DNA of 64,000 nt from Paracyclopina nana (taxonomy: Eukaryota > Arthropoda > Copepoda > Cyclopoida > Cyclopettidae): positions 6,026,501 through 6,090,500 of the forward strand of contig JAGUCH010000002.1 in the NCBI GenBank assembly GCA_019096065.1, written 5' to 3'. This document shows positions 1-64,000 of this stretch, one piece after another (within the stretch, counting starts at the first letter, position 1; the number at the start of each line of letters is the position of its first letter). A model generated the notes under the pieces. The model had not been told where the DNA came from and did no database searches. It saw only the letters and a program-made list of their open reading frames with translations. The position numbers and the translations under genes are program-made.

Positions 1-253
1 ATTTGAACGGTCTCTAACTATAATGACTCTTTGCAAAACATTCAGAGGAAAGAAGTGCAGTACACGAAGCTTGAAACTGTATTTTGACACTACCCATCGA
101 AAATAATGATTTTCAAAGGTGTTACCAAAAACTTCTCAACAAATCTATCGTAGGGTTCTTGATATTCCTCCGCGTAGTAGCACGAAGTCGCGGAGGAATA
201 TCATTAAATCGTGATGTCGTTGAGCAAGGTATAGAAAACAGTTTTTCGTGAAT

Positions 254-511
254 TCAATGATAAACTCGCCTTCCAACCGGTTTGCTTTTCCTCAGATGCA
301 ATGCAATGACCAGGTAAGAAATTCCGCTAAATATGGCTAACAAGTAGAGCACGAAGATTGTAGATCTCACCTTTAAGACGGAGGCTTGAATTTTGCCAAA
401 GCCACCCAACTGTCTATGCCTTACTTGCCTTTGTACAGTCAGGAATGCACGTAAGAGGTAGCGCTGATTGCTGAGTGCTAACCCAATCGCCTTACGCAGC
501 TCCGTGCTCAT
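254..511 (-). CDS. Small single-pass membrane protein, unrecognised
   Basis: An uninterrupted ATG-to-stop frame of 85 codons on the minus strand. The N-terminal half is basic and hydrophilic. Residues 47-72 or so form one hydrophobic stretch (starting VRSTIFVLYLLAIFSGISYL) followed by a positively charged tail, which fits a small tail-anchored or single-pass membrane protein with a cytosolic basic tail. A donor-like AAG|GTGAGA sits at the start of the hydrophobic segment, but reading straight through keeps a sensible transmembrane helix, so I prefer one exon. I do not recognise the family. The window edge is close and other exons may lie outside. The main doubt is whether so short a frame is a gene at all. 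Confidence 0.4.
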   Translation of the reverse strand: MSTELRKAIGLALSNQRYLLRAFLTVQRQVRHRQLGGFGKIQASVLKVRSTIFVLYLLAIFSGISYLVIALHLRKSKPVGRRVYH

Positions 512-1250
512 CGAGCTCAGCTCAACTGGATCTGAAAGCGCCGCTGAGTAAATGATCGGAGAGCCTTCTCAGCTTCTCAGTGAGGCAAGAAACTCTCGAG
601 TCCTGATTGTTGTTTCAGAGCGTATTTACTAAATACCGCACCCAAACGCAACGCACACTACTAAACACGCACACTACTAAATACCGCACACAGCTGCGGT
701 AATACGCACAAAGTATTTGAAAAAATTAAACTTACAAATATTATAAAATGCACATTAACATACAATTATTCTAAAAAGTTGCAAAATTTCCCAAAATGGT
801 AGTAGGTAGGCACAAAAAGGAGCCAGCTTATATCTTCACCAAAAATAAAATGTTAAAAACTGATTTCCACAGTTAGAAAACAACCCGTTTTTGCCACAAG
901 AGTTTGAGTGGTTTCAGCATGCCACTATGAAAATTCCCCCAAACGGCCAACCTTTAATCGACAATGTTCACCAATTTGTGCATAAATGCTATTTAAACTA
1001 TCTGCTTCCTCCATTACAGATGCACATCTACTTTTCTAGAGACCGTTATCATCATTGATTACGTACGTTTTTGTTTACTTTTTGTTAGATAACCCAAAAT
1101 CAAGGACTCTACTTTTGACCTTCTGGCCTATGGAAAGGCTCTGAAAGCCAGCAAATATTTTTGAAAGGTCATGCCAAAACCCGATTCATTTTTCTTACAT
1201 TAGCTTTAACACATTCTTACTAATTTTGTGAGTGCTTCTCTAAAATTAAT
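512..1250. other. Intergenic, with a short AC-rich degenerate repeat
   Basis: No gene is visible. Positions about 625-715 hold imperfect repeats of a CTACTAAA-x-ACCGCACAC type. They loosely resemble the TACTAAAATGCGCGAC repeats at the ends of the elements at 21898 and 63136, but are too short and divergent to assign. Confidence 0.4.
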
Positions 1251-2092
1251 TTATTGAAACTTTTTAGAGGCTCCTGTGTGGGATTTTTTCAAGTATGCAT
1301 GATAGTAGAATGAGCCGAAAAAATAAATCATTGACAAGGCATACAAGATTGACCATGAGCAGAAATTGTGCTTGGCAAATCCAACCAAACCATGGACCAA
1401 GTCAATCAAGAACTGGATGATTTGGGCTTCTGTCAGCCTTTTCTTCCACGAGGGCTGAATGCCAATTGCAGTCAAACCATAGTAAAGGTATAAGAATACA
1501 TGAATCTAGTCCAAAAAAGTAAGTTCTGTTTGTGATTTAATGCTAGTTTCAAGGAATTTTTGCATACCAGTGCATTGAGCATCAAGGGCATTGCAAAAGC
1601 AGCCCAAGCATATTTTCGATACCCCATTTCAGACAAAATGAGCATGGAGGCATGATGGTAGACGTGCAGAGTAGACACTTGTCTGAACCTATGCCTCAGC
1701 ACCATAAATACAGTGTCCGTAAGCTCCACGATCTTTGTGATCCAGTAGACAAAGTAGACCTTTCTCAGGATAGGATCTGGGGTCTTGTCAAACAAACTAT
1801 CAGCCCTGGCAAGGCTATACATGAATCCAATAAAGCAAAATACATTGACTAAGCTGATTACAATGTTGTAGACGAACAGAACCTTAAGCAGACCCACAGT
1901 CGATTAGAGTTTATAAGGGTGATAAAGTTTTACCTTAGGTAATTGAATTTCAGCAACATACTTCTTCCATTTGTAGCAAAATGAGGCGAACGTCAGGTAC
2001 AACACAAATATTGGAAATGAAGAAGATGAAATGACATCGGAGAAGAACGTCTTGTAAATATGCCAGTATCTCTCATCCATGATTTCAAACAC
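1251..2092 (-). CDS. Very-long-chain fatty acid elongase (ELOVL family)
   Basis: Three exons on the minus strand: 2092-1934, 1882-1568 and 1505-1251, with introns of 51 and 62 bp, giving 242 residues. ELOVL enzymes are multi-pass ER proteins that condense malonyl-CoA with a long acyl-CoA, the first step of each elongation cycle. The family signatures are present: KIVELTDT (residues 103-110), the histidine box HVYHH (126-130), LNALIHVFLYLYYG across the second intron, and a hydrophobic C-terminus ending in a lysine-rich tail. Several hydrophobic segments run along the whole protein. The start ATG is the only one in frame with the first hydrophobic segment. The length is slightly under the usual 260-300. 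The histidine box places it with ELOVL1/4/7-type enzymes rather than ELOVL6, but the paralogue is not resolved. Confidence 0.9.
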
Positions 2093-2821
2093 TTGTTATC
2101 TTTGAGACAGCTATAAGTTACTCGATATTGAGATTCAAACACGTATTTCAAGTTGAGAGTTGTGAAGATCGGAGATTTAGTTGAGTTCATTTATTGTAGA
2201 GGGCGTGATTTCATCATTGAGAGGGGTTGAGTGAGAATCACATCGATAACTTCCGCATTTACTGAACAAACATTATATGCATTAGCGTTTTTAGTCGCGG
2301 CGAAATGCAAGAGATGAATATAGCTGTATATTTTTTGCACACTTGCAAGGGACTCTTTGCTCCATCATGTGCCAGATGTGGTTGTGTTGTTTTCTTTGAA
2401 CAGCTGATGGGTGCAAAAATGTCATTTTTTGTTGAAGGAATGCTTCACATTTTAAAAATGGGACACAAGCTCATGTTGTCCAGAACTATTGAGTTTACAC
2501 TTTGTGCGCATTAAGAAGAGTTGCTGTTTTGTTACTTAATGCAAACCTGAAAATAACGCTGGCCTTGATGAGCCCATTTTTTTCAGTGTGACCAGATGTG
2601 ATGGACCCCAATTTGGCTTGCATGGCTTTTTTCAAAATGTTGTACACATTAAAGCCACCATAATGTCTGGTCACTTTGAATGAAAACAACTGCGTCAAAC
2701 TCATTTGTGTTGCTTTGTTTGGCCAGAGCATGATCAAGGTTGCCAATTGTTGACTATCCTGGATGGCCAAGTGTCAGCAGAGTTAAGCTACGCAAAAAGT
2801 TGAGACGTAAAAGAAGCGGAC
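2093..2821. promoter_or_regulatory. Divergent intergenic region between elongase and RETREG genes
   Basis: About 730 bp separate the elongase start (minus strand) from the RETREG start (plus strand), so it probably holds both promoters. A 90-codon minus-strand frame at 2495-2770 shows no family features and is treated as chance. I see no clear TATA box. Confidence 0.35.
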
Positions 2822-4124
2822 ATGGAGTCGGTTAAACAATATTTGTCTGGATTCAGGATTCCAGATTTGCAGAAGCTATGGAAGGGTGACGAAGTGGATC
2901 ACCAACGTGACAAAGATCAGCATCTATTCGTTCAGTTCGAAGCCAGTCTCGTCAGACTGCAGGAATTGTCCTTATGGACTGACCCCAAGAGGTCCCTGAT
3001 GGCGCTGGCATTTGTGCACCTTTTGCACTGGTACTTGTCATCACTCTCCTCGTATGCACCCATCTCCTTTCTGGCTAATCTGGCCATGCTGACCTTCGCT
3101 TACACCACTTGGACTCAACGCATCTGGCCAGAAATCAGGGTCCCCGAAGCCAAAGATCCTGACTGGACACCTGTCAATCCAGATGTCCTGAGTGCTCCAG
3201 AACTTGTCAGGCTTGTCAATGACTTGAACACCAACTTTGGCAAAGGCTTAGAGTCCTTGAAACAATTTAGAAGAAATCAGCCCGGCCAATTTTGTGTCGT
3301 CACTTCTTTAATCTTCGTCACTCTGGCCTTTGTTGGGACATATGTGTCCACCTCAAGGCTGATTTACTTACTGTCTGTGAGTTACCTGACCATTCCTGGG
3401 CTTATCAGGATTCTAGTCAAGCATCCAGCTGTTGCAAGCTTTCTTCAGAAAAGAAACCAGAAAATAGAAAAAGAAGCTCAAGAAGATGTGGTAGATGCTG
3501 CTGTTGCAGAGGACAAGACTTTGGCACAGAATGTGTATGCCAAGTTGCAGAGCGGCTATCATGCAGTATCCAATCTTGATTTGAAAGCCAGCTTTGCCAG
3601 CATTTCAAACACCGAAGAGGACTTTCTGCCCCACGAAGACTCAGCTAGTCAAGCTATCCTTGAGAGTGCCATCATGAACCAGACGAACAAAGACCCAATG
3701 CAAGCTGACAGCCTGGATTTAGATGAAGTAAGAACCTGTATGCTAATTTACAGCATAGGCTCTAAGCAATTGAATTTTTTCAGGCTGCCGAGTCTAGTCT
3801 GGATTCACTTTTGCCCATTCCAGACCAAGCTGACATGCCAGATAACAATGACGAAGGCGACAACTTTGACGATGATTTTCTGCCTTCCAAGTCATTGGAA
3901 ACATTTAAAGACGAGGAAGAGGACGTAGAAGAGGATGAAAACTTAGCTACCAAAGGTGACAAAAACCTTCGGAGTGATACAATTTCCTGACTAACGATTA
4001 TTTTTTAGACATGAACCTGGTGACGAGTGCACCTGCTATGACCCGTGGCAAATCTCCTTCACCTGAATCTGAGGAAGATTTTGAAATGATTTCTGAGCAA
4101 GAATTGGCCGAAGTATCACCTTGA
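2822..4124 (+). CDS. RETREG: Reticulophagy regulator (RETREG/FAM134 ER-phagy receptor)
   Basis: Three exons: 2822-3727, 3784-3955 and 4009-4124, giving 397 residues. FAM134 proteins bend ER tubule membranes with a reticulon-homology domain and tether fragments to autophagosomes through an LC3-interacting region. Two long hydrophobic hairpins are visible, at residues about 58-98 and 155-200, separated by a hydrophilic linker of about 55 residues. That is the reticulon-homology arrangement. The C-terminal half is acidic and disordered (DFLP-type repeats, poly-Asp/Glu). Near the end is DFEMISEQEL (383-392), closely matching the conserved FAM134 LIR, with aromatic F384 and aliphatic I387 after an acidic run. 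The last intron falls just before the LIR exon. A second ER-phagy receptor gene (TEX264 type) lies 8 kb away. Confidence 0.9.
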
Positions 4125-4229
4125 ATTTCAAAAAATTTCGTATATGAAACAGAAATATATCAACATGTAACACAAATCCTTCTTAACTTATAGTATTCCT
4201 ATAAGATTGCACATCATGAAGTAGCTCTT

Positions 4230-7200
4230 TTAGAAATCCGCAGTGGAATGATCCATCAATTTGGCGACCATCGATTTGGACATGCTAGAAAAAAAATCTT
4301 GCATCATTCTAATTCATTAAAGTACTTCCTCGAACACCTACTTTTTCATCATATGACGAAACAAAAAATTGGGAATCACAGTAATGGTAACAGTTTGACC
4401 AGCTTCGTCGATAATTTTGGTGATTTCCCGATCGCTGAGTCCCACCACATTTTGGCCGTCCACTTCCAACAAGTTGTGCTCAATCAGGAGGCCGTTCTTG
4501 GCGGCCGATGACTCAACCACAATGGCAACAATTTTGCCCTGCTTGAATTGGAATCCAACGTGGCCTGTAGAATCTTTCTGCAATGTCAAGGTCCTCTCAA
4601 AAGGCCTGGAAAAAGACTTAATCTCGACAAAGTTTAAAAGGCGAAACGGTGTAATTTACCTGTCACGCACTGCCAAGACAATGTTGTTGACTCCGGCTTT
4701 CTTAAACAAGGTGTGGACTTTTTCAGCCGCGTATCCAGCAATTGTCTCATTGTTGATTTGCAGAATTTGGTCGCCAAACTTCATCCCACCCAAAGCAGCA
4801 GGGCTGCCCTTGGAGACCAATGATACAAAAATGCCTTTGTCGATTGACTGAACCCTCAAGCCAACCTTTCCATCTCTGTCCTTGCACAACACAACCTATG
4901 AGAGGCGACAAATGAATGGCAAACCTTAGATTTAGGTGGGGCTTTACTAGTCGAGTGGCGTAAGGGCTGATGGGAGCAGTAATATGCAGATGATTTCTCA
5001 AATCTTCAATAGAGTAGTAAACTTTTCGAGACTTGCTAAATGGGACAAGACTTTTCTGTTGCGCAACATTAGCTATGGACATGTTGAACTAATCTAATAA
5101 TTCTAGGCCTCTTTCAACAAGTGTTTTTTAGCGGAAAGAAAGCACACAAGTGCATCATGATGATGGAATGGAATTGTTGGCAGGAGAGCTTAAAGAAGAC
5201 GTGACGCCCTTAACGGCAATACTTCAAAATGAAGTAGATACAGCGCAAAAAAGACCACTTCTTAAAAAAGAGAGAATGCTTCTTTAGGCATCTGTTTCTC
5301 TTTTTTAAAGAAAAGGACAACCTTGCTGACGCATCATGAAAACTGAAAAAGGTTTTCAAAGGTAATTTATGGTAACCAACCATGAATTCATTCAGGAGAG
5401 AACAAAGAGAAAAATGCTACACTTGAACAAACGAAAAGTGAAATAATAGTTGTGAAAGATTAGGGGCTTAGATGCAACAATGAAATCATCGGTTTTAATT
5501 GACTAACATATAATCAATGGAATACTCACGCGTCTAATGCCATGATGCAGCATTGATTTCGCAAATGCAGGGCTTGAAGAAGACAAGGGAGCCACAAAAT
5601 TTCCGTTCAAGTTGGAAACTTGTCCCTAAAACGAAAAAAGGTTATATATCTAGGGAAAAGAAATGCTTTTTTGCTGCAGAAGCACCCAATAGTACAGTAT
5701 TTTTCCTATAAAATCTGGGTAGCTTTGACCAACGCAAAAATAGCAATAAGAAGCAAGGGAAGCCATCATGTAGTATTTTTGCTTCCTTCTCCGTCCTCAG
5801 TGTGCCACAAACTGCCAGTTGTGTACCAGGATATGGCAAAACCCTCTTAAGCTTAAGGAGCGCCAAATCTCTAGCCTCAGCACGCAACTGGCAGGCAATT
5901 TTGGCATCTTGCTAAAAAGGTTATGATTAATGAAAGCTCAAGATAGCCTACTTCACTTGTTTACTTTGTAAAGTGAGACGTGGCAGAAAAACAAACTTGG
6001 AAGCAATCCAGCAAGGGTTCACCGAAGGCTGGTTGAGAAAATAACCCCGATAGTAGTAAGCAGTACGAGCATTACTAATAGGCTCAAAGTTGTTATGGCA
6101 AAATTAGAACTAATTTAAAGAGAACCAAAAATAGAACAGCTTTCCAATTTTGATATAATCGTTGGAAAGCTTAGGTTTGCAGCTTTCCAAATTGACGTTG
6201 GATCCATAGACCACACAGCTACTTAGCTTAAACAATTCCTCTGATTTTTCCACTTTTTTGCTTATTTCAAAAGATCTCTTTAATGCGAGCAAAACAGCCT
6301 TAATTTACTTTATGCATGAAAAGTTGCTTAACATAATCTTTACTCATTTTTTGCATCCATAATTTATTAAAGGGTCCTTCTTTGGCTGACCAAAGTTTAT
6401 ATTTGTCAGAGCAGTCGAAGATTGGAGAATACTTTTCTTGTGCTCACTTTTGGCTTTCAGTGCACTTATGGCTAGATATACTATAACGACCACCTCGAAA
6501 ATTCGACTCGAAATGCTTCATTTGCAATTATATAAGTATAATGTATCGGTCCGTAAAAGCAGCTTTAAGTAGGGCAACTCTGCAAAAGGCAATCTTAGCC
6601 AAATTATTTTTGCATTACGGATCTGTTACTACTTAAGCGTTTTCTCTTCAGTCAGAAACCAGCGACGGATCAATGTTTAAAAATGCTTTCAGGGTAAAGA
6701 ATTGGTTGAGATATTTAATAAATAATTCAAGTCACTTAAAAGCTAAGAGATGGAAAATCTAGGTTATACTCTGGTTTACCACGCTTGTTGCAAGAGCGGA
6801 AAGAGTCCAAAGTTCTTGCGTTACATAGAATGCTTCAAAGCAAAAACAAGCCACAAATCGCAATTTAAAGAACAATGCACTTACGTAAAAGCACTCTTAA
6901 GATCCTTTTTAAGTAGTCAAACCATATAAGTTATAGCTCAGCTCAAAACTAAGGGTACCTTACTAATTTAATCTAATAATTAATAATCTAATTAATAAGG
7001 TGTAAAACATGCGCAAACATATGAAATATCAATTTTGCGCAAATTTTTAAAACTCATTAGTTTAGGAGATTTCATGAGTTACAACTTATGTAATTTATCA
7101 CTTATCACTCAGCGTAAAAGTATAGAGCTTCAAAAAGATAATTACAGCACTTTTTAGCGTGCTTGGACACTAGGAAAATTAAATGATGGGCTCGATAAAA

Positions 7201-8222
7201 ATTGACCTACTCCAAACGCAGTTTGTGGTGCTTTTCTAGGCCAATCGGCACAAAACAGCAAATAGAATCATAAAATAAAATTACCTCATCTTGAGACGAA
7301 AGACAAGCGAAGCTAGTTAACCAGTTATCAGAGAAACTTTTGCTTATCAGCTTTTGCTTGAATGGTTTAAATGGCAACCAAGCCATGATCTGCCAAAAAG
7401 GCTTCTCACGAAAGGGCCAAAAGCAAACTGAGCATGGTTCTCGAGTAGTTGGCGGTGGCCTTTCCTCATCCTTTGAGGAAATACTGAGAGCCTTTCTCTT
7501 TGCAAATATCCAACAAAATCAGGCTAATTTAGGCTATTTAATAATTAAAGATGCCCATCGAGAATGACATACTAGCTAAGAAGGGTTAGTTTTTTGGATT
7601 CAGAATGCGTATTTTCGAAAACCGATATTTCGCAACAGTCAGCAAGCTGACAAGAATGAATACTAAAAAGTTGCTGACATTACCATTTGACTTGGAACAA
7701 TTGCAGATCCTTGATTTTCGGCCAAATATTCTGGCATGTTCGCTCTGATGACATCCTCTGACAATTCTAAACCCATATATTCAGCCAGTCCAGGATAGCT
7801 TATTTTTGGTTGAGAACTAGGAATAGTTTCACGAGCATGGGAAGGCAGGCTAGGAGGGCCTGCAAGTTGACCTCCAAAAATTTGTTTTTGTGCCTGTCAA
7901 AAAAAACTTGGAAAATTAGCATACAATACATTTTTGAAGAAAATTGCAATCATGTAAACCGCTTGTTAGTTGCAAACTATAAATAATTAAAAATAGTAAT
8001 ACAACCGAAATTTTCACATTCAAATCATGAAAGCTATATAATAGGTAAATGTTCGAATAGCAGTGTTCTACAAATGAGAAGTGACGCATTCTCATATCAA
8101 GGCGCAAATTAACACCATTTGTATTACACTACTAATCTAATTTTTAAAGCATATCAACATTCCAAACGTACTTGAATCATTTGATCCACTTGCATGTCTT
8201 CTAAGGACGGATACAGCGACAT
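4230..8222 (-). CDS. Sdcbp: Syntenin (two-PDZ scaffold, SDCBP)
   Basis: Six exons on the minus strand: 8222-8172, 7893-7684, 5625-5530, 4895-4660, 4605-4342 and 4284-4230, giving 303 residues (human syntenin-1 has 298). Phases agree at every junction. Syntenin links syndecan cytoplasmic tails and PIP2 to ALIX and ESCRT during exosome formation. The N-terminus begins MSLYPSLEDM, which contains the LYPxL ALIX-binding motif at residues 3-7, and SYPGLAEYMG follows in exon 2. PDZ1 starts at VVLCKDRDGKVGLRV and has its carboxylate loop on the KVGL segment; PDZ2 starts at LTLQKDSTGHVGF. The tail SMVAKLMDHSTADF matches the family C-terminus. Introns 2 and 1 are long (2,058 and 278 bp), and intron 3 is 634 bp and holds a candidate alternative first exon at 4948-5082. 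Confidence 0.93.
4948..5082 (-). other. Candidate alternative first exon of syntenin
   Basis: Inside the third syntenin intron an ATG at 5082 opens 45 codons on the minus strand. They end at a GTAAAG donor (4947) in phase 0, so they would splice in frame onto the PDZ1 exon at 4895 through a 52-bp intron, the typical size here. Translation starts MSIANVAQQKSLVPFSK and resembles no syntenin N-terminus. It would give a form lacking the ALIX-binding segment. This may be coincidence. Confidence 0.2.
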
Positions 8223-8956
8223 TTTGAGGTGCCACGCAATAATTATCAACAGGACTTGCTTCGCTTCGCTGGAAGAATTCGATACTGTCAGTTTGCGGAA
8301 TTTCAATAATGAGTCATAGATTAAAGTCTTCTTAAACGGTGACGTAACAGCCCGGGCTAGTCATAACTGTCTTCTCAATTTGATTAAATAATCACAAACT
8401 ACAGTTTTAAAAGTGTGAACAATCTCAGCAATATTCATGCATATACATACGAAGTTGCTTAAAAGTATTATTGAGTATCTGTTATTTGAAAATAAATGAG
8501 AAAAGCCTCTTTATGAGCCTTAGATAATGTAGTTTGCTTGTTTCGTCATGACGTTAACCATCTATTTATAAGGCAAAATTTTTCACAATACAATCGTCAT
8601 AACGAAAAACTTAATTCTAGAAATGTAAAAGAATACTTTTATTTTCCTGAAAAAAAGCAATGTCGGAATTGAGCTGGAGAATAACAGGCAATTTTCAAGT
8701 CAAAATTGAGCAAATGCTGTTTCTTTGGTGAAACTGACTTTATAGCGATCAAGCATTACAGCCGAACCACACCATAAAGCGTTAATTTTGGCTTTTTTCC
8801 AACTAGAACTTGTAATGCAAAGTGGCATTTTTGAGATTTGTTTGAATGGATAAGCATTCAAATCTTCATAGCATTTCCGTGCTGCATTAGGGCGCAAAAT
8901 TTGTTGTTTCTCGAATCCTTGGAGATTTTTCGGGAGTCTGGCCAGCTCAGGAGAAA
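8223..8956. promoter_or_regulatory. Divergent intergenic region between syntenin and NTF2
   Basis: The two genes start 734 bp apart in opposite directions. No coding feature or repeat is recognised. The 65-codon and 62-codon minus-strand frames here have no family features. Confidence 0.35.
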
Positions 8957-9925
8957 ATGACGCTGAATCCGAATTATGACCAAATTGGCAAAGCCTTCAC
9001 TCAACAATATTACATGCTGTTTGATGACCCAACTCAACGACATCAACTCATCAACCTGTACAATGTAATTACGAAATTCAGTTTTGGCCCAATGCTTCGA
9101 GTCTAGAATTATTCTGCTTTGGTCCAGTCAGTTTAAAAGCCATATTTTATTTATGTTTTCAGGCCGAGCAATCTTTGATGACATTCGAGGGAACACAATT
9201 GCAAGGATCCGTGAAAATTATGGAGAAAATCGCAGGGCTCACGTTCCAAAAAATTGCCCATGTCATCACGGCTGTGGACTGCCAACCAACATTTGACGGA
9301 GGAATTCTTATCAATGTCTTGGGACAACTGAAGGTAGTAACTGGGAGTCCAGAATTGGCTTCCCTACTCTCCTCTCATTTTCCAACCTTTGAAGCCATCG
9401 GTTATATGTAAACATGGGGAATTTTTTGTTGCACATGGCTGAAATCCAAATGCCTAAAGTTAGTGTTCCAAAAGTTGTATACGCAGCGAGAAAGTTTGCC
9501 ATGTTGTCATTTGACGCATTTTATTTAACCGTTTAGACCGACGAAGATCCACCGCATGGGTTCACGCATACATTTATGCTGAAGCCTCAAAGTGGTTCCT
9601 GGTTTATTCAGCATGACATCTTTAGGATTGCGCTTCACAATCTTTGAGCTCTTTTCTGAGAGGATGGTAAAATGGTGCCTTCGTCCCAAATAATACCTAA
9701 TCGCCCCTCTTGTTTCACACCTCGGTTTGCTTGCTATCACTTTGCCACTAATGACAATTTATCCCCCTTTCATTTATGACTGATATTTTATGCTGCCAAT
9801 AACTTGTTTTTCAGACCGATGATGATCCACCTCAATCCTTTACGCAAGCTTTTGTGCTCAAGCCTTCCAGTGACAGTTTCTTCATCCAGCATGATATGTT
9901 CAGACTTGTGATCCACAACGCTTAG
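8957..9925 (+). CDS. Ntf-2: Nuclear transport factor 2 with two alternative last exons
   Basis: Exons 8957-9064 and 9163-9333 are followed by either 9537-9647 or 9815-9925. Each version encodes 129 residues (human NTF2 has 127). NTF2 is a homodimer that binds RanGDP and FxFG nucleoporins and returns Ran to the nucleus. The family sequence is plain: MTLNPNYDQIGKAF at the start, MTFEGTQLQG, and FDGGILINVLG before the last exon. Both last exons are 111 bp, start in phase 0 after an AG, encode TD(D/E)DPP...FIQHD(I/M)FR, and end in a stop codon. Including both in one mRNA would stop at the first, so they are mutually exclusive terminal exons. Spacing suggests an old tandem exon duplication (about 60% identical at protein level by eye). 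Confidence 0.95.
9537..9647 (+). other. NTF2 alternative terminal exon A
   Basis: It follows the acceptor TTTAACCGTTTAG and encodes 36 residues ending in IALHNL before TGA. It carries the tryptophan version GSWFIQHDIFR of the final beta-strand motif. Confidence 0.85.
9815..9925 (+). other. NTF2 alternative terminal exon B
   Basis: It follows the acceptor CTTGTTTTTCAG and encodes 36 residues ending in LVIHNA before TAG. It carries the phenylalanine version DSFFIQHDMFR. Its stronger pyrimidine tract suggests it may be the more efficiently used exon (inference). Confidence 0.88.
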
Positions 9926-10359
9926 ACAGTTCCAGCTACGTGGAGGAAACTTCAGCTGTTGCATAAAATTACATTATTTTCTGCCCAGTGAAAATTCTTT
10001 GCTATGTTTCCGAGCAGAAAAGAGAGATCTTATTTCGTTTTCCCGCGGTGGCAAATGACCTTAAAGCCATCATCACGACATTTGACAAACAATAAGCTTT
10101 GCTGACCATCCATCAACAATTAATATGGGTCTCTTCTTTTTTTCTGCTACGAAAAGCAGCCTTCAACTGAAAGAATGAATAAACACGCTTAAAACTGAAA
10201 CTGTTCCGCTGCAGCCTGAAATTATTGGGCGAAAACTAAAGATGGCGTTAGCTCGCAAATCGTGGAGCTTTCTTCTCCTCGAGTAACTGCAAAGGCAGCT
10301 TGAAACCGGCTTTTAAGCTGACGCTATTTCCCTCTTGGAAATTAAACTCCCTTTGAAAA
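9926..10359. other. Intergenic region between NTF2 and the transporter
   Basis: It holds the NTF2 3' UTR, with an AATAAA-like AATGAATAAA at about 10170-10182, then the transporter upstream region. Nothing else is recognised. Confidence 0.4.
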
Positions 10360-11822
10360 ATGGCTAGAAATATAGAAGAATTCAACCCTGAACTCTCGAG
10401 TCACAATTATGATCAGAGCAAAAGGAAGAAAATGATGATGACCGCCTTAATCAACCTCTCGTTTGTGCTATTAGTAATTAAAAACTTTCGCATAGCAGGA
10501 AGATGGCTTTTTAAAATAATATTTGCTGTTCACTTTTAGGGAGCTTCAGATTCTGTTACCGGACCGACTTTGCTTGATATGAGAGATATTTATGGCACCA
10601 AAATCAAAGTGATCACTATTGTCATCATTTTTCGAGCTTGTGGCTCTATATTAGGGGCTTCCTTGGGTAATGAAGGTTAACAATTTGAAATTTTTCTATA
10701 ATTCATGATTCCGTAGCTGGTGCTGTTCTGGACAAATGGCCGCAATGGAGATATTTTATGATATTCCTATACACTTTTTTGATGGGAGCAGCAAATATTT
10801 TTCTACCCCATGTTGGCTACTTGTGGATTTTTTTCATGGTGTCAACCTTGGCAAGCTTTGCGGGAGGCTCTTTGGATACTGCAGGAAATGTGCTATGCTT
10901 AGACACTTGGAAACAAGAAGCAGGTCCTTATATGCACAGCATTCATTTTAGTTTCGCGATTGGGGCTTTCCTAGCTCCCGTCTTGGCCATTCCATTTCTG
11001 AGCAACAATGATGACTACGAAAATGTTAATGGTACACACAACGGAAGTGACCACTTGTTTGGTACCCAAGAACCCACAAGAATAACCTACCTTTTTCCCC
11101 TGATCGGTATCACTACAATTGTTATCTCCTTCGGCTATCTCCAGTTTGGCATCAACGCACAAAAGTCTCAAAATAGGGAGGAAGAAAGGCAGCGAAACGA
11201 CTTTAGGCTGAATCACTGGATATTTTTGAGCTTAATGTGTATGTTTTTCTTCTTCTATGTTGGAGCTGAAGTCTCTTACGGCGTGTATGTTACAACTTTT
11301 GCTGTTCAAAGCCCGCTCAGATTAAGCAAGCAAGTTGGGGCTCAAGTGACAGCCAACTTCTGGGGTTGCTTCGCTGCCATGAGATTCATAAGCATATTTG
11401 CCGCCATCTACATTGGGCCGTTGTGGATCATGATTTTAAGTTGTTCACTCTCTGCTATCGGAGCTTTTGGACTCGCTATTTTAGCGGATGTTTCCTATCC
11501 AATGCTTCAGCTGGGGTCATCCCTACTTGGTGTCGGAATGGCAGCCATTTTTGCAACTGGAATATTATGGATGGAACGCTACATTGTGGTGACAAATAGA
11601 GTGCAGGCTTGCGCCTCAGTAGCAAGCTCCATTGGAGCTGACGTCTTTCCAATTATTGTGGGCCAATTGATAGCTGACTATCCAATGGCTCTGATGTATG
11701 TCACATTTATCACCCTTGTACTCTGCTTTGTGATGTTTCTAGCCGCAGGTCTAGTGGGCCAGCATATAAGAAACGATCAATGCGCACTTGAGGACAAATC
11801 TCACTTCGATTCTCAGTTATGA
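10360..11822 (+). CDS. MFS transporter, MFSD4/NaGLT1-like
   Basis: Exons 10360-10473, 10540-10666 and 10717-11822 give 448 residues. The protein has about 12 hydrophobic segments, a charged central loop (about residues 205-225, rich in Glu/Arg) between the two six-helix halves, and an Asn-rich loop with potential glycosylation sites (NGTHNGSD). It shows GASDSVTGPTLLDM after helix 1, LDTAGNVLCLDTW in helix 4 and SFAIGAFLAPVLA in helix 5, a pattern I associate with the MFSD4A/MFSD4B (sodium-dependent glucose transporter 1-like) group in invertebrates. Such proteins are thought to carry sugars or related small solutes across the plasma membrane. The substrate cannot be read from the sequence. 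The start ATG is preceded by AAAA and gives a short cytosolic tail of about 25 residues before helix 1. Confidence 0.85.
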
Positions 11823-12005
11823 TTTAAAAATAATCAAGTCATACTTTAACAGAAAAATGAGCAGCTTATTTCACGATCATTTGGGCTCTAGAAAAGTCGT
11901 GTCAAATTTATTCGACTAAAAATCTTAACTGCTGCAGTGACAAAAAATATGTCCAAAATGCAAATTAGAACAGGAAGCTAACATAAAACTGATGAAACTT
12001 ACGAT

Positions 12006-12937
12006 TCAAGTTTCAGCTGGATCTATTTTTTCAAAAGACTCTTCTGTGTCATCAGTTTCAGAGTCTCTTTGGTTGCTTTTCTGATCGACAGCAGGAGGGG
12101 TCTTTGGCTTGACGAAGTTGTCTTCGGACTCGTCCTGGAGTTTGTTGGAATCCCAACTTTTATTATTAAGCTCTTCGTCAGCGCCAGCATGGTCAGGATG
12201 ATTGCTAAACTCAGTAGTTGCAATTGACTCTTGCTCCTCGCAAAACTCGGGCACAAAAAACTCTTCTTGCTTTGATAGAGGCATGACAAATTCTATGGCA
12301 GACGACGTGTAGATCTCCAATGCTGGATAGGCACAAAGGCCCCTCGAGACAATATACTCCTTCAGCTTTGGATAAACTCTGAAGATACCCATGTAAATAG
12401 ACAAGGTGTTTCTGAATGGAAAGCTAGCCATGACCACAAAATTGGGTTTGGGTAAATGCATGACTTTGTACCCATGTTTTGTCACGAGCTCCAGCTCTTC
12501 CGTGTCGGGCTTCTCGGAGCCTAGAAGAAGAAATTTTTGCAAAGGCCACCTTCCCGACTCTCAATTAGGGTAAACTTACCAGATGCTAGGATCACTCCAA
12601 CAGCGTATCTTAGATCATTTTCAGCGGTGGAATCGGGGTCATCATAATAGATGCCAACGTGCTCTCTATTGTAAACTAGACTGCAGGCTTCAGTGAAAAG
12701 TTCGCCAGCGTTCTTGTACGGGCCCTTTCCAGATTTATAGGCCAACACGATTGGGCCGCGACTCGGCTCAACCGTGGAAACCTCTATGGTCGTGAATATT
12801 CCAGACTGAACAATGTAAAACACGCAGCACACAAGGACCAAAAGCAAGGCAGAACCAATTAAAATTAGTGGATGCACCGGCAGAAGAAATTCTGCTAACT
12901 TATCGTCAATCGTTGGCTCCATTTTGCTAATTTGCAC
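12006..12937 (-). CDS. TEX264: TEX264-like ER-phagy receptor
   Basis: Exons 12937-12580 and 12520-12006, with a 59-bp intron, give 290 residues from the first ATG, or 285 from the second (MEPTIDDK), which I think is the likelier start. TEX264 is a single-pass ER protein with a cytosolic GyrI-like domain and a disordered tail carrying an LC3-interacting region; it drives degradation of ER at three-way junctions. Here an N-terminal transmembrane helix (about residues 20-47) is followed by a GyrI-like region containing YKSGKGPYKNAGELF, VGIYYDDPDS and LRYAVGVILASG. An acidic, Ser/Asp/Lys-rich tail follows, ending DTEESFEKIDPAET. The SFEKI segment (F282, I285 in the longer form) fits the LIR consensus and sits in the same place as the human TEX264 LIR. 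Confidence 0.87.
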
Positions 12938-13216
12938 TTTACGGTTACGATAGAACAGCTCGTTTTCGCCCTCTTCAATTTCCCGAACAGCTAGGTAGTT
13001 TACTAGCTGATTGTTAATTTCTCAAGTCTCAGCTCATTCAGCTGCGGCTGCGAGCTTCGGAGTTTGTTGACAGTTGACAATTTATTTAAGCAAGCGCCAA
13101 GCGGCAAGCGCGCGAAAGTTCAAAATACGCGGTTGAGAAAACTGAACCTAGAAAAAGTGCTGCATTATAATTATAGCGACTGCATGACATGGAAGGCAAA
13201 GGCATATTGAACATAT

Positions 13217-15190
13217 TTATGAGGTCAGAGCGTCTGAAACGATGCTGTCGTCTTCGACTAAGAGAGCAGCTTCATCTGCGAATGGGTAGCCACCTCCCGA
13301 TCCTGGAGCAGGAGGCAAATAGGGATTGATGCCACCAACGAAGTTACCGCAAGTTGAGGTGGAGCAGCTGCCGTAACCAGGCTTCTGCATGAAATCCTGA
13401 CAAGTGTTACAGTAGTCCGATTGCTGGCATTGGGGCTGGCAGACCTTGCGTTGTACCATTCTACACTGTTGAGGACCCTTGGTCTTGACGCAAGTTGCCA
13501 CGGGGATGTCGAAGCATTGCTGCTTTGTAGTCTTTCTCCCGCAAACGATCTTCTTGATGCGGATGCTCTTCGTTATGGTAGTTTCCAAGCAATCGACCTT
13601 GGCATCGGGTAAGTTAGCGCAGTGCTGCTTTGTCACTTTTTCAACTCTGCATTGTGCTAAATTGATCTTGACACTGCCGAAAGCTTGCTGCTTTTCAATG
13701 CTGTAGTCTCCAGAGGTGATGTTCAAGCATTCCGTTTTCGTGACAGGCACACAATTGACCTTGGTTCTTGTAATTGGCTTGGACACTTGCTTGTACTCAA
13801 TCCTGTACCTTGTGATAGGATTTTGGTTGCACTTCTTCTCCCACTTGAAGCCACCTGGAATGACTCTCTGGACTTGAGTGGGCTGATTGACCAAGACTTG
13901 TCTGCACATCTTCTTCTTCTCCGTCCTGCAGCATTGTTGGTTGTAGTTGACATTGCAGGTTTGCGCTTGAGAACAAACAGGGGTCCGAACGGCTTCGCAG
14001 TCTCCGTACTGGCCATTAGCTACGGCATTGGGATCTGAGATACCATCGGCGGGCTGGGGGCAAACTGTCTGGGTGTTGAACTGGTTGGTTGAGCAGACAT
14101 TGGTGCCAGAATCGCAAGTGCCATAGTTGGCGCAAGGGTTTGTCGTGCAAACGGGTACATCGATGTCATAGCAGACTTGCCTAAAAACGGTTTAAGTCTT
14201 TGAATTTTTTTAGATTGCGACATGAATTAGTTACCTGTAAATCGGTCTGTTTTGAGTGACAGTGATGGTCTGATCTGGCAACTTAACCTGTTCCAACCGG
14301 CAATTTTGCTCATTGACCTCGTACGGAACGCGGACTTGCTCTGTGGTTGTCACTGTATCAGTGTAGTTCTCCTTTTCACAAGCATTCGTATCGATGTCAT
14401 AGCACTTCTGCTTGGTCTCGTTGCCTTCCAGCTTGAGAACGTCATTTTCCCATTGGACGTTCTCGACGTGCTCTCGGTTCTCTGAGCTGCAAACTTCTTC
14501 CTCGTAATCCCAGCATTTGTACAGGGGCGCTTTCCTGCATTTGGATGACGTGAAGGTCTTTGGCACGATTTCCTCAACAATTCCGCATTCGGGGACTTCA
14601 ACGTTGTTGCAAATCCTCTTCTTGGTGACTGGACAAGAAGCCTGTTCCACTTCCGGATCGCAAACTCGGTCCCAGCTGATGTAGCAATTCTCCTCTTTGT
14701 TGAGGCAGCAGTTCTGGTTTTCAAATCCACAGCAGTAGTTGGTCAGCCCACAGACACTATTGCCGCTATTGCCCGAGTCGTCGATCGGCTTGTAGAATCC
14801 GGGATCAGGATTGGGGCTGTATTGGTCATTGTAGGGCGGCCTTGATGAGTCAAAATAGGGTGGTCTAGAAGGGTCGTTGTAGGGAGGCCTTGAGGGGTCA
14901 TTATAGGGAGGTCTATAAAGGTCATCATTGTAAGGGGGTCGCGCTGAATTGTAGGGAGGCCGACCATAATTCATGAGTTGGGCATCGGCTTCTGCTTCAG
15001 CCTCAGCTTGAGGCTCAGCTTTCGCAAGGAAGGCAAGTAAGGCCAGTAAAAGCAATGGCTAGAAATCAGAATAATTTTGCTGTTTGAACTCTTCCTTTTA
15101 AAGAGAAAGCTTTAAAATAACGAATGTACATCAAGAAAAATGCAAAAGCTAGCATGTGCAAAATTAGCAAATTACCCTCCAGAGATCCAT
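13217..15190 (-). CDS. Secreted Cys-rich protein with N-terminal RPPYND repeats
   Basis: Exons 15190-15176 (five codons), 15058-14235 and 14180-13217 give 600 residues. The first two exons together form a signal peptide (MDLWRPLLLLALLAFLAKA), which supports the tiny first exon. Six RPPY(N/F)-type repeats follow, then two long Cys-rich blocks. Spacings such as CCGFENQNCC, CYDID(T/V)xxC and CxxxxxTKxxC recur roughly every 20-30 residues, with blocks of Val/Thr/Lys/Gln between them. This resembles large arthropod extracellular Cys-rich proteins of cuticle or matrix, in which short hairpins are pinned by disulphides. I cannot name a family. Asn-x-Thr/Ser sites are present (NETK, NYTD, NITS). The gene is transcribed towards TEX264. 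Its Cys-rich exons have higher GC than the flanks. Confidence 0.85.
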
Positions 15191-16324
15191 ATTGGCAGTG
15201 AAGATTCTTTCGACAGAGTGAACAAAGTGCGAACAACAACTTTGCATTTTATGCCTCGTGAGCGCGCCCATGAGCTTGATGAGCAGACTTCGGCTAATTG
15301 AAAATTGCTTTGCTGCACTCAAGGGCTTTAGCAAATTCTACAATGAACGACTCTTTCTGCTTGTATCAGTAAACGACATTACAATCGATTATGCTTTCGC
15401 CAAATCATGATAGCTTTTTTTAATGTAAATGCAAGTGCAGTTTCTGACAAAATCAAAGAGAATGGCATCAAGATGCAAAAATATAGCTTACAATGCACGT
15501 AGTTTGGAAAATTAAATAAGGCCACCGTTATTGGTCAGACAATCATTTAGAAACGGACAAATTATAAACACTCGCTACTTTATTCTCACCAAAATATAAG
15601 GAAAGAATAAGTTGGTTTACTTGAAAATGACGATCGCATTATTTTGTAATAGTCGGGGTTCACATGGTCCAAATTTGTGCACGCAATTTTCTTTTAGTTG
15701 ATGATGGTGTTTGCCTTGGGACTTTATAAACATAAGGTTCAAAGACTCTTCTGTTTTACAGCAGCTCATATTCTCTGGATTCCAGATTCATTTACTAGAT
15801 CAAGGCCGGGAAAAGCTCATAATTTCACAGGGTGATTCCGAAATCCAAAGCAAAGATGATTGGTGTCGCGTAACATGCTTTGAAGGAATTAATTTTGAAA
15901 TATTGCTTTTCCGTTGCCATGAGAAAAAGTCTGGTGGGAATGAAAACATTGCACATTAGCAGGCCTCTTCTGCAACAATAATATCATAGCCAAGTCAGTG
16001 CAGAAAATCATGTTTGGGAGTCGTATTTAGTTTATCTGGCATGAAACATAAACAATTTCACTAATAGCCACAGCGAAGCCAATGCAATGCAGCGAAATAT
16101 GTGAGCAAAACTGATGCAAATAATTGAGCCAACAGATTTTCCATTTACTTTCTCACGGGCTACCAAATAATTCGAATGCATAAAAAGCGAAAAAATGCTC
16201 CGATGCAGATAATATAGAGTTTGCCCACAACAAATTAAATGCGCTTTTGCAAGGGGAGATGCACTAAATATGAATTCAAAGATTACTCTATCACTCCCAT
16301 TGCATGTATCATATCACCTGCGAA
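15191..16324. other. Intergenic, AT-rich
   Basis: Apart from the candidate promoter at 15245 nothing is recognised. An 82-codon plus-strand frame at 15711-15959 has no domain features or splice context and looks like chance. Confidence 0.4.
15245..15255 (-). promoter_or_regulatory. Candidate TATA box of the Cys-rich secreted protein gene
   Basis: On the minus strand GGCATAAAATGC lies about 60 bp upstream of the start codon, with TTGTTCACT initiator-like sequence between. The position is reasonable for a short 5' UTR, but this is inference. Confidence 0.35.
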
Positions 16325-16933
16325 CCACATTGACTTGAGAGAAAACCTAACCTAGACTTCGTCAACCACCCCTAAACCTATATATTTTCTGAAAGCTTAT
16401 GTCCCAAGGGTTTGTTTGAGGGTAGTTATAAAATCCTGGCCTGTCCCTCCTCATAACATAGAATTTTAAAAAACCTCTAGCTCCTTTGGGCGTGCTTTTT
16501 TCACTGAGTAGAGCTTCAAACACCCATCATAAAATCAAAAGGGCTAACTTTTTTTTATTTCATAAGCAAATCGCTAGAATGACCAGGAAAGGAGATATGG
16601 AGTGCCAAACTTTGTATTAAATTGTGACAAATGTTCTGCTACTTGAAAAATTGTCCCTCTGTATCTCTTTTCCTGGTCATCCTAGCAACTTGCTTATGAA
16701 ATAAAAAAGTTAGCCCTTTTTGATTTTAAGAGGGGTGTTTGAAGCTCAATTAAGCGAAAAAAGCCCGCCAAAGAGAGCTAGAGGTTTTTAAAGATTTTAT
16801 GTTATGAGGAGGGATAGGCCAGGATTGTAAGACTATCACCAAACGAACCCTTGGGACATAAGCTTTCAGAAAATGTATAGGTTTAGGGGTGGTTGACGAA
16901 GTCTAGGTTAGGTTTTCTCTCAAGTCAATGTGG
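16325..16933. mobile_element. 609-bp palindromic MITE-like element, family P1, copy 1
   Basis: The termini CCACATTGACTTGAGAG and its complement bound two arms of about 270 bp that match along their whole length in inverted orientation, around a spacer near 16600-16660. Internal landmarks in both arms are CATAAGCTTTCAGAAAATGT, TTATGAAATAAA and a tract of GGTTAGGTTTTC. Flanks read AA on both sides. No coding capacity is seen. A related element lies at 49713-50310. Confidence 0.8.
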
Positions 16934-17276
16934 AACCTTATGACACATTCGGCGAAGCACCTATCCTTTAAGAGACACCTAACATATTAGTAACAAGAAT
17001 ACCCCTAATTAAAGGGTTGCATGTACGTAGTTCGCTGCCTTAGAGGTAGTGGGTGACGTCAATGACTAACCAGTACATACAGGTCTTTAGCCCTAATTAA
17101 CACGTTATCCTATTTATTCAAGCATTCGCTTCATTACATATACCATAAGGTCAGAGACTTCAATGAGTTTTGGGAGCATACATAACGCAATTATTTACCG
17201 CGCTAATGCATTATTTTTTTAAGTCAAGGTTGAGTTCCAAGTCATCTAATTTAGAGAGAATACTAGTCTTTTCCTT
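16934..17276. other. Intergenic
   Basis: No gene or repeat is recognised between the palindromic element and the end of the orphan ORF. Confidence 0.4.
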
Positions 17277-17624
17277 TCAGCCCTTATTGCTCTTTTTGCC
17301 ATTTTTCGAATCCGATTCTTCAATGCTATCGATATTGTTTTTACAGCCAGTCTTTAGCTCAACGCTTCGATGGTTGTTATTCACTTCCCTCTTAGTGATG
17401 TTAGCAAGGGCAGTATCAACATCCACAAGCTTAGTCAGATTAACGACGGCATAATGGTCCCACTCATCAATTCTCGCGAGAGCGATAACAGCCCTTTTCA
17501 AGTTTTTGACGGGGCATCTTTCAAGTTTGATCTCCAACTCCTTGAGAGATTCAGCTGAGACTGCATCGCCGCTTCCACCCAATAGTCGCTTTGATGCCCT
17601 CTTCTCATCTTTTTTTGGCCGCAT
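17277..17624 (-). CDS. Orphan lysine-rich small protein
   Basis: An ATG at 17624 opens 115 codons on the minus strand without introns. The N-terminus is very basic (MRPKKDEKRASKRLL). The middle (ESLKELEIKLERCPVKNLKR and on to about residue 75) looks like amphipathic helices with a DEWDHY segment, and the tail is charged (SDSKNGKKSNKG). The composition would fit a small nuclear or nucleolar protein. I recognise no family. The frame is long for this AT-rich intergenic DNA, and its composition is protein-like rather than repeat-like. It lies between two mobile elements, so it may be a relic or one exon of a larger gene. Confidence 0.4.
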   Translation of the reverse strand: MRPKKDEKRASKRLLGGSGDAVSAESLKELEIKLERCPVKNLKRAVIALARIDEWDHYAVVNLTKLVDVDTALANITKREVNNNHRSVELKTGCKNNIDSIEESDSKNGKKSNKG

Positions 17625-18065
17625 TGCAACAAATTTCAATTGAACTCGATGACCAAAGCTGCGGAATGTTCTCTGTTAATCAGTGCTTTTGTTTACTCTC
17701 GAATTTCGAAAGCGCGCAATCGATTCAACTCCAACCAGACTAACCTAATCGGCTATTCCGCAATTGTCGATCGAAGTACTTACTTTCAAAGTTAGACGAT
17801 GATCCAAATGGAGTAGAAATCCACGCGTTGCCCAGTGCTTATTCTAGCCTTAAACTTCAATTGCTCATCGATCCATTTGGATTTGTTGAAAACCAACAAC
17901 GCAGCTGAGAAGGCTTTATTTTGAATTTTTGAGCAGTCTCTTTTCCGGTTGGATTTCCGGTTCGACTCTTCGAGCTGTCACTGACAGCGGCTGTAGTGAT
18001 GGAACGAGCTCGAACTCGACTCGGCAACTAGAAACTAGACAGCAAAACTTGGCTCGGAGTGCATA
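17625..18065. other. Intergenic with TCGA-rich sequence
   Basis: No gene is seen. Runs of TCGAGCGAGTTC-like and CTCGAACTCGAC sequence occur at 17985-18030 and continue after the element at 18435-18545, so the element split one TCGA-rich stretch. Confidence 0.4.
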
Positions 18066-18434
18066 TGGGCCTGGTCATCTGAGGCTTTTTGTCCCTATGT
18101 GAGCAAAACTTGACACATTGTGTAGTGAAGTTACCAAAATTTGTCACTTTGCGACACAGCACAACTCAGACAAACACAAGGAAAAAAGTTTGTTTTGATT
18201 CATGAGTTACCAGTGTAAACAGAAAGTTATACTAAGCAAAGTTGGGCTCTTTTTGGTAAAAAATGTAGAAAAATTCATCAAGTCATCTGGTTAAGTTTGT
18301 TTTGGTTGCTAGTTACATGGTCATCTGTTTGTCACTCCTTGACACTATTCTTTGCGTCACGAAGTTACCTTTTTCATGACACTCCAAAAACATCAATCTA
18401 AAAAAATTTTGAACACACTAAATGACCAGGCCCA
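18066..18434. mobile_element. 369-bp MITE with TA target duplication, family P2, copy 1
   Basis: The terminal inverted repeat is TGGGCCTGGTCAT, flanked on both sides by TA (18064-18065 and 18435-18436), which fits a Tc1/mariner-type non-autonomous element. Internal segments TTGGTTGCTAGTTACATGG and CACTCCTTGACACT recur at 61094-61482. Confidence 0.75.
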
Positions 18435-18436
18435 TA

Positions 18437-19854
18437 ATGTCCAACTCAAACTCGCTCGAAAAAAATTTCTTCAACTCAAGTAATGGAACGAGACGGAATA
18501 ATTTGAATCGAGCGACTTCTCAGTTCGATCGAGCGAGTTCTTGCCCGAAAATTTGATATTTTTACTTAATAAACTCTTGAAAATCATGAAAAATGCAGGG
18601 GGAAAATGAAATTTGCAAACATGGCTGACTTTTTTAAAAATCAGAAATATAAGAAGAAAATCATTATTAAATTCTTGATGTCAGCCACTGCAATCCCAAA
18701 AATTGGAAATTTTTTCATAATAATTTAATATTACCTAGAAAATTCCTTAATAAGTGGCTATTTTTCACCAATTTGTGGCTATTTTAAACAATTTTTCTGA
18801 GATAGCCAAACGTGGCTATTTTAGGGGAAAATCTGGCTACAACCCGCTCAAATTTTCTGGTCACCCTGAAAGCAAGAAACTGCAAGATTTCTCAATGTTT
18901 TTTCCGGACAGCCCCGATGTAGTTGTATGACCCAGCAACCAGCTTCAACGGGATTTTCAAGGGGTGACTTTGGACCAAGAGAAGCTTTTTACAGAATATT
19001 TTGTTAAATCGTGCCCAAAGAATGATGCAGTAGTCAAGACTCAAGAAAATACATGCACCTTTGCTTAGCCAGACAACCTTGCCTGAAACAAGACTGAAAA
19101 CTTTCAGTCTATGTCCGCTCGCAATAATAACTTTTAGGTAGGTAGGTAATTACCACTTTTCCTGAATCTTGTTGCTATTAAAAAATTCATCGGTTTTGGA
19201 ATCGTTGCAAGTGATAACCTGCGAAAAACGGGGGTCTAAATTTCAGGGTGGCATTCCCAAACGGGTTTAAAATCGGGTCATTACAATGTGCTTACCGTTT
19301 TTTAGGTATATAGTATTTGGGTGGGACCCAAAATCAGGCTTAAAAAATCGAGTTCCTAGCGCTCCCAGGGGGCATCAGGGGGGATGCGCAATATTTCAAA
19401 ACCATTAATTTGGTCTTAGTGAGCTACCTCAGTCTCAATGAAGTTTTAGTCAAACTGTATCAGTGTTTAGTCAATCTCTATGTCTATGCATAGTGTTAAG
19501 TCACCATCAATGCAGTGGATTGTCAATTTCTTAGAGGAATTCTCAATTCCTTGCAAAAACGAATGGGTTGATAATACCAAAACACTTCGCTCTAATTATT
19601 TGATTTTGTATAAGCTAGCTAATATAATTTTCATTAAAATTATATGATTTTCAGTCATTCCATGAATATGCACTTCTGCTTTTTTAATAAAACAGGTTAA
19701 TAAAAAATTATTAATAAAAAAGTTTGAAAACATAAGAATATTTATATGATTGCAGAATAAGATATTATCATATCTAGTTGGATAAAATTATAAAAATTAA
19801 AACACCAAACAATTATCATACTCATAGAATAGAAGTTGATGATGCTTTTGTTTA
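18437..19854. other. Intergenic, AT-rich
   Basis: At 18760-18850 GTGGCTATTTT recurs three times in 80 bp. Otherwise no gene, RNA or complete element is recognised. Confidence 0.4.
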
Positions 19855-21429
19855 AGGGCCACTGACTGGCTCCCTTGAAGAATCCATTCAGTAGACCCGA
19901 GAGCTTTCCGAAAATGTTATGGGCCATTTGGAAGGTCTACCCCTAGGTAGTAACTGTACCAAAGGGTTTTGCCCTCGGGCCCCTGGGAGGGGAGATATGG
20001 GCCCTCAAAGTTTGGGGAAATTCTTATGTAGTAAAACTTTGGACCCCTCTCACTGCCATATGAATCAACTTTTATCTACCCATTTTTTGTGCATTGTTAG
20101 GCCCCCTATGGGTGTCTCAGAGAATGGACTAAAAGTTGTTGTCCTTCATGCCCACTGTGCTCTAGCGGCTGAAATGTGTTTTTTAGGGGGTAACTTTGGA
20201 GCAAAATTGAGCAACCTTCCCCCGGTGGAATTTTTTTCTTTTTTTGCACAGAGTCAGCCAAAGATAAGTACTTTCAAATAAAAAAATAAAAAAAATACAC
20301 TTTTTTGTTTGAGGGCAGATATTGTCTGTCAAAGTTAGCCCATTTTGGCCCTAATAACTTTGTTAAACAGACTTTGAATATAAGAGCTAAAAATGAAATT
20401 TTATTATAATTATAGGGACAAATGAACAATATTTATTTCTGTCATTTTTTATTTTGGCGGCGTTTTGGGGCACTTCCTTAATAAACAATTTTCAGTTTTT
20501 TGAAAATATTGAGCAAATTGTAAAACCTTATTTTTTAGGGATACAGTGCAAATACCTGAGCTGAAAATTAAATTTTATTATAAATATGGGGTATGATGAA
20601 CAACTTTTGCTTATGCCATAATTTGATGTGATCAACTTAAATCGTACAAATTAAGCAAACTATGATGCATTTACTGTAAAACTACCCTAACAATTGGTTC
20701 AATAATATAATGACAAAAATAAAAGTTGCTCATCACATACCATATTTATAATAAAATTTCAATTTCAGTTCATTTTTTGCATGTTCATTTAATGAAATCA
20801 AAACTTAATGACTATTTACTCAATATTTTCAAAAAACTAAAAATTATTTATTAAGGAAGTGCCCCAAAACGCCGCCAAAATAAAAAATGACAGAAATAAA
20901 TATTGTTCATTTGTCCCTATAATTATAATAAAATTTCATTTTTAGCTCTTATATTCAAAGTCTGTTTAACAAAGTTATTAGGGCCAAAATGGGCTAACTT
21001 TGACAGACAATATCTGCCCTCAAACAAAAAAGTGTATTTTTTTTATTTTTTTATTTGAAAGTACTTATCTTTGGCTGACTCTGTGCAAAAAAAGAAAAAA
21101 ATTCCACCGGGGGAAGGTTGCTCAATTTTGCTCCAAAGTTACCCCCTAAAAAACACATTTCAGCCGCTAGAGCACAGTGGGCATGAAGGACAACAACTTT
21201 TAGTCCATTCTCTGAGACACCCATAGGGGGCCTAACAATGCACAAAAAATGGGTAGATAAAAGTTGATTCATATGGCAGTGAGAGGGGTCCAAAGTTTTA
21301 CTACATAAGAATTTCCCCAAACTTTGAGGGCCCATATCTCCCCTCCCAGGGGCCCGAGGGCAAAACCCTTTGGTACAGTTACTACCTAGGGGTAGACCTT
21401 CCAAATGGCCCATAACATTTTCGGAAAGT
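19855..21429. mobile_element. Long palindromic element, family P3, copy 1 (one end truncated)
   Basis: The left end AGGGCCACTGACTGGCTCCC is preceded by TA at 19853-19854. Two inverted arms of about 750 bp face each other around a spacer near 20620-20705; the outer 600 bp or so of the arms match almost perfectly. The right end stops at 21429 about 60 bp short, because the terminal segment with GTCTACTGAATGG is missing. Each arm holds the same 120-codon frame (MGHLEGLPLGSNCTKGFCPR...), on the plus strand at 19919-20281 and on the minus strand at 21051-21413. It looks like no known protein and is probably a by-product of arm sequence. The second copy is at 42781-44403. Confidence 0.88.
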
Positions 21430-21768
21430 TCTTATAGTTGCATATTCTATGCGCATAGAGTGTGTATAAAAAAAGAAGTAGAAACGCATTTTCAAGGTTC
21501 CCCATTCATGCGTAGGTTGAGAGTTACGAACATTTTCTCAATGCACTGAGGGTGGTACAAAAAAAGATACGTACTGTGATGAAATCGTATGGCATATAAC
21601 CAAAAGAAGAAATTCCATTCACTCAATTATTTCATTTCGTTCAAACCAGCAAAGAGGATTTTCGGGATCGATTTACCACACCGTGCAAGATATACGCAAT
21701 GGAATGGTAGCGAGCGCAAAGGTTAAAAATTTTCTTCAGTTAGTCACAGGATTCCAAATGATCTTGAA
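21430..21768. promoter_or_regulatory. Upstream region of the Gly-rich secreted protein gene
   Basis: It lies between the truncated palindrome and the next start codon. No core promoter motif is convincing. Confidence 0.3.
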
Positions 21769-23870
21769 ATGGGAAGAAATCAGCTGTTTTGGACTCTTTT
21801 ATCCTTGACTGCAGCTGTTGCCAAGTGTTCCACAACCTCCCGACAGGTTGAGCCTGATGATGCGTAAGTTTGGCAATAATTGATGCAGCTTTTTTGCGGG
21901 ATATACTAAAATGCGCGACATGCGCGACAAGCACGACAAACTACAAAATGCGCGACATGCGCGACTAATAAAATGCGCGACATGCGCGACTACTAAAATG
22001 CGGGACAGCCAAAAGTACTTGGATTATTAATCCACTAGCACTTTTAATGTAAGAGTAATATATGTATAATTACAGGCAAAAAAAGAAAAAAATATTTTCT
22101 AACATTTTTTTTTTCATGTCTAACATTGTATTTATTTTAAAATTCTATCATTGTTTTATCTCCACTCTGTGGAAAACTACTTTTTAGGTGAACTTTAGGT
22201 GAACACAGTGAGCTCCATCGATGCAATATTTATGAAAAAGCTAACAAATAATCAGTAATAGTAAATAGAGAAAATATTTCAAGAAGTGGTAACAAAAGCA
22301 TTTATTTGCATTTTAGCTGCCTATGGTGCTTGCCGCGCATTTTAGTAGTCGCGCATGTCGCGCATTTTAGTAGTTTGTTGCGCATGTCGCGCTTGTCGCG
22401 CATTTTAGTATATCCCCTTTTTTGCCACATCATGGAAATTTAAATAAAAATGTCGGTAGCTATCATGAGCTCGCGCATTTTCGCTACTTTTAGGATTGTT
22501 GTCGAAGACGATGGAGCTCCATTAGATGGACCAGATGGTCCAAGCATCATCGGATCAGTTGATAAAGTCTTTGGAGCCATCAAGGACTATGACCAGTACA
22601 AATGCATTGAGAGGATGTTGTAAGTAACTGAACGAAGCATTTATATAGTATCCTCACAAGTCTTTGCAATAAGCAATAGGAATGTGAGGGGCTTCTGCAT
22701 TCAGTGATAACTTTCCTTTTGTCACATATAATACCTTGAAGAATCATTAATGTAGGTGCGAAGCCATGTCAGGAGGAGCTGAACAAATTCCTGGTTTGCA
22801 AGGAATAGTCTCGGCTATTACAGGAGAGCCTTCGCTACCCCAGTCTGCTGCCTCAGTTTTAGGAGGTCAGGCTCCATTCCCATCAGGAGCAGGAGGAGGA
22901 GGAAGTGGCTTGGGAATCATAAACTCCCTTTTGGGGGGTGGATCAGGCATAGGCCCATCCCAGTCTTTCCCAACTGGTGGAGGGGGAAGTGGCTTGGGAA
23001 TAATCAACACCTTATTAGGGGGCGGGGGAGGTGGAATTGGTCCTACACAGCCTTTTGGAGGGGTGGGGGGCCAGTCTCAGTTTCCAGGCTCTCCCTCATC
23101 AGGCCTCGGAGTTTTGGACACCCTTGGTGGCCTTTTGTTGGGTGGTGGCGGAAGACCCCCTTTTAATAGACGTAACAGCGCCAACCAAAGGCTTCAAAGG
23201 CCTAGGCAGAGGCCAATCAGAAGACCTCCTCCCCAACGTCGGGCCAACCCTCAAAGAAGACAAGACCAGGCTGAACCACTGCCGAGCTTTCAAGATTTTC
23301 GGCCTTCACCCCAAATTAGGGTGAAAAGACAAACCAGGCTACAGGGGAACATTATCAGGTAGCTGCGCACTTTTTTCAACTTTTCGTCACATGGTAGATC
23401 TTTTTCGTTTCAGGCTTATGCAGGCAACAGGAATGGACTCTTTGAATGCCTTCCCCTACGTTAGGGCAGCCCTGATTGGGCATGCTACCCGTAGGTACAA
23501 CACGGGTAACAGATTCACACGAGCAGGTTCAACGTGCGCCCAATTGTACAAAGAGTGTCCCACTGATCAGGGCAATTTATTGAACTACTTGAACAACCAT
23601 AATGGTGGGCTGGTTAACCAAGTTCAACCTGCGGTAGAAAATGAAGTTGGACCAATCCTGCAATCGATTGTCGCTGACTTGGCCGGCGGAGCAGGAGGAA
23701 CCTCTGGAACCGCAGGAACTGCAGCAAGCACCGCAGAGGGATCATTTGTCAACTCGGATTTGTTCCAGGCTGGAGACACACTTTTTACGAATGCCATCAT
23801 TAACGGAGTGACTGGTGCACTTCAAAATGGGCTTGAGTCTGTTGTGAGCAACATTGCCGGGAAGAAATAA
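21769..23870 (+). CDS. Secreted Gly-rich protein with internal furin-type site
   Basis: Exons 21769-21863, 22494-22619, 22756-23358 and 23414-23870 give 426 residues, with phases agreeing at all junctions. Exon 1 encodes a signal peptide (MGRNQLFWTLLSLTAAVAKC). The N-terminal part has two Cys in YKCIERMLCEA. A central Gly-rich segment repeats GSGLGIIN(S/T)LLGGG twice, followed by an Arg/Pro/Gln-rich stretch. PQIRVKRQTR holds an RVKR dibasic site of proprotein-convertase type just before the last intron. The C-terminal part carries NRFTRAGSTCAQLYKECP and a Gly/Ala/Thr-rich tail. The Cys pairs flanking a low-complexity centre suggest an arthropod secreted or cuticle-associated protein, but I do not recognise the family. 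Intron 1 is occupied mostly by a mobile element (21898-22416). AATAAA overlaps the stop. Confidence 0.85.
21898..22416. mobile_element. 519-bp element with CG-rich repeated ends and perfect 9-bp target duplication, family P4, copy 1
   Basis: Terminal inverted repeats begin GGGATATACTAAAATGCG, and each end continues with several copies of the unit TACTAAAATGCGCGACATGC. The element is flanked by CTTTTTTGC at 21889-21897 and 22417-22425, a perfect 9-bp direct duplication. That size suggests a Mutator- or Merlin-type transposase acting in trans. It sits inside the first intron of the Gly-rich protein gene. There is no coding capacity. Copy 2 is at 63136-63862 in opposite internal orientation. Confidence 0.88.
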
Positions 23871-23908
23871 ATATACCAAATAACTTTCACTGCACATGGT
23901 TCACTTTA

Positions 23909-24472
23909 TTACTCCATGACCTCATCGCTTGGAGGAGTGGAATTATTGAGATTTTCTAGCCCAGCTTTAGTGTACCTTTTCACTTTAAAATTCTGCACAA
24001 ACCTCAGCTCACCATTCCAGTCTTGGAACATCTTTAAATTAGTCATGTCCATAAGATCAGGAATTTCAAGTCCACACCCTTGAAATTCCTCGATCTCTGT
24101 TTTCCGAGTGAGCTCAATGGCATCCAATCTGCTTGAATGTTGATTTCTTTTCTTGAACTGTCCAGATCCTATTGAGTTTTTCAACCTTATTTGTTCAGCT
24201 TCCTCATCATTTCGAGCGATGAAGGCCTCAACAAGTTCAATCATTTGCTCGCCACTGATGCTATCAGTTTCAAGGATGGGGAGGTTGTCATGAAACCACA
24301 ACAGTTTATCTCCCAAGAGCTGCAGTCTTTGGCCTCCAATACTAGCTCTGCTAGATAATTTGGCTTTTCTTTGCTCTTTGGCATGCAACTTTGCCACTTT
24401 TCTGGATTTTGGATGCAGCACTTTGTCCTCGCGAATTGCACCCTTTGCTGGAGCATGCTTTCCCTTCGCCAT
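23909..24472 (-). CDS. TMA16: TMA16-like ribosome-associated protein
   Basis: A single exon from ATG at 24472 gives 187 residues. TMA16 is an assembly factor of the large ribosomal subunit. Diagnostic segments are the basic N-terminus (HPKSRKVAKLHAKEQRK), LLGDKLLWFHDNL, the LVEAFIARNDEEAEQIRLKN block, and FQGCGLEIPDLMDMTNLKMF, which matches the family GLEIPD...NL(K)xF core. The start is fixed by this match. Directly before the ATG is CTTCTTTCACTTTTCAG, a strong 3' splice site, and only 22 nt separate it from the GRWD1 stop. The TMA16 mRNA may therefore be trans-spliced or share the GRWD1 transcript. The stop codon overlaps an AATAAA signal (23905-23910). The last 38 bp face the convergent Gly-rich gene. 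Confidence 0.9.
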   Translation of the reverse strand: MAKGKHAPAKGAIREDKVLHPKSRKVAKLHAKEQRKAKLSSRASIGGQRLQLLGDKLLWFHDNLPILETDSISGEQMIELVEAFIARNDEEAEQIRLKNSIGSGQFKKRNQHSSRLDAIELTRKTEIEEFQGCGLEIPDLMDMTNLKMFQDWNGELRFVQNFKVKRYTKAGLENLNNSTPPSDEVME

Positions 24473-24494
24473 CTGAAAAGTGAAAGAAGCTGCA
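24473..24494 (-). promoter_or_regulatory. Intercistronic 3' splice-site-like sequence between GRWD1 and TMA16
   Basis: On the minus strand the 22 nt after the GRWD1 stop read TGCAGCTTCTTTCACTTTTCAG and are immediately followed by the TMA16 ATG. This has a pyrimidine tract plus AG and no room for an ordinary promoter or upstream exon. Confidence 0.6.
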
Positions 24495-25889
24495 TTACAC
24501 ACTTATGGTTCTAAAGACATCAAAGCCAGTTTCTGAAGTTGCGACAAGCAATCCAGGAATTTGAGGATGCCAATGAAGTTCTTTAACATCTTGCATTCCT
24601 TGATGAATAAACAGCAATTGGGGAGGAATGTCAATGTCCTCCTCTTCGTGGTGATTTTCCTCAGAATCCTTTTCAATGGCCAGATCCCACAAAGCAATTT
24701 GGTTATCAGCTCCAGATGAGGCGAGGACGGTGAAATCTTTGGGGTGCCATTCAACGCTTGTGACGGGTTTGCTATGGTGCTTGAAAACAGCAACAGGCTG
24801 TCCTTTGTCGAAAGATCTCAAATCCCAAATCTTCAAAACACCGTCATCTCCCCCAGATGCCAAAAAGGGTTCGTTTTTGTTCCAGTCAATGACGTTCACA
24901 TCTCCATCATGAGCATTGCTGACGGTCAACATATTGGCTTTTTCTGGGTCCACCCTACAATCCCAAATGCGGATACTTTGATCTACCGAACATGAGGCCA
25001 TGACATTAGCCTCATTGGGAGACCACACAACATCCTCAACCGAGGCAGAGTGACCTCTGAGCGACTTGGCTGAGACAGACCAAGTGTCTTGAGCTGGCTT
25101 CCAAATATGGATATTTTTCTTGCAATCACCAGAAGCCAAGACTCCAGGCATTGTAGGGCTCCAATTCAAGGCAAAACCCTCCGATGAATGTCCCCGAAAA
25201 TTGTACAGAGAACTGGTGAACTCCCGTTGATCTTTTTCAGTATTACCCCCTGGCTGGTTGACCTTCTCCAGACACTTATCAAGGCTCCAAATACCAACTG
25301 ATCCCTGCTCGGACCATGCTGCTGCTAAGGCAGTCCCTCCAATTGTCTTGAACCTGATTCGATTGATGCAACCGCTGTGTTTGAGAGCCGCAATTTTCAT
25401 TTTAGGCTCCTTTTCGGGATCGTCCTCTTCCTCCTCATCAGACTCGTTGTCATCTGAGTCGTCCTCTTCATCTTTATTCTTACGCTTGATTGGGTGAAGG
25501 TTGGACATTTTAAATACAATGACAGAGTTGGCGGACATTTTTTCTGCTTGAGTTCCAGCCACGCCATAAATTGTCATCGGGAAGGAGTCAGCTCTGTCAT
25601 CGCCCAAGTCATCCTGGATGAGATCAAAGCTGAGGCAAGGAGGTCCCAGACTGGCCTGGTGGTAGATTATATACGCTTGTTCATCCATGACAAGCTCTTC
25701 GTTGGCACCAACATCGTCCTTGCCAGGCAAGAAAGCTCTTGGCTTTTCTTCTACCTCTTCAGTGGCGTCATCTTTCTTTACAATGTCTTCATCATCATCC
25801 ACTTCTTCCGATTCATCTGAAGAAGATGACGACTCCTCCTCTTCCATATCCTCATCCTTAATATCTTTGTCAACCTCGTCGATGTCCAT
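24495..25889 (-). CDS. GRWD1: GRWD1 (glutamate-rich WD-repeat protein)
   Basis: A single uninterrupted exon from ATG at 25889 (MDIDEVDKD) gives 464 residues (human 446). GRWD1 is a nuclear histone-binding WD40 protein involved in ribosome biogenesis and chromatin. The N-terminus is an acidic Glu/Asp/Ser tract, followed by the GRWD/CAF1-type motif before the propeller (RAFLPGK...LVMDEQAYIIYHQ). A second acidic insert lies at about residues 145-165. The propeller then shows WD signatures: IHIWKP, IRIWDCR, LKIWDLR and IALWDLA at regular spacing of about 45-50 residues. TMA16, another ribosome-biogenesis factor, follows directly on the same strand. CLPTM1L starts 371 bp upstream in the opposite direction. 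The lack of introns contrasts with neighbouring genes. Confidence 0.95.
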   Translation of the reverse strand: MDIDEVDKDIKDEDMEEEESSSSSDESEEVDDDEDIVKKDDATEEVEEKPRAFLPGKDDVGANEELVMDEQAYIIYHQASLGPPCLSFDLIQDDLGDDRADSFPMTIYGVAGTQAEKMSANSVIVFKMSNLHPIKRKNKDEEDDSDDNESDEEEEDDPEKEPKMKIAALKHSGCINRIRFKTIGGTALAAAWSEQGSVGIWSLDKCLEKVNQPGGNTEKDQREFTSSLYNFRGHSSEGFALNWSPTMPGVLASGDCKKNIHIWKPAQDTWSVSAKSLRGHSASVEDVVWSPNEANVMASCSVDQSIRIWDCRVDPEKANMLTVSNAHDGDVNVIDWNKNEPFLASGGDDGVLKIWDLRSFDKGQPVAVFKHHSKPVTSVEWHPKDFTVLASSGADNQIALWDLAIEKDSEENHHEEEDIDIPPQLLFIHQGMQDVKELHWHPQIPGLLVATSETGFDVFRTISV

Positions 25890-26260
25890 CGCGTACAAAT
25901 GTATAGACACTTAGCACATGTGAGAATGTTTTGTTTTTCGTACGTCAACGCATCGGGAACTGTGCCGATCTGGAAATTTTGGCTTTAGGCCATCCCAACG
26001 AGCAAAACTGTGATTAGATAATGCAAAAAAATTGAAAATATTCTGAGCAAATCAAAATCGTAACAAATTAGCTTGAAACTCACTTAGAGGGCTTTTTTGA
26101 TGATGATGCTCATTTTGGTAGACTCGGTCTTTGATTCACGGAACTTTGCGAGAGTAAGCAACCTCTTCATAATTGTTTACGTTTCAATGAAAGTCGTACA
26201 CGGTACACGTCATTCAAAGTATCGAATTTCAAAAGCCGGTATCATTTTTAAATATTTGCC
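25890..26260. promoter_or_regulatory. Divergent promoter region of GRWD1 and CLPTM1L
   Basis: These 371 bp separate the two start codons. No TATA box is evident. A bidirectional housekeeping promoter is inferred from the arrangement. Confidence 0.4.
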
Positions 26261-28008
26261 ATGTTCAAGATTAGTTTTACTACCATCTTGAGCGTTGCCT
26301 TTCTGGCATACATGGCCAACTCCTTGTGGTCTGTGGCCAGCCTTTATTTCCCGCCTAAATGTGAAAAAGGCTGCTTGTCCAATGGAGTTCACCACCCGGA
26401 TTTCAAGTCGGGCATTCGGTTTATTTTTCTAACCACAGAAGACCAAAGGCCAAAAAGTGACAAAGGCATGCAATATTTGACCTCCTTTGACATTCAAAAT
26501 CTTGACGAAGACTACACGGAAGAAGTTCAGCTTAAAGTGAATCCCAACGTTCTCAAGAAAAACGTGACGCAGTATTTGGCACTGTTTACTCTGCCTATTG
26601 ATCCCAAGGAAGATTTGTCCATGGTTAAAACAAAATGGTCAACATGGATTAGATCGGAAAAGGCCACCTTTACCATGATGACATTGACAAAAAGCCATAT
26701 CCCCGAGGCAGAAACCTTCCAATTATTGAACAATGACGAAGAACTAGTGCCATCTTCAGCGCCAACGACGAGGGCTCCAACTCCTCACATCAGGTCCAAG
26801 ATTAAGATTTGCGTCATGACAGATAAAGCTAAAATGCCGAAGAAAGCGGAAGACATACCTACTGAGATTTACCACCTGATACGATTCAATCCAGGTGGCA
26901 AGTTTTACCTGCCCATGATTTTCTTTGATGAGCTGTCGATGAGAATCCGTGATTTGGTAAAGCTTAACAGTACTGAAGATGTTGTCTCCGTCAATTTGGA
27001 ATACTCCCCGATTTCTTTGGGAAGATTAAGGCTTTTTAGCCAGTTTTCCACTGCTCTGAGCTCGCTTCACCGCTTAGGATTCACTGACAAAGATACGGAT
27101 GAGGTGAAAGGTATTTTTGCTGACACAAACCTTGCTCTGCTGCTGGTCACTTTTGGAGTCAGTGCCATTCATTTGCTTTTTGACTTCCTCGCATTCAAGA
27201 ATGAAATTTCTTTTTGGCGAAACCGAACAACCATGGAAGGATTGTCGTCGAGAACCCTCATATGGAGAGCGTTTAGCCAAAGCATTATATTTTTGTACCT
27301 TATGGACGAGGAAACATCTCTTTTGGTAAAAGAAATATCCTACGATCAAATTGCTTATCATAATGCTGCTTTCTATTTTTAAAGGTGCTCATTCCTAGTG
27401 GCATAGCTGCAATTATCGAAATGTGGAAAGTTACCAAAGCTTTCAGAGTTCATTTGGTAAAGCCGAAGGGTGCTTGGCTGTACCGAATCGAAGTAGGTTC
27501 TAAGCAGTCAAAAGCAGAACAAGACACCGAAGCCTACGATTCAGAGTCTATGAGATACTTGTCCTATGTGCTGTATCCATTGTGCCTTGGGGGAGCTGTC
27601 TACTCTCTTTTGTATACCCCTCACAAATCTTGGTGGTCCTGGACTATTAGCAGCATGGTTAATGGAGTCTATGCGTTTGGATTCCTATTCATGCTTCCCC
27701 AACTGTTTGTCAACTACAAGCTGAAGTCTGTGGCTCACTTGCCGTGGCGGGCATTTATGTACAAGGCATTTAATACTTTCATTGATGACCTCTTTGCCTT
27801 TATCATTACCATGCCAACTGCGCATAGAGTGGCTTGCTTCAGAGACGACATTGTTTTCCTGATTTATCTCTATCAGAGGTATTTGTATCCTGTGGATAAA
27901 TCGAGGATTGACATGAGTGGAATGATCGAAGAAACAACAGATACCAAAGAAGTTGTTACGAATGAAAAGGGCCAAGTGACTACCAGAAGTAAAGCCAAGA
28001 AAGAATAA
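26261..28008 (+). CDS. CLPTM1L: CLPTM1-like protein (CLPTM1L, lipid scramblase family)
   Basis: Exons 26261-27325 and 27385-28008, with a 59-bp intron, give 562 residues (human CLPTM1L has 538). The family is multi-pass in the ER; CLPTM1L has been described as a scramblase of glucosaminylated phosphatidylinositol used in GPI synthesis. An N-terminal hydrophobic anchor (about residues 6-28) is followed by a large lumenal domain containing YLTSFDIQNLDEDY and VQLKVNPNVLKKNVTQYL with glycosylation sites. Then come FDFLAFKNEISFWRNRTTMEGLSSR and a cluster of transmembrane segments. The conserved LPQLFVNYKLKSVAHLPWR and MPTAHRVACFRDDIVFLIYL close the family domain. The tail is charged and ends in a lysine-rich stretch. 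Confidence 0.93.
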
Positions 28009-28207
28009 TTAGTGCAAAAAAGTCACGAGCTTGAGCGTGAAGTGAAAATGAAAAAAAGGCTTGCATCATGTGGCAGCACAACTTACACATACCATTCCTA
28101 TTTGTGGATCTTGTAGTTAATACATTCTAAGTTATCGAGCAAAAGATCAATTACCCACAAAAATATTTTATTGGTAATCACTATGAACCTATTCTAATTG
28201 TTTTAGG
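28009..28207. promoter_or_regulatory. CLPTM1L-NSUN6 gap ending in a 3' splice site
   Basis: The gap is 199 bp on the same strand. Its last bases, CTAATTGTTTTAG, form a good acceptor with only one G before the NSUN6 ATG. The NSUN6 5' UTR is therefore probably joined from a non-coding exon or a leader elsewhere. Confidence 0.45.
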
Positions 28208-29349
28208 ATGTTGCCTCAATTTGCCGAAAATGAAGCCAAGGAATTCATTCTGGACCAAAATTTGTGCAAGGTGTACCCAAATTTGTCGAAGGCACAATTG
28301 TGTCAATGGCTGGCTTCGGCCCCTACCAAAACTTACTTGAGGGTAAATACCACCAAGACTACAAGAAGTGATTTAATTGAAAAAGTCCGAGCTTTGGTGA
28401 CGTCGTGTTCCATTGAGCCTCATGAGCTAGTTGATGATGTGATTGTGATCAGTGACGAAGACAAGCAGCCCTCTTATTTGGACACAGATTTGGACAGCAT
28501 AGTCATCGATCCGAGTTGTGGAGCAGCAGTTCTTCGAGGAGCTGACATTTTTGCTCCTGGTGTCATCGGTGCAAAAATTTCGTTAAAGAAAGGCGATGCT
28601 GTCAATGTATTGGTAGATCTTGAGCAAAACCTGCTCAAAGGTTCGACCAAGTTTGATGTCGACCAATACCACTACATTGGCCAAGGTATCGCACACTTAG
28701 GAAGGTCAGATTTGTTTAAGGACAACATTCAATCTGGAATTGCCATTAAGATGGTCAGCACCTACTCAATTTGCCCTCTGATAAGTGATGATCTACTGAG
28801 CCCCATCCAGAGCTTGTACTTGATGCAAAACCTACCCTCGATTCTTACAGTTCTCCAATTGGACCTGAATCCTAGTGACAAGTGTCTGGATATGTGTGCT
28901 GCTCCAGGAGGAAAGACTACTCATATTGCTCAATTCCTGGTAGATGGATCAGTGACTGCGTTTGACAAATCAAAAGCAAAAATATCACAAATTAACCAAC
29001 TTGCTCAGAGATTAGGAGTGGAGGACAAGATTCAGGCTTATGTTCAGGATGCTTCAAAGGCCACTTTAGAGCTAGAATCTTTTGACAAGGTATTGTTAGA
29101 TGCTCCTTGTTCAGCGCTTGGTCAGAGGCCAATGCTGGTTCAAAAGTCAAAAGCCAAGGACCTCAATTCTTTTTGCAAACTGCAAAAGAAACTCTTCGAT
29201 AAGGCTTTTGAATTGCTGAAGCCTGGAGGAATTCTTGTCTACAGTACTTGCACGGTGACATTGCAAGAAAATGAGTTTCTTGTGAACTGGGCTTTGGACA
29301 AGTATGGCCCAGATCTCGAGCTGAGTCCGACTGATCCTTTAATAGGCCA

Positions 29350-29616
29350 TGTTACAGGATGATCTTGAACATTGGGAGTGGTCAAGGGCAATCCTGGTTG
29401 ACTTTGGATCTGGAGTTGGACAATGGAGTCTCCAGATCAAATCTCCAGCGTGGAAACCTCCGATGAGATGGCTCAGAAGCTCCCGCGACTTTGGGTTGAA
29501 AATAAAGAGCTTTTGAAGGTCTTTACTGTTTGGCGGAAAATCTAATACTGTTTATTTGCATACGTAAACAAAGGGAATTCGGAAATATATACAGTAGCTC
29601 ACTGCAACCTCTTACA
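29350..29616 (-). repeat. 3' LTR of the BEL/Pao element
   Basis: 267 bp, identical by eye to 38691-38957. Its outer edge touches the NSUN6 target duplication GGCCA. Confidence 0.95.
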
Positions 29617-29631
29617 GTTTTCTCCCCCCAT
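29617..29631 (-). other. Polypurine tract of the BEL/Pao element
   Basis: On the minus strand ATGGGGGGAGAAAAC directly precedes the 3' LTR, the expected plus-strand primer position. Confidence 0.75.
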
Positions 29632-30475
29632 TTGAGCAACTAGAAGAGTGCCACTGGAATGGAGCTCAAATCCTCAGAGGCATAATTGAAAGCTTGGATG
29701 GTAAACGATGGGATTTTGCAAGACGCTTCCCTTCGCTGGTGGTTCTAGCAGCAATACGCTTTAATCTAGAATAACCTGAACTTGATATCCCTGGCTTGGC
29801 TTGTATTGCTTCAGCTAGCTTGGCATCAGGAAGCTCCTTGCCCTGAGCAGGCGTGCATTTTGGGGGTGACATTTTCTATTTTTATTCTATTCTTCACGGC
29901 CGTGTTGTTCTTCGACTCATTGGATGACAGGGTTGACAGCACCACAAAAGTAGCCAAAAGGTAGCCAAAAGTGCGACGCCGTCTTGGGTGTTTCTAGTGT
30001 TCTAGGGGATCAACGCCGACTTCTTGATGACAGCACTAATCCTTGGTGAAGAACTAACTAGGTGTTGCTTGTTTGGTGGTATTTTCTCGATTGATTAAAA
30101 ACTGATACATACAGAAAAATGAGAATACTGGGGCTGAGCAAAAGCCGCGTGGTAACTCTGAGCGTCTTGCTGCGCTATCACAGTAGCGTTACCAGATTGT
30201 GGGGCTCGAAATTGGTCAGTCCGTATACAAAAAGGCCACAATTGAGAGCGCGTCTGCAGCTAAGAAAAGCCGCTTGGTAACTCTGAGCGTCATGCTGCGG
30301 CCATCGGCGCTCTAAGAGCCTGGTTACCAGACTTTTGCATCGCAATTGGAGGGCAGTGTTGCTAGATGTTTCTCGAAAGTGGTCAAAAGTTAAAATAAAG
30401 TGCCGCGCGGGATACAATTAAGTTATGAATAATAAAATGAAAAGTACAGTGCACTAGGAAGTCTTGTTTTTCTTC
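29632..30475 (-). other. BEL/Pao 3' untranslated region
   Basis: About 840 bp between the pol stop and the purine tract, without a supported coding frame. A block of about 35 bp (AAAGCCGC..GGTAACTCTGAGCGTC) occurs twice, at 30140-30176 and 30266-30299. One exact copy each of the two 9-bp motif forms lies here, plus a one-mismatch copy. Confidence 0.5.
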
Positions 30476-33400
30476 TTAGTGAAGCTCCTCTTTAGCAAGA
30501 CGCTTAGATCTTCGGGTTCTGGAAGCTATGGGCCCAAAGTCGTCTTCTTGGAGCACTTGCGCAGGCACTGTGACTAACTCGTCTTCAGCAATGTCTCCAA
30601 GGACATCATCCTCGATAACTTCTTCTACAAGAGCATCAGAGTCTTTGGATTTCACTTTTCGCTCACGTGGCAAGTACGGTGCACTATCCTCCTCCTCTTG
30701 ACAAGGTAAAGGAATGAGGTGTATCACTGGCCTTTCCAGATACTTGAACACTGTACTTGTGAGTCCTCTTTTGTCAACTTGGGTGACAGCATATTTTACT
30801 ATTACGCGTCTGACCCTGCCGTCTTGGTTAACATAGACCTTGTCGACTACACATAGTTTCCAGGAGCTGCGCCTTGCATGTTTTCGTGGGTCTACCAGTA
30901 TAACCGGATCACCAGTTTTCAAGTCCTTGACAAAGTTATGCCACTTTGGCATCTTTTGTACTCTGACTAGGTAGCCCTGTATCCAGTAATTCCACATGTC
31001 TTGCATGCACTTTTCCAAGACTGCGTAGTGCTTTGGCAGTGAGCTAATATCTTTAGGGTCAATACTTGGCAGCACTTCACCTCCTGGTCCCCTGGTGAGA
31101 AAGTGGAATGGTGTGATGACATGCTCACCCATGACTGCTACTGGTCTACCATTAACCATTGCTTCTGCTCTTTTTGTGAAAGTTGCGAATTGGTCATAAG
31201 TCAGAAGAGTTTCTCCAACTATTCGATAGAGGGCTTTCTTCCAGTTTTTTACAGCTGCTTCAGCCATTCCGTTGCAGTTAGGTGCATATGGAGGTGACAA
31301 GGACCAGGATTGTACTCCTATAAGAGATGCGTCTTGCCTAAGCTTGAGCCAGTCGATGCTTTCCAAGTTGGCCATGAGCTCTTCGTGGAGTGGATTGTGC
31401 AGGATTTCAATGCGTGCTCTCTTCAAGTTGGAGCCCTGATCACTCCTGATCTCTTGAGGTACTCCAGTCCTCGAAACCATGCGATCAAGCGCGTATCTCA
31501 AGGCGGCAGCAGTCAGCTTTGGAGTAACCTCAGCATGTATGGCTCTTGTGTCTCTACAAATGGCGATGAGCACATAGACTTTTGTTGAGCTGCGACCGTA
31601 CTGGACTAAGAAAGGGCCTGCGAAGTCAATTGCAATACGCCTGAAGGGGAACATTTCTGTGGCAGGCAAAAGGAAGTTGTGGGGCAAAGGAGCCATAATT
31701 TGCTGCATAGTTTTGCGTCTTGCAACTATGCAAAATAAGCATTCATTTGTGATCTTCTTGAATAGCTTAGATGCTCCGACCACATAATATCTCTTCTGGA
31801 GCTCGGCAAGCATAGTGACAACTCCATATCCGTGCCCTAACTCACTGTGAACATGCATGCACACCCTGAGGGCCCAAGCCTTGGGTACAATGAGCCTTGC
31901 TTTGCCGATCCATGTGGGCTCTCCCGTGTATGTTCGTCCTTTCATGCGAAGCTCCCCCCATGTTCCCACAAATGTGTTAAGCGATGCTAGTTGCGACTTT
32001 TTAGGCCATACCTTGTGTTTGTGGAGATAATCGATTTCGTCACCAAACTCCTTTGCTTGGGACATACCAATCAATATGCTCTCAGTCTTTTCCAAGGCAT
32101 TTGGTCGTGGCTCGTATTGAGGAGCTGGCCTTGGTCCATCCTTTTCCTTGTAAACTATCGAAATCTGTTTGAGGAGAGCTAACTTACGTACTAGTTGCTT
32201 GAATGTGAGCCTATTGTGATAGGGCACATATTCTGCCCATGAATTATCAGGTAGGGTCTTCCAAGAGGTCCACCTGTCCAGGTTTTCATCCTTGTGTACT
32301 AGATGCTCTGGGACTTCACGTGCTCCAGCTCGATAAACTTGCTCCAAGACGGCAGCCAGAGTCGACATGATGGTGGCAGATTTCTTCGTAGTTTCCTCCA
32401 TTACTGCCAAATCGTCATCGGTGACATCAATGATCTCATCAGGGTATTCATCGGGCGTCTTGCATAGCCAACTTGGACCATGTGTCCACAATTCGTGTTC
32501 TGAAAGCTGCTTGCATGACAGGCCTCGAGTGGCTAAATCAGCTGAGTTCTCCTTTCCTTTGACGTGCCGCCACCTCCAGGTGTGAGTGAGTTCGAAAATC
32601 TCCGAAACTCGTCTGCCAACAAAGGCTTTCCACACTCTGCCAGGCTTGGCTAACCACATTACCACACACTTAGAATCTGTCCATAGGAAGACCATGTCGA
32701 TGTCGCCAAGGAGCTCTTGAAGGTGTCTAGCAAGACGCGCACCTATCAGAGAACCAAGAAGCTCCTTCTCAGGTATAGACCTGACTTCACTCAAGGGGCA
32801 AAGCCTCATTCTTGATGCTGCTAAGACAGAGCTCGTTGGCCTTGCGTCGTACACACTGACTACATAGGCACACGCTGCGTATGCTACATCTGACGCATCA
32901 GAGAACACATGAAGGTATTTGCGTATTGCTCCCTCAAAACTCAGCGCTCGGTGAAACTTGACTAAGGGCAGATCAGCCAAATCAGAGACATACTCACGCC
33001 ACTTCTTACAAATGTCCTTGGCGTCTTGCGAGGGCAAGCTCTCCAATTCGCTGTCCCATGTCACTTCCTGCGTGGCTCTAAGAGCACATGCTGCTTGGAT
33101 CAGAAGCTTGGGCTTGAGCAGGAGTGGTGTGACCAACCCAAGCAGGTCAAAAAGCCTCGGAGTGTACTGAGTCATCAGCCTCAAAGTTATGGGCTTACCT
33201 TCGAAGGGCTCATATGAGGGGCTTTCAAAATAGATTTTGTCGTCTGTGAGGTCTATATACATGCCCAGTGCTTTCGTTTGGTGGTGGTCGGAGTCTTTCA
33301 CATGGCACACAGTGGCTTTCCAGTCTTCAGGCAAATGAGCCAGAACTTCAGGGTGTGAACAAGTCCATTTTCTCATCGGAAGCTGCGCTTCTCCCATAAT

Positions 33401-34864
33401 GCGAATGATGTCATCGACTGCCGTCTTGGCTTCCTCAACTGAGCTTACTGAGGCGATCAAGTCATCAACATAAAGTGAGTTAGTAAGCAGCTCATAAGCT
33501 TCAGGGCATGTGTCCTTGTACTGCTCAACATGCTTTTGCACACAATAAAGGGCCATGCAAGGCGCTGAAGTTGTACCAAAGGGCACAGACTTAAATTCAT
33601 ATGCTTCACCTTGCCAGAAGAACCTGTGAAACTTCCGGTCCTCTGGAAACAGCCTGAATCGCAAATACATTTTACTCACATCGCCTGTAATGCACACTGG
33701 TTTTTGCCTTGCTTTCACTACAATGTCAAAGCAGTCTTTTTGCAGCTTGGGGCCCGGCATGAGCGCGTCGTTTAAGGATTTTCCATCCCTGGACTTTCTT
33801 GCACCGTCAAAGACCACTCTCACTGGCATGCTTGGCTTGTCATACCTTTTCACGAGAAGCCAATTGAGGAATCTCCCCTCCTTGATTATGTCGCTAGGTC
33901 CCAACTTGCGAACAAAATCAAGATTCACCCATTCATTGACTTCTTGGCATGATTTTTCATATGCTTTCTCACTATAGCTTTTGAGCTTGGACTCCAGCTT
34001 ATTCGTGTCTCTGAGCACTTCATCAGCATTATTAAGGAATTTGGGCTCACCTTTTTTCCATAGGCTTGGCACTGCCATTTGTCCATTGGCTAAGCGGTGC
34101 GTCTTGCTCAGTATTTCATAAGCCCTTTTTTCATTCAAGGACACAAGCTTAGGCTGGGCTGCATTGACAAACTTGTCCAAGTCATAGAGCAGCCGAAGGG
34201 AAGCGTACGGTGGTTCACTTTTATAGCAGCTATTGCTTGTGTTCAGTGGCTCCAAGACGGTAGACACAACTGAACTAGGCAATGCACTTTCAGAGTAGGC
34301 AATCGTTGGTCCTAACTTAGTCAGGATCAAAATTGGTTCACTAGGCGTCTTGCCCCTCACTATGGTGGTTGGACTGATCAGGTCAAAATCACACATACCA
34401 ATCAGCACTTGTGGAGCACCACTCGCAAAGTTAGGAAAACACACTTTCTTTAAATGAGGGAATGCGTCTTGCAGTTTTTTCACAGGTGGCAACTTCATTG
34501 ATGGCTGAAGGTGAGGCATAGTGTCGACTTTTACCTCATAAACTTTGCCTGGATCACTGAGGGGTTTCACACTTAATAATGCCTGAAAACTCTGAAATGT
34601 TGCTTTTGCTCCTACAAATGAAAGCACTCTGTCCTTAGAACTCCCAGTGAGCCTCAGCCTCGTGGCTAAATCAACAGTGATAAGTGATAATTCACTGCCA
34701 TTGTCCAGAAAAGCATTAACAGTTATTTGTACATCTGGGACGGAGGGGTTAGACACTTGCACTGGAACGACGGGAAAAACAACTCTTTGATTTTTAGAGA
34801 GTACCTTTGTTTTGGCTTTGATAGACGCCACCAGCTGATGGAGCGAAGGGGAGCTCGTATTTTG
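30476..34864 (-). CDS. BEL/Pao Pol polyprotein (protease, RT, RNase H, integrase)
   Basis: The open frame starts right after the gag TGA. The first ATG-like start is not obvious, so it is probably made as a readthrough product. About 1,462 codons. Visible in order: an aspartic protease segment with DNG (FLDNGSELSLI, near residue 50); BEL-type reverse transcriptase with SVPFGTTSAP and YVDD; an RNase H segment with FLWTDSK; a zinc-binding HHCC integrase N-terminus (HSELGHG...CLFC); and the integrase catalytic core with IDFAGPF and RSDQGSN. A basic Arg/Lys-rich tail follows. The domain order and the GTTSAP form of RT identify BEL/Pao rather than Gypsy or Copia. No frameshift or premature stop is seen. 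Confidence 0.92.
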   Translation of the reverse strand, partial: QNTSSPSLHQLVASIKAKTKVLSKNQRVVFPVVPVQVSNPSVPDVQITVNAFLDNGSELSLITVDLATRLRLTGSSKDRVLSFVGAKATFQSFQALLSVKPLSDPGKVYEVKVDTMPHLQPSMKLPPVKKLQDAFPHLKKVCFPNFASGAPQVLIGMCDFDLISPTTIVRGKTPSEPILILTKLGPTIAYSESALPSSVVSTVLEPLNTSNSCYKSEPPYASLRLLYDLDKFVNAAQPKLVSLNEKRAYEILSKTHRLANGQMAVPSLWKKGEPKFLNNADEVLRDTNKLESKLKSYSEKAYEKSCQEVNEWVNLDFVRKLGPSDIIKEGRFLNWLLVKRYDKPSMPVRVVFDGARKSRDGKSLNDALMPGPKLQKDCFDIVVKARQKPVCITGDVSKMYLRFRLFPEDRKFHRFFWQGEAYEFKSVPFGTTSAPCMALYCVQKHVEQYKDTCPEAYELLTNSLYVDDLIASVSSVEEAKTAVDDIIRIMGEAQLPMRKWTCSHPEVLAHLPEDWKATVCHVKDSDHHQTKALGMYIDLTDDKIYFESPSYEPFEGKPITLRLMTQYTPRLFDLLGLVTPLLLKPKLLIQAACALRATQEVTWDSELESLPSQDAKDICKKWREYVSDLADLPLVKFHRALSFEGAIRKYLHVFSDASDVAYAACAYVVSVYDARPTSSVLAASRMRLCPLSEVRSIPEKELLGSLIGARLARHLQELLGDIDMVFLWTDSKCVVMWLAKPGRVWKAFVGRRVSEIFELTHTWRWRHVKGKENSADLATRGLSCKQLSEHELWTHGPSWLCKTPDEYPDEIIDVTDDDLAVMEETTKKSATIMSTLAAVLEQVYRAGAREVPEHLVHKDENLDRWTSWKTLPDNSWAEYVPYHNRLTFKQLVRKLALLKQISIVYKEKDGPRPAPQYEPRPNALEKTESILIGMSQAKEFGDEIDYLHKHKVWPKKSQLASLNTFVGTWGELRMKGRTYTGEPTWIGKARLIVPKAWALRVCMHVHSELGHGYGVVTMLAELQKRYYVVGASKLFKKITNECLFCIVARRKTMQQIMAPLPHNFLLPATEMFPFRRIAIDFAGPFLVQYGRSSTKVYVLIAICRDTRAIHAEVTPKLTAAALRYALDRMVSRTGVPQEIRSDQGSNLKRARIEILHNPLHEELMANLESIDWLKLRQDASLIGVQSWSLSPPYAPNCNGMAEAAVKNWKKALYRIVGETLLTYDQFATFTKRAEAMVNGRPVAVMGEHVITPFHFLTRGPGGEVLPSIDPKDISSLPKHYAVLEKCMQDMWNYWIQGYLVRVQKMPKWHNFVKDLKTGDPVILVDPRKHARRSSWKLCVVDKVYVNQDGRVRRVIVKYAVTQVDKRGLTSTVFKYLERPVIHLIPLPCQEEEDSAPYLPRERKVKSKDSDALVEEVIEDDVLGDIAEDELVTVPAQVLQEDDFGPIASRTRRSKRLAKEELH

Positions 34865-34867
34865 GCG

Positions 34868-37800
34868 TCATTGTTTGGAGTCTAATTTTTCACTTAGTGA
34901 CACCACCAGGGCCGTCAGTTTTTCCAGATCTTGTCCTTGTTTTTGGATTTGAGTTTTCATTTCATCAGGCACACTTACTGAGGCAGTCGCTTCCGCTGCT
35001 TTCTTCTTTCTACCGGCTTTTGAGGCAAGGGCTTCAAAGGCACCATGCAAGACGCCATGGTGATCACTACTGCCACACACTTTACAGGTGCCAGTGGACT
35101 CACAGTCTGCCCTAATGTGTTTGCCCTTAAGACACTTATAGCAAGCTCCGGTTGGTCGTAGATTGTAGATCTTTTGACGATCATCAATTTGATCCAAGAC
35201 GGGGCACCTGAAAAGCTTGTGATCCTGGCTGCACAATGGGCACAACACAAAGGTGAATTGTGCGTCTTGCCTGACACTTAGGACAACAGCTTGGTTGTCT
35301 TGATCACCTTCAGACTCTGTGGAACCTGTTTGGTCCAGATTTCCATCCACCTGTTGTAGTGAGAAGGTGGTTTTACCCTGGTGATAGTTGCCTCTTGCAA
35401 ACATGGGCTTTGTGTCATATTTTTTGAGCGGATACGAAACCTTCGGTGCAGTACTGGCCGGAGCTGCTTCTTCAATAGCATCAAAGTCATCACCAAATTT
35501 GACATGCGTGGCAGCCCATTGCTCAAATAGGTCCAGAGTGAGAGTATCCCTACCTAGGGTGGCCAAAAATGTTTGGACATGCTCTCTAGTTCGGGGTGCC
35601 AACTTAACAGTTTGAATGGCCAATGTAGCAAAGGCAGACTGATTAGACTTTGACATCTTTCCCCGCGCACACGCCTTGAGCTGGCCCATGAATTCCAGCA
35701 TGTGTTCGCGTACTGCGATGACAGTTTCCGTCTTCTGCATGTCGACCAGGGGCAGCTTTTGAAGCTTGTGAGTCGCATAAGCTAGCAACTTTTCCAAGTT
35801 GTAGTACTCCTTGTCAAGATGTCTCAGCGCCTTGCGATAACCTCTCTTGCTCCGCTCATGATTTTTGACGAAATGCGAAGCGGGACCGTCTTGGGTGGCA
35901 TTTTTAAGCCTCACAAATTTTTCTTCATAAGAGAGGCCTTGGTCTCGATGAATGTATTGCCTAAAATCAAGACGGAACTCATGGTAGAGGTACCTATTTT
36001 TGCCTGTGAAGGTGGGAGCTTTCAAGTTGTCAAACTTGATCGGGCGTCTTTGCTTTTTGTGCTTGACGACTCGAGTACCACTTGACGAAGAAGACCCCGA
36101 CAACGACGAGGAGGATGACCCCTTTCTTTTCTTTTTGCCCTTCTTTTTCTTCTTGGAGCTGCCATCATCAGACGAGTCCGAAGGATCAGGATCAGTGTCC
36201 CAGAAGTCTGACTCAGTCTCATCGTCTTCCTCTTCCTCAGTAGACTCATACTTTTTCTTGCGTCTTGCTTTACTTGAGCCTGAGGACTTGCTTTTGGAGC
36301 CCTTGGAGCTTGACTTTTTGTCCTTGATGTGCTTTTGTCGCTCCATCTCCTTCTTTTCTTCCGGGTCAGGTCGAGTGTCCTTCTCATAAGCATCAGAGAA
36401 TGGATTGTAATACAGCCTTGATCCTCCTGGACTACGAACAGGATCAACTTTGGAGAACTTGTACATGCTCTTGCGTGACATTCTCAAGCTGTATTCTTGC
36501 ACCTTGATCCATTCATGGGCTTGATCAGACAAGTTGCCGTATTTCTCATCCTCTCCATCCAGCTCCCTTGCTCTCTTATATGACACACTCTGAAGCTCGT
36601 TCCAACTGTGTATCCACAAATCAATGCAGGCCTCCATGTCTGTTAAGAGGGTCTTGATAGAGCCGAGCTCTCCATCACTGCCATCGTAATACTTGACCGC
36701 ATCGACCATGCGCTTGGCTGCATACTGGAGGTTCTTGTGGGCATCTTGCAGCTGGGCTTCTTGGTCAATATAGTTGAGTTCTGGAGGGGCCTTGGTGGGG
36801 TCATACAAGAGCTTGGCCTCATCCTCTTTAGCTTTGGGCTTGATTTTTGGTCCAGTCTCTTGCTCTGCAGGCTTGTTTTTTGGTCTAGTCTCTTGCTCTG
36901 CAGGCTTGTTGACATGAAGGGTCTTCTTGACAAGTGGAGCCTGACCTGTAGCTTCCTTTTCCGGCCTTTTGGTGTTGGCTGGGGGCGTCTTGCCAGCAGT
37001 GGCATTGCTAACCTGCTTGGCTTTCATGGCATTCAGAATGTCTGACTGAAAGAAAGCAGAGGTGACATCCAGCATGGCATCACTCCTCAGATCATGCTCA
37101 AGTTGAGTTGCAAATTGTTGCTCATTTAGAGCCTGGATTTCAATGCTCTCTTTGACCACTGCCTTCATTTCTTGTGCCTTGCCAATGGCATCCTTGAGGG
37201 ATACATGTGTCTTGCCTGCATTCTTGAGCAGTTGGTCTGAGGTGGTGAGGTTGGCCTCTTCATGTACATCCATGTATTCTTGTTCCAGGGCAGCTAGGTC
37301 AATCCTCTCATCTTCCATTTCAGAGGTCATTATTTCAATTGCTTCAAGATTTAGCACCTCTGAGCGCATAGCATGCCTGTATTTCCTGACCATATTGTTC
37401 ACATCAGTGATTCGTCTACCCAAATCCAGCCTGAGGTTGGTGGCTCTTCTTTGCAATTCAAGCCTTGCATCATTGCGACGTCTTCTCTCGGTCCTTTCTT
37501 CCTCAGTGAGCTTGGAGGACTTACTAGGTTGCTTTTGGGCATTGGGATCATCAGTCAGGGATTCATTGGCATTCTCTGCTGATTGGTCCTTTTCTTTGGC
37601 AGGTGGAGGTTCTTCCTCTCTCAGGGTATGCTCTTCCATGGCATTAGAGGCAGCACTGGAAGGCCTAGAGTCCTTGTCAGGGTCTTTATTGCTGCGCGTC
37701 TTGCGATTAGTCATGACTGCAGGTGTACCTGGAGTAGCTTGGATAAATTGCAAGAATTGTTTATAATCCCTATTTAAGGCTGGTGGGGGAGGTTGAGGAG

Positions 37801-37903
37801 TGCTCAGAGCCAGACTGGCAGGACTAGTTGGTGATGCTGATGTGAGCTCCCAATCCTCTTCGAAATCCTCCAGGATGCGCCTAGGTGGTGGCGTATTGCT
37901 CAT
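34868..37903 (-). CDS. BEL/Pao Gag-like protein
   Basis: 1,011 codons from ATG at 37903. The N-terminal half is charged and rich in Glu, Lys and Ser, with probable coiled-coil (residues about 120-260) and a long Ser/Lys/Asp low-complexity stretch before the capsid-like region. Near the C-terminus is a zinc-knuckle cluster: CYKCLKGKHIRADC fits CX2CX4HX4C, with CPLC...H...C before it and CKVCGSSDHH after it. These bind nucleic acid in Gag proteins of this family. The frame ends with TGA, and pol continues in the same frame after it. The length is large for Gag because of the low-complexity expansion. The frame shows no internal damage. Confidence 0.9.
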   Translation of the reverse strand: MSNTPPPRRILEDFEEDWELTSASPTSPASLALSTPQPPPPALNRDYKQFLQFIQATPGTPAVMTNRKTRSNKDPDKDSRPSSAASNAMEEHTLREEEPPPAKEKDQSAENANESLTDDPNAQKQPSKSSKLTEEERTERRRRNDARLELQRRATNLRLDLGRRITDVNNMVRKYRHAMRSEVLNLEAIEIMTSEMEDERIDLAALEQEYMDVHEEANLTTSDQLLKNAGKTHVSLKDAIGKAQEMKAVVKESIEIQALNEQQFATQLEHDLRSDAMLDVTSAFFQSDILNAMKAKQVSNATAGKTPPANTKRPEKEATGQAPLVKKTLHVNKPAEQETRPKNKPAEQETGPKIKPKAKEDEAKLLYDPTKAPPELNYIDQEAQLQDAHKNLQYAAKRMVDAVKYYDGSDGELGSIKTLLTDMEACIDLWIHSWNELQSVSYKRARELDGEDEKYGNLSDQAHEWIKVQEYSLRMSRKSMYKFSKVDPVRSPGGSRLYYNPFSDAYEKDTRPDPEEKKEMERQKHIKDKKSSSKGSKSKSSGSSKARRKKKYESTEEEEDDETESDFWDTDPDPSDSSDDGSSKKKKKGKKKRKGSSSSSLSGSSSSSGTRVVKHKKQRRPIKFDNLKAPTFTGKNRYLYHEFRLDFRQYIHRDQGLSYEEKFVRLKNATQDGPASHFVKNHERSKRGYRKALRHLDKEYYNLEKLLAYATHKLQKLPLVDMQKTETVIAVREHMLEFMGQLKACARGKMSKSNQSAFATLAIQTVKLAPRTREHVQTFLATLGRDTLTLDLFEQWAATHVKFGDDFDAIEEAAPASTAPKVSYPLKKYDTKPMFARGNYHQGKTTFSLQQVDGNLDQTGSTESEGDQDNQAVVLSVRQDAQFTFVLCPLCSQDHKLFRCPVLDQIDDRQKIYNLRPTGACYKCLKGKHIRADCESTGTCKVCGSSDHHGVLHGAFEALASKAGRKKKAAEATASVSVPDEMKTQIQKQGQDLEKLTALVVSLSEKLDSKQ

Positions 37904-38690
37904 GAGTAATGGACTCCCCCCATTGCCAGATACAATAAAACTCAGTCAAAGGATGAAACTTAAGAGTAGCAATACGCGATCTCTTTTTAGTCAAAAACTT
38001 AAAACAAGGTCAGCAAGACGCTTTACCCCTTGTATTTTCAGACTACTTGTCATTGGCAAGCCTCTTGCAGTTTTTAGTAGCAAGACCAGTGTTTAGTGGA
38101 AAATTCCGTTGACATTTTCCGCATCGGCGGCCTCGCCACTTTGCTTCGGTTTTGGGCCAAATAGATGTCAATCCGGGTGCACAGTTGAGCCGTCAATCCC
38201 AGTCCTCAGGCTGCCATTTCAGTCAAAGCTAGTCAAGGTATAAAATTAGAGTAGCAAGACGCGTTTCTCTAGTATTTTATTAAGTCAAAATCACAAAATT
38301 TCATCTAATACAAGGCCAGCAAGACGCTTGGTGCCCCGTAATAGGCATCGCCAATTTGTCACTGAAGCACTGGAAGGGGTTCATTATCCGCGTCGATGGC
38401 CTCGCCGCGTTGCTTCAATTTCTTGAATTCTTTTTTTCAAAATTCAAGATGGCCGACAACTACTTGTCATTGGCGAGCGTCCTTGATGAGTAGTAGTAGA
38501 GGAGTGCTTGGCTCACAAGCAGTTTTTAGTAGCAAGACCAATTTTTAGCGGAAAATTCCGTTGACAATTTTCCGCGTCGGCGGCCTCGCCACTTTGCTTC
38601 GGTTTTGGCTGCAACGACGGTAAATGAGACCATAACAAATTTTAAATCTCACTTGGTGGGTTGCAGCCCCACGAGTTGGGCGCCAGTTCT
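37904..38690 (-). repeat. BEL/Pao 5' leader with direct repeats and hairpins
   Basis: About 790 bp between LTR and gag. A unit of about 90 bp (GCAGTTTTTAGTAGCAAGACC ... CTTCGGTTTTGG) occurs at 38067-38154 and 38519-38607, and part of it near 38390-38415. Both full units contain a hairpin, GGAAAATT/AATTTTCC at 38550-38573 and a 7-bp version at 38098-38120. Three GCAAGACGC motifs also lie here. Candidate packaging or dimerisation structures (inference). Confidence 0.6.
38666..38685 (-). other. Primer-binding site of the BEL/Pao element
   Basis: The plus strand reads GCCCCACGAGTTGGGCGCCA, matching a tRNA 3' end with CCA (tRNA-Lys-like). It lies 5 nt inside the 5' LTR, where reverse transcription would be primed. 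Confidence 0.75.
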
Positions 38691-38957
38691 TGTTACAGGA
38701 TGATCTTGAACATTGGGAGTGGTCAAGGGCAATCCTGGTTGACTTTGGATCTGGAGTTGGACAATGGAGTCTCCAGATCAAATCTCCAGCGTGGAAACCT
38801 CCGATGAGATGGCTCAGAAGCTCCCGCGACTTTGGGTTGAAAATAAAGAGCTTTTGAAGGTCTTTACTGTTTGGCGGAAAATCTAATACTGTTTATTTGC
38901 ATACGTAAACAAAGGGAATTCGGAAATATATACAGTAGCTCACTGCAACCTCTTACA
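38691..38957 (-). repeat. 5' LTR of the BEL/Pao element
   Basis: 267 bp, TG...CA in element orientation. A TATATAT box lies near its upstream end (about 38928-38936) and an AAATAAAC polyadenylation-like signal is at about 38890. It is identical by eye to the other LTR. Confidence 0.95.
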
Positions 38958-39071
38958 GGCCAATTAGGATTCATGGATAATGAAAAAGTCCAAAGATTTG
39001 GACCAGGCGATGACTCTACCATCGGCTTTTTTATTGCAAAATTCAGAAAACTTGGTAAGGGCAATAAATAG
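38958..39071 (+). pseudogene. NSUN6: Displaced 3' end of NSUN6
   Basis: The 114 bp after the retrotransposon begin with the duplicated GGCCA, continue the NSUN6 frame, include TIGFFIAKFRK and end in TAG. The match to the NSUN6 family C-terminus proves that the two halves were one exon. Confidence 0.9.
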
Positions 39072-39391
39072 TTAACAGAAAACCTAGCAGCAGTAAATTA
39101 TTTAGTAGGGCGCAGTATACGAATACTAAAACGAGAGCTCTTACTAAAGCCCCTAACGAAAACTGATAGAATCAAATGCAAACTCGATTCATATTGACTT
39201 GAGAGATCCCCTTGAGAGTTGAGCTTAAATGCCAACGTTCATGACAGGCAATGTATTTGAGTTAACAGGTCAATTTAGCCATGGCATTACAAAAATGGTT
39301 TTCTTAAAACTGCTTTATACAAATCGCAGGCTCGGCCTAGTAAAGCTGTACTCGAGTTTTCCCATTTTAAAATCTTCGCTCAGCTATTTAA
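39072..39391. other. Intergenic downstream of NSUN6
   Basis: A short CATATTGACTTGAGAGA at about 39190 resembles a P1-family terminus, but no partner end is found. The last 8 bp are the target duplication of the next element. Confidence 0.35.
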
Positions 39392-39875
39392 TAGAGGTGT
39401 ATCGGGCTCAGGCCCGAGCCCGAAAGCCCGATACCAATTTCTGGCCCGAGCTAAATAAGACCCCAGCCCGAGCCCGACTCGGGCCGATTTACAGAAAGCC
39501 CGAAAAAGCCCGAAGTCATTTTCAAAAAGCCCGAAGTGGCCCGAATGACATTTTTTAAAAATTCAAAACTTCAGAAAAACAATTGCTCCAGATTGTGAGC
39601 TTTAATATTGAGTTTGATTGTTAAGTATCCCTTCATTTGCATAACCTTCAGTAATTGATGAGAATTTCATAACAATAAAGTGATTTTTATTCAGATTTTT
39701 CCTGAAAAATTGTAGATTTTGTCTCGGCCCGAAAAGCCCGTAACATTTTTTGACTGGCCCGAAAAAGCCCGAAGCCTGAAAAAAAAGTTCAGGCCCGGCC
39801 CGACCCGACCCGAGTAATTTTTTGAAAGCCCGAGCCCGACCCGAGCCCGACATTTCTTGGCCCGATACACCTCTA
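39392..39875. mobile_element. hAT-like MITE with perfect 8-bp target duplication
   Basis: 484 bp. The terminal repeats are TAGAGGTGTATCGGGC and its complement. The flanks CTATTTAA (39384-39391 and 39876-39883) are an exact 8-bp duplication. An 8-bp duplication plus TAGAG-type ends is the hAT signature. The subterminal regions are filled with AGCCCGA/GGCCCGA repeats, which could serve as transposase sites. No coding capacity. Confidence 0.88.
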
Positions 39876-39883
39876 CTATTTAA

Positions 39884-40587
39884 TGACCCTACTTTACGTG
39901 CCCCAGCTCGAAATAAATAACTATTTCTTACCGCCCCTTTGCCCTGACAGACATGATAGAACAATATTACCTCAAGTTGGCTTTACCAGTTCGAAGCTTT
40001 TGAACTTTTTGCCTAATTTGTATTTCGCCAAGAAAAAAACTAGTTGACTTTATACCTACAAAAATTGGAAGCTTTGTAATCTTTTGCTTTATCATCTTTG
40101 CATTTACTTTAGCATGGTCACAAGACACAGATAACTCCTATTGGGCCTTAAAAGTATAGACCCGTTTTGTTATATCGCCCACTCATTTCCCTGTACTACA
40201 TACGGATTAACGCGTGCCCGCAAGCCTCAGACAGTATTGACCAGTCTTTAAGGAAAAGGAATGGAGAGGTTTAATTCTTAGTTCTGCAAAAAAGAGAGCT
40301 GGTACTTTTCTCAGCAGTCAGCATTCTATCAAGAAAACATGCAAGTTCAACAATGTCATGCCAATTGCGAAAAGCTTGTCTTGAGCTTAGATTAATGCCA
40401 CAAAGTCGGTTCAGATGGCGCTAGTCTGAAATAACTCTGTTTGTGGGCTTTTTCGGAATCAAACGGCCCGTTGCGGAATCTGTCATCCGTTAACACACAC
40501 AATGTGCGAGGTTGGAACGCCGGCCCGCGTTGATGAAATCACGTCCAATTCGCGCCCAAATCAATCAAAGCTTTAGGCGAGCTTTTC
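39884..40587. other. Intergenic
   Basis: No gene, RNA or repeat structure is recognised. Confidence 0.35.
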
Positions 40588-41380
40588 CCAATTCCAAAAT
40601 TGTAAATTATTTTCAAATTGGGCAACTCAGCGCTGAGATATTGGTGTTACATTTTTAACCCAATCCAAGTTTGCACAGGCTTTTTCTCGTACCTTGTGTC
40701 AGAATGCTGAGTTGGCTCTGAAGCACAAAGTGGCTCATTTTTATGCAGTTCCAGGATTTATAAAGTTTTTTCCCCTCAGGCTGATCAAAGCTCAGCACAG
40801 GAGCTTGCATATTTACTTAATAGACTGCTGAAAGAAGGAAAGCAAATAACTGAGCCAGCAACATGTCATGAAATAATGAAAGTTTGACAATGTCATGCCG
40901 ATTCCAAAATTGTAAACAGTATTCAAATCAGAAGACTCGGTGCTGAAATATTAGTGTTTCAATTTCAGCATGGTCCAAGTTTGCACATGCTTTTTCTCCT
41001 ACCTCAAGTCAGAATTCTGAGTTGGCTCTGAAGCACAAAGTGGCTCAGTTTTTATATAGTTTCAGGATATGACAAGATTCTTCACCTCAGACTGCTGAGA
41101 GCTCAACACCGGAGATTGCATGTTTACTTAATAGACTGCAGAGATAGGGGAAAGGGAAACTAAACGCTGATTATGAAGTAAAGTTAGACAATGTGGTGCC
41201 ATTTCCAAAATAATAAATTGTTTTTGAATCAGGCAAATTGCGTTACAATCTCAGCCCAGTTCAAGTTTGCCCTGGTTTTTTTTGGTACCTAGAGTCAGAA
41301 TGCTGAGAAGTTAGCTCAGAAACACTAAGTGACTCAGTTTTATATGTATTTTCAGGATATTTGACAATTTTTGCTTGGTA
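40588..41380. repeat. Degenerate tandem repeat, period about 305 bp
   Basis: Three units start near 40588, 40899 and 41200. Each contains ATTCCAAAATTGTAAA, then CCAAGTTTGC, then a GAATGCTGAGTTGGCTCTGA-type segment followed by CACAAAGTGGCTCA and TTTCAGGATAT. Part of a fourth unit appears near 41636-41720. Divergence of perhaps 20-25% by eye. No coding frame is conserved. Confidence 0.7.
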
Positions 41381-41386
41381 GCTCAG

Positions 41387-42560
41387 CTCATTGTCCCACC
41401 TTTAATTTGCTCCCACCATTATTTTTCAGTGACCACCAAATTATTTGACTCATCGTATTTTGTGTCACAATATGACAATGGGCCCCACCATTATGCATTA
41501 CTGATAGTTCCACCCTTAATTTGGTCCCACCATGATTCTTCAGTGACCACCAAATGATGTGTCTCACCATATTTTGTGTCCCACCAAGACAATAGGCCCC
41601 ACCATTGCTGTTTTTCCCACCTTCAAATAAGCCCCAATTTGGCTCTGAAGCACAAAAAGGCTCAGTTTTATATGTATTTTCAGGATATTTGACAATTTTT
41701 GCTATTTGGCAGCTCAGCTCATCGTACCACCTTTGACTTGCTCCCACCATGATTTTACAATGACCACCATATTATTTGTCTCACCATGTATAGTGTCCCA
41801 CCATGACTATGGGCCTGATCATTTCTATTTGTCCCACCTTTCATTTTGTCCCTCCAAGATTTTTCAGTGACCACAATTATTGGCCTGTCCTGCCATGACT
41901 ATTCATCTAACCATGACTCCTTGTCTTGTAGTATGAAATCTCTGTGACTTACTGTACAACCTTAACATGTGTACCACCCTCAATTTTTGGCCCACCATGA
42001 TTTTTCATCCTACCTTTTAAGAATGCCTCACCTTGAATTTTTGGCCCATCATTAATGTTTACCCAACCATGATTTTTTTGACTTTTTGTCCCACCAATAA
42101 TTTCACCATTACTTTTTGTCTTGCCACGAATGTTTGTTGGTGGGACCAAAGTAAAGGTGGGACAAATAGTAATGGTGAGGCCCATTGTCATGGTGGGACA
42201 CTATGCATGGTGAGACAAATAAAATGGTGGTCTTTGTAAAATCATGGTGATGGGAACAAAAGCAATGGTGGGGCCCATTGTCATAGTGGGACACAAAACT
42301 TGGGGGACACATAATTTGGTGGAACAAAGTGACAGAAAAATCATTGTGGGACCAAATGTAAAGGTGAGACATAAAATGTGGCTTGATGCAAAATATGTTT
42401 GGACATAAAACGCGGTGGGACACTGAATAAGGTGGGACAAAGTAATGGAAAATCATGCTATGGGACAAAATTAATGGTGGGATGAAAAGTTATGATGGGA
42501 GACATACATTCAATGTGGGCGGAACATTCACGGTGGGACAAAGTCATGTGGAACAAAATC
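41387..42560. mobile_element. Foldback-like element of short CCCACCAT repeats
   Basis: From 41387 to about 42120 the plus strand is packed with TCCCACCAT/GGCCCCACCATT/GTGACCACCA units. From about 42125 to 42560 the complementary GGTGGGACAAA units take over. The segment 41735-41855 matches 42130-42255 in inverted orientation, unit by unit. Inverted arms made of short degenerate repeats recall foldback transposons. It adjoins and partly overlaps the 305-bp repeat series, so limits are approximate. Confidence 0.6.
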
Positions 42561-42780
42561 TTAGTTGGAGTGCCATGGGAATGGTCTGACAATTAGTCAC
42601 GGAAGGACTTATTGGCAAGGCTGTTTGTATACGAGCCGCGGACCACTGTTTAAAAATAATTATTCTCAAATTTTTTTTTTATTTCCGTGAGCTGGACACA
42701 TGCATGTGGCCAAATATTTTCGAAAGTGCTCATGAATTTATGAGACTTTTGATTAAAATGAGAAAACTGTTCAAGATTTA

Positions 42781-44403
42781 AGGGCCACTGACTGGCTCCC
42801 TTGAAGAATCCATTCAGTAGACCCGAGAGCTTTCCGAAAATGTTATGGGCCATTTGGAAGGTCTACCCCTAGGTAGTAACTGTACCAAAGGGTTTTGCCC
42901 TCGGGCCCCTGGGAGGGGAGATATGGGCCCTCAAAGTTTGGGGAAATTCTTATGTAGTAAAACTTTGGACCCCTCTCACTGCCATATGAATCAACTTTTA
43001 TCTACCCATTTTTTGTGCATTGTTAGGCCCCCTATGGGTGTCTCAGAGAATGGACTAAAAGTTGTTGTCCTTCATGCCAACTGTGCTCTAGCGGCTGAAA
43101 TGTGTTTTTTAGGGGGTAACTTTGGAGCAAAATTGAGCAACCTACCCCCAGTGGAATTTTTTTCTTTTTTTGCACAGAGTCAGCCAAAGATAAGTACTTT
43201 CAAATAAAAAAATAAAAAAAATACACTTTTTTGTTTGAGGGCAGATATTGTCTGTCAAAGTTAGCCCATTTTGGCCCTAATAACTTTGTTAAACAGACTT
43301 TGAATATAAGAGCTAAAAATGAAATTTTATTATAATTATAGGGACAAATGAACAATATTTATTTCTGTCATTTTTTATTTTGGCGGCGTTTTGGGGCACT
43401 TCCTTAATAAACAATTTTCAGTTTTTTGAAAATATTGAGCAAATTGTAAAACCTTATTTTTTAGGGATACAGTGCAAATACCTGAGCTGAAAATTAAATT
43501 TTATTATAAATATGGGGTATGATGAACAACTTTTGCTTATGCCATAATTTGATGTGATCAACTTAAATCGTACAAATTAAGCAAACTATGATGCATTTAC
43601 TGTAAAACTACCCTAACAATTGGTTCAATAATATAATGACAAAAATAAAAGTTGCTCATCACATACCATATTTATAATAAAATTTCAATTTCAGTTCATT
43701 TTTTGCATGTTCATTTAATGAAATCAAAACTTAATGACTATTTACTCAATATTTTCAAAAAACTAAAAATTATTTATTAAGGAAGTGCCCCAAAACGCCG
43801 CCAAAATAAAAAATGACAGAAATAAATATTGTTCATTTGTCCCTATAATTATAATAAAATTTCATTTTTAGCTCTTATATTCAAAGTCTGTTTAACAAAG
43901 TTATTAGGGCCAAAATGGGCTAACTTTGACAGACAATATCTGCCCTCAAACAAAAAAGTGTATTTTTTTTATTTTTTTATTTGAAAGTACTTATCTTTGG
44001 CTGACTCTGTGCAAAAAAAGAAAAAAATTCCACCGGGGGAAGGTTGCTCAATTTTGCTCCAAAGTTACCCCCTAAAAAACACATTTCAGCCGCTAGAGCA
44101 CAGTGGGCATGAAGGACAACAACTTTTAGTCCATTCTCTGAGACACCCATAGGGGGCCTAACAATGCACAAAAAATGGGTAGATAAAAGTTGATTCATAT
44201 AGCAGTGAGAGGGGTCCAAAGTTTTACTACATAAGAATTTCCCCAAACTTTGAGGGCCCATATCTCCCCTCCCAGGGGCCCGAGGGCAAAACCCTTTGGT
44301 ACAGTTACTACCTAGGGGTAGACCTTCCAAATGGCCCATAACATTTTCGGAAAGCTCTCGGGTCTACTGAATGGATTCTTCAAGGGAGCCAGTCAGTGGC
44401 CCT
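42781..44403. mobile_element. Long palindromic element, family P3, copy 2 (complete)
   Basis: 1,623 bp with ends AGGGCCACTGACTGGCTCCC and its complement, flanked by TA at 42779-42780 and 44404-44405, so a Tc1/mariner-type target duplication is likely. Arms of about 770 bp surround a short spacer. Over the shared part it differs from copy 1 (19855-21429) at only a handful of positions by eye, so both are recent. The same 120-codon frame occurs in both arms. Confidence 0.9.
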
Positions 44404-44405
44404 TA

Positions 44406-44863
44406 TAATCTATATTTCCTGTAAGTTGATGTTAAAGCAAGGATAACAAAGTTTTATTACTTAAATGGCCCATATTTTACCATTATGGCGGTGTTTGAGC
44501 GCAAGCGCTTCTCAGCCCCCTCAGCATATACGCTACTTACGTCTCTACTACTTTATAAGAAATGAGATGACTGTAAAGTGTAAACAAAACTTATCGGAAA
44601 AGAACCCGAATAGTAGCTTGCTACAGAAAATTCATTAAAATAATAGCGCTTATTTGATAACAAATGCTTCTTAAATTAAAAGATTATTGTCTGAATAGAC
44701 ATATTTATTGCCAATCAATATGGTACTGATGAAATCGACAAGTGATGAATAGCCTTAAAAGTCTTGACTCGTCAACTCGTGAAATTCAATCAACAAGTCT
44801 ACTCAGTGTTCCAGTTTTCAGTAAGTTAAATTGAGAAATTTCTCTCAGCAAATAATAAGGAAA
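44406..44863. promoter_or_regulatory. Upstream region of the DEAD-box helicase gene
   Basis: It ends with TTGAGAAATTTCTCTCAG, which could be an acceptor of a 5' UTR intron, 18 nt before the ATG. Nothing else is recognised. Confidence 0.35.
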
Positions 44864-47137
<2,274 letters not shown>

Positions 47138-47298
47138 TCTGAGTATATAAAATGATAATATGCTAAAATACAATGAGAATCTGGAGCGATGATTTTCTTT
47201 CGTTGTTGTTGGGTAAAAAACATGTAACATTCAGAAACGAGGTTTGCGTAGCATAGCTTACGCAAATATTAAAAATAATTGTTTACTATGTTGCCTCA

Positions 47299-48399
47299 TT
47301 ACATTGCGGCATTCGCTGAATTTTCGTTGTTGATAAAATGTTTGTCAAGGATGGCAATCAAGTCGTCAATGTCTTTATCACTGGCCTCAGAGATTTTAGT
47401 TTTAAGTTGCTTCTGACGAGATTCTGCCTCACTTTTGTACAGTTTAGACAGATCGCCATAGCCAAGGCCAGCTTCGGCCACAAGCTTTCGTAGGCCGAGG
47501 GCATGCTCACGCAATGCTCTTTTCTGTTTGAGTTCCCCTTCAAAAATTGGTCTGAGGGTTCCTTGCGTAGACAGAACACTTTTGAGCCTTAGAACTTCCT
47601 CCAATTCAGAATTCACGGAAGTTGCCACTGTCCTGAGCTTCGACGAGTCAATCGATCGTGACCCATCTGCTCCTGGGCAACACTTGGACAATATGTCAAC
47701 TAGGACACGAGCTCGATCACAGGCTGAGGCAGTGGCAGGGTTAGTATTGCTAAGCAATGTTTTGCATAGGCTTCGAAGACTGAAACGGAACAAAATGCAG
47801 TTATTCACATCTTCTCATAAATCTTGAAGCTACCTTAGGGAAGTGACCTTAGCAGGATCAGCGAAGGCTTCCACAACATTGACAGAGTTTGCAAAAGCCA
47901 CAACAACTTGCTCCAAGTCATCAAGCAGATTGTACCTCCTCAAGGACTCCAAGAAGAGGGGAATGAGAACTTTCCTCGCAGCCTCATGGCAAACCAAGAT
48001 GACCCCATCAGAATTGCCTTTGGCCTCTTTTAAGAAATGAAGAAAATCTGTCAAGGCGGACACTTCTGACTTGGTCTTGAGCACCTTGCCAGTTTCGACA
48101 TCCTAAAGACAAGACATTTCAACAAAAGTCAAAATTTGACGGTTGCTCGACTGCCCTACCTTGAGCATACGGTATCTCCCCATAGATGACACTTTGATGC
48201 CGAAAGAGCGACGTGCTCCAGGATTGGGATTCTTGTGGGGCATGACATATTGAGAAAAGGCGAATTCTGAGCTGTTTGCAGTATAGAAGCCAGCAACTTG
48301 GCAAATTTCATCGATCAATCTTCGACCAGTGGTGTCCAAGTCCCAGGCTACAGTGACAAATTGACCATCATGAATGCCAGCACTTTCACTTGGAGACAT
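47299..48399 (-). CDS. exu: Exuperantia-like maternal RNA-localisation protein
   Basis: Exons 48399-48160, 48102-47834 and 47779-47299, with introns of 57 and 54 bp, give 329 residues. Drosophila Exuperantia binds bicoid and other mRNAs through a catalytically dead exonuclease domain and a SAM-like domain and is needed for mRNA localisation in the oocyte. The match is strong in VAWDLDTTGRRLIDEICQVA (start of the EXO-like domain), MPHKNPNPGARR, VSSMGRYRMLKD, LKTKSEVSALTDFL and LFLESLRRYNLL. The C-terminal part contains helices like the SAM-like domain (EVLRLKSVLSTQGTLRPIFEGE). The protein is shorter than the fly one (about 530), apparently lacking its long disordered tail. The stop lies 161 bp from the convergent helicase stop. 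Confidence 0.9.
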
Positions 48400-48887
48400 A
48401 ATGGAAGAGCCGCGAGATGAGATGACTGAGATTTGGTGCGATTTTTTTCAAAAGTGAAGTTGAAGTTTTTCAGTGTTGCATCGACGGAAAAAGTGACGTG
48501 ATCACTCATGAGCAGCGCAACGTCTTTGTTTAGGTAGCATAATACCCAATTCGTGCTACAAAAAGCCACTTTACTTGATAGTACCTAGCTGTTGACATAT
48601 CTGGTATTACTGCGGTATTTTGAGTTTTTTTCGAGCTACAAAATGTGAGGTCACCAAAGAACTAAGAGTGGCCGAATTAAATTGGTAGCCAAAGTTTTAT
48701 TAAAATCATATTTAAATCTAAGGATCATAGATGGACGAAATTGCCTCAAACATAACTTGTGACGCACAACTTGAACAAAAACGATATAGTAAAAAAGCGT
48801 TGTCTCTTGACTTCAAAAATGGTCACTATGTGATTGATAAACAAAGAATGAGAGATTAACCCAAATCTCAGCGAAATAATTTTTAAG
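48400..48887. promoter_or_regulatory. Divergent region between exuperantia and the membrane-protein gene
   Basis: 488 bp between divergent start codons. No distinct motif is recognised. Confidence 0.35.
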
Positions 48888-51124
48888 ATGCGCTGCATCA
48901 GCCTAATTTTCTTTGGTCTTTTATTCGTGCGCCATCAAGCAAATGGTTCTCTGGAGTCAAAGTTAATTTGGTTTTTTGACCAGATTTCAACAGATCAGAG
49001 CTTTCGAGAGCTTTTGCTCTTCTCCAACAACGATCAGTTGACCAAATCGTTGGACTTTTTGAAGCGTCCAACCTCTGACAGCTCGAACTGGCTGGTTGTC
49101 CTTGACCCCCAATCTTGGCCACACTCGAAAGCATTTGGTGTTCTGATCACAGGATTGTCAAATGCTAGGAAATGCCCTTCCCCCACTAGGTGAGAAAGAC
49201 TTTTGGAAAATCTTTTTGTGAGAATTGTGTCGGTTTTACTTAGGTGGCATTATTCAATGTTAGGATAATTTATTAAGGCCTTCTTTCAATCATGTTTTCA
49301 GAGCTGTGGCCATTCCAGAGAACATTTTGTCTTCATACAAATCCGACTTACTGGAACCATTTGGAATTGTTTGCTTGTTTTTAAGTCAGATCGTTCAGCC
49401 TCAATCCTTGCGAAAATTATGGACGGTGAGGGGGAGTCTTGAATTGCAGCTTTTTACACTATTTGATGGGCATGTGACTTCGACAGAAGAAACTACTCAG
49501 AACCCAAAAGTCAGCCCAAAAATATTGAATACTGATGGCATAGTGGAACTGCTAGCTAAAATGAGACAATTCTCTAATTCTTGTTTCCAATTTTTTAGAA
49601 ATATTTCGCGCAATTTGGCCTATGTCGTAAAAAATAACAATTTTTTGGCTTTAGGGCACCATCGAATTCATTACCATTATACCTTTTACCAATAATTGTG
49701 CTCCGTCAAGTAACATATTGATTTGAAGAAGGTCCTAACCCAAACTCTTTACAACACCCAAAAAATATACATTTTCTGAAAGCTTATGTTCTTAGGGTTC
49801 ATCGAGGCCTATCGCTTCCAATAACATAAAAAACGTTTTAAACATTTGAAAACGTTTAGCGCAAAAAACGGCTCATTTTTAGGGATAGTTAGCTTCGATG
49901 ACCCCTACTAAAATTCTTAAATAAAACTTACGTCATAGTAAAATCTCTAGGACGAATAGAAACGGAAACATAGCATATATATGCTTAAAGTTTATTACTA
50001 CTAACTTGATTAATTTTGATTAATAAGTTTGGTAGCAAATCTCTCAATTTTAATGCTTTATAACAGACTTGCTTATGAAATAAAAAAGTTTGATCATCTT
50101 TTTTCAGAGGGGGTCATTGGAATTGATTATCTCAAAAAGCAATAAACTGTAGGTGCTAGACGTTCTTGAAAATTTTATGTTATGGGAAGCCAAAGGCCAG
50201 GATTTTTACATTATTAACAAGTGATCCCTAAGAACATAAGCTTTCAGAAAATGTATATTTTTTGGGTGTTGAAAAGAGTTTGGGTTAGGACCTTCTTCAA
50301 GTCAATGTGGTAACTTGGAGTGACTAATTTCCATTTTGCTTCATGGTGACTTGAAAAATCCAGAAACAAGGCTAATATCCTTGTGGTAAACTAGAAAGAA
50401 ATGCGTGCTCAAACGTACAAGGGGCTAGGGTAAATTGGTGTAGTCCATAGGAAAGCTGATTTGGCTACGCAATTCCATTGTTAGCTTTTAATAACCAAGA
50501 AATAGGAGAAGATGTTATTTTACCCTATTTTGAGGAAGACTCAGAAGAACCGACTGAAGATTACTTGTACGAGTTAGGCCATCGTGGTCCTCATGTGCAT
50601 GATGAGGACGATAATATCAGCCTATTAGACAATATCTACAACGATCAAAGTGAGTAAATATAGTAAGCCAGTGCAGTGCAATTTGTCTTTCATGTTTTTT
50701 ATTTCTCTTGTAGGTGCCACCAAAAATAAGCCAAAAATTGACTACCAGACTGCTTTTTATGTTGTGCTTGGCCTTTACATATTCTCCATGATGTTGGTAA
50801 TTCTGTCTTTGTGTGTTAATTACATATCTGGATCGGCAAGGAAGAAATGGAAAGTTGATGGAAATCTGCACGTTCCCATTCAAGCAGACCGAGGAGAGAG
50901 CCAATTCCAACAAGTAAGACGAAGAGTATGAAACACTCAGAAATTAAATTAAATTAATGATTTCGAAGGAGAGCTATGTGATCACGACTCCAACGTCTAG
51001 TAAAGTGAAGGAGGTGGAGAAGTCGTGGGTGTCGGCGAAGAAGACTCCGATCGCTGATCACAATCATCATCCTGACTTCTTCAATCATACCCCTCTGGCC
51101 ATGAGCCCCGATCGGTTTCATTAA
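48888..51124 (+). CDS. Type I membrane protein, unrecognised
   Basis: Proposed exons are 48888-49189, 49302-49425, 49655-49709, 50485-50649, 50714-50913 and 50969-51124, giving 333 residues with consistent phase throughout. The second donor (GTGAGG after 49425) and third exon are the least certain; reading on from 49425 stays open to 49695. The N-terminus is a signal peptide (MRCISLIFFGLLFVRHQANG). The ectodomain ends in a very acidic stretch (YFEEDSEEPTEDYLYELGHR...DEDDNISLLDN). A transmembrane helix (FYVVLGLYIFSMMLVILSLCV) follows, then a basic cytoplasmic tail with Ser/Thr-Pro and His-rich segments (DHNHHPDFFNH). I recognise no family. Intron 3 is filled largely by the palindromic element 49713-50310, whose end abuts the splice donor. 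Confidence 0.6.
49713..50310. mobile_element. 598-bp palindromic MITE-like element, family P1, copy 2
   Basis: The ends ACATATTGATTTGAAGAAGG and the complement of CCACATTGACTTGAAGAAGG are flanked by TA (49711-49712 and 50311-50312). The arms match in inverted orientation and share CATAAGCTTTCAGAAAATGT and CTTGCTTATGAAATAAAAAA with the element at 16325-16933. It lies in an intron of the membrane-protein gene. Confidence 0.8.
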
Positions 51125-51343
51125 TGCAACTGCAGCTGCACCATTTTAAAAATTGTCAGCATTTTAAGAACCAAACTGAACTTGTATAATTTTTTATCAT
51201 TTCTATGTAATACAAACTTTTATCGTTAAAGGCTATTACTTTGCGACTCGGGTCAATCAAATCAGCTCAGTTGCATGAAAAGAACGACAATCACGTTAGT
51301 TTTGATGACTTTATAGCAAGTGAATATAATATTAGCGGTACTT

Positions 51344-54300
51344 TTAATCATTATCAGGTAAATGTTTGAGTACATCCACAGATGTCGATTTGGTGATGGC
51401 TCCCGAGGTCTTGCTTAGCCCTGACGAGGAGGCTACAGCAGTTTCCCTGATTGAATACAAAGTCTTGGCAAACCATTTCCTGTTGCTCTGACTAGAAGAA
51501 TCTTGAGCCTGCTTCTCCTCGGCTGCTAATACAATCTGGTGGGTCAATTCCTGATTGCGACATTTTGTCTCCACAAGGGCTAATTTGGTTTGAGCCAGCT
51601 CCATTTCGAGCTCTTGAATTCTATCAGAGAGCTGTTCAAGTTCATTATCTTTGGGAGTCTCTTCAGCCTTAGCTGCAACCGGTTGGCCCGATTGCTGCGC
51701 CTTCTCTAGCTTTTCACTAAGCTGAGAGCAGATTGCCTTATACTCCAATATCACTTGATTTTTGCTAGCGACTTCAGAATCCAATTTGTCCACCTCGCGT
51801 TTCAGCAGCCCCTTTAGAGACTCTGTTTCAGTCTCAAGTCTCGCCTTTTCATCGAGAGCCTCGGAGAGGAGCGCCTTAGTGGCTTCCAGCTCTTTTTCGC
51901 AATAGTCTTTCTTGTCCTCGATTTGGTCGATATCCTTTCGCATTTCGATCTTGCTGTTAAGCAGTTCTCGAGCAAGGTTGTCGTTCTCAGTGTCCAATCT
52001 CAGATTGTCTGCTAGAAGCCTCTTATTTTCTCTTTCAAGTCGAATAACTGGATCTTCTCTTTGCCTTTCAGCTTCCCTGATGGCAAGCCACTCCTTCTGG
52101 TATTTGCTCATTCGCTTCAGTTTCATAGTCTTGGCCACAATCATAAGTTGCTTGGCATTTTCTTCGCTGCGATACGTTTTCGGAATATTGACCCTAAAAT
52201 ATTTCATGAGGCCTTCGAAGTCTTGATTTAAAAGGTCTTTCTTGGCAACTTTCAAAATGGCAAGTGCAACTTGAAAGATGGCATCAAATCCTTCAAATAG
52301 GAAGACATCAAGCACACGAAATACTAGGAATAGTGGGAACTTTGCCGTAAAAACCGTTAAGAACCATTGGCTGGCGTACATGTGAGACTCAAGGCCGCAG
52401 TCATGGAAATGCACGTGCAAATCAGGAAAATTTGCCTCAATGAGACGATCCAGTTGGTAGATCCTCAATTGCAGTTGCTCAAAGTTCTCTCTGAACATGT
52501 CTCGTAGCCCCAAATCGTGCATCACTTTGATCAGGACTCCGAACGCCTGCTCCTCAGGCATCTGGAGGAGCAAGGCAGCAATGAGAAAGCTTTGCCCCTG
52601 ACAGTACCCAATCTCACTGTCATAAACTGAGTATGCTTTGGAAATGCGATAAAGGGACTCTTGTCCGATTCCTCCGGCTTCCTTGAAGAACTCGTGAGCC
52701 GGAAATGTTCGGTGGATATCCCTAAGAATGACTTTGTCATCGGGGCTTTCTTTTGTGATCAGAATCCGATATGCCTCAATTATTTCTTCCTGCTGTGCGC
52801 TGGCCCCAGTGATACGCTGCCACACTTCACACCTAAGCGCTTCAGGCACTCCATTCCAAACCAGTGACGGTAGAATTTTGGGATAAGATTTGGGGGATGA
52901 CTGGTCCCATTCATGCAAGACTTGCATCCAAGCATCGAGCTCTGAACCTGAGCATTCCTTTGAGACATCCCCGAATCCAGACAAGACAGGCTCGTCACCG
53001 TCATCCGAGTCCTCGTCGATGACAATACTGGGGCTGTCAGGGTCATCATTGAATCCGGAGGCATTGGGGGGACTTTTGAGAGAGCTCCAAGTTGAGGCGG
53101 TTAAGTTGGCCAATTGGAGTGATAGGCTAATTTTCGACCGGTTCAGTTCAATCTCCTCACTCTTATCAATTCCAACCACATCAAAGTAGTCCTTATTGTC
53201 GGCTCTCCTCTTGACCCGAACATTGAACTGCTTGACTAGGCTCTTTTTGGTATAGTACCAATACCGCTCATTTTGCGGTAAGATTCTTGCCTTGGTCTCC
53301 AGGACGAAGCGAACTGGTTCTGCGATTTGTTGGATCACCAAATCGGCGGCAATGGTCAAGAAAACAGAATTGACGTCTGGAGCGGTTTCTTTGTTGAGGA
53401 CAGCAAAAGAAGTTTCTCTAGGATCCCAGAAGCCAGTGATGACGTTGACGATAGCATCACCATTATTAGTCGTAGCCATGGTGACATGCTCAAGAAGCTG
53501 CATATCAGCATGTCTCACATTCCTTCCAGGGCTGACTAGCATGCCAAAGCAGCGTTCCACTGACAGTTTGCAGGAGTTGTGCGACATTTGCTGTACTGTC
53601 ACAATCACCTTCTTGTCTATATTGCTCCTCAGCTTGAAGACGCCTTTCTGCCTTGGCACAAGATCAAATGTGTTGCTCTCAGACTTCTCTTTGATTTCTA
53701 GAGATACTTCGAACAGGAAACACTCATCACTAGCCAGCTCTAGAGTATTGACAGAGTCTTTCTTCTTGAATGCCAGGGCGAATGACACGAAAACTTTGGT
53801 GACAGCTTCGACCACTTGACACCGAAACACATGGCACTGAAAAAAGGTCTTCTGCTCTTCAACGTGGGCAGATGTAAATGCAAAACAAGCTTGGTCGGGA
53901 CTGCCGGAGGTTCCACGAGCAAAAAAGATGATTCTGCAGATCTCAAACTGAGCCAAGCTCTTCTTGGATTTCAACTCCTGAACAACAACTTTGCCCTCAG
54001 ACGTTTTCGGTACAGCAAGGATGATTTCGATGGAAGTTGGCTCGTCTTGGAGGTCATCTAGCACATTAAACTCCTTCATGATGCCATGAATCAACTTTTC
54101 ATTTTTGGGCTCGTCCATCCTGGAGGCTCCCAAATATCTGACATTGTGAAACAGTGTGTGGTCATCCTCAAGTATGATGCTGTCTCTGTTTTCGTTGATG
54201 AGAGATGTGTCGTGGACATCCAAACATTCCTCCATGGTTTCTTTAAGAGCATCCTCGTCACCTTCCATTTTTGGCTCCTCGCTTTTGGCACAGACGATCT

Positions 54301-54352
54301 CGTACTCTTCTGAATTTGCAGCCGAGCTCGAATCAGAATTCTTTCCCTCCAT
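51344..54352 (-). CDS. RABGAP1: RabGAP1 (TBC1D11/GAPCenA-like Rab GTPase-activating protein)
   Basis: A single exon from ATG at 54352 gives 1,002 residues (human 1,069). RabGAP1 stimulates GTP hydrolysis by Rab proteins such as Rab6/Rab11/Rab36 at endosomes and centrosomes. Domains in order: an acidic N-terminus; a PTB domain beginning around FHNVRYLGASRMDEPK (residue about 70) to 200; a kinesin-like DUF3694 region; a TBC domain starting near WNGVPEALRCEVWQ, with the arginine finger in ILRDIHRTFP and the glutamine finger in SEIGYCQGQS; and a long coiled coil rich in Glu, Leu and Lys to the C-terminus. All family parts are present. The absence of introns over 3 kb is unusual beside its neighbours. 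It converges with the membrane-protein gene, 219 bp between stops. Confidence 0.95.
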   Translation of the reverse strand: MEGKNSDSSSAANSEEYEIVCAKSEEPKMEGDEDALKETMEECLDVHDTSLINENRDSIILEDDHTLFHNVRYLGASRMDEPKNEKLIHGIMKEFNVLDDLQDEPTSIEIILAVPKTSEGKVVVQELKSKKSLAQFEICRIIFFARGTSGSPDQACFAFTSAHVEEQKTFFQCHVFRCQVVEAVTKVFVSFALAFKKKDSVNTLELASDECFLFEVSLEIKEKSESNTFDLVPRQKGVFKLRSNIDKKVIVTVQQMSHNSCKLSVERCFGMLVSPGRNVRHADMQLLEHVTMATTNNGDAIVNVITGFWDPRETSFAVLNKETAPDVNSVFLTIAADLVIQQIAEPVRFVLETKARILPQNERYWYYTKKSLVKQFNVRVKRRADNKDYFDVVGIDKSEEIELNRSKISLSLQLANLTASTWSSLKSPPNASGFNDDPDSPSIVIDEDSDDGDEPVLSGFGDVSKECSGSELDAWMQVLHEWDQSSPKSYPKILPSLVWNGVPEALRCEVWQRITGASAQQEEIIEAYRILITKESPDDKVILRDIHRTFPAHEFFKEAGGIGQESLYRISKAYSVYDSEIGYCQGQSFLIAALLLQMPEEQAFGVLIKVMHDLGLRDMFRENFEQLQLRIYQLDRLIEANFPDLHVHFHDCGLESHMYASQWFLTVFTAKFPLFLVFRVLDVFLFEGFDAIFQVALAILKVAKKDLLNQDFEGLMKYFRVNIPKTYRSEENAKQLMIVAKTMKLKRMSKYQKEWLAIREAERQREDPVIRLERENKRLLADNLRLDTENDNLARELLNSKIEMRKDIDQIEDKKDYCEKELEATKALLSEALDEKARLETETESLKGLLKREVDKLDSEVASKNQVILEYKAICSQLSEKLEKAQQSGQPVAAKAEETPKDNELEQLSDRIQELEMELAQTKLALVETKCRNQELTHQIVLAAEEKQAQDSSSQSNRKWFAKTLYSIRETAVASSSGLSKTSGAITKSTSVDVLKHLPDND

Positions 54353-54703
54353 CTTCAAGGCATTAATCCTTAGAAGAAACGCCCGAGATGTCGATCAAGA
54401 AATGTTTTTTATTTGACAGCTGTCGACTTTAGTGGGATGATGGCGAGCGCTGACTGAAAACGGCCAAAGATTATGCAAAAACGTCAAAAACAAGGGTACA
54501 TTATACGGCAAATGGACGAAAGCGGGACCTGTAGCGGTTTTAACGAAATATTCCCAAAAGATGTAGAAAAATTTCCTTTTCATGGCTTTATTGAATAATA
54601 AACTCCACAATTAGTGGCACGATTAGCAGGTTGCATTTCTCAAACTCAAGTGAAAGGTAAAATCTTGTATTTCACTCTAAAACATTAAAAATATCACAGA
54701 GAA
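54353..54703. other. Gap between RabGAP1 start and GalNAc-transferase stop
   Basis: About 350 bp holding the RabGAP1 promoter and the transferase 3' UTR. No separate feature is recognised. Confidence 0.4.
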
Positions 54704-56841
54704 TCAAACAATTTCATTGTATTTGAGACCGGACCTCTTGAAATATGTAAACTCCCAATGTTGATTTTCATTGGAAGCATCACATTTCTTCATCAAGCCT
54801 CTGCTCGCACAACTATGATGGCCCACAGTAAGGCAAAGGCCAGTGGTTGTATGCTTCATAAGCTTCGTCTTTATGTCATAGTTCCATTGGCCGGAGCGAC
54901 CACAATGTGTCACTGTAGCTAGTTTGTCTTTGTTTTCTCCTATGCACATGTAATCTCTCAAAAGGTACCTGAAAAGCAAAAACATTAGCAGCAAATCGTC
55001 CAGAAGCGAAGAATGTTACCTATTCTTGTTCATCCACCAATATTGAAAGCCTCCTAGGTTATGACAGGGTAAAACATCAACAACATGATCCATGTACTCG
55101 GTTCTGTCATTCTTGTCAACGCACACATCATTGGCTGGATTTCTCAACTCTCCAGCTCCAATGAGTTCATGATATGGAAGGCGGCCAGCCACTATGTGGT
55201 CAAGGAACCATTTGAAGGACTCGCACTGGAGCTTATCTCTCAATGCCTTTCGATCTGACAAGTCACTAATGGGTCCCAGCCTTTGCTCAAGAGGCTGGTC
55301 AAACTTGCCTAGCCTGCTGTAGAATAGGTTCTTAAACTCATCCATCCACACCTCAGCCACCCTGATTAAGTTATGGTTGATTTCTTTGTCACCAATCTTG
55401 TATGGTGACCAGGTCCTGAACACATGACCGACTCTGGAGCAAGGAGCAATCTCAATTCTTCCTCCACACATCCAAGCCTTGAAGCTGAGCTCAAAGTTTT
55501 CTCCTCCCCAAACCTCCATGCCCTCATCATAGTATCCCAATTCTTCAAAGTAATCTTTGCGAATGGCAAATAGTCCACCTGCCATGATGGGGTTTTCATG
55601 CGGAGCCCAAATGTCCGGTTTATTCGCATTGTTCAGCTCATGCCACTCAAACTCCATTCTCCAATTCATGAGCCCAAATATGTCTTTTTCAATGAACCTG
55701 TAGAAAAAGGTGGTGTCATTGATGGCGTCAATGACTGGGCTGGTGATGAGCTTAGGATTCTCGTAGATACCAAAAAGCATGGGTTCAAGCCAACCTATGC
55801 CAGCTTCAATGTGAGAATCCAGGAAGACCAGTATTTTAGCTTTCGAAGCTCTGATGCCTGCCATCCTTGATCTCATGAGGCCTTGTCTTTTTTCTTGCCG
55901 TATAATCTTGACCATTCCCTGAGGGAAGTTTGCCTCAACGTAATCATCTAGTCTTTGACCCAAATGGTCTTTATCGGACTTGTCATCCACTAGTAGCACT
56001 TCATGGAGTAAATGCTTGGGGGTTCTGTTTACCACAGAGTGGACACTTCTTAGCAGAGTTGACCAGGCTTCATTGTGGAAGCATATGATTACGGAGGCTG
56101 GCTCCAAATGCTCAGTGGACCCTTCATACTGATCACGACACCATTGACCCCTAAAATCTGGCAGTGTTCTGTTCAAAGAGATCAGCTCAGAGACGTACTC
56201 CTCGAAAGCATGGTTTTTGTACATTTGCTGCCTTTTCGACGACTCAGAGCTACTCATTTTTGAGACGTCAAGCGTGACTCCTATGCCCATTTCTCCTGGT
56301 GGCCAAGAACTCAAATCACGGGGGAGCCTTCGAACGTCTGGATTGGGATGAACTTCTGGCTCGATGTAGGGCTTGATGAAGTCTGGATTGGGCGTGGAAG
56401 TGTCAACTTTTTCATGATGAGGCGATACAGTTTCGCTTTTCTTGAAACTTGCCAAGAGTTTTTCTGAAAATATCAAGTTGAGTCTTTAAGTAAGAGCACA
56501 TAAACGAGTAGTTTATCGTCAGCTAGATGGCGCTACTTGAAAAAACAGCAGACATGATAAACATAAGCCACAAATCAGCGAAAATTCACAATGACGAAGT
56601 AAAAAGAAAGGTAAGCTAAGAAGGTTCTTTGAGAAATGAGCACCATTACCTAATTTGAAAAAACTGCAGACTTACTTGTTAGGCCGAGATCTCTGTCGAG
56701 GTAAAAGTACAAAAATGCAAGGCTGGCTACCGTGATAGCAGCGAAAAATTGCCTCCTAGACAAACTGATGAAGGCGTCTTCACTTTTTCTGCCTCCGTTG
56801 CTTTTCCTCTTGACCTTCTGCTGTTGTCCACCGGCGGCCAT
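54704..56841 (-). CDS. Polypeptide N-acetylgalactosaminyltransferase
   Basis: Exons 56841-56676, 56463-55020 and 54968-54704 give 624 residues. The enzyme starts mucin-type O-glycosylation in the Golgi by transferring GalNAc from UDP-GalNAc to Ser/Thr. It is a type II protein: a basic cytosolic tail (KVKRKSNGGRKSE), one signal anchor at about residues 32-48, a stem, the GT-A domain with ASVIICFHNEAWSTLLR and the metal-binding DSH (271-273, in LVFLDSHIEAG), then MAGGLFAIRKDYFEELG and the Gal/GalNAc-T motif WGGENFELSFKAWMCGG. A C-terminal ricin-type lectin domain runs from about NPANDVCVDKND to the end, with QHWEFTYF. The paralogue is not resolved; the GLMNWRMEFEW segment resembles GALNT11-like enzymes more than GALNT1. 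The start codon is fixed by the anchor. Confidence 0.92.
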
Positions 56842-57964
56842 TTTTTAGAGCTCCAAATCTGTACGTGGTATGCACATTACTTCAATTCATTACAATCAAT
56901 ATTCAGCCAAATACGCCGGCTTCTGAATTTGTTGTACCTCAATCTTTTACCTACTTAGTACTACTAGAACAACAAATAGTTTGACGTGGACTAGAAGGCG
57001 GGAAATTCAAACTTTTCAACTCCTTGTGTTGCCAACTAGGCTGCCACATCACTTCTATTCTAAATAGGCTTCTCATGAATGCACCTGAAACACATCTGTC
57101 AAATTAAAGTAGCATCGCTTGCCTGCTTTAATTTACCAATGAGTCATCTGGTTTGAAAAAGAGCTTGACACGCAACTGAAACTGCACATAAACTTTATCT
57201 TACAGGCTATCTAGACGCACGTATCTGCAAATCTGATCATTAACATTTCAAAGTGCATGTCTGACTAGCAGAAAGTCCTGAGCCAATCACACATAAAGTT
57301 GCAAAAGTACTGCGCATAGCTACAAAGGAAGTGACATAGTCCCTAATTTCTCAGGAAAGGCGTGCCCAGCAAAGAAATACCATTCTCCGTAGAATTAGGG
57401 GAATTACAGTAATGTGATGCAACACAATTAAAAAATGTCATTTTTTACACATTTTGCCAATGACTTGTGGGTGTGTAATCTTTAATTGCAGGTTTGTGCT
57501 GATTAGCAATCCGTACTATTAAGCGTATAATAAACACTATAATGCTCGTGATCAGGGAGCACAGACGATATCCTATAAGAGCTAGGCGACGCACTGTTTA
57601 CAATAGCGCATGAAAGCATAAATAGACGAGTTGGAGGAGCAGAACTATTTCAAGTGAGTGTCTGCAAGAAGCTGCACTTTTCAAGCTGATTCTGGACTTT
57701 GAGCCCCCAAATTGCAATATGGTAGCAATCCTGCTGACCAAACTATATTAGGGCACAGCGTACCTACAACTATGTAAAATACAGGTTATTTTTGAGAGTG
57801 CAGAGCTGGATTTTTGATTGTCCTAGTGTGATCCTGTGCCAGGAGAGACGCTCGTCGCGCTCGCTCCCACTTTAGTGCAGAGCAGAGATTTACCTTGTGT
57901 AGTAGTAGCAGTCATAGTCCAGGTTGTTCCATAAGAAAATCAGCTAGCCAAATGCGTAACAATC
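56842..57964. promoter_or_regulatory. Divergent region between GalNAc-transferase and G-alpha genes
   Basis: 1.1 kb between two divergent start codons. The last 130 bp before the G-alpha ATG are more GC-rich and probably hold its 5' UTR. No complete repeat is seen. Confidence 0.35.
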
Positions 57965-59625
57965 ATGGATAGTTTTCCACTCATGGATCGGCTAGCCGTG
58001 TGTTGCGGTGGCAGCCAGTATGGCAAGAGCCCGGAAGAGGTGGAAATGGCCACCAGGTCGAGGCAGATTGATGCCCAGCTCAAGACTGACCAGAAGAAAA
58101 TGGCGCAGGAGGTCAAAGTGCTGCTTTTGGGTGCCGGTGAGTCGGGAAAGTCCACCTTTTTGAAGCAGATGAAGATCATCCACGGGGTGTGCTTCGAGCC
58201 CGAACAGCTCAAGGATTTCCGCAGGATCATCTACCAAAACATGGTCAAGGGCATGCGGGTTCTTGTGGACGCCCAGAGGAAGTTAAATATACAATTGCGA
58301 CATCCTGCAAATCGAGTGGCAGGAGACCAGGCAAGATCCATTTCATCACGTTTTCATAATTGTTACTGTATATCGCTGATAGCATATTTTGCGTTCAGCT
58401 GAGTCATAGGATCCTTATCTATTATGCAGCCTAAATTACCTTAAAAACGAGATCACATTGGTCCGTACTGCACTAAAAAAAAAGAAAATCGGCAGCGTAG
58501 TTTAGGTACGCGTACATAGCGTCAATGATAGTTTCGTCCAAGTGCAAAGAGTGAAATTTCATGTAGCCAAGCGGTGTGACCGCAGAACTATCGCCACTGC
58601 ATTTTCAGACGGATCAAATGCTAGCTTAACATCGGCACGGGCAAAGGCATAACGCTTTTCTGCACAATAATCAATTTTGCGCTTTATAAAAAGTTAACGA
58701 GATTTTTAATGGTCCACGTTGCTGCGTCCAGTTTTTTCCCGAGCATCGAGAGTTCTTTCACCCTCAAAGAAGCAGCTTTGGAGGCCTTGAACGTGCATTT
58801 CCTCAACTGCGGATGTTTCAGATTCTACTGTTTGACAACTTTGCCGCGATCGACGTGGAGAACTTCCACGAGTTCCGCGACCTCCTCACGAGTCTCTGGA
58901 CCGACCCGGGGATCCAGGAGGCGTTTGAACGGCGATCGGAGTACCATTTGCCGGATAGCATGGGCTACTTCTACGACCACATCACCCGCATCGCGCTACC
59001 CGATTACGTGCCCACGCAGCAGGACATTCTCTACTGCCGCAAAACGACCAAAGGCATCCACGAGTTCCGCTTGCACATCTCCAACATTCCCTTTCTGTTC
59101 GTGGATGTCGGCGGGCAGAGGACTCAGCGGCAAAAGTGGTTTCAGTGCTTTGACAAAGTGACGGCCATCCTGTTTCTCGCCAGCTCGTCCGAGTTCGACC
59201 AGAAGCTGCTCGAGGACAGCCGCGTGAACCGGCTCGAGGAGTCGAGGACCATTTTCGACACCATAGTCAACCACCAGACCTTTGCTCACGTCTCCACGAT
59301 TTTGTTCCTGAACAAGATGGACTTGCTGGAGGACAAAGTGACGCGCAAGAGGGCGGACATTTCGCGCTACTTCGAAGACGAGTTCAGTGACGCGGCCCAA
59401 GTGAGGAAGTTCGTGCCCAATTTCGGCGGAGACCCCTTCAACTTGACCGACGTGAAGAACTTCATTCTGTACTTGTTCGTGACGAAGCAGAGGTTCCTGC
59501 ACGCGCAAAAGCCCATCTACCATCACTTCACGACGGCCGTCAACACCAAAAATATCCAGTACGTTTTTGCGTCAGTCAAAGAAACCATTTTGAGGAAAAA
59601 CTTGTCCGCTCTCATGCTCCAATAG
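57965..59625 (+). CDS. cta: G-protein alpha subunit, G12/13 class (concertina-like)
   Basis: Exons 57965-58330 and 58822-59625 give 389 residues. G-alpha-12/13 proteins couple receptors to RhoGEFs; in flies concertina drives apical constriction at gastrulation. Visible are the palmitoylation-type Cys pair (CC at 13-14), the P-loop GAGESGKS (56-63), switch II DVGGQR, the NKMD guanine-binding motif (FLNKMDLL), and C-terminal FTTAVNTKNIQYVF with the G12/13-type end LMLQ. KGIHEF and LFLASSSEFDQ also agree with that class. The intron appears to use a GC donor (CAG|GCAAGA, 58331) with a TTTCAG acceptor; no in-phase GT donor fits as well. The second exon is clearly richer in GC at third positions than neighbouring genes. 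AATAAA follows the stop at about 59652. Confidence 0.94.
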
Positions 59626-60613
59626 CTTTTAAAATGTGATTTGAATACTGTAATAAAGAAAATAGCGAAACGAAAGAAGTGACATTCAATTATTGACAAA
59701 ATTGCTATAGATAATTAATTACGCACGGAAAAAGCTAGATGAAGATTTGTCTAATCAGCAGTAGCAAATATGACTCGCGATAGTCTCGTTAAAAGCTGTA
59801 GCATGAAATGAGGTGCAAACTCCAGGCTTTCCAATTTTTTTCGTCGAAGCATGTTGCAGACATTTCACAAAAAGGACAAATCACTTTTTCTATCCATCAA
59901 TCGGACAGCCACAACTATTTTTTTTTTTTTTTTTAATTGAGTGATTGATTCGTGGCTTTATCGCTCTTCCATCATTAAAATTCTGGATTGGCCGGTTTCA
60001 GAGAATGGTTTCAGTTGGGAGCTCAGCCTATGTATCTTTAGATTTATATACTCTTTAAAACTCAGTGGTGCAATAGATATATCCGGTTAGAAAAGCTGTG
60101 CCATGATATTTTTTTATTCGCTAATTGTAATTGCTTGTTCACTTTAACAAAGCTGTCTACGTTGGCTTGACAACAAAACTTTATTGGCCTATTAATAGTA
60201 GCTGAAAACCTGATTTGATGCTATTTTGCACTAAACTTACAGCCCATATGTAGCGCGACTATGAGAATCCTTTTTTTCGCTGTCTGCTAATCCGATGAAA
60301 CGAGCAACAAGGCCTAGGTCTGAATGATCTCGTATAAGAAGATATTCTACCACTCTTTCAACCAAAATATTGATGCAGACGTTTTTTATAGGGCTTCTTG
60401 ATAATTTATCAAAGTCTTCGGTAGCTTCTCTTTTGGGCGAGAGCAACAAGAGAGCTAAATAGTCGATGCTCTTTTTGAGAGCATCGAAACAGGCTAGACT
60501 TTACGCTGGTGCACTTTTTACAGCACTTATAGCACCTTTGCCAGTCACTCAGTCAGTAAAAGTGGCTCGGCGGAACATCAGCGCAAGCCCACTTAGCAAC
60601 TGCACTTTGAAGC
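59626..60613. other. Intergenic between G-alpha and FAM162-like genes
   Basis: It includes an 18-T run near 59918-59935 and an AT-rich stretch. A 70-codon minus-strand frame (60237-60449) has no recognisable features. No RNA gene is seen. Confidence 0.35.
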
Positions 60614-62359
60614 ATGCAGGCCTTTAGATCGGGATGTGGCCTTGCTCGTGGCCTTTCTCTGAAGGGAGTGGGCAACGCCATCGCGCCTCGAGCTTTGGCG
60701 ACTTCTTCCCACGTTATGGGCAAGGAGACCAACCTCCATGGTAAAGGATTTATCTTGATATTTGAAAAAGGAAACTTTCTCTCAAATATTGGCTCAAATC
60801 TTTCAAGAAATGCAAGCCAAGTCGAGCGTTAAAGGCTCGGACAAATGGATTCTTTCCACTTTTGGACCCGATGGAAAGTATGCAAGCAGTAAAGATGTCC
60901 CAGACCATGTTAAGTAAGCATTTTTTATCAAAAATTCTTTGCGGTTGCTTCCAAAGAGCTATTTTCAAAAGTACGTTCACTCTGACCCCTTTTTCACGGA
61001 CCCCCGCTGCATAGCCGAAAAGATGTTTCGTAGGATTCACTAAACCTTTCAACTTTTTTTGCATAAAAACCGTCTGAGCTGGGATGTAACCAAGGGGCTT
61101 TCCATGTGGTGCTTTTTTGACACTAAGTTACCAAAATTCGACACGACAATCAGTGCTAAATTTTCCAAGTTACCGATTTGTCACATCACAGCACAGCACA
61201 GCACAACACAAGCCAGATGGACAAAAGCATAAAAGTTTATTTTTCATCAAGAGTTACCAGACTAAGCAGAAAGTCATGCAGCTTAAATTGGTGTTTTTTT
61301 GTAAGAAAAGGGGATAAATGAAATAAGGTATGAAATAAAGTGTGTTTTGGTTGCTTGTTACATGTCCATCTGCCAGTCACTCCTTGACACTGTCACTATT
61401 GCGCATTACATAGCACACAGTTACCATTTTTTGACACTATCACTAATTTACTGTTTGTTGACACACCACATGGAAAGGCCCCAAGTCATGAAATTAGGTA
61501 CCGTGGAAATAATTAACAGGAAAAACTTGGAAACTGGCACTTTCCCGTGCTGAGCCATTTGCGATGATGCCTCAATTCTTTCAAATGTCTTTTTGAGCAT
61601 CGCATTTCGCAAAGGCATCTTTCATTGCTTGTGAGCATAGATTAATTACGAAATATAACGTTACTAGTTACTAATCTGATTAAAAGGAATGGAGAATACG
61701 CAAGCATAAGCTATGTCGAAGCACGAAAATTAAAAACCTCCCAATGCATTTATCTCGATCCAGTTCTATCTTTGGATTCTTTGCTCAACGGGTGAAAGAA
61801 ATGCATTGACTCTTCAAAATGGAATTAAATGTCTAGATTGACAGTTGACAAGTGCGAAGATGTATCAGCCTCCCAACATGGCATAGCCAAGCATTCATAC
61901 AAATATCTTTACTGGATTATCTTCTACAACCTTTTTCTTTGAATTGGTTATGCCAATCGATGCTCAGATTTTTTCTTAGTATTCGTATATGGAAATCGAA
62001 TAAGTGTTTTTAGGCGGAACGTGCACTGAAAAATTCGAAAGTAAATGCAGAGTTATATTTGCTCCGCTCTTAAATAGTTAAAAAGTAAAGCATCAATGCC
62101 AATCCCGATCTGCGCCATCTGGCGTCTCGTGTGTGTGTCAGCACCTCCAGCAAAACACCTGTTTTTCAGCACTTCTGAAATTGACCGGGCAAAATCGAGG
62201 CTGAGGATCTACTTGAACACCCTGGGCATGCTCGCAGTTTTGTTTGCAGCAGCCTACTACATCAGATGGGGCAAACTACGCCAAATTAAGGGCGAAACGC
62301 TGGAAAATACCAATTTGGCCAAGAAGCAAGCATTGAAGGATGCCGAGGCGACTAACTAA
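60614..62359 (+). CDS. FAM162/UPF0389 family mitochondrial membrane protein
   Basis: Exons 60614-60740, 60808-60913 and 62170-62359 give 140 residues with consistent phase. Human FAM162A (HGTD-P) is a mitochondrial protein linked to hypoxia-induced cell death; the family function is otherwise unclear. The N-terminus (MQAFRSGCGLARGLSLKGVG...APRALATSS) is Arg/Ala/Ser-rich without acids, like a mitochondrial presequence. The middle has the family pattern of a SDKWILSTFGPDGKYASSKDVPDHV segment, equivalent to the (K)-I-L-x-W-x-G-x-F-K...I-P-x-x-V core, followed by IDRAKSRLRI, one transmembrane helix (LNTLGMLAVLFAAAYYIRW) and a charged tail. The second acceptor (CAAG) is not ideal, so the exon 2 start is the weakest point. 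Intron 2 (1,256 bp) holds a MITE at 61094-61482. An AATAAA lies at about 62482. Confidence 0.78.
61094..61482. mobile_element. 389-bp MITE, family P2, copy 2
   Basis: The ends GGGGCTTTCCATGTGGTG and the complement of GGGGCCTTTCCATGTGGTG bound an AT-rich body that shares TTGGTTGCT-GTTACATG, TCACTCCTTGACACT and CACAGCACA segments with the element at 18066-18434. It lies in intron 2 of the FAM162-like gene. The flanking duplication is unclear. Confidence 0.7.
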
Positions 62360-63135
62360 CATGATCACTGCAAACGCAGGCCTTTCCCTTGTTTTCTTAA
62401 ATTGCATTTTGAGTTTTACATTGAGGTGACAGTTTATAATAGGTACTCGTGTACTTGCATACTTTACAATATTCTCTTCAGAAATAAAGTACAGACATGC
62501 GCCATGGACTAATGCCAATTTTTAAACCTGTGACAAGCCTCAGTCCACCTTTTGTACTTCTGTAATCTTGATTTTGATTGGCTTATGTCTGGGTAGAAAA
62601 TCTTCGACACCCTGCGTAGGTTAGCAATATCTTTGCTTTTTGATGTCCAAATGCCTTAAAATCAGAAAGGAAGATCGATCATTAATTGATTTGCATTGCC
62701 TACTAAGCAATATCGGATTAAAACCCAACGCCGCCCATTAAATACGCAATTTTTGGTGTTGCTCAGGTACCTAATAGAGCCGCGAAAGCTTTTAAAACTG
62801 GACAGCCCCGAGTGCTACATTACAGGGAAAGAAGCAAGTAAGACAACATCACGCGCGTCGGGGTCTGTATAAATATAGATTCGTTAGATGACTTAGATGA
62901 TCATCTTTATCATCTATACCATTTTTGGACCAAATACAGATGATTTTTGCCTATCTTCTTTTGGAACACCAATCTCCTGGGCTTACAAGATGTATAAATA
63001 TAGATGATTTTTTGCTGTCATCTATATTTGGACTAACTTAGATGATAGCAACCTTAAAGCTAATATTAAGCTGGACCCATAATTTTTAAAAAATATGTTC
63101 CACATGCTAATCGACTAAACTAGTATTTATTAAAC
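62360..63135. other. Intergenic with an ATAGATGAT-rich stretch
   Basis: After the FAM162-like 3' UTR, positions about 62869-63055 repeat TTAGATGAT/ATAGATGAT/ATCATCTATA in both orientations and may be a small degraded foldback. No gene is seen. The last 9 bp (63127-63135) are the target duplication of the next element. Confidence 0.4.
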
Positions 63136-63862
63136 GGGATATACTAAAATGTGCGACATGCGCGACATACGCGACAAGCGCGACATGCGCAGCAAACTAC
63201 TAAAATGCGCGACATGCGCGACTACTAAAATGCGCGACAAGCACCACAGGTTACTAAAATGCAAAAAATAATGTTTTGTTACCACTTCTTGAATGCTTTT
63301 TCATAAATATTACATTGATGTGGCTCACTCTGCACTGTTCACTTAAAGTAACGGCCGAATTTATGGTGTAGTTTTTTATCAGAGAGGAGATAAAACAATG
63401 CAAAAAATACTACGTAAGACTTGAAAAAAAATACAATGTTAGACTTAAAAATACAATTATCATTTTCTCTTTTTTTTGTCTGTTATTGTACAGTCTGTAC
63501 TCTGTCCTTTCAATATTGGACGGTGTGGGAATCTAAACTTTGGGTTACATAATCAAGAAATAATGGACTTAATTAATCTCATTGGAAAGCTTGAGTCTTT
63601 TCCCATCTTTTTTGTCAAAATAGAAAAAAAAATACTTTAAATTCCGTCAAAAAATAAAAAAGGTGTCCAAATGTTCAAGCTTTCCACCTTTACCCATTAT
63701 GCCTCGAAATTCATAAATTCATAACTTTTGGCTACAGCACTGTCAAATTTTGAACGGACAGACTGCATATAATTCTTACATTAATAATGGATTAATAATC
63801 CAAGTACTTTTGGTTGTCCCATAATTATGTAGTCGCGCATGTCGCGCATTTTAGTATATCCC
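63136..63862. mobile_element. 727-bp element with CG-rich repeated ends, family P4, copy 2
   Basis: Ends GGGATATACTAAAATGTG and complement, each followed by GCGACATGCGCGAC repeats. The flanks TTATTAAAC (63127-63135) and GTATTAAAC (63863-63871) match at 8 of 9 positions, consistent with a 9-bp target duplication. Internal segments (TAATCCAAGTACTTTTGG, AATATTTATGAAAAAGC) are shared with 21898-22416 in the opposite order. No coding frame. Confidence 0.85.
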
Positions 63863-64000
63863 GTATTAAACTAACATTTTAAAATGCTTTTCCAAATTAC
63901 TACTGAGCTTGATGAGTGAGCCCAAAAGAACGAACTTTTAAACTACTTTTTTGCAATAAAAATCAAGTGAAATATTGAACTTGTGGCCCAACATTTTTCA

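What the first reader, a model, noticed from the sequence alone, without database searches (positions are those of the whole stretch)
29979..38327. Dispersed 9-bp motif (G/C)CGTCTTG(C/G) repeated 25 times inside one BEL/Pao element
Reading the element base by base I find GCGTCTTGC or its complement at 30162, 30495, 31329, 31715, 32455, 32730, 33021, 34099, 34345, 34464, 35047, 35262, 36260, 36985, 37696, 38013, 38254 and 38319. CCGTCTTGG or its complement is at 29979, 30819, 32344, 33421, 34252, 35194 and 35886. Chance gives about 0.07 of each 9-mer in 9.6 kb on two strands. The core CGTCTTG is nearly always flanked by complementary bases (G..C or C..G), as if the outer pairs matter. Sites occur on both strands, in leader, gag, pol and 3' UTR, in different reading frames, about one per 340 bp, and I saw none of the full 9-mers in the host DNA. 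This looks like selection for a DNA- or RNA-binding site (host factor recruitment, insulation, packaging, or evasion or capture by silencing), analogous in pattern to bacterial uptake sequences. I know of no description of such a signal in BEL/Pao elements.
Basis: seen in the sequence. Interest (0 to 1): 0.88.

Follow-up and report, generated by a model that had tools for sequence, protein, structure and literature searches.

The report
Family-specific stem-loop code in BEL retrotransposons
A retrotransposon carries about thirty scattered copies of a tiny mirror-image word, and related elements in the same genome carry their own words of the same design, largely preserved even at silent positions, which looks like a private address by which each element family recognises its own genome.

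Summary
In detail: all 25 sites are where reported, plus one missed (29718). Codon-preserving shuffles give 0.9 and 0.4 of the two 9-mers against 14 and 6 in the ORFs. But the 9-mer is one case of something wider. The unit is a dyad or mini stem-loop: a family-specific centre flanked by variable Watson-Crick complementary arms. The window element has centre AAGAC with 2-bp arms. Other BEL/Pao families in this genome use TTAA, CTAC, GNNC, AATNC, AAT/ATT, CAK, GCCGC or GCTA. One uniform screen finds it strongly in 19 of 25 BEL/Pao loci (not all independent), 0 of 3 other LTR loci and 0 of 6 host pieces. In five within-family pairs, fourfold-degenerate positions are 83% identical inside sites, 45% in decoy dyads, 44% in the centre word without arms and 40% elsewhere. 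Spacing is more even than random in 9 of 16 loci. In L028, L029/L035 and L032 the loops lie almost only on the sense strand, and L032 clearly tolerates G.U, so there they look like RNA hairpins. In the window family both orientations occur without G.U excess. Best reading: dispersed self-recognition signals of the genomic RNA that diverge with each family. Selection is well shown; mechanism is inferred.

The parts
29350..38957 (-). BEL/Pao LTR element, sense strand is minus; LTRs 29350-29616 and 38691-38957, flanked by 5-bp target duplication GGCCA
   Evidence: LTR ends placed at TG..CA by eye
34868..37945 (-). ORF1 (gag-like, DUF1759; zinc-knuckle pattern seen by eye)
30476..34867 (-). ORF2 (pol: Peptidase_A17, RVT_1, DUF1758, DUF5641; rve below its curated cut-off), in frame with ORF1 after one TGA
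29979..29987 (-). dyad CC[AAGAC]GG, 3' non-coding
30162..30170 (-). dyad GC[AAGAC]GC, 3' non-coding
30495..30503 (+). dyad GC..GC, pol
30819..30827 (-). dyad CC..GG, pol
31329..31337 (-). dyad GC..GC, pol
31715..31723 (-). dyad GC..GC, pol
32254..32262 (-). dyad with other arms GG[AAGAC]CC, pol
32344..32352 (+). dyad CC..GG, pol
32455..32463 (-). dyad GC..GC, pol
32730..32738 (+). dyad GC..GC, pol
32821..32829 (+). dyad with other arms CT[AAGAC]AG, pol
33021..33029 (-). dyad GC..GC, pol
33291..33299 (-). dyad with other arms GA[AAGAC]TC, pol
33421..33429 (-). dyad CC..GG, pol
34099..34107 (-). dyad GC..GC, pol
34252..34260 (+). dyad CC..GG, pol
34345..34353 (-). dyad GC..GC, pol
34464..34472 (-). 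dyad GC..GC, pol
35047..35055 (+). dyad GC..GC, gag
35194..35202 (+). dyad CC..GG, gag
35262..35270 (-). dyad GC..GC, gag
35886..35894 (-). dyad CC..GG, gag
36260..36268 (-). dyad GC..GC, gag
36985..36993 (-). dyad GC..GC, gag
37696..37704 (-). dyad GC..GC, gag
38013..38021 (+). dyad GC..GC, leader
38254..38262 (+). dyad GC..GC, leader
38319..38327 (+). dyad GC..GC, leader

Best explanation
Many BEL/Pao families in this genome carry roughly 10 to 43 dispersed mini stem-loops per element, with a family-specific centre and complementary arms of variable sequence. They serve as multivalent self-recognition signals of the element's genomic RNA. Either the family's own Gag binds the loops to co-assemble its genome into particles, or, where both a loop and its complement (or a self-complementary loop) are present, the hairpins also contact each other loop to loop and so gather RNAs of the same family. 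The centre drifts with the family, which keeps co-resident families from packaging each other's RNA. Shown: the dyad architecture, family specificity, conservation of loop and arms at silent positions in five families, more even spacing than random in 9 of 16 loci, and sense-strand bias in three families (L028, L029/L035, L032).
For: Complementary arms around one centre: 29 of 56 AAGAC/GTCTT in the window element against 3.5 expected; 43 of 57 TTAA in L018 against 3.6; 21 of 65 CTAC in L015 against 1.0; L027 NGCAATGCN' with the outer pair T-A, C-G and A-T 8 times each and G-C 4 times. Uniform screen: 19 of 25 BEL/Pao loci at log10P -9 or better (cut-off set after seeing the values), 4 between -5 and -7.2, 2 none; 0 of 3 other LTR loci, 0 of 6 host pieces. 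Fourfold sites in five within-family pairs: 120/144 inside sites, 316/696 in decoy dyads, 35/79 in the centre word without arms, 1229/3106 elsewhere; arms 68/80, loops 52/64. Spacing CV 0.47-0.69 in 9 of 16 loci, each P 0.022 or less. Strand bias: L032 GCTA 22/55 sense vs 1/26 antisense, plus 7 with G.U vs 0; L035 CCAGG 19/36 vs 0/17; L029 CCATG 11/30 vs 0/14; L028 GTCA 11/47 vs 0/42 and TTCA 8/38 vs 1/44. L032 stems are predicted to form in sense RNA with mean probability 0.75 against 0.15 for decoys. Window ORF1 has DUF1759, with zinc-knuckle-like motifs seen by eye.
Against: In the window family both orientations are used at similar rates (18/37 sense, 11/19 antisense) and G.U pairs are not in excess, so there a DNA-level reader is not excluded. 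Its 2-bp stems are predicted to be weak in RNA (mean probability 0.21 sense and 0.31 antisense, decoys 0.10 and 0.07), and L032 stems also fold in the antisense strand (0.55 vs 0.20). G.U tolerance is clear only in L032; in L028 it is 4 sense against 1, and L035 CCAGG and L029 CCAGG have none. ACATC loops in L011/L012 are nearly all in one orientation (8:1 and 7:1), which fits poorly with loop-loop pairing. Silent-site protection could not be tested in the window family. L031 shows nothing, L012 (-5.1) barely exceeds its own best shuffle (-4.9), and 7 of 16 loci show no significant evenness of spacing. No binding or packaging data exist.
Confidence: 0.5

Rival explanations
1. In families with both orientations (including the window element) the dyad is read on double-stranded or transiently single-stranded DNA, for example by an element-encoded or host protein that coats or imports the cDNA or organises the integrated copy.
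For: Orientation-independent use in the window element, L015, L017, L020-L024, L027 and L030, mostly without G.U excess (exception GAGC in L023, 7 against 2.2 expected); dyad symmetry is strand-neutral.
Against: I know of no protein that reads arms whose only requirement is complementarity (recalled, not searched); the same architecture is strongly sense-biased in L028, L029/L035 and L032.
Confidence: 0.22
2. A mutational or repair drive creates and maintains the palindromes without benefit to the element, as was proposed for the HIP1 palindromes of cyanobacteria.
For: HIP1 is a dispersed palindrome replaced by other words in other genomes, with a mismatch-repair model (PMC4390886, abstract read). 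Perfect sites exceed expectation by 230 (251 against 21) while single-mismatch sites exceed it by only 44 (185 against 141), mostly A.C mismatches.
Against: Even spacing in 9 of 16 loci, sense-strand bias with G.U tolerance in L032, family-specific words inside one host nucleus, and differences at sites that are mostly one or two substitutions do not fit a sequence-blind repair process well.
Confidence: 0.1
3. The sites recruit a host DNA-binding protein that insulates, activates or silences the element.
Against: Different families have different words, arms are variable except for complementarity, and some families are sense-biased.
Confidence: 0.08
4. Codon usage, low complexity or recent internal duplication makes the pattern.
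For: The element is GC-richer than most of the window and its LTRs are identical, so it is young.
Against: Codon-preserving and dinucleotide shuffles, sites in non-coding parts, unrelated flanks of each site, silent-site conservation in other families.
Confidence: 0.02

Closest known systems
Dispersed RNA packaging signals of ssRNA viruses and hepatitis B virus (loop motif -RGAG- in HBV)
   Same: Many dispersed stem-loops in one genome share a short loop motif (PMC7612645, abstract and passages; PMC6281560, search listings only).
   Different: Here the loop is nearly exact and repeated about 10-43 times, silent sites are strongly conserved in the families tested, different families have different loops, many families use both orientations, and stems are mostly 2-5 bp.
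Retroviral dimerisation hairpins (palindromic kissing loops, GACG tetraloops of gammaretroviruses)
   Same: Short self-complementary or kissing loops that let retroelement RNAs pair with each other (PMC5874298, passages read).
   Different: Those in the passages I read are a few hairpins, mostly near the 5' end; here tens are spread over the whole element.
HIP1 highly iterated palindromes of cyanobacteria
   Same: Dispersed short palindromes, replaced by alternative words in other genomes (PMC4390886, abstract).
   Different: HIP1 is a fixed word tied to DNA methyltransferases; here arms vary, some sets are sense-biased, and the unit of sharing is a retroelement family.
DNA uptake sequences of competent bacteria (recalled, not looked up)
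   Same: Over-represented, dispersed short words that mark DNA as self.
   Different: Fixed words without covarying arms, in bacterial chromosomes.

Membership tests
BEL/Pao (Belpaoviridae) elements | Pao peptidase, RT, integrase and gag between LTRs | tested here: met
   Peptidase_A17 2e-28, RVT_1 6e-11, DUF1759 4e-7; rve 1.5e-5 and H2C2 1.3e-4 lie below their curated cut-offs; 100% LTRs
Dispersed RNA packaging signals | Many stem-loops with a common loop motif | tested here: met
Dispersed RNA packaging signals | Acts in the packaged (sense) RNA strand | tested here: inconclusive
   Sense bias in L028, L029/L035, L032; window family uses both orientations
Dispersed RNA packaging signals | Bound by the capsid or Gag protein and needed for assembly | not testable with these tools
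   needs binding and assembly assays
Retroviral dimerisation signals | Loops complementary to each other or to themselves | tested here: inconclusive
   Loop and complement both present, or loop palindromic (TTAA, GTAC), in many families; not in L028, L029/L035, L032; ACATC in L011/L012 is one-sided
Retroviral dimerisation signals | RNA dimers form through these loops | not testable with these tools
   needs RNA dimerisation assay
HIP1-like palindromes | One fixed palindromic word | tested here: not met
   arms vary while staying complementary
HIP1-like palindromes | Cognate DNA methyltransferase | not tested
   no search made

The most novel reading that the evidence does not exclude
Retrotransposon families that share a nucleus each evolve a private, genome-wide base-pairing address: tens of dispersed dyads whose centre is the family's password. 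In strand-symmetric families, loop and complementary loop pair with each other, so a family's RNAs (or cDNAs) condense selectively with their own kind, independent of any protein sequence readout. This would be a nucleic-acid self/non-self code for which the searches made here listed no earlier description in a mobile element.
Probability: 0.3. Interest if true: 0.95.

Novelty: new variant of a known kind. Interest (0 to 1): 0.86.

Why it matters
How LTR retrotransposons pick their own RNA out of a crowd of relatives is poorly known; the ICTV profile of Belpaoviridae (PMC8742986, whole text read) calls their replication poorly understood. A selected, dispersed, family-specific stem-loop set gives a direct handle. 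The predicted reader can be tested with short oligonucleotides, and families with different words form natural controls. It also shows that k-mer counting misses such codes: in L032 the commonest 9-mer occurs four times, yet 22 sense GCTA loops have three complementary flanking pairs.

Tried and rejected
Integration-target reading: rejected, because the window element's target duplication is GGCCA, not AAGAC. Avoidance reading (the centre word tolerated only inside a dyad): rejected, because unpaired centre words are about as common as in other families, although codon-preserving shuffles taken alone suggested depletion of unpaired TTAA. Insertion of mobile mini-hairpins: not supported, since within-family differences at sites are mostly one or two substitutions (2 indels among 11 differing sites in L018/L019). 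Relatives in other organisms: two scans of viral contigs, with a window piece and with a 7-family profile, matched 1 and 39 stretches but confirmed none. Nematode SL1 leader not found in the genome at up to 1 mismatch, so the host was not identified. Literature searches listed no paper that by title or abstract start describes dispersed stem-loops in BEL/Pao elements; one search listed 10 of 26 papers and 10 of 979, only the named passages were read, and subscription journals are mostly missing.
Full report
What was checked. Every one of the 25 reported sites is present at the stated coordinate, and one GCAAGACGC at 29718 was missed. In 1000 codon-preserving shuffles of the two ORFs, GCAAGACGC averages 0.89 (maximum 4) and CCAAGACGG 0.38 (maximum 3), against 14 and 6 observed in the ORFs. 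In 1000 dinucleotide shuffles of the whole element they average 0.06 and 0.05, against 19 and 7. The rest of the window, 54.4 kb, holds 0 and 1. The element is a BEL/Pao LTR element on the minus strand. Its LTRs are identical, a GGCCA target duplication flanks it (boundary by eye), and it has gag-like and pol ORFs.

What the unit is. The window lies in a 92-Mb genome of unknown species, and 17 places, its own included, match a pol probe. Related elements, apart from the close copies L009 and L010, have at most one GCAAGACGC but carry other dispersed words in which a centre is flanked by complementary bases. Scanning each locus for any centre word whose flanks are complementary more often than chance shows one or a few dominant centres in most families: AAGAC in the window element and L010; AATNC/ACATC in L011-L013; TTAA in L014, L018, L019; CTAC in L015-L017; GCAC, GTAC, GAGC and other GNNC in L020-L024; AAT/ATT between GC arms in L027; CAK between C-G in L029 and L035; GCCGC in L030; GCTA in L032. 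Weaker sets are GTCA/TTCA in L028 and GAAAC in L025. Arms are 2 bp in the window family and mostly 3-5 bp in the CTAC family, where stems such as GCCT[CTAC]AGGC and GGTT[CTAC]AACC share little but complementarity. In L027 the outer pair is T-A, C-G and A-T eight times each and G-C four times.

How general it is. In one uniform screen with shuffled controls, 19 of 25 BEL/Pao loci have log10P of -9 or better; this cut-off was set after seeing the values. L012, L013, L025 and L028 lie between -5 and -7.2, L012 barely beyond its own best shuffle. L009 (only about 2.8 kb of it aligns to the window element) and L031 show nothing. Of 3 loci taken to be gypsy-like from an integrase zinc-finger match (5-6 kb each, not checked further) and 6 host pieces none reaches -9, although two host pieces reach -6.8 and -5.9; I attribute these to local repeats, which was not tested. 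The best of 12 shuffles of any locus was -5.6. The 25 loci are not independent: L020, L022 and L024 are about 94% identical, L016 and L017 97.6%, and the window element, L009 and L010 are one family. Nine centre sets are strong. The genome has at least 150 scored Pao peptidase matches of 243 candidates, and 25 loci were looked at: 16 picked by DNA similarity to the window element (14 of them not near-copies), 8 picked by hand from the peptidase list, and the window element.

Selection. In five within-family pairs, fourfold-degenerate third positions are identical in 120 of 144 cases inside sites, 316 of 696 in decoy dyads of the same spacer length, 35 of 79 in the centre word without arms, and 1229 of 3106 elsewhere. 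Arms (68 of 80) and centres (52 of 64) are both protected. In one pair, L029/L035, the centre word without arms is also rather conserved (12 of 20). Single pairs: L018/L019 34/36 against 462/851, L015/L017 25/28 against 302/810, L021/L022 26/30 against 306/752, L011/L012 19/28 against 320/891, L029/L035 16/22 against 184/564. Left out of the total: the window element and L010, too alike to tell at silent sites (33/34 against 992/1042), and the cross-family pairs L027/L029 (5/7 against 71/223) and L027/L035 (5/8 against 88/228). Between the window element and L010, 27 of 29 whole sites are identical. Spacing is more even than random in 9 of 16 loci at P 0.022 or less, strongest in L019 (CV 0.47 against 0.96, 0 of 5000); the other 7 (L011, L012, L013, L014, L021, L024, L028) are not significant. 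In the window element the non-coding leader and 3' part carry 6 of the 29 dyads. Between families with different centres the few alignable sites are mostly not shared.

Which molecule. In L032, 22 of 55 sense GCTA but 1 of 26 antisense have three complementary pairs, and 7 more sense sites form with G.U pairs against 0 antisense. L035 CCAGG is 19/36 against 0/17, L029 CCATG 11/30 against 0/14, L028 GTCA 11/47 against 0/42 with 4 G.U against 1. Weaker or inconclusive on their own are L029 CCAGG (12/37 against 0/9), L035 CCATG (5/15 against 1/14) and L025 GAAAC (6/18 against 0/4). These families look like RNA hairpins of the sense strand, and L032 stems are predicted to form there (0.75 against 0.15 for decoys), though also in the antisense strand (0.55 against 0.20). 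G.U tolerance is clear only in L032. In the window, CTAC, GNNC, L027 and L030 families both orientations are used (for example 18/37 and 11/19 in the window element), and G.U is not in excess over A.C. So for the window family the RNA reading is an inference from relatives; a DNA reader, or pairing between loop and complementary loop, remains open.

Mechanism proposed. Dispersed signals that cover the whole genomic RNA, with a loop private to the family, fit assembly of the family's own RNA into particles by its own Gag, as proposed for hepatitis B virus and several ssRNA virus families, and would keep co-resident families apart. Where loop and complement coexist, kissing contacts like those of retroviral dimerisation are possible. 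Related families have related centres: AAGAC and AATNC elements share 50% identity over the last 385 residues of ORF1; families with unrelated centres share 33-42% or, in L025, L027 and L028, 24-27%. Shown: architecture, specificity, silent-site conservation in five families, and strand bias in some.

Novelty. The searches listed no description of such signals in BEL/Pao or other LTR elements; two of those listings were capped (10 of 26 and 10 of 979) and the library lacks most subscription journals. The general kind, dispersed stem-loops with a shared loop, is known in RNA viruses; the family-specific, often strand-symmetric, near-exact form in retrotransposons is, as far as these searches go, new.

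Noticed in passing
window 34868-34870 (minus strand); also L010, L011, L012, L013: gag and pol are in one frame separated by a single TGA followed by C in all 5 of 5 members of the window clade examined, at 67-72% DNA identity between its branches, while several other families have overlapping frames (L014, L015, L017, L019, L021) or one long frame (L025, L027, L029, L035); this suggests UGA read-through for pol. L031 also has an in-frame TGA-CTA after 2060 codons.
   Followed up: partly
window 38067-38608: Leader holds two to three diverged copies of 42-52 bp repeats, one including AGTAGCAAGACCAG, close to the dyad word.
   Followed up: no
L020, L022, L024 (GCAC families): Just outside the 3-bp arms, pairing at the next two positions is almost absent (0 and 1 of 58, about a quarter expected), as if longer stems were avoided; the three loci are about 94% identical, and L021 shows it at one of the two positions only (5 and 0 of 20).
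   Followed up: no
G000 whole genome: GCAAGACGC occurs 411 times against 181 for the reversed control word; 44 lie in the window element, L009 and L010, so other carriers may exist.
   Followed up: no
window, outside the element (apparently about 19000-29000): ATGCGCGAC occurs 15 times in the window outside the element, probably a local repeat in host DNA.
   Followed up: no
window 36026-37903 (minus strand): ORF1 has about 600 residues ahead of DUF1759, found by tblastn only in L010-L013 among the loci searched, ending in a lysine/serine-rich low-complexity stretch.
   Followed up: no
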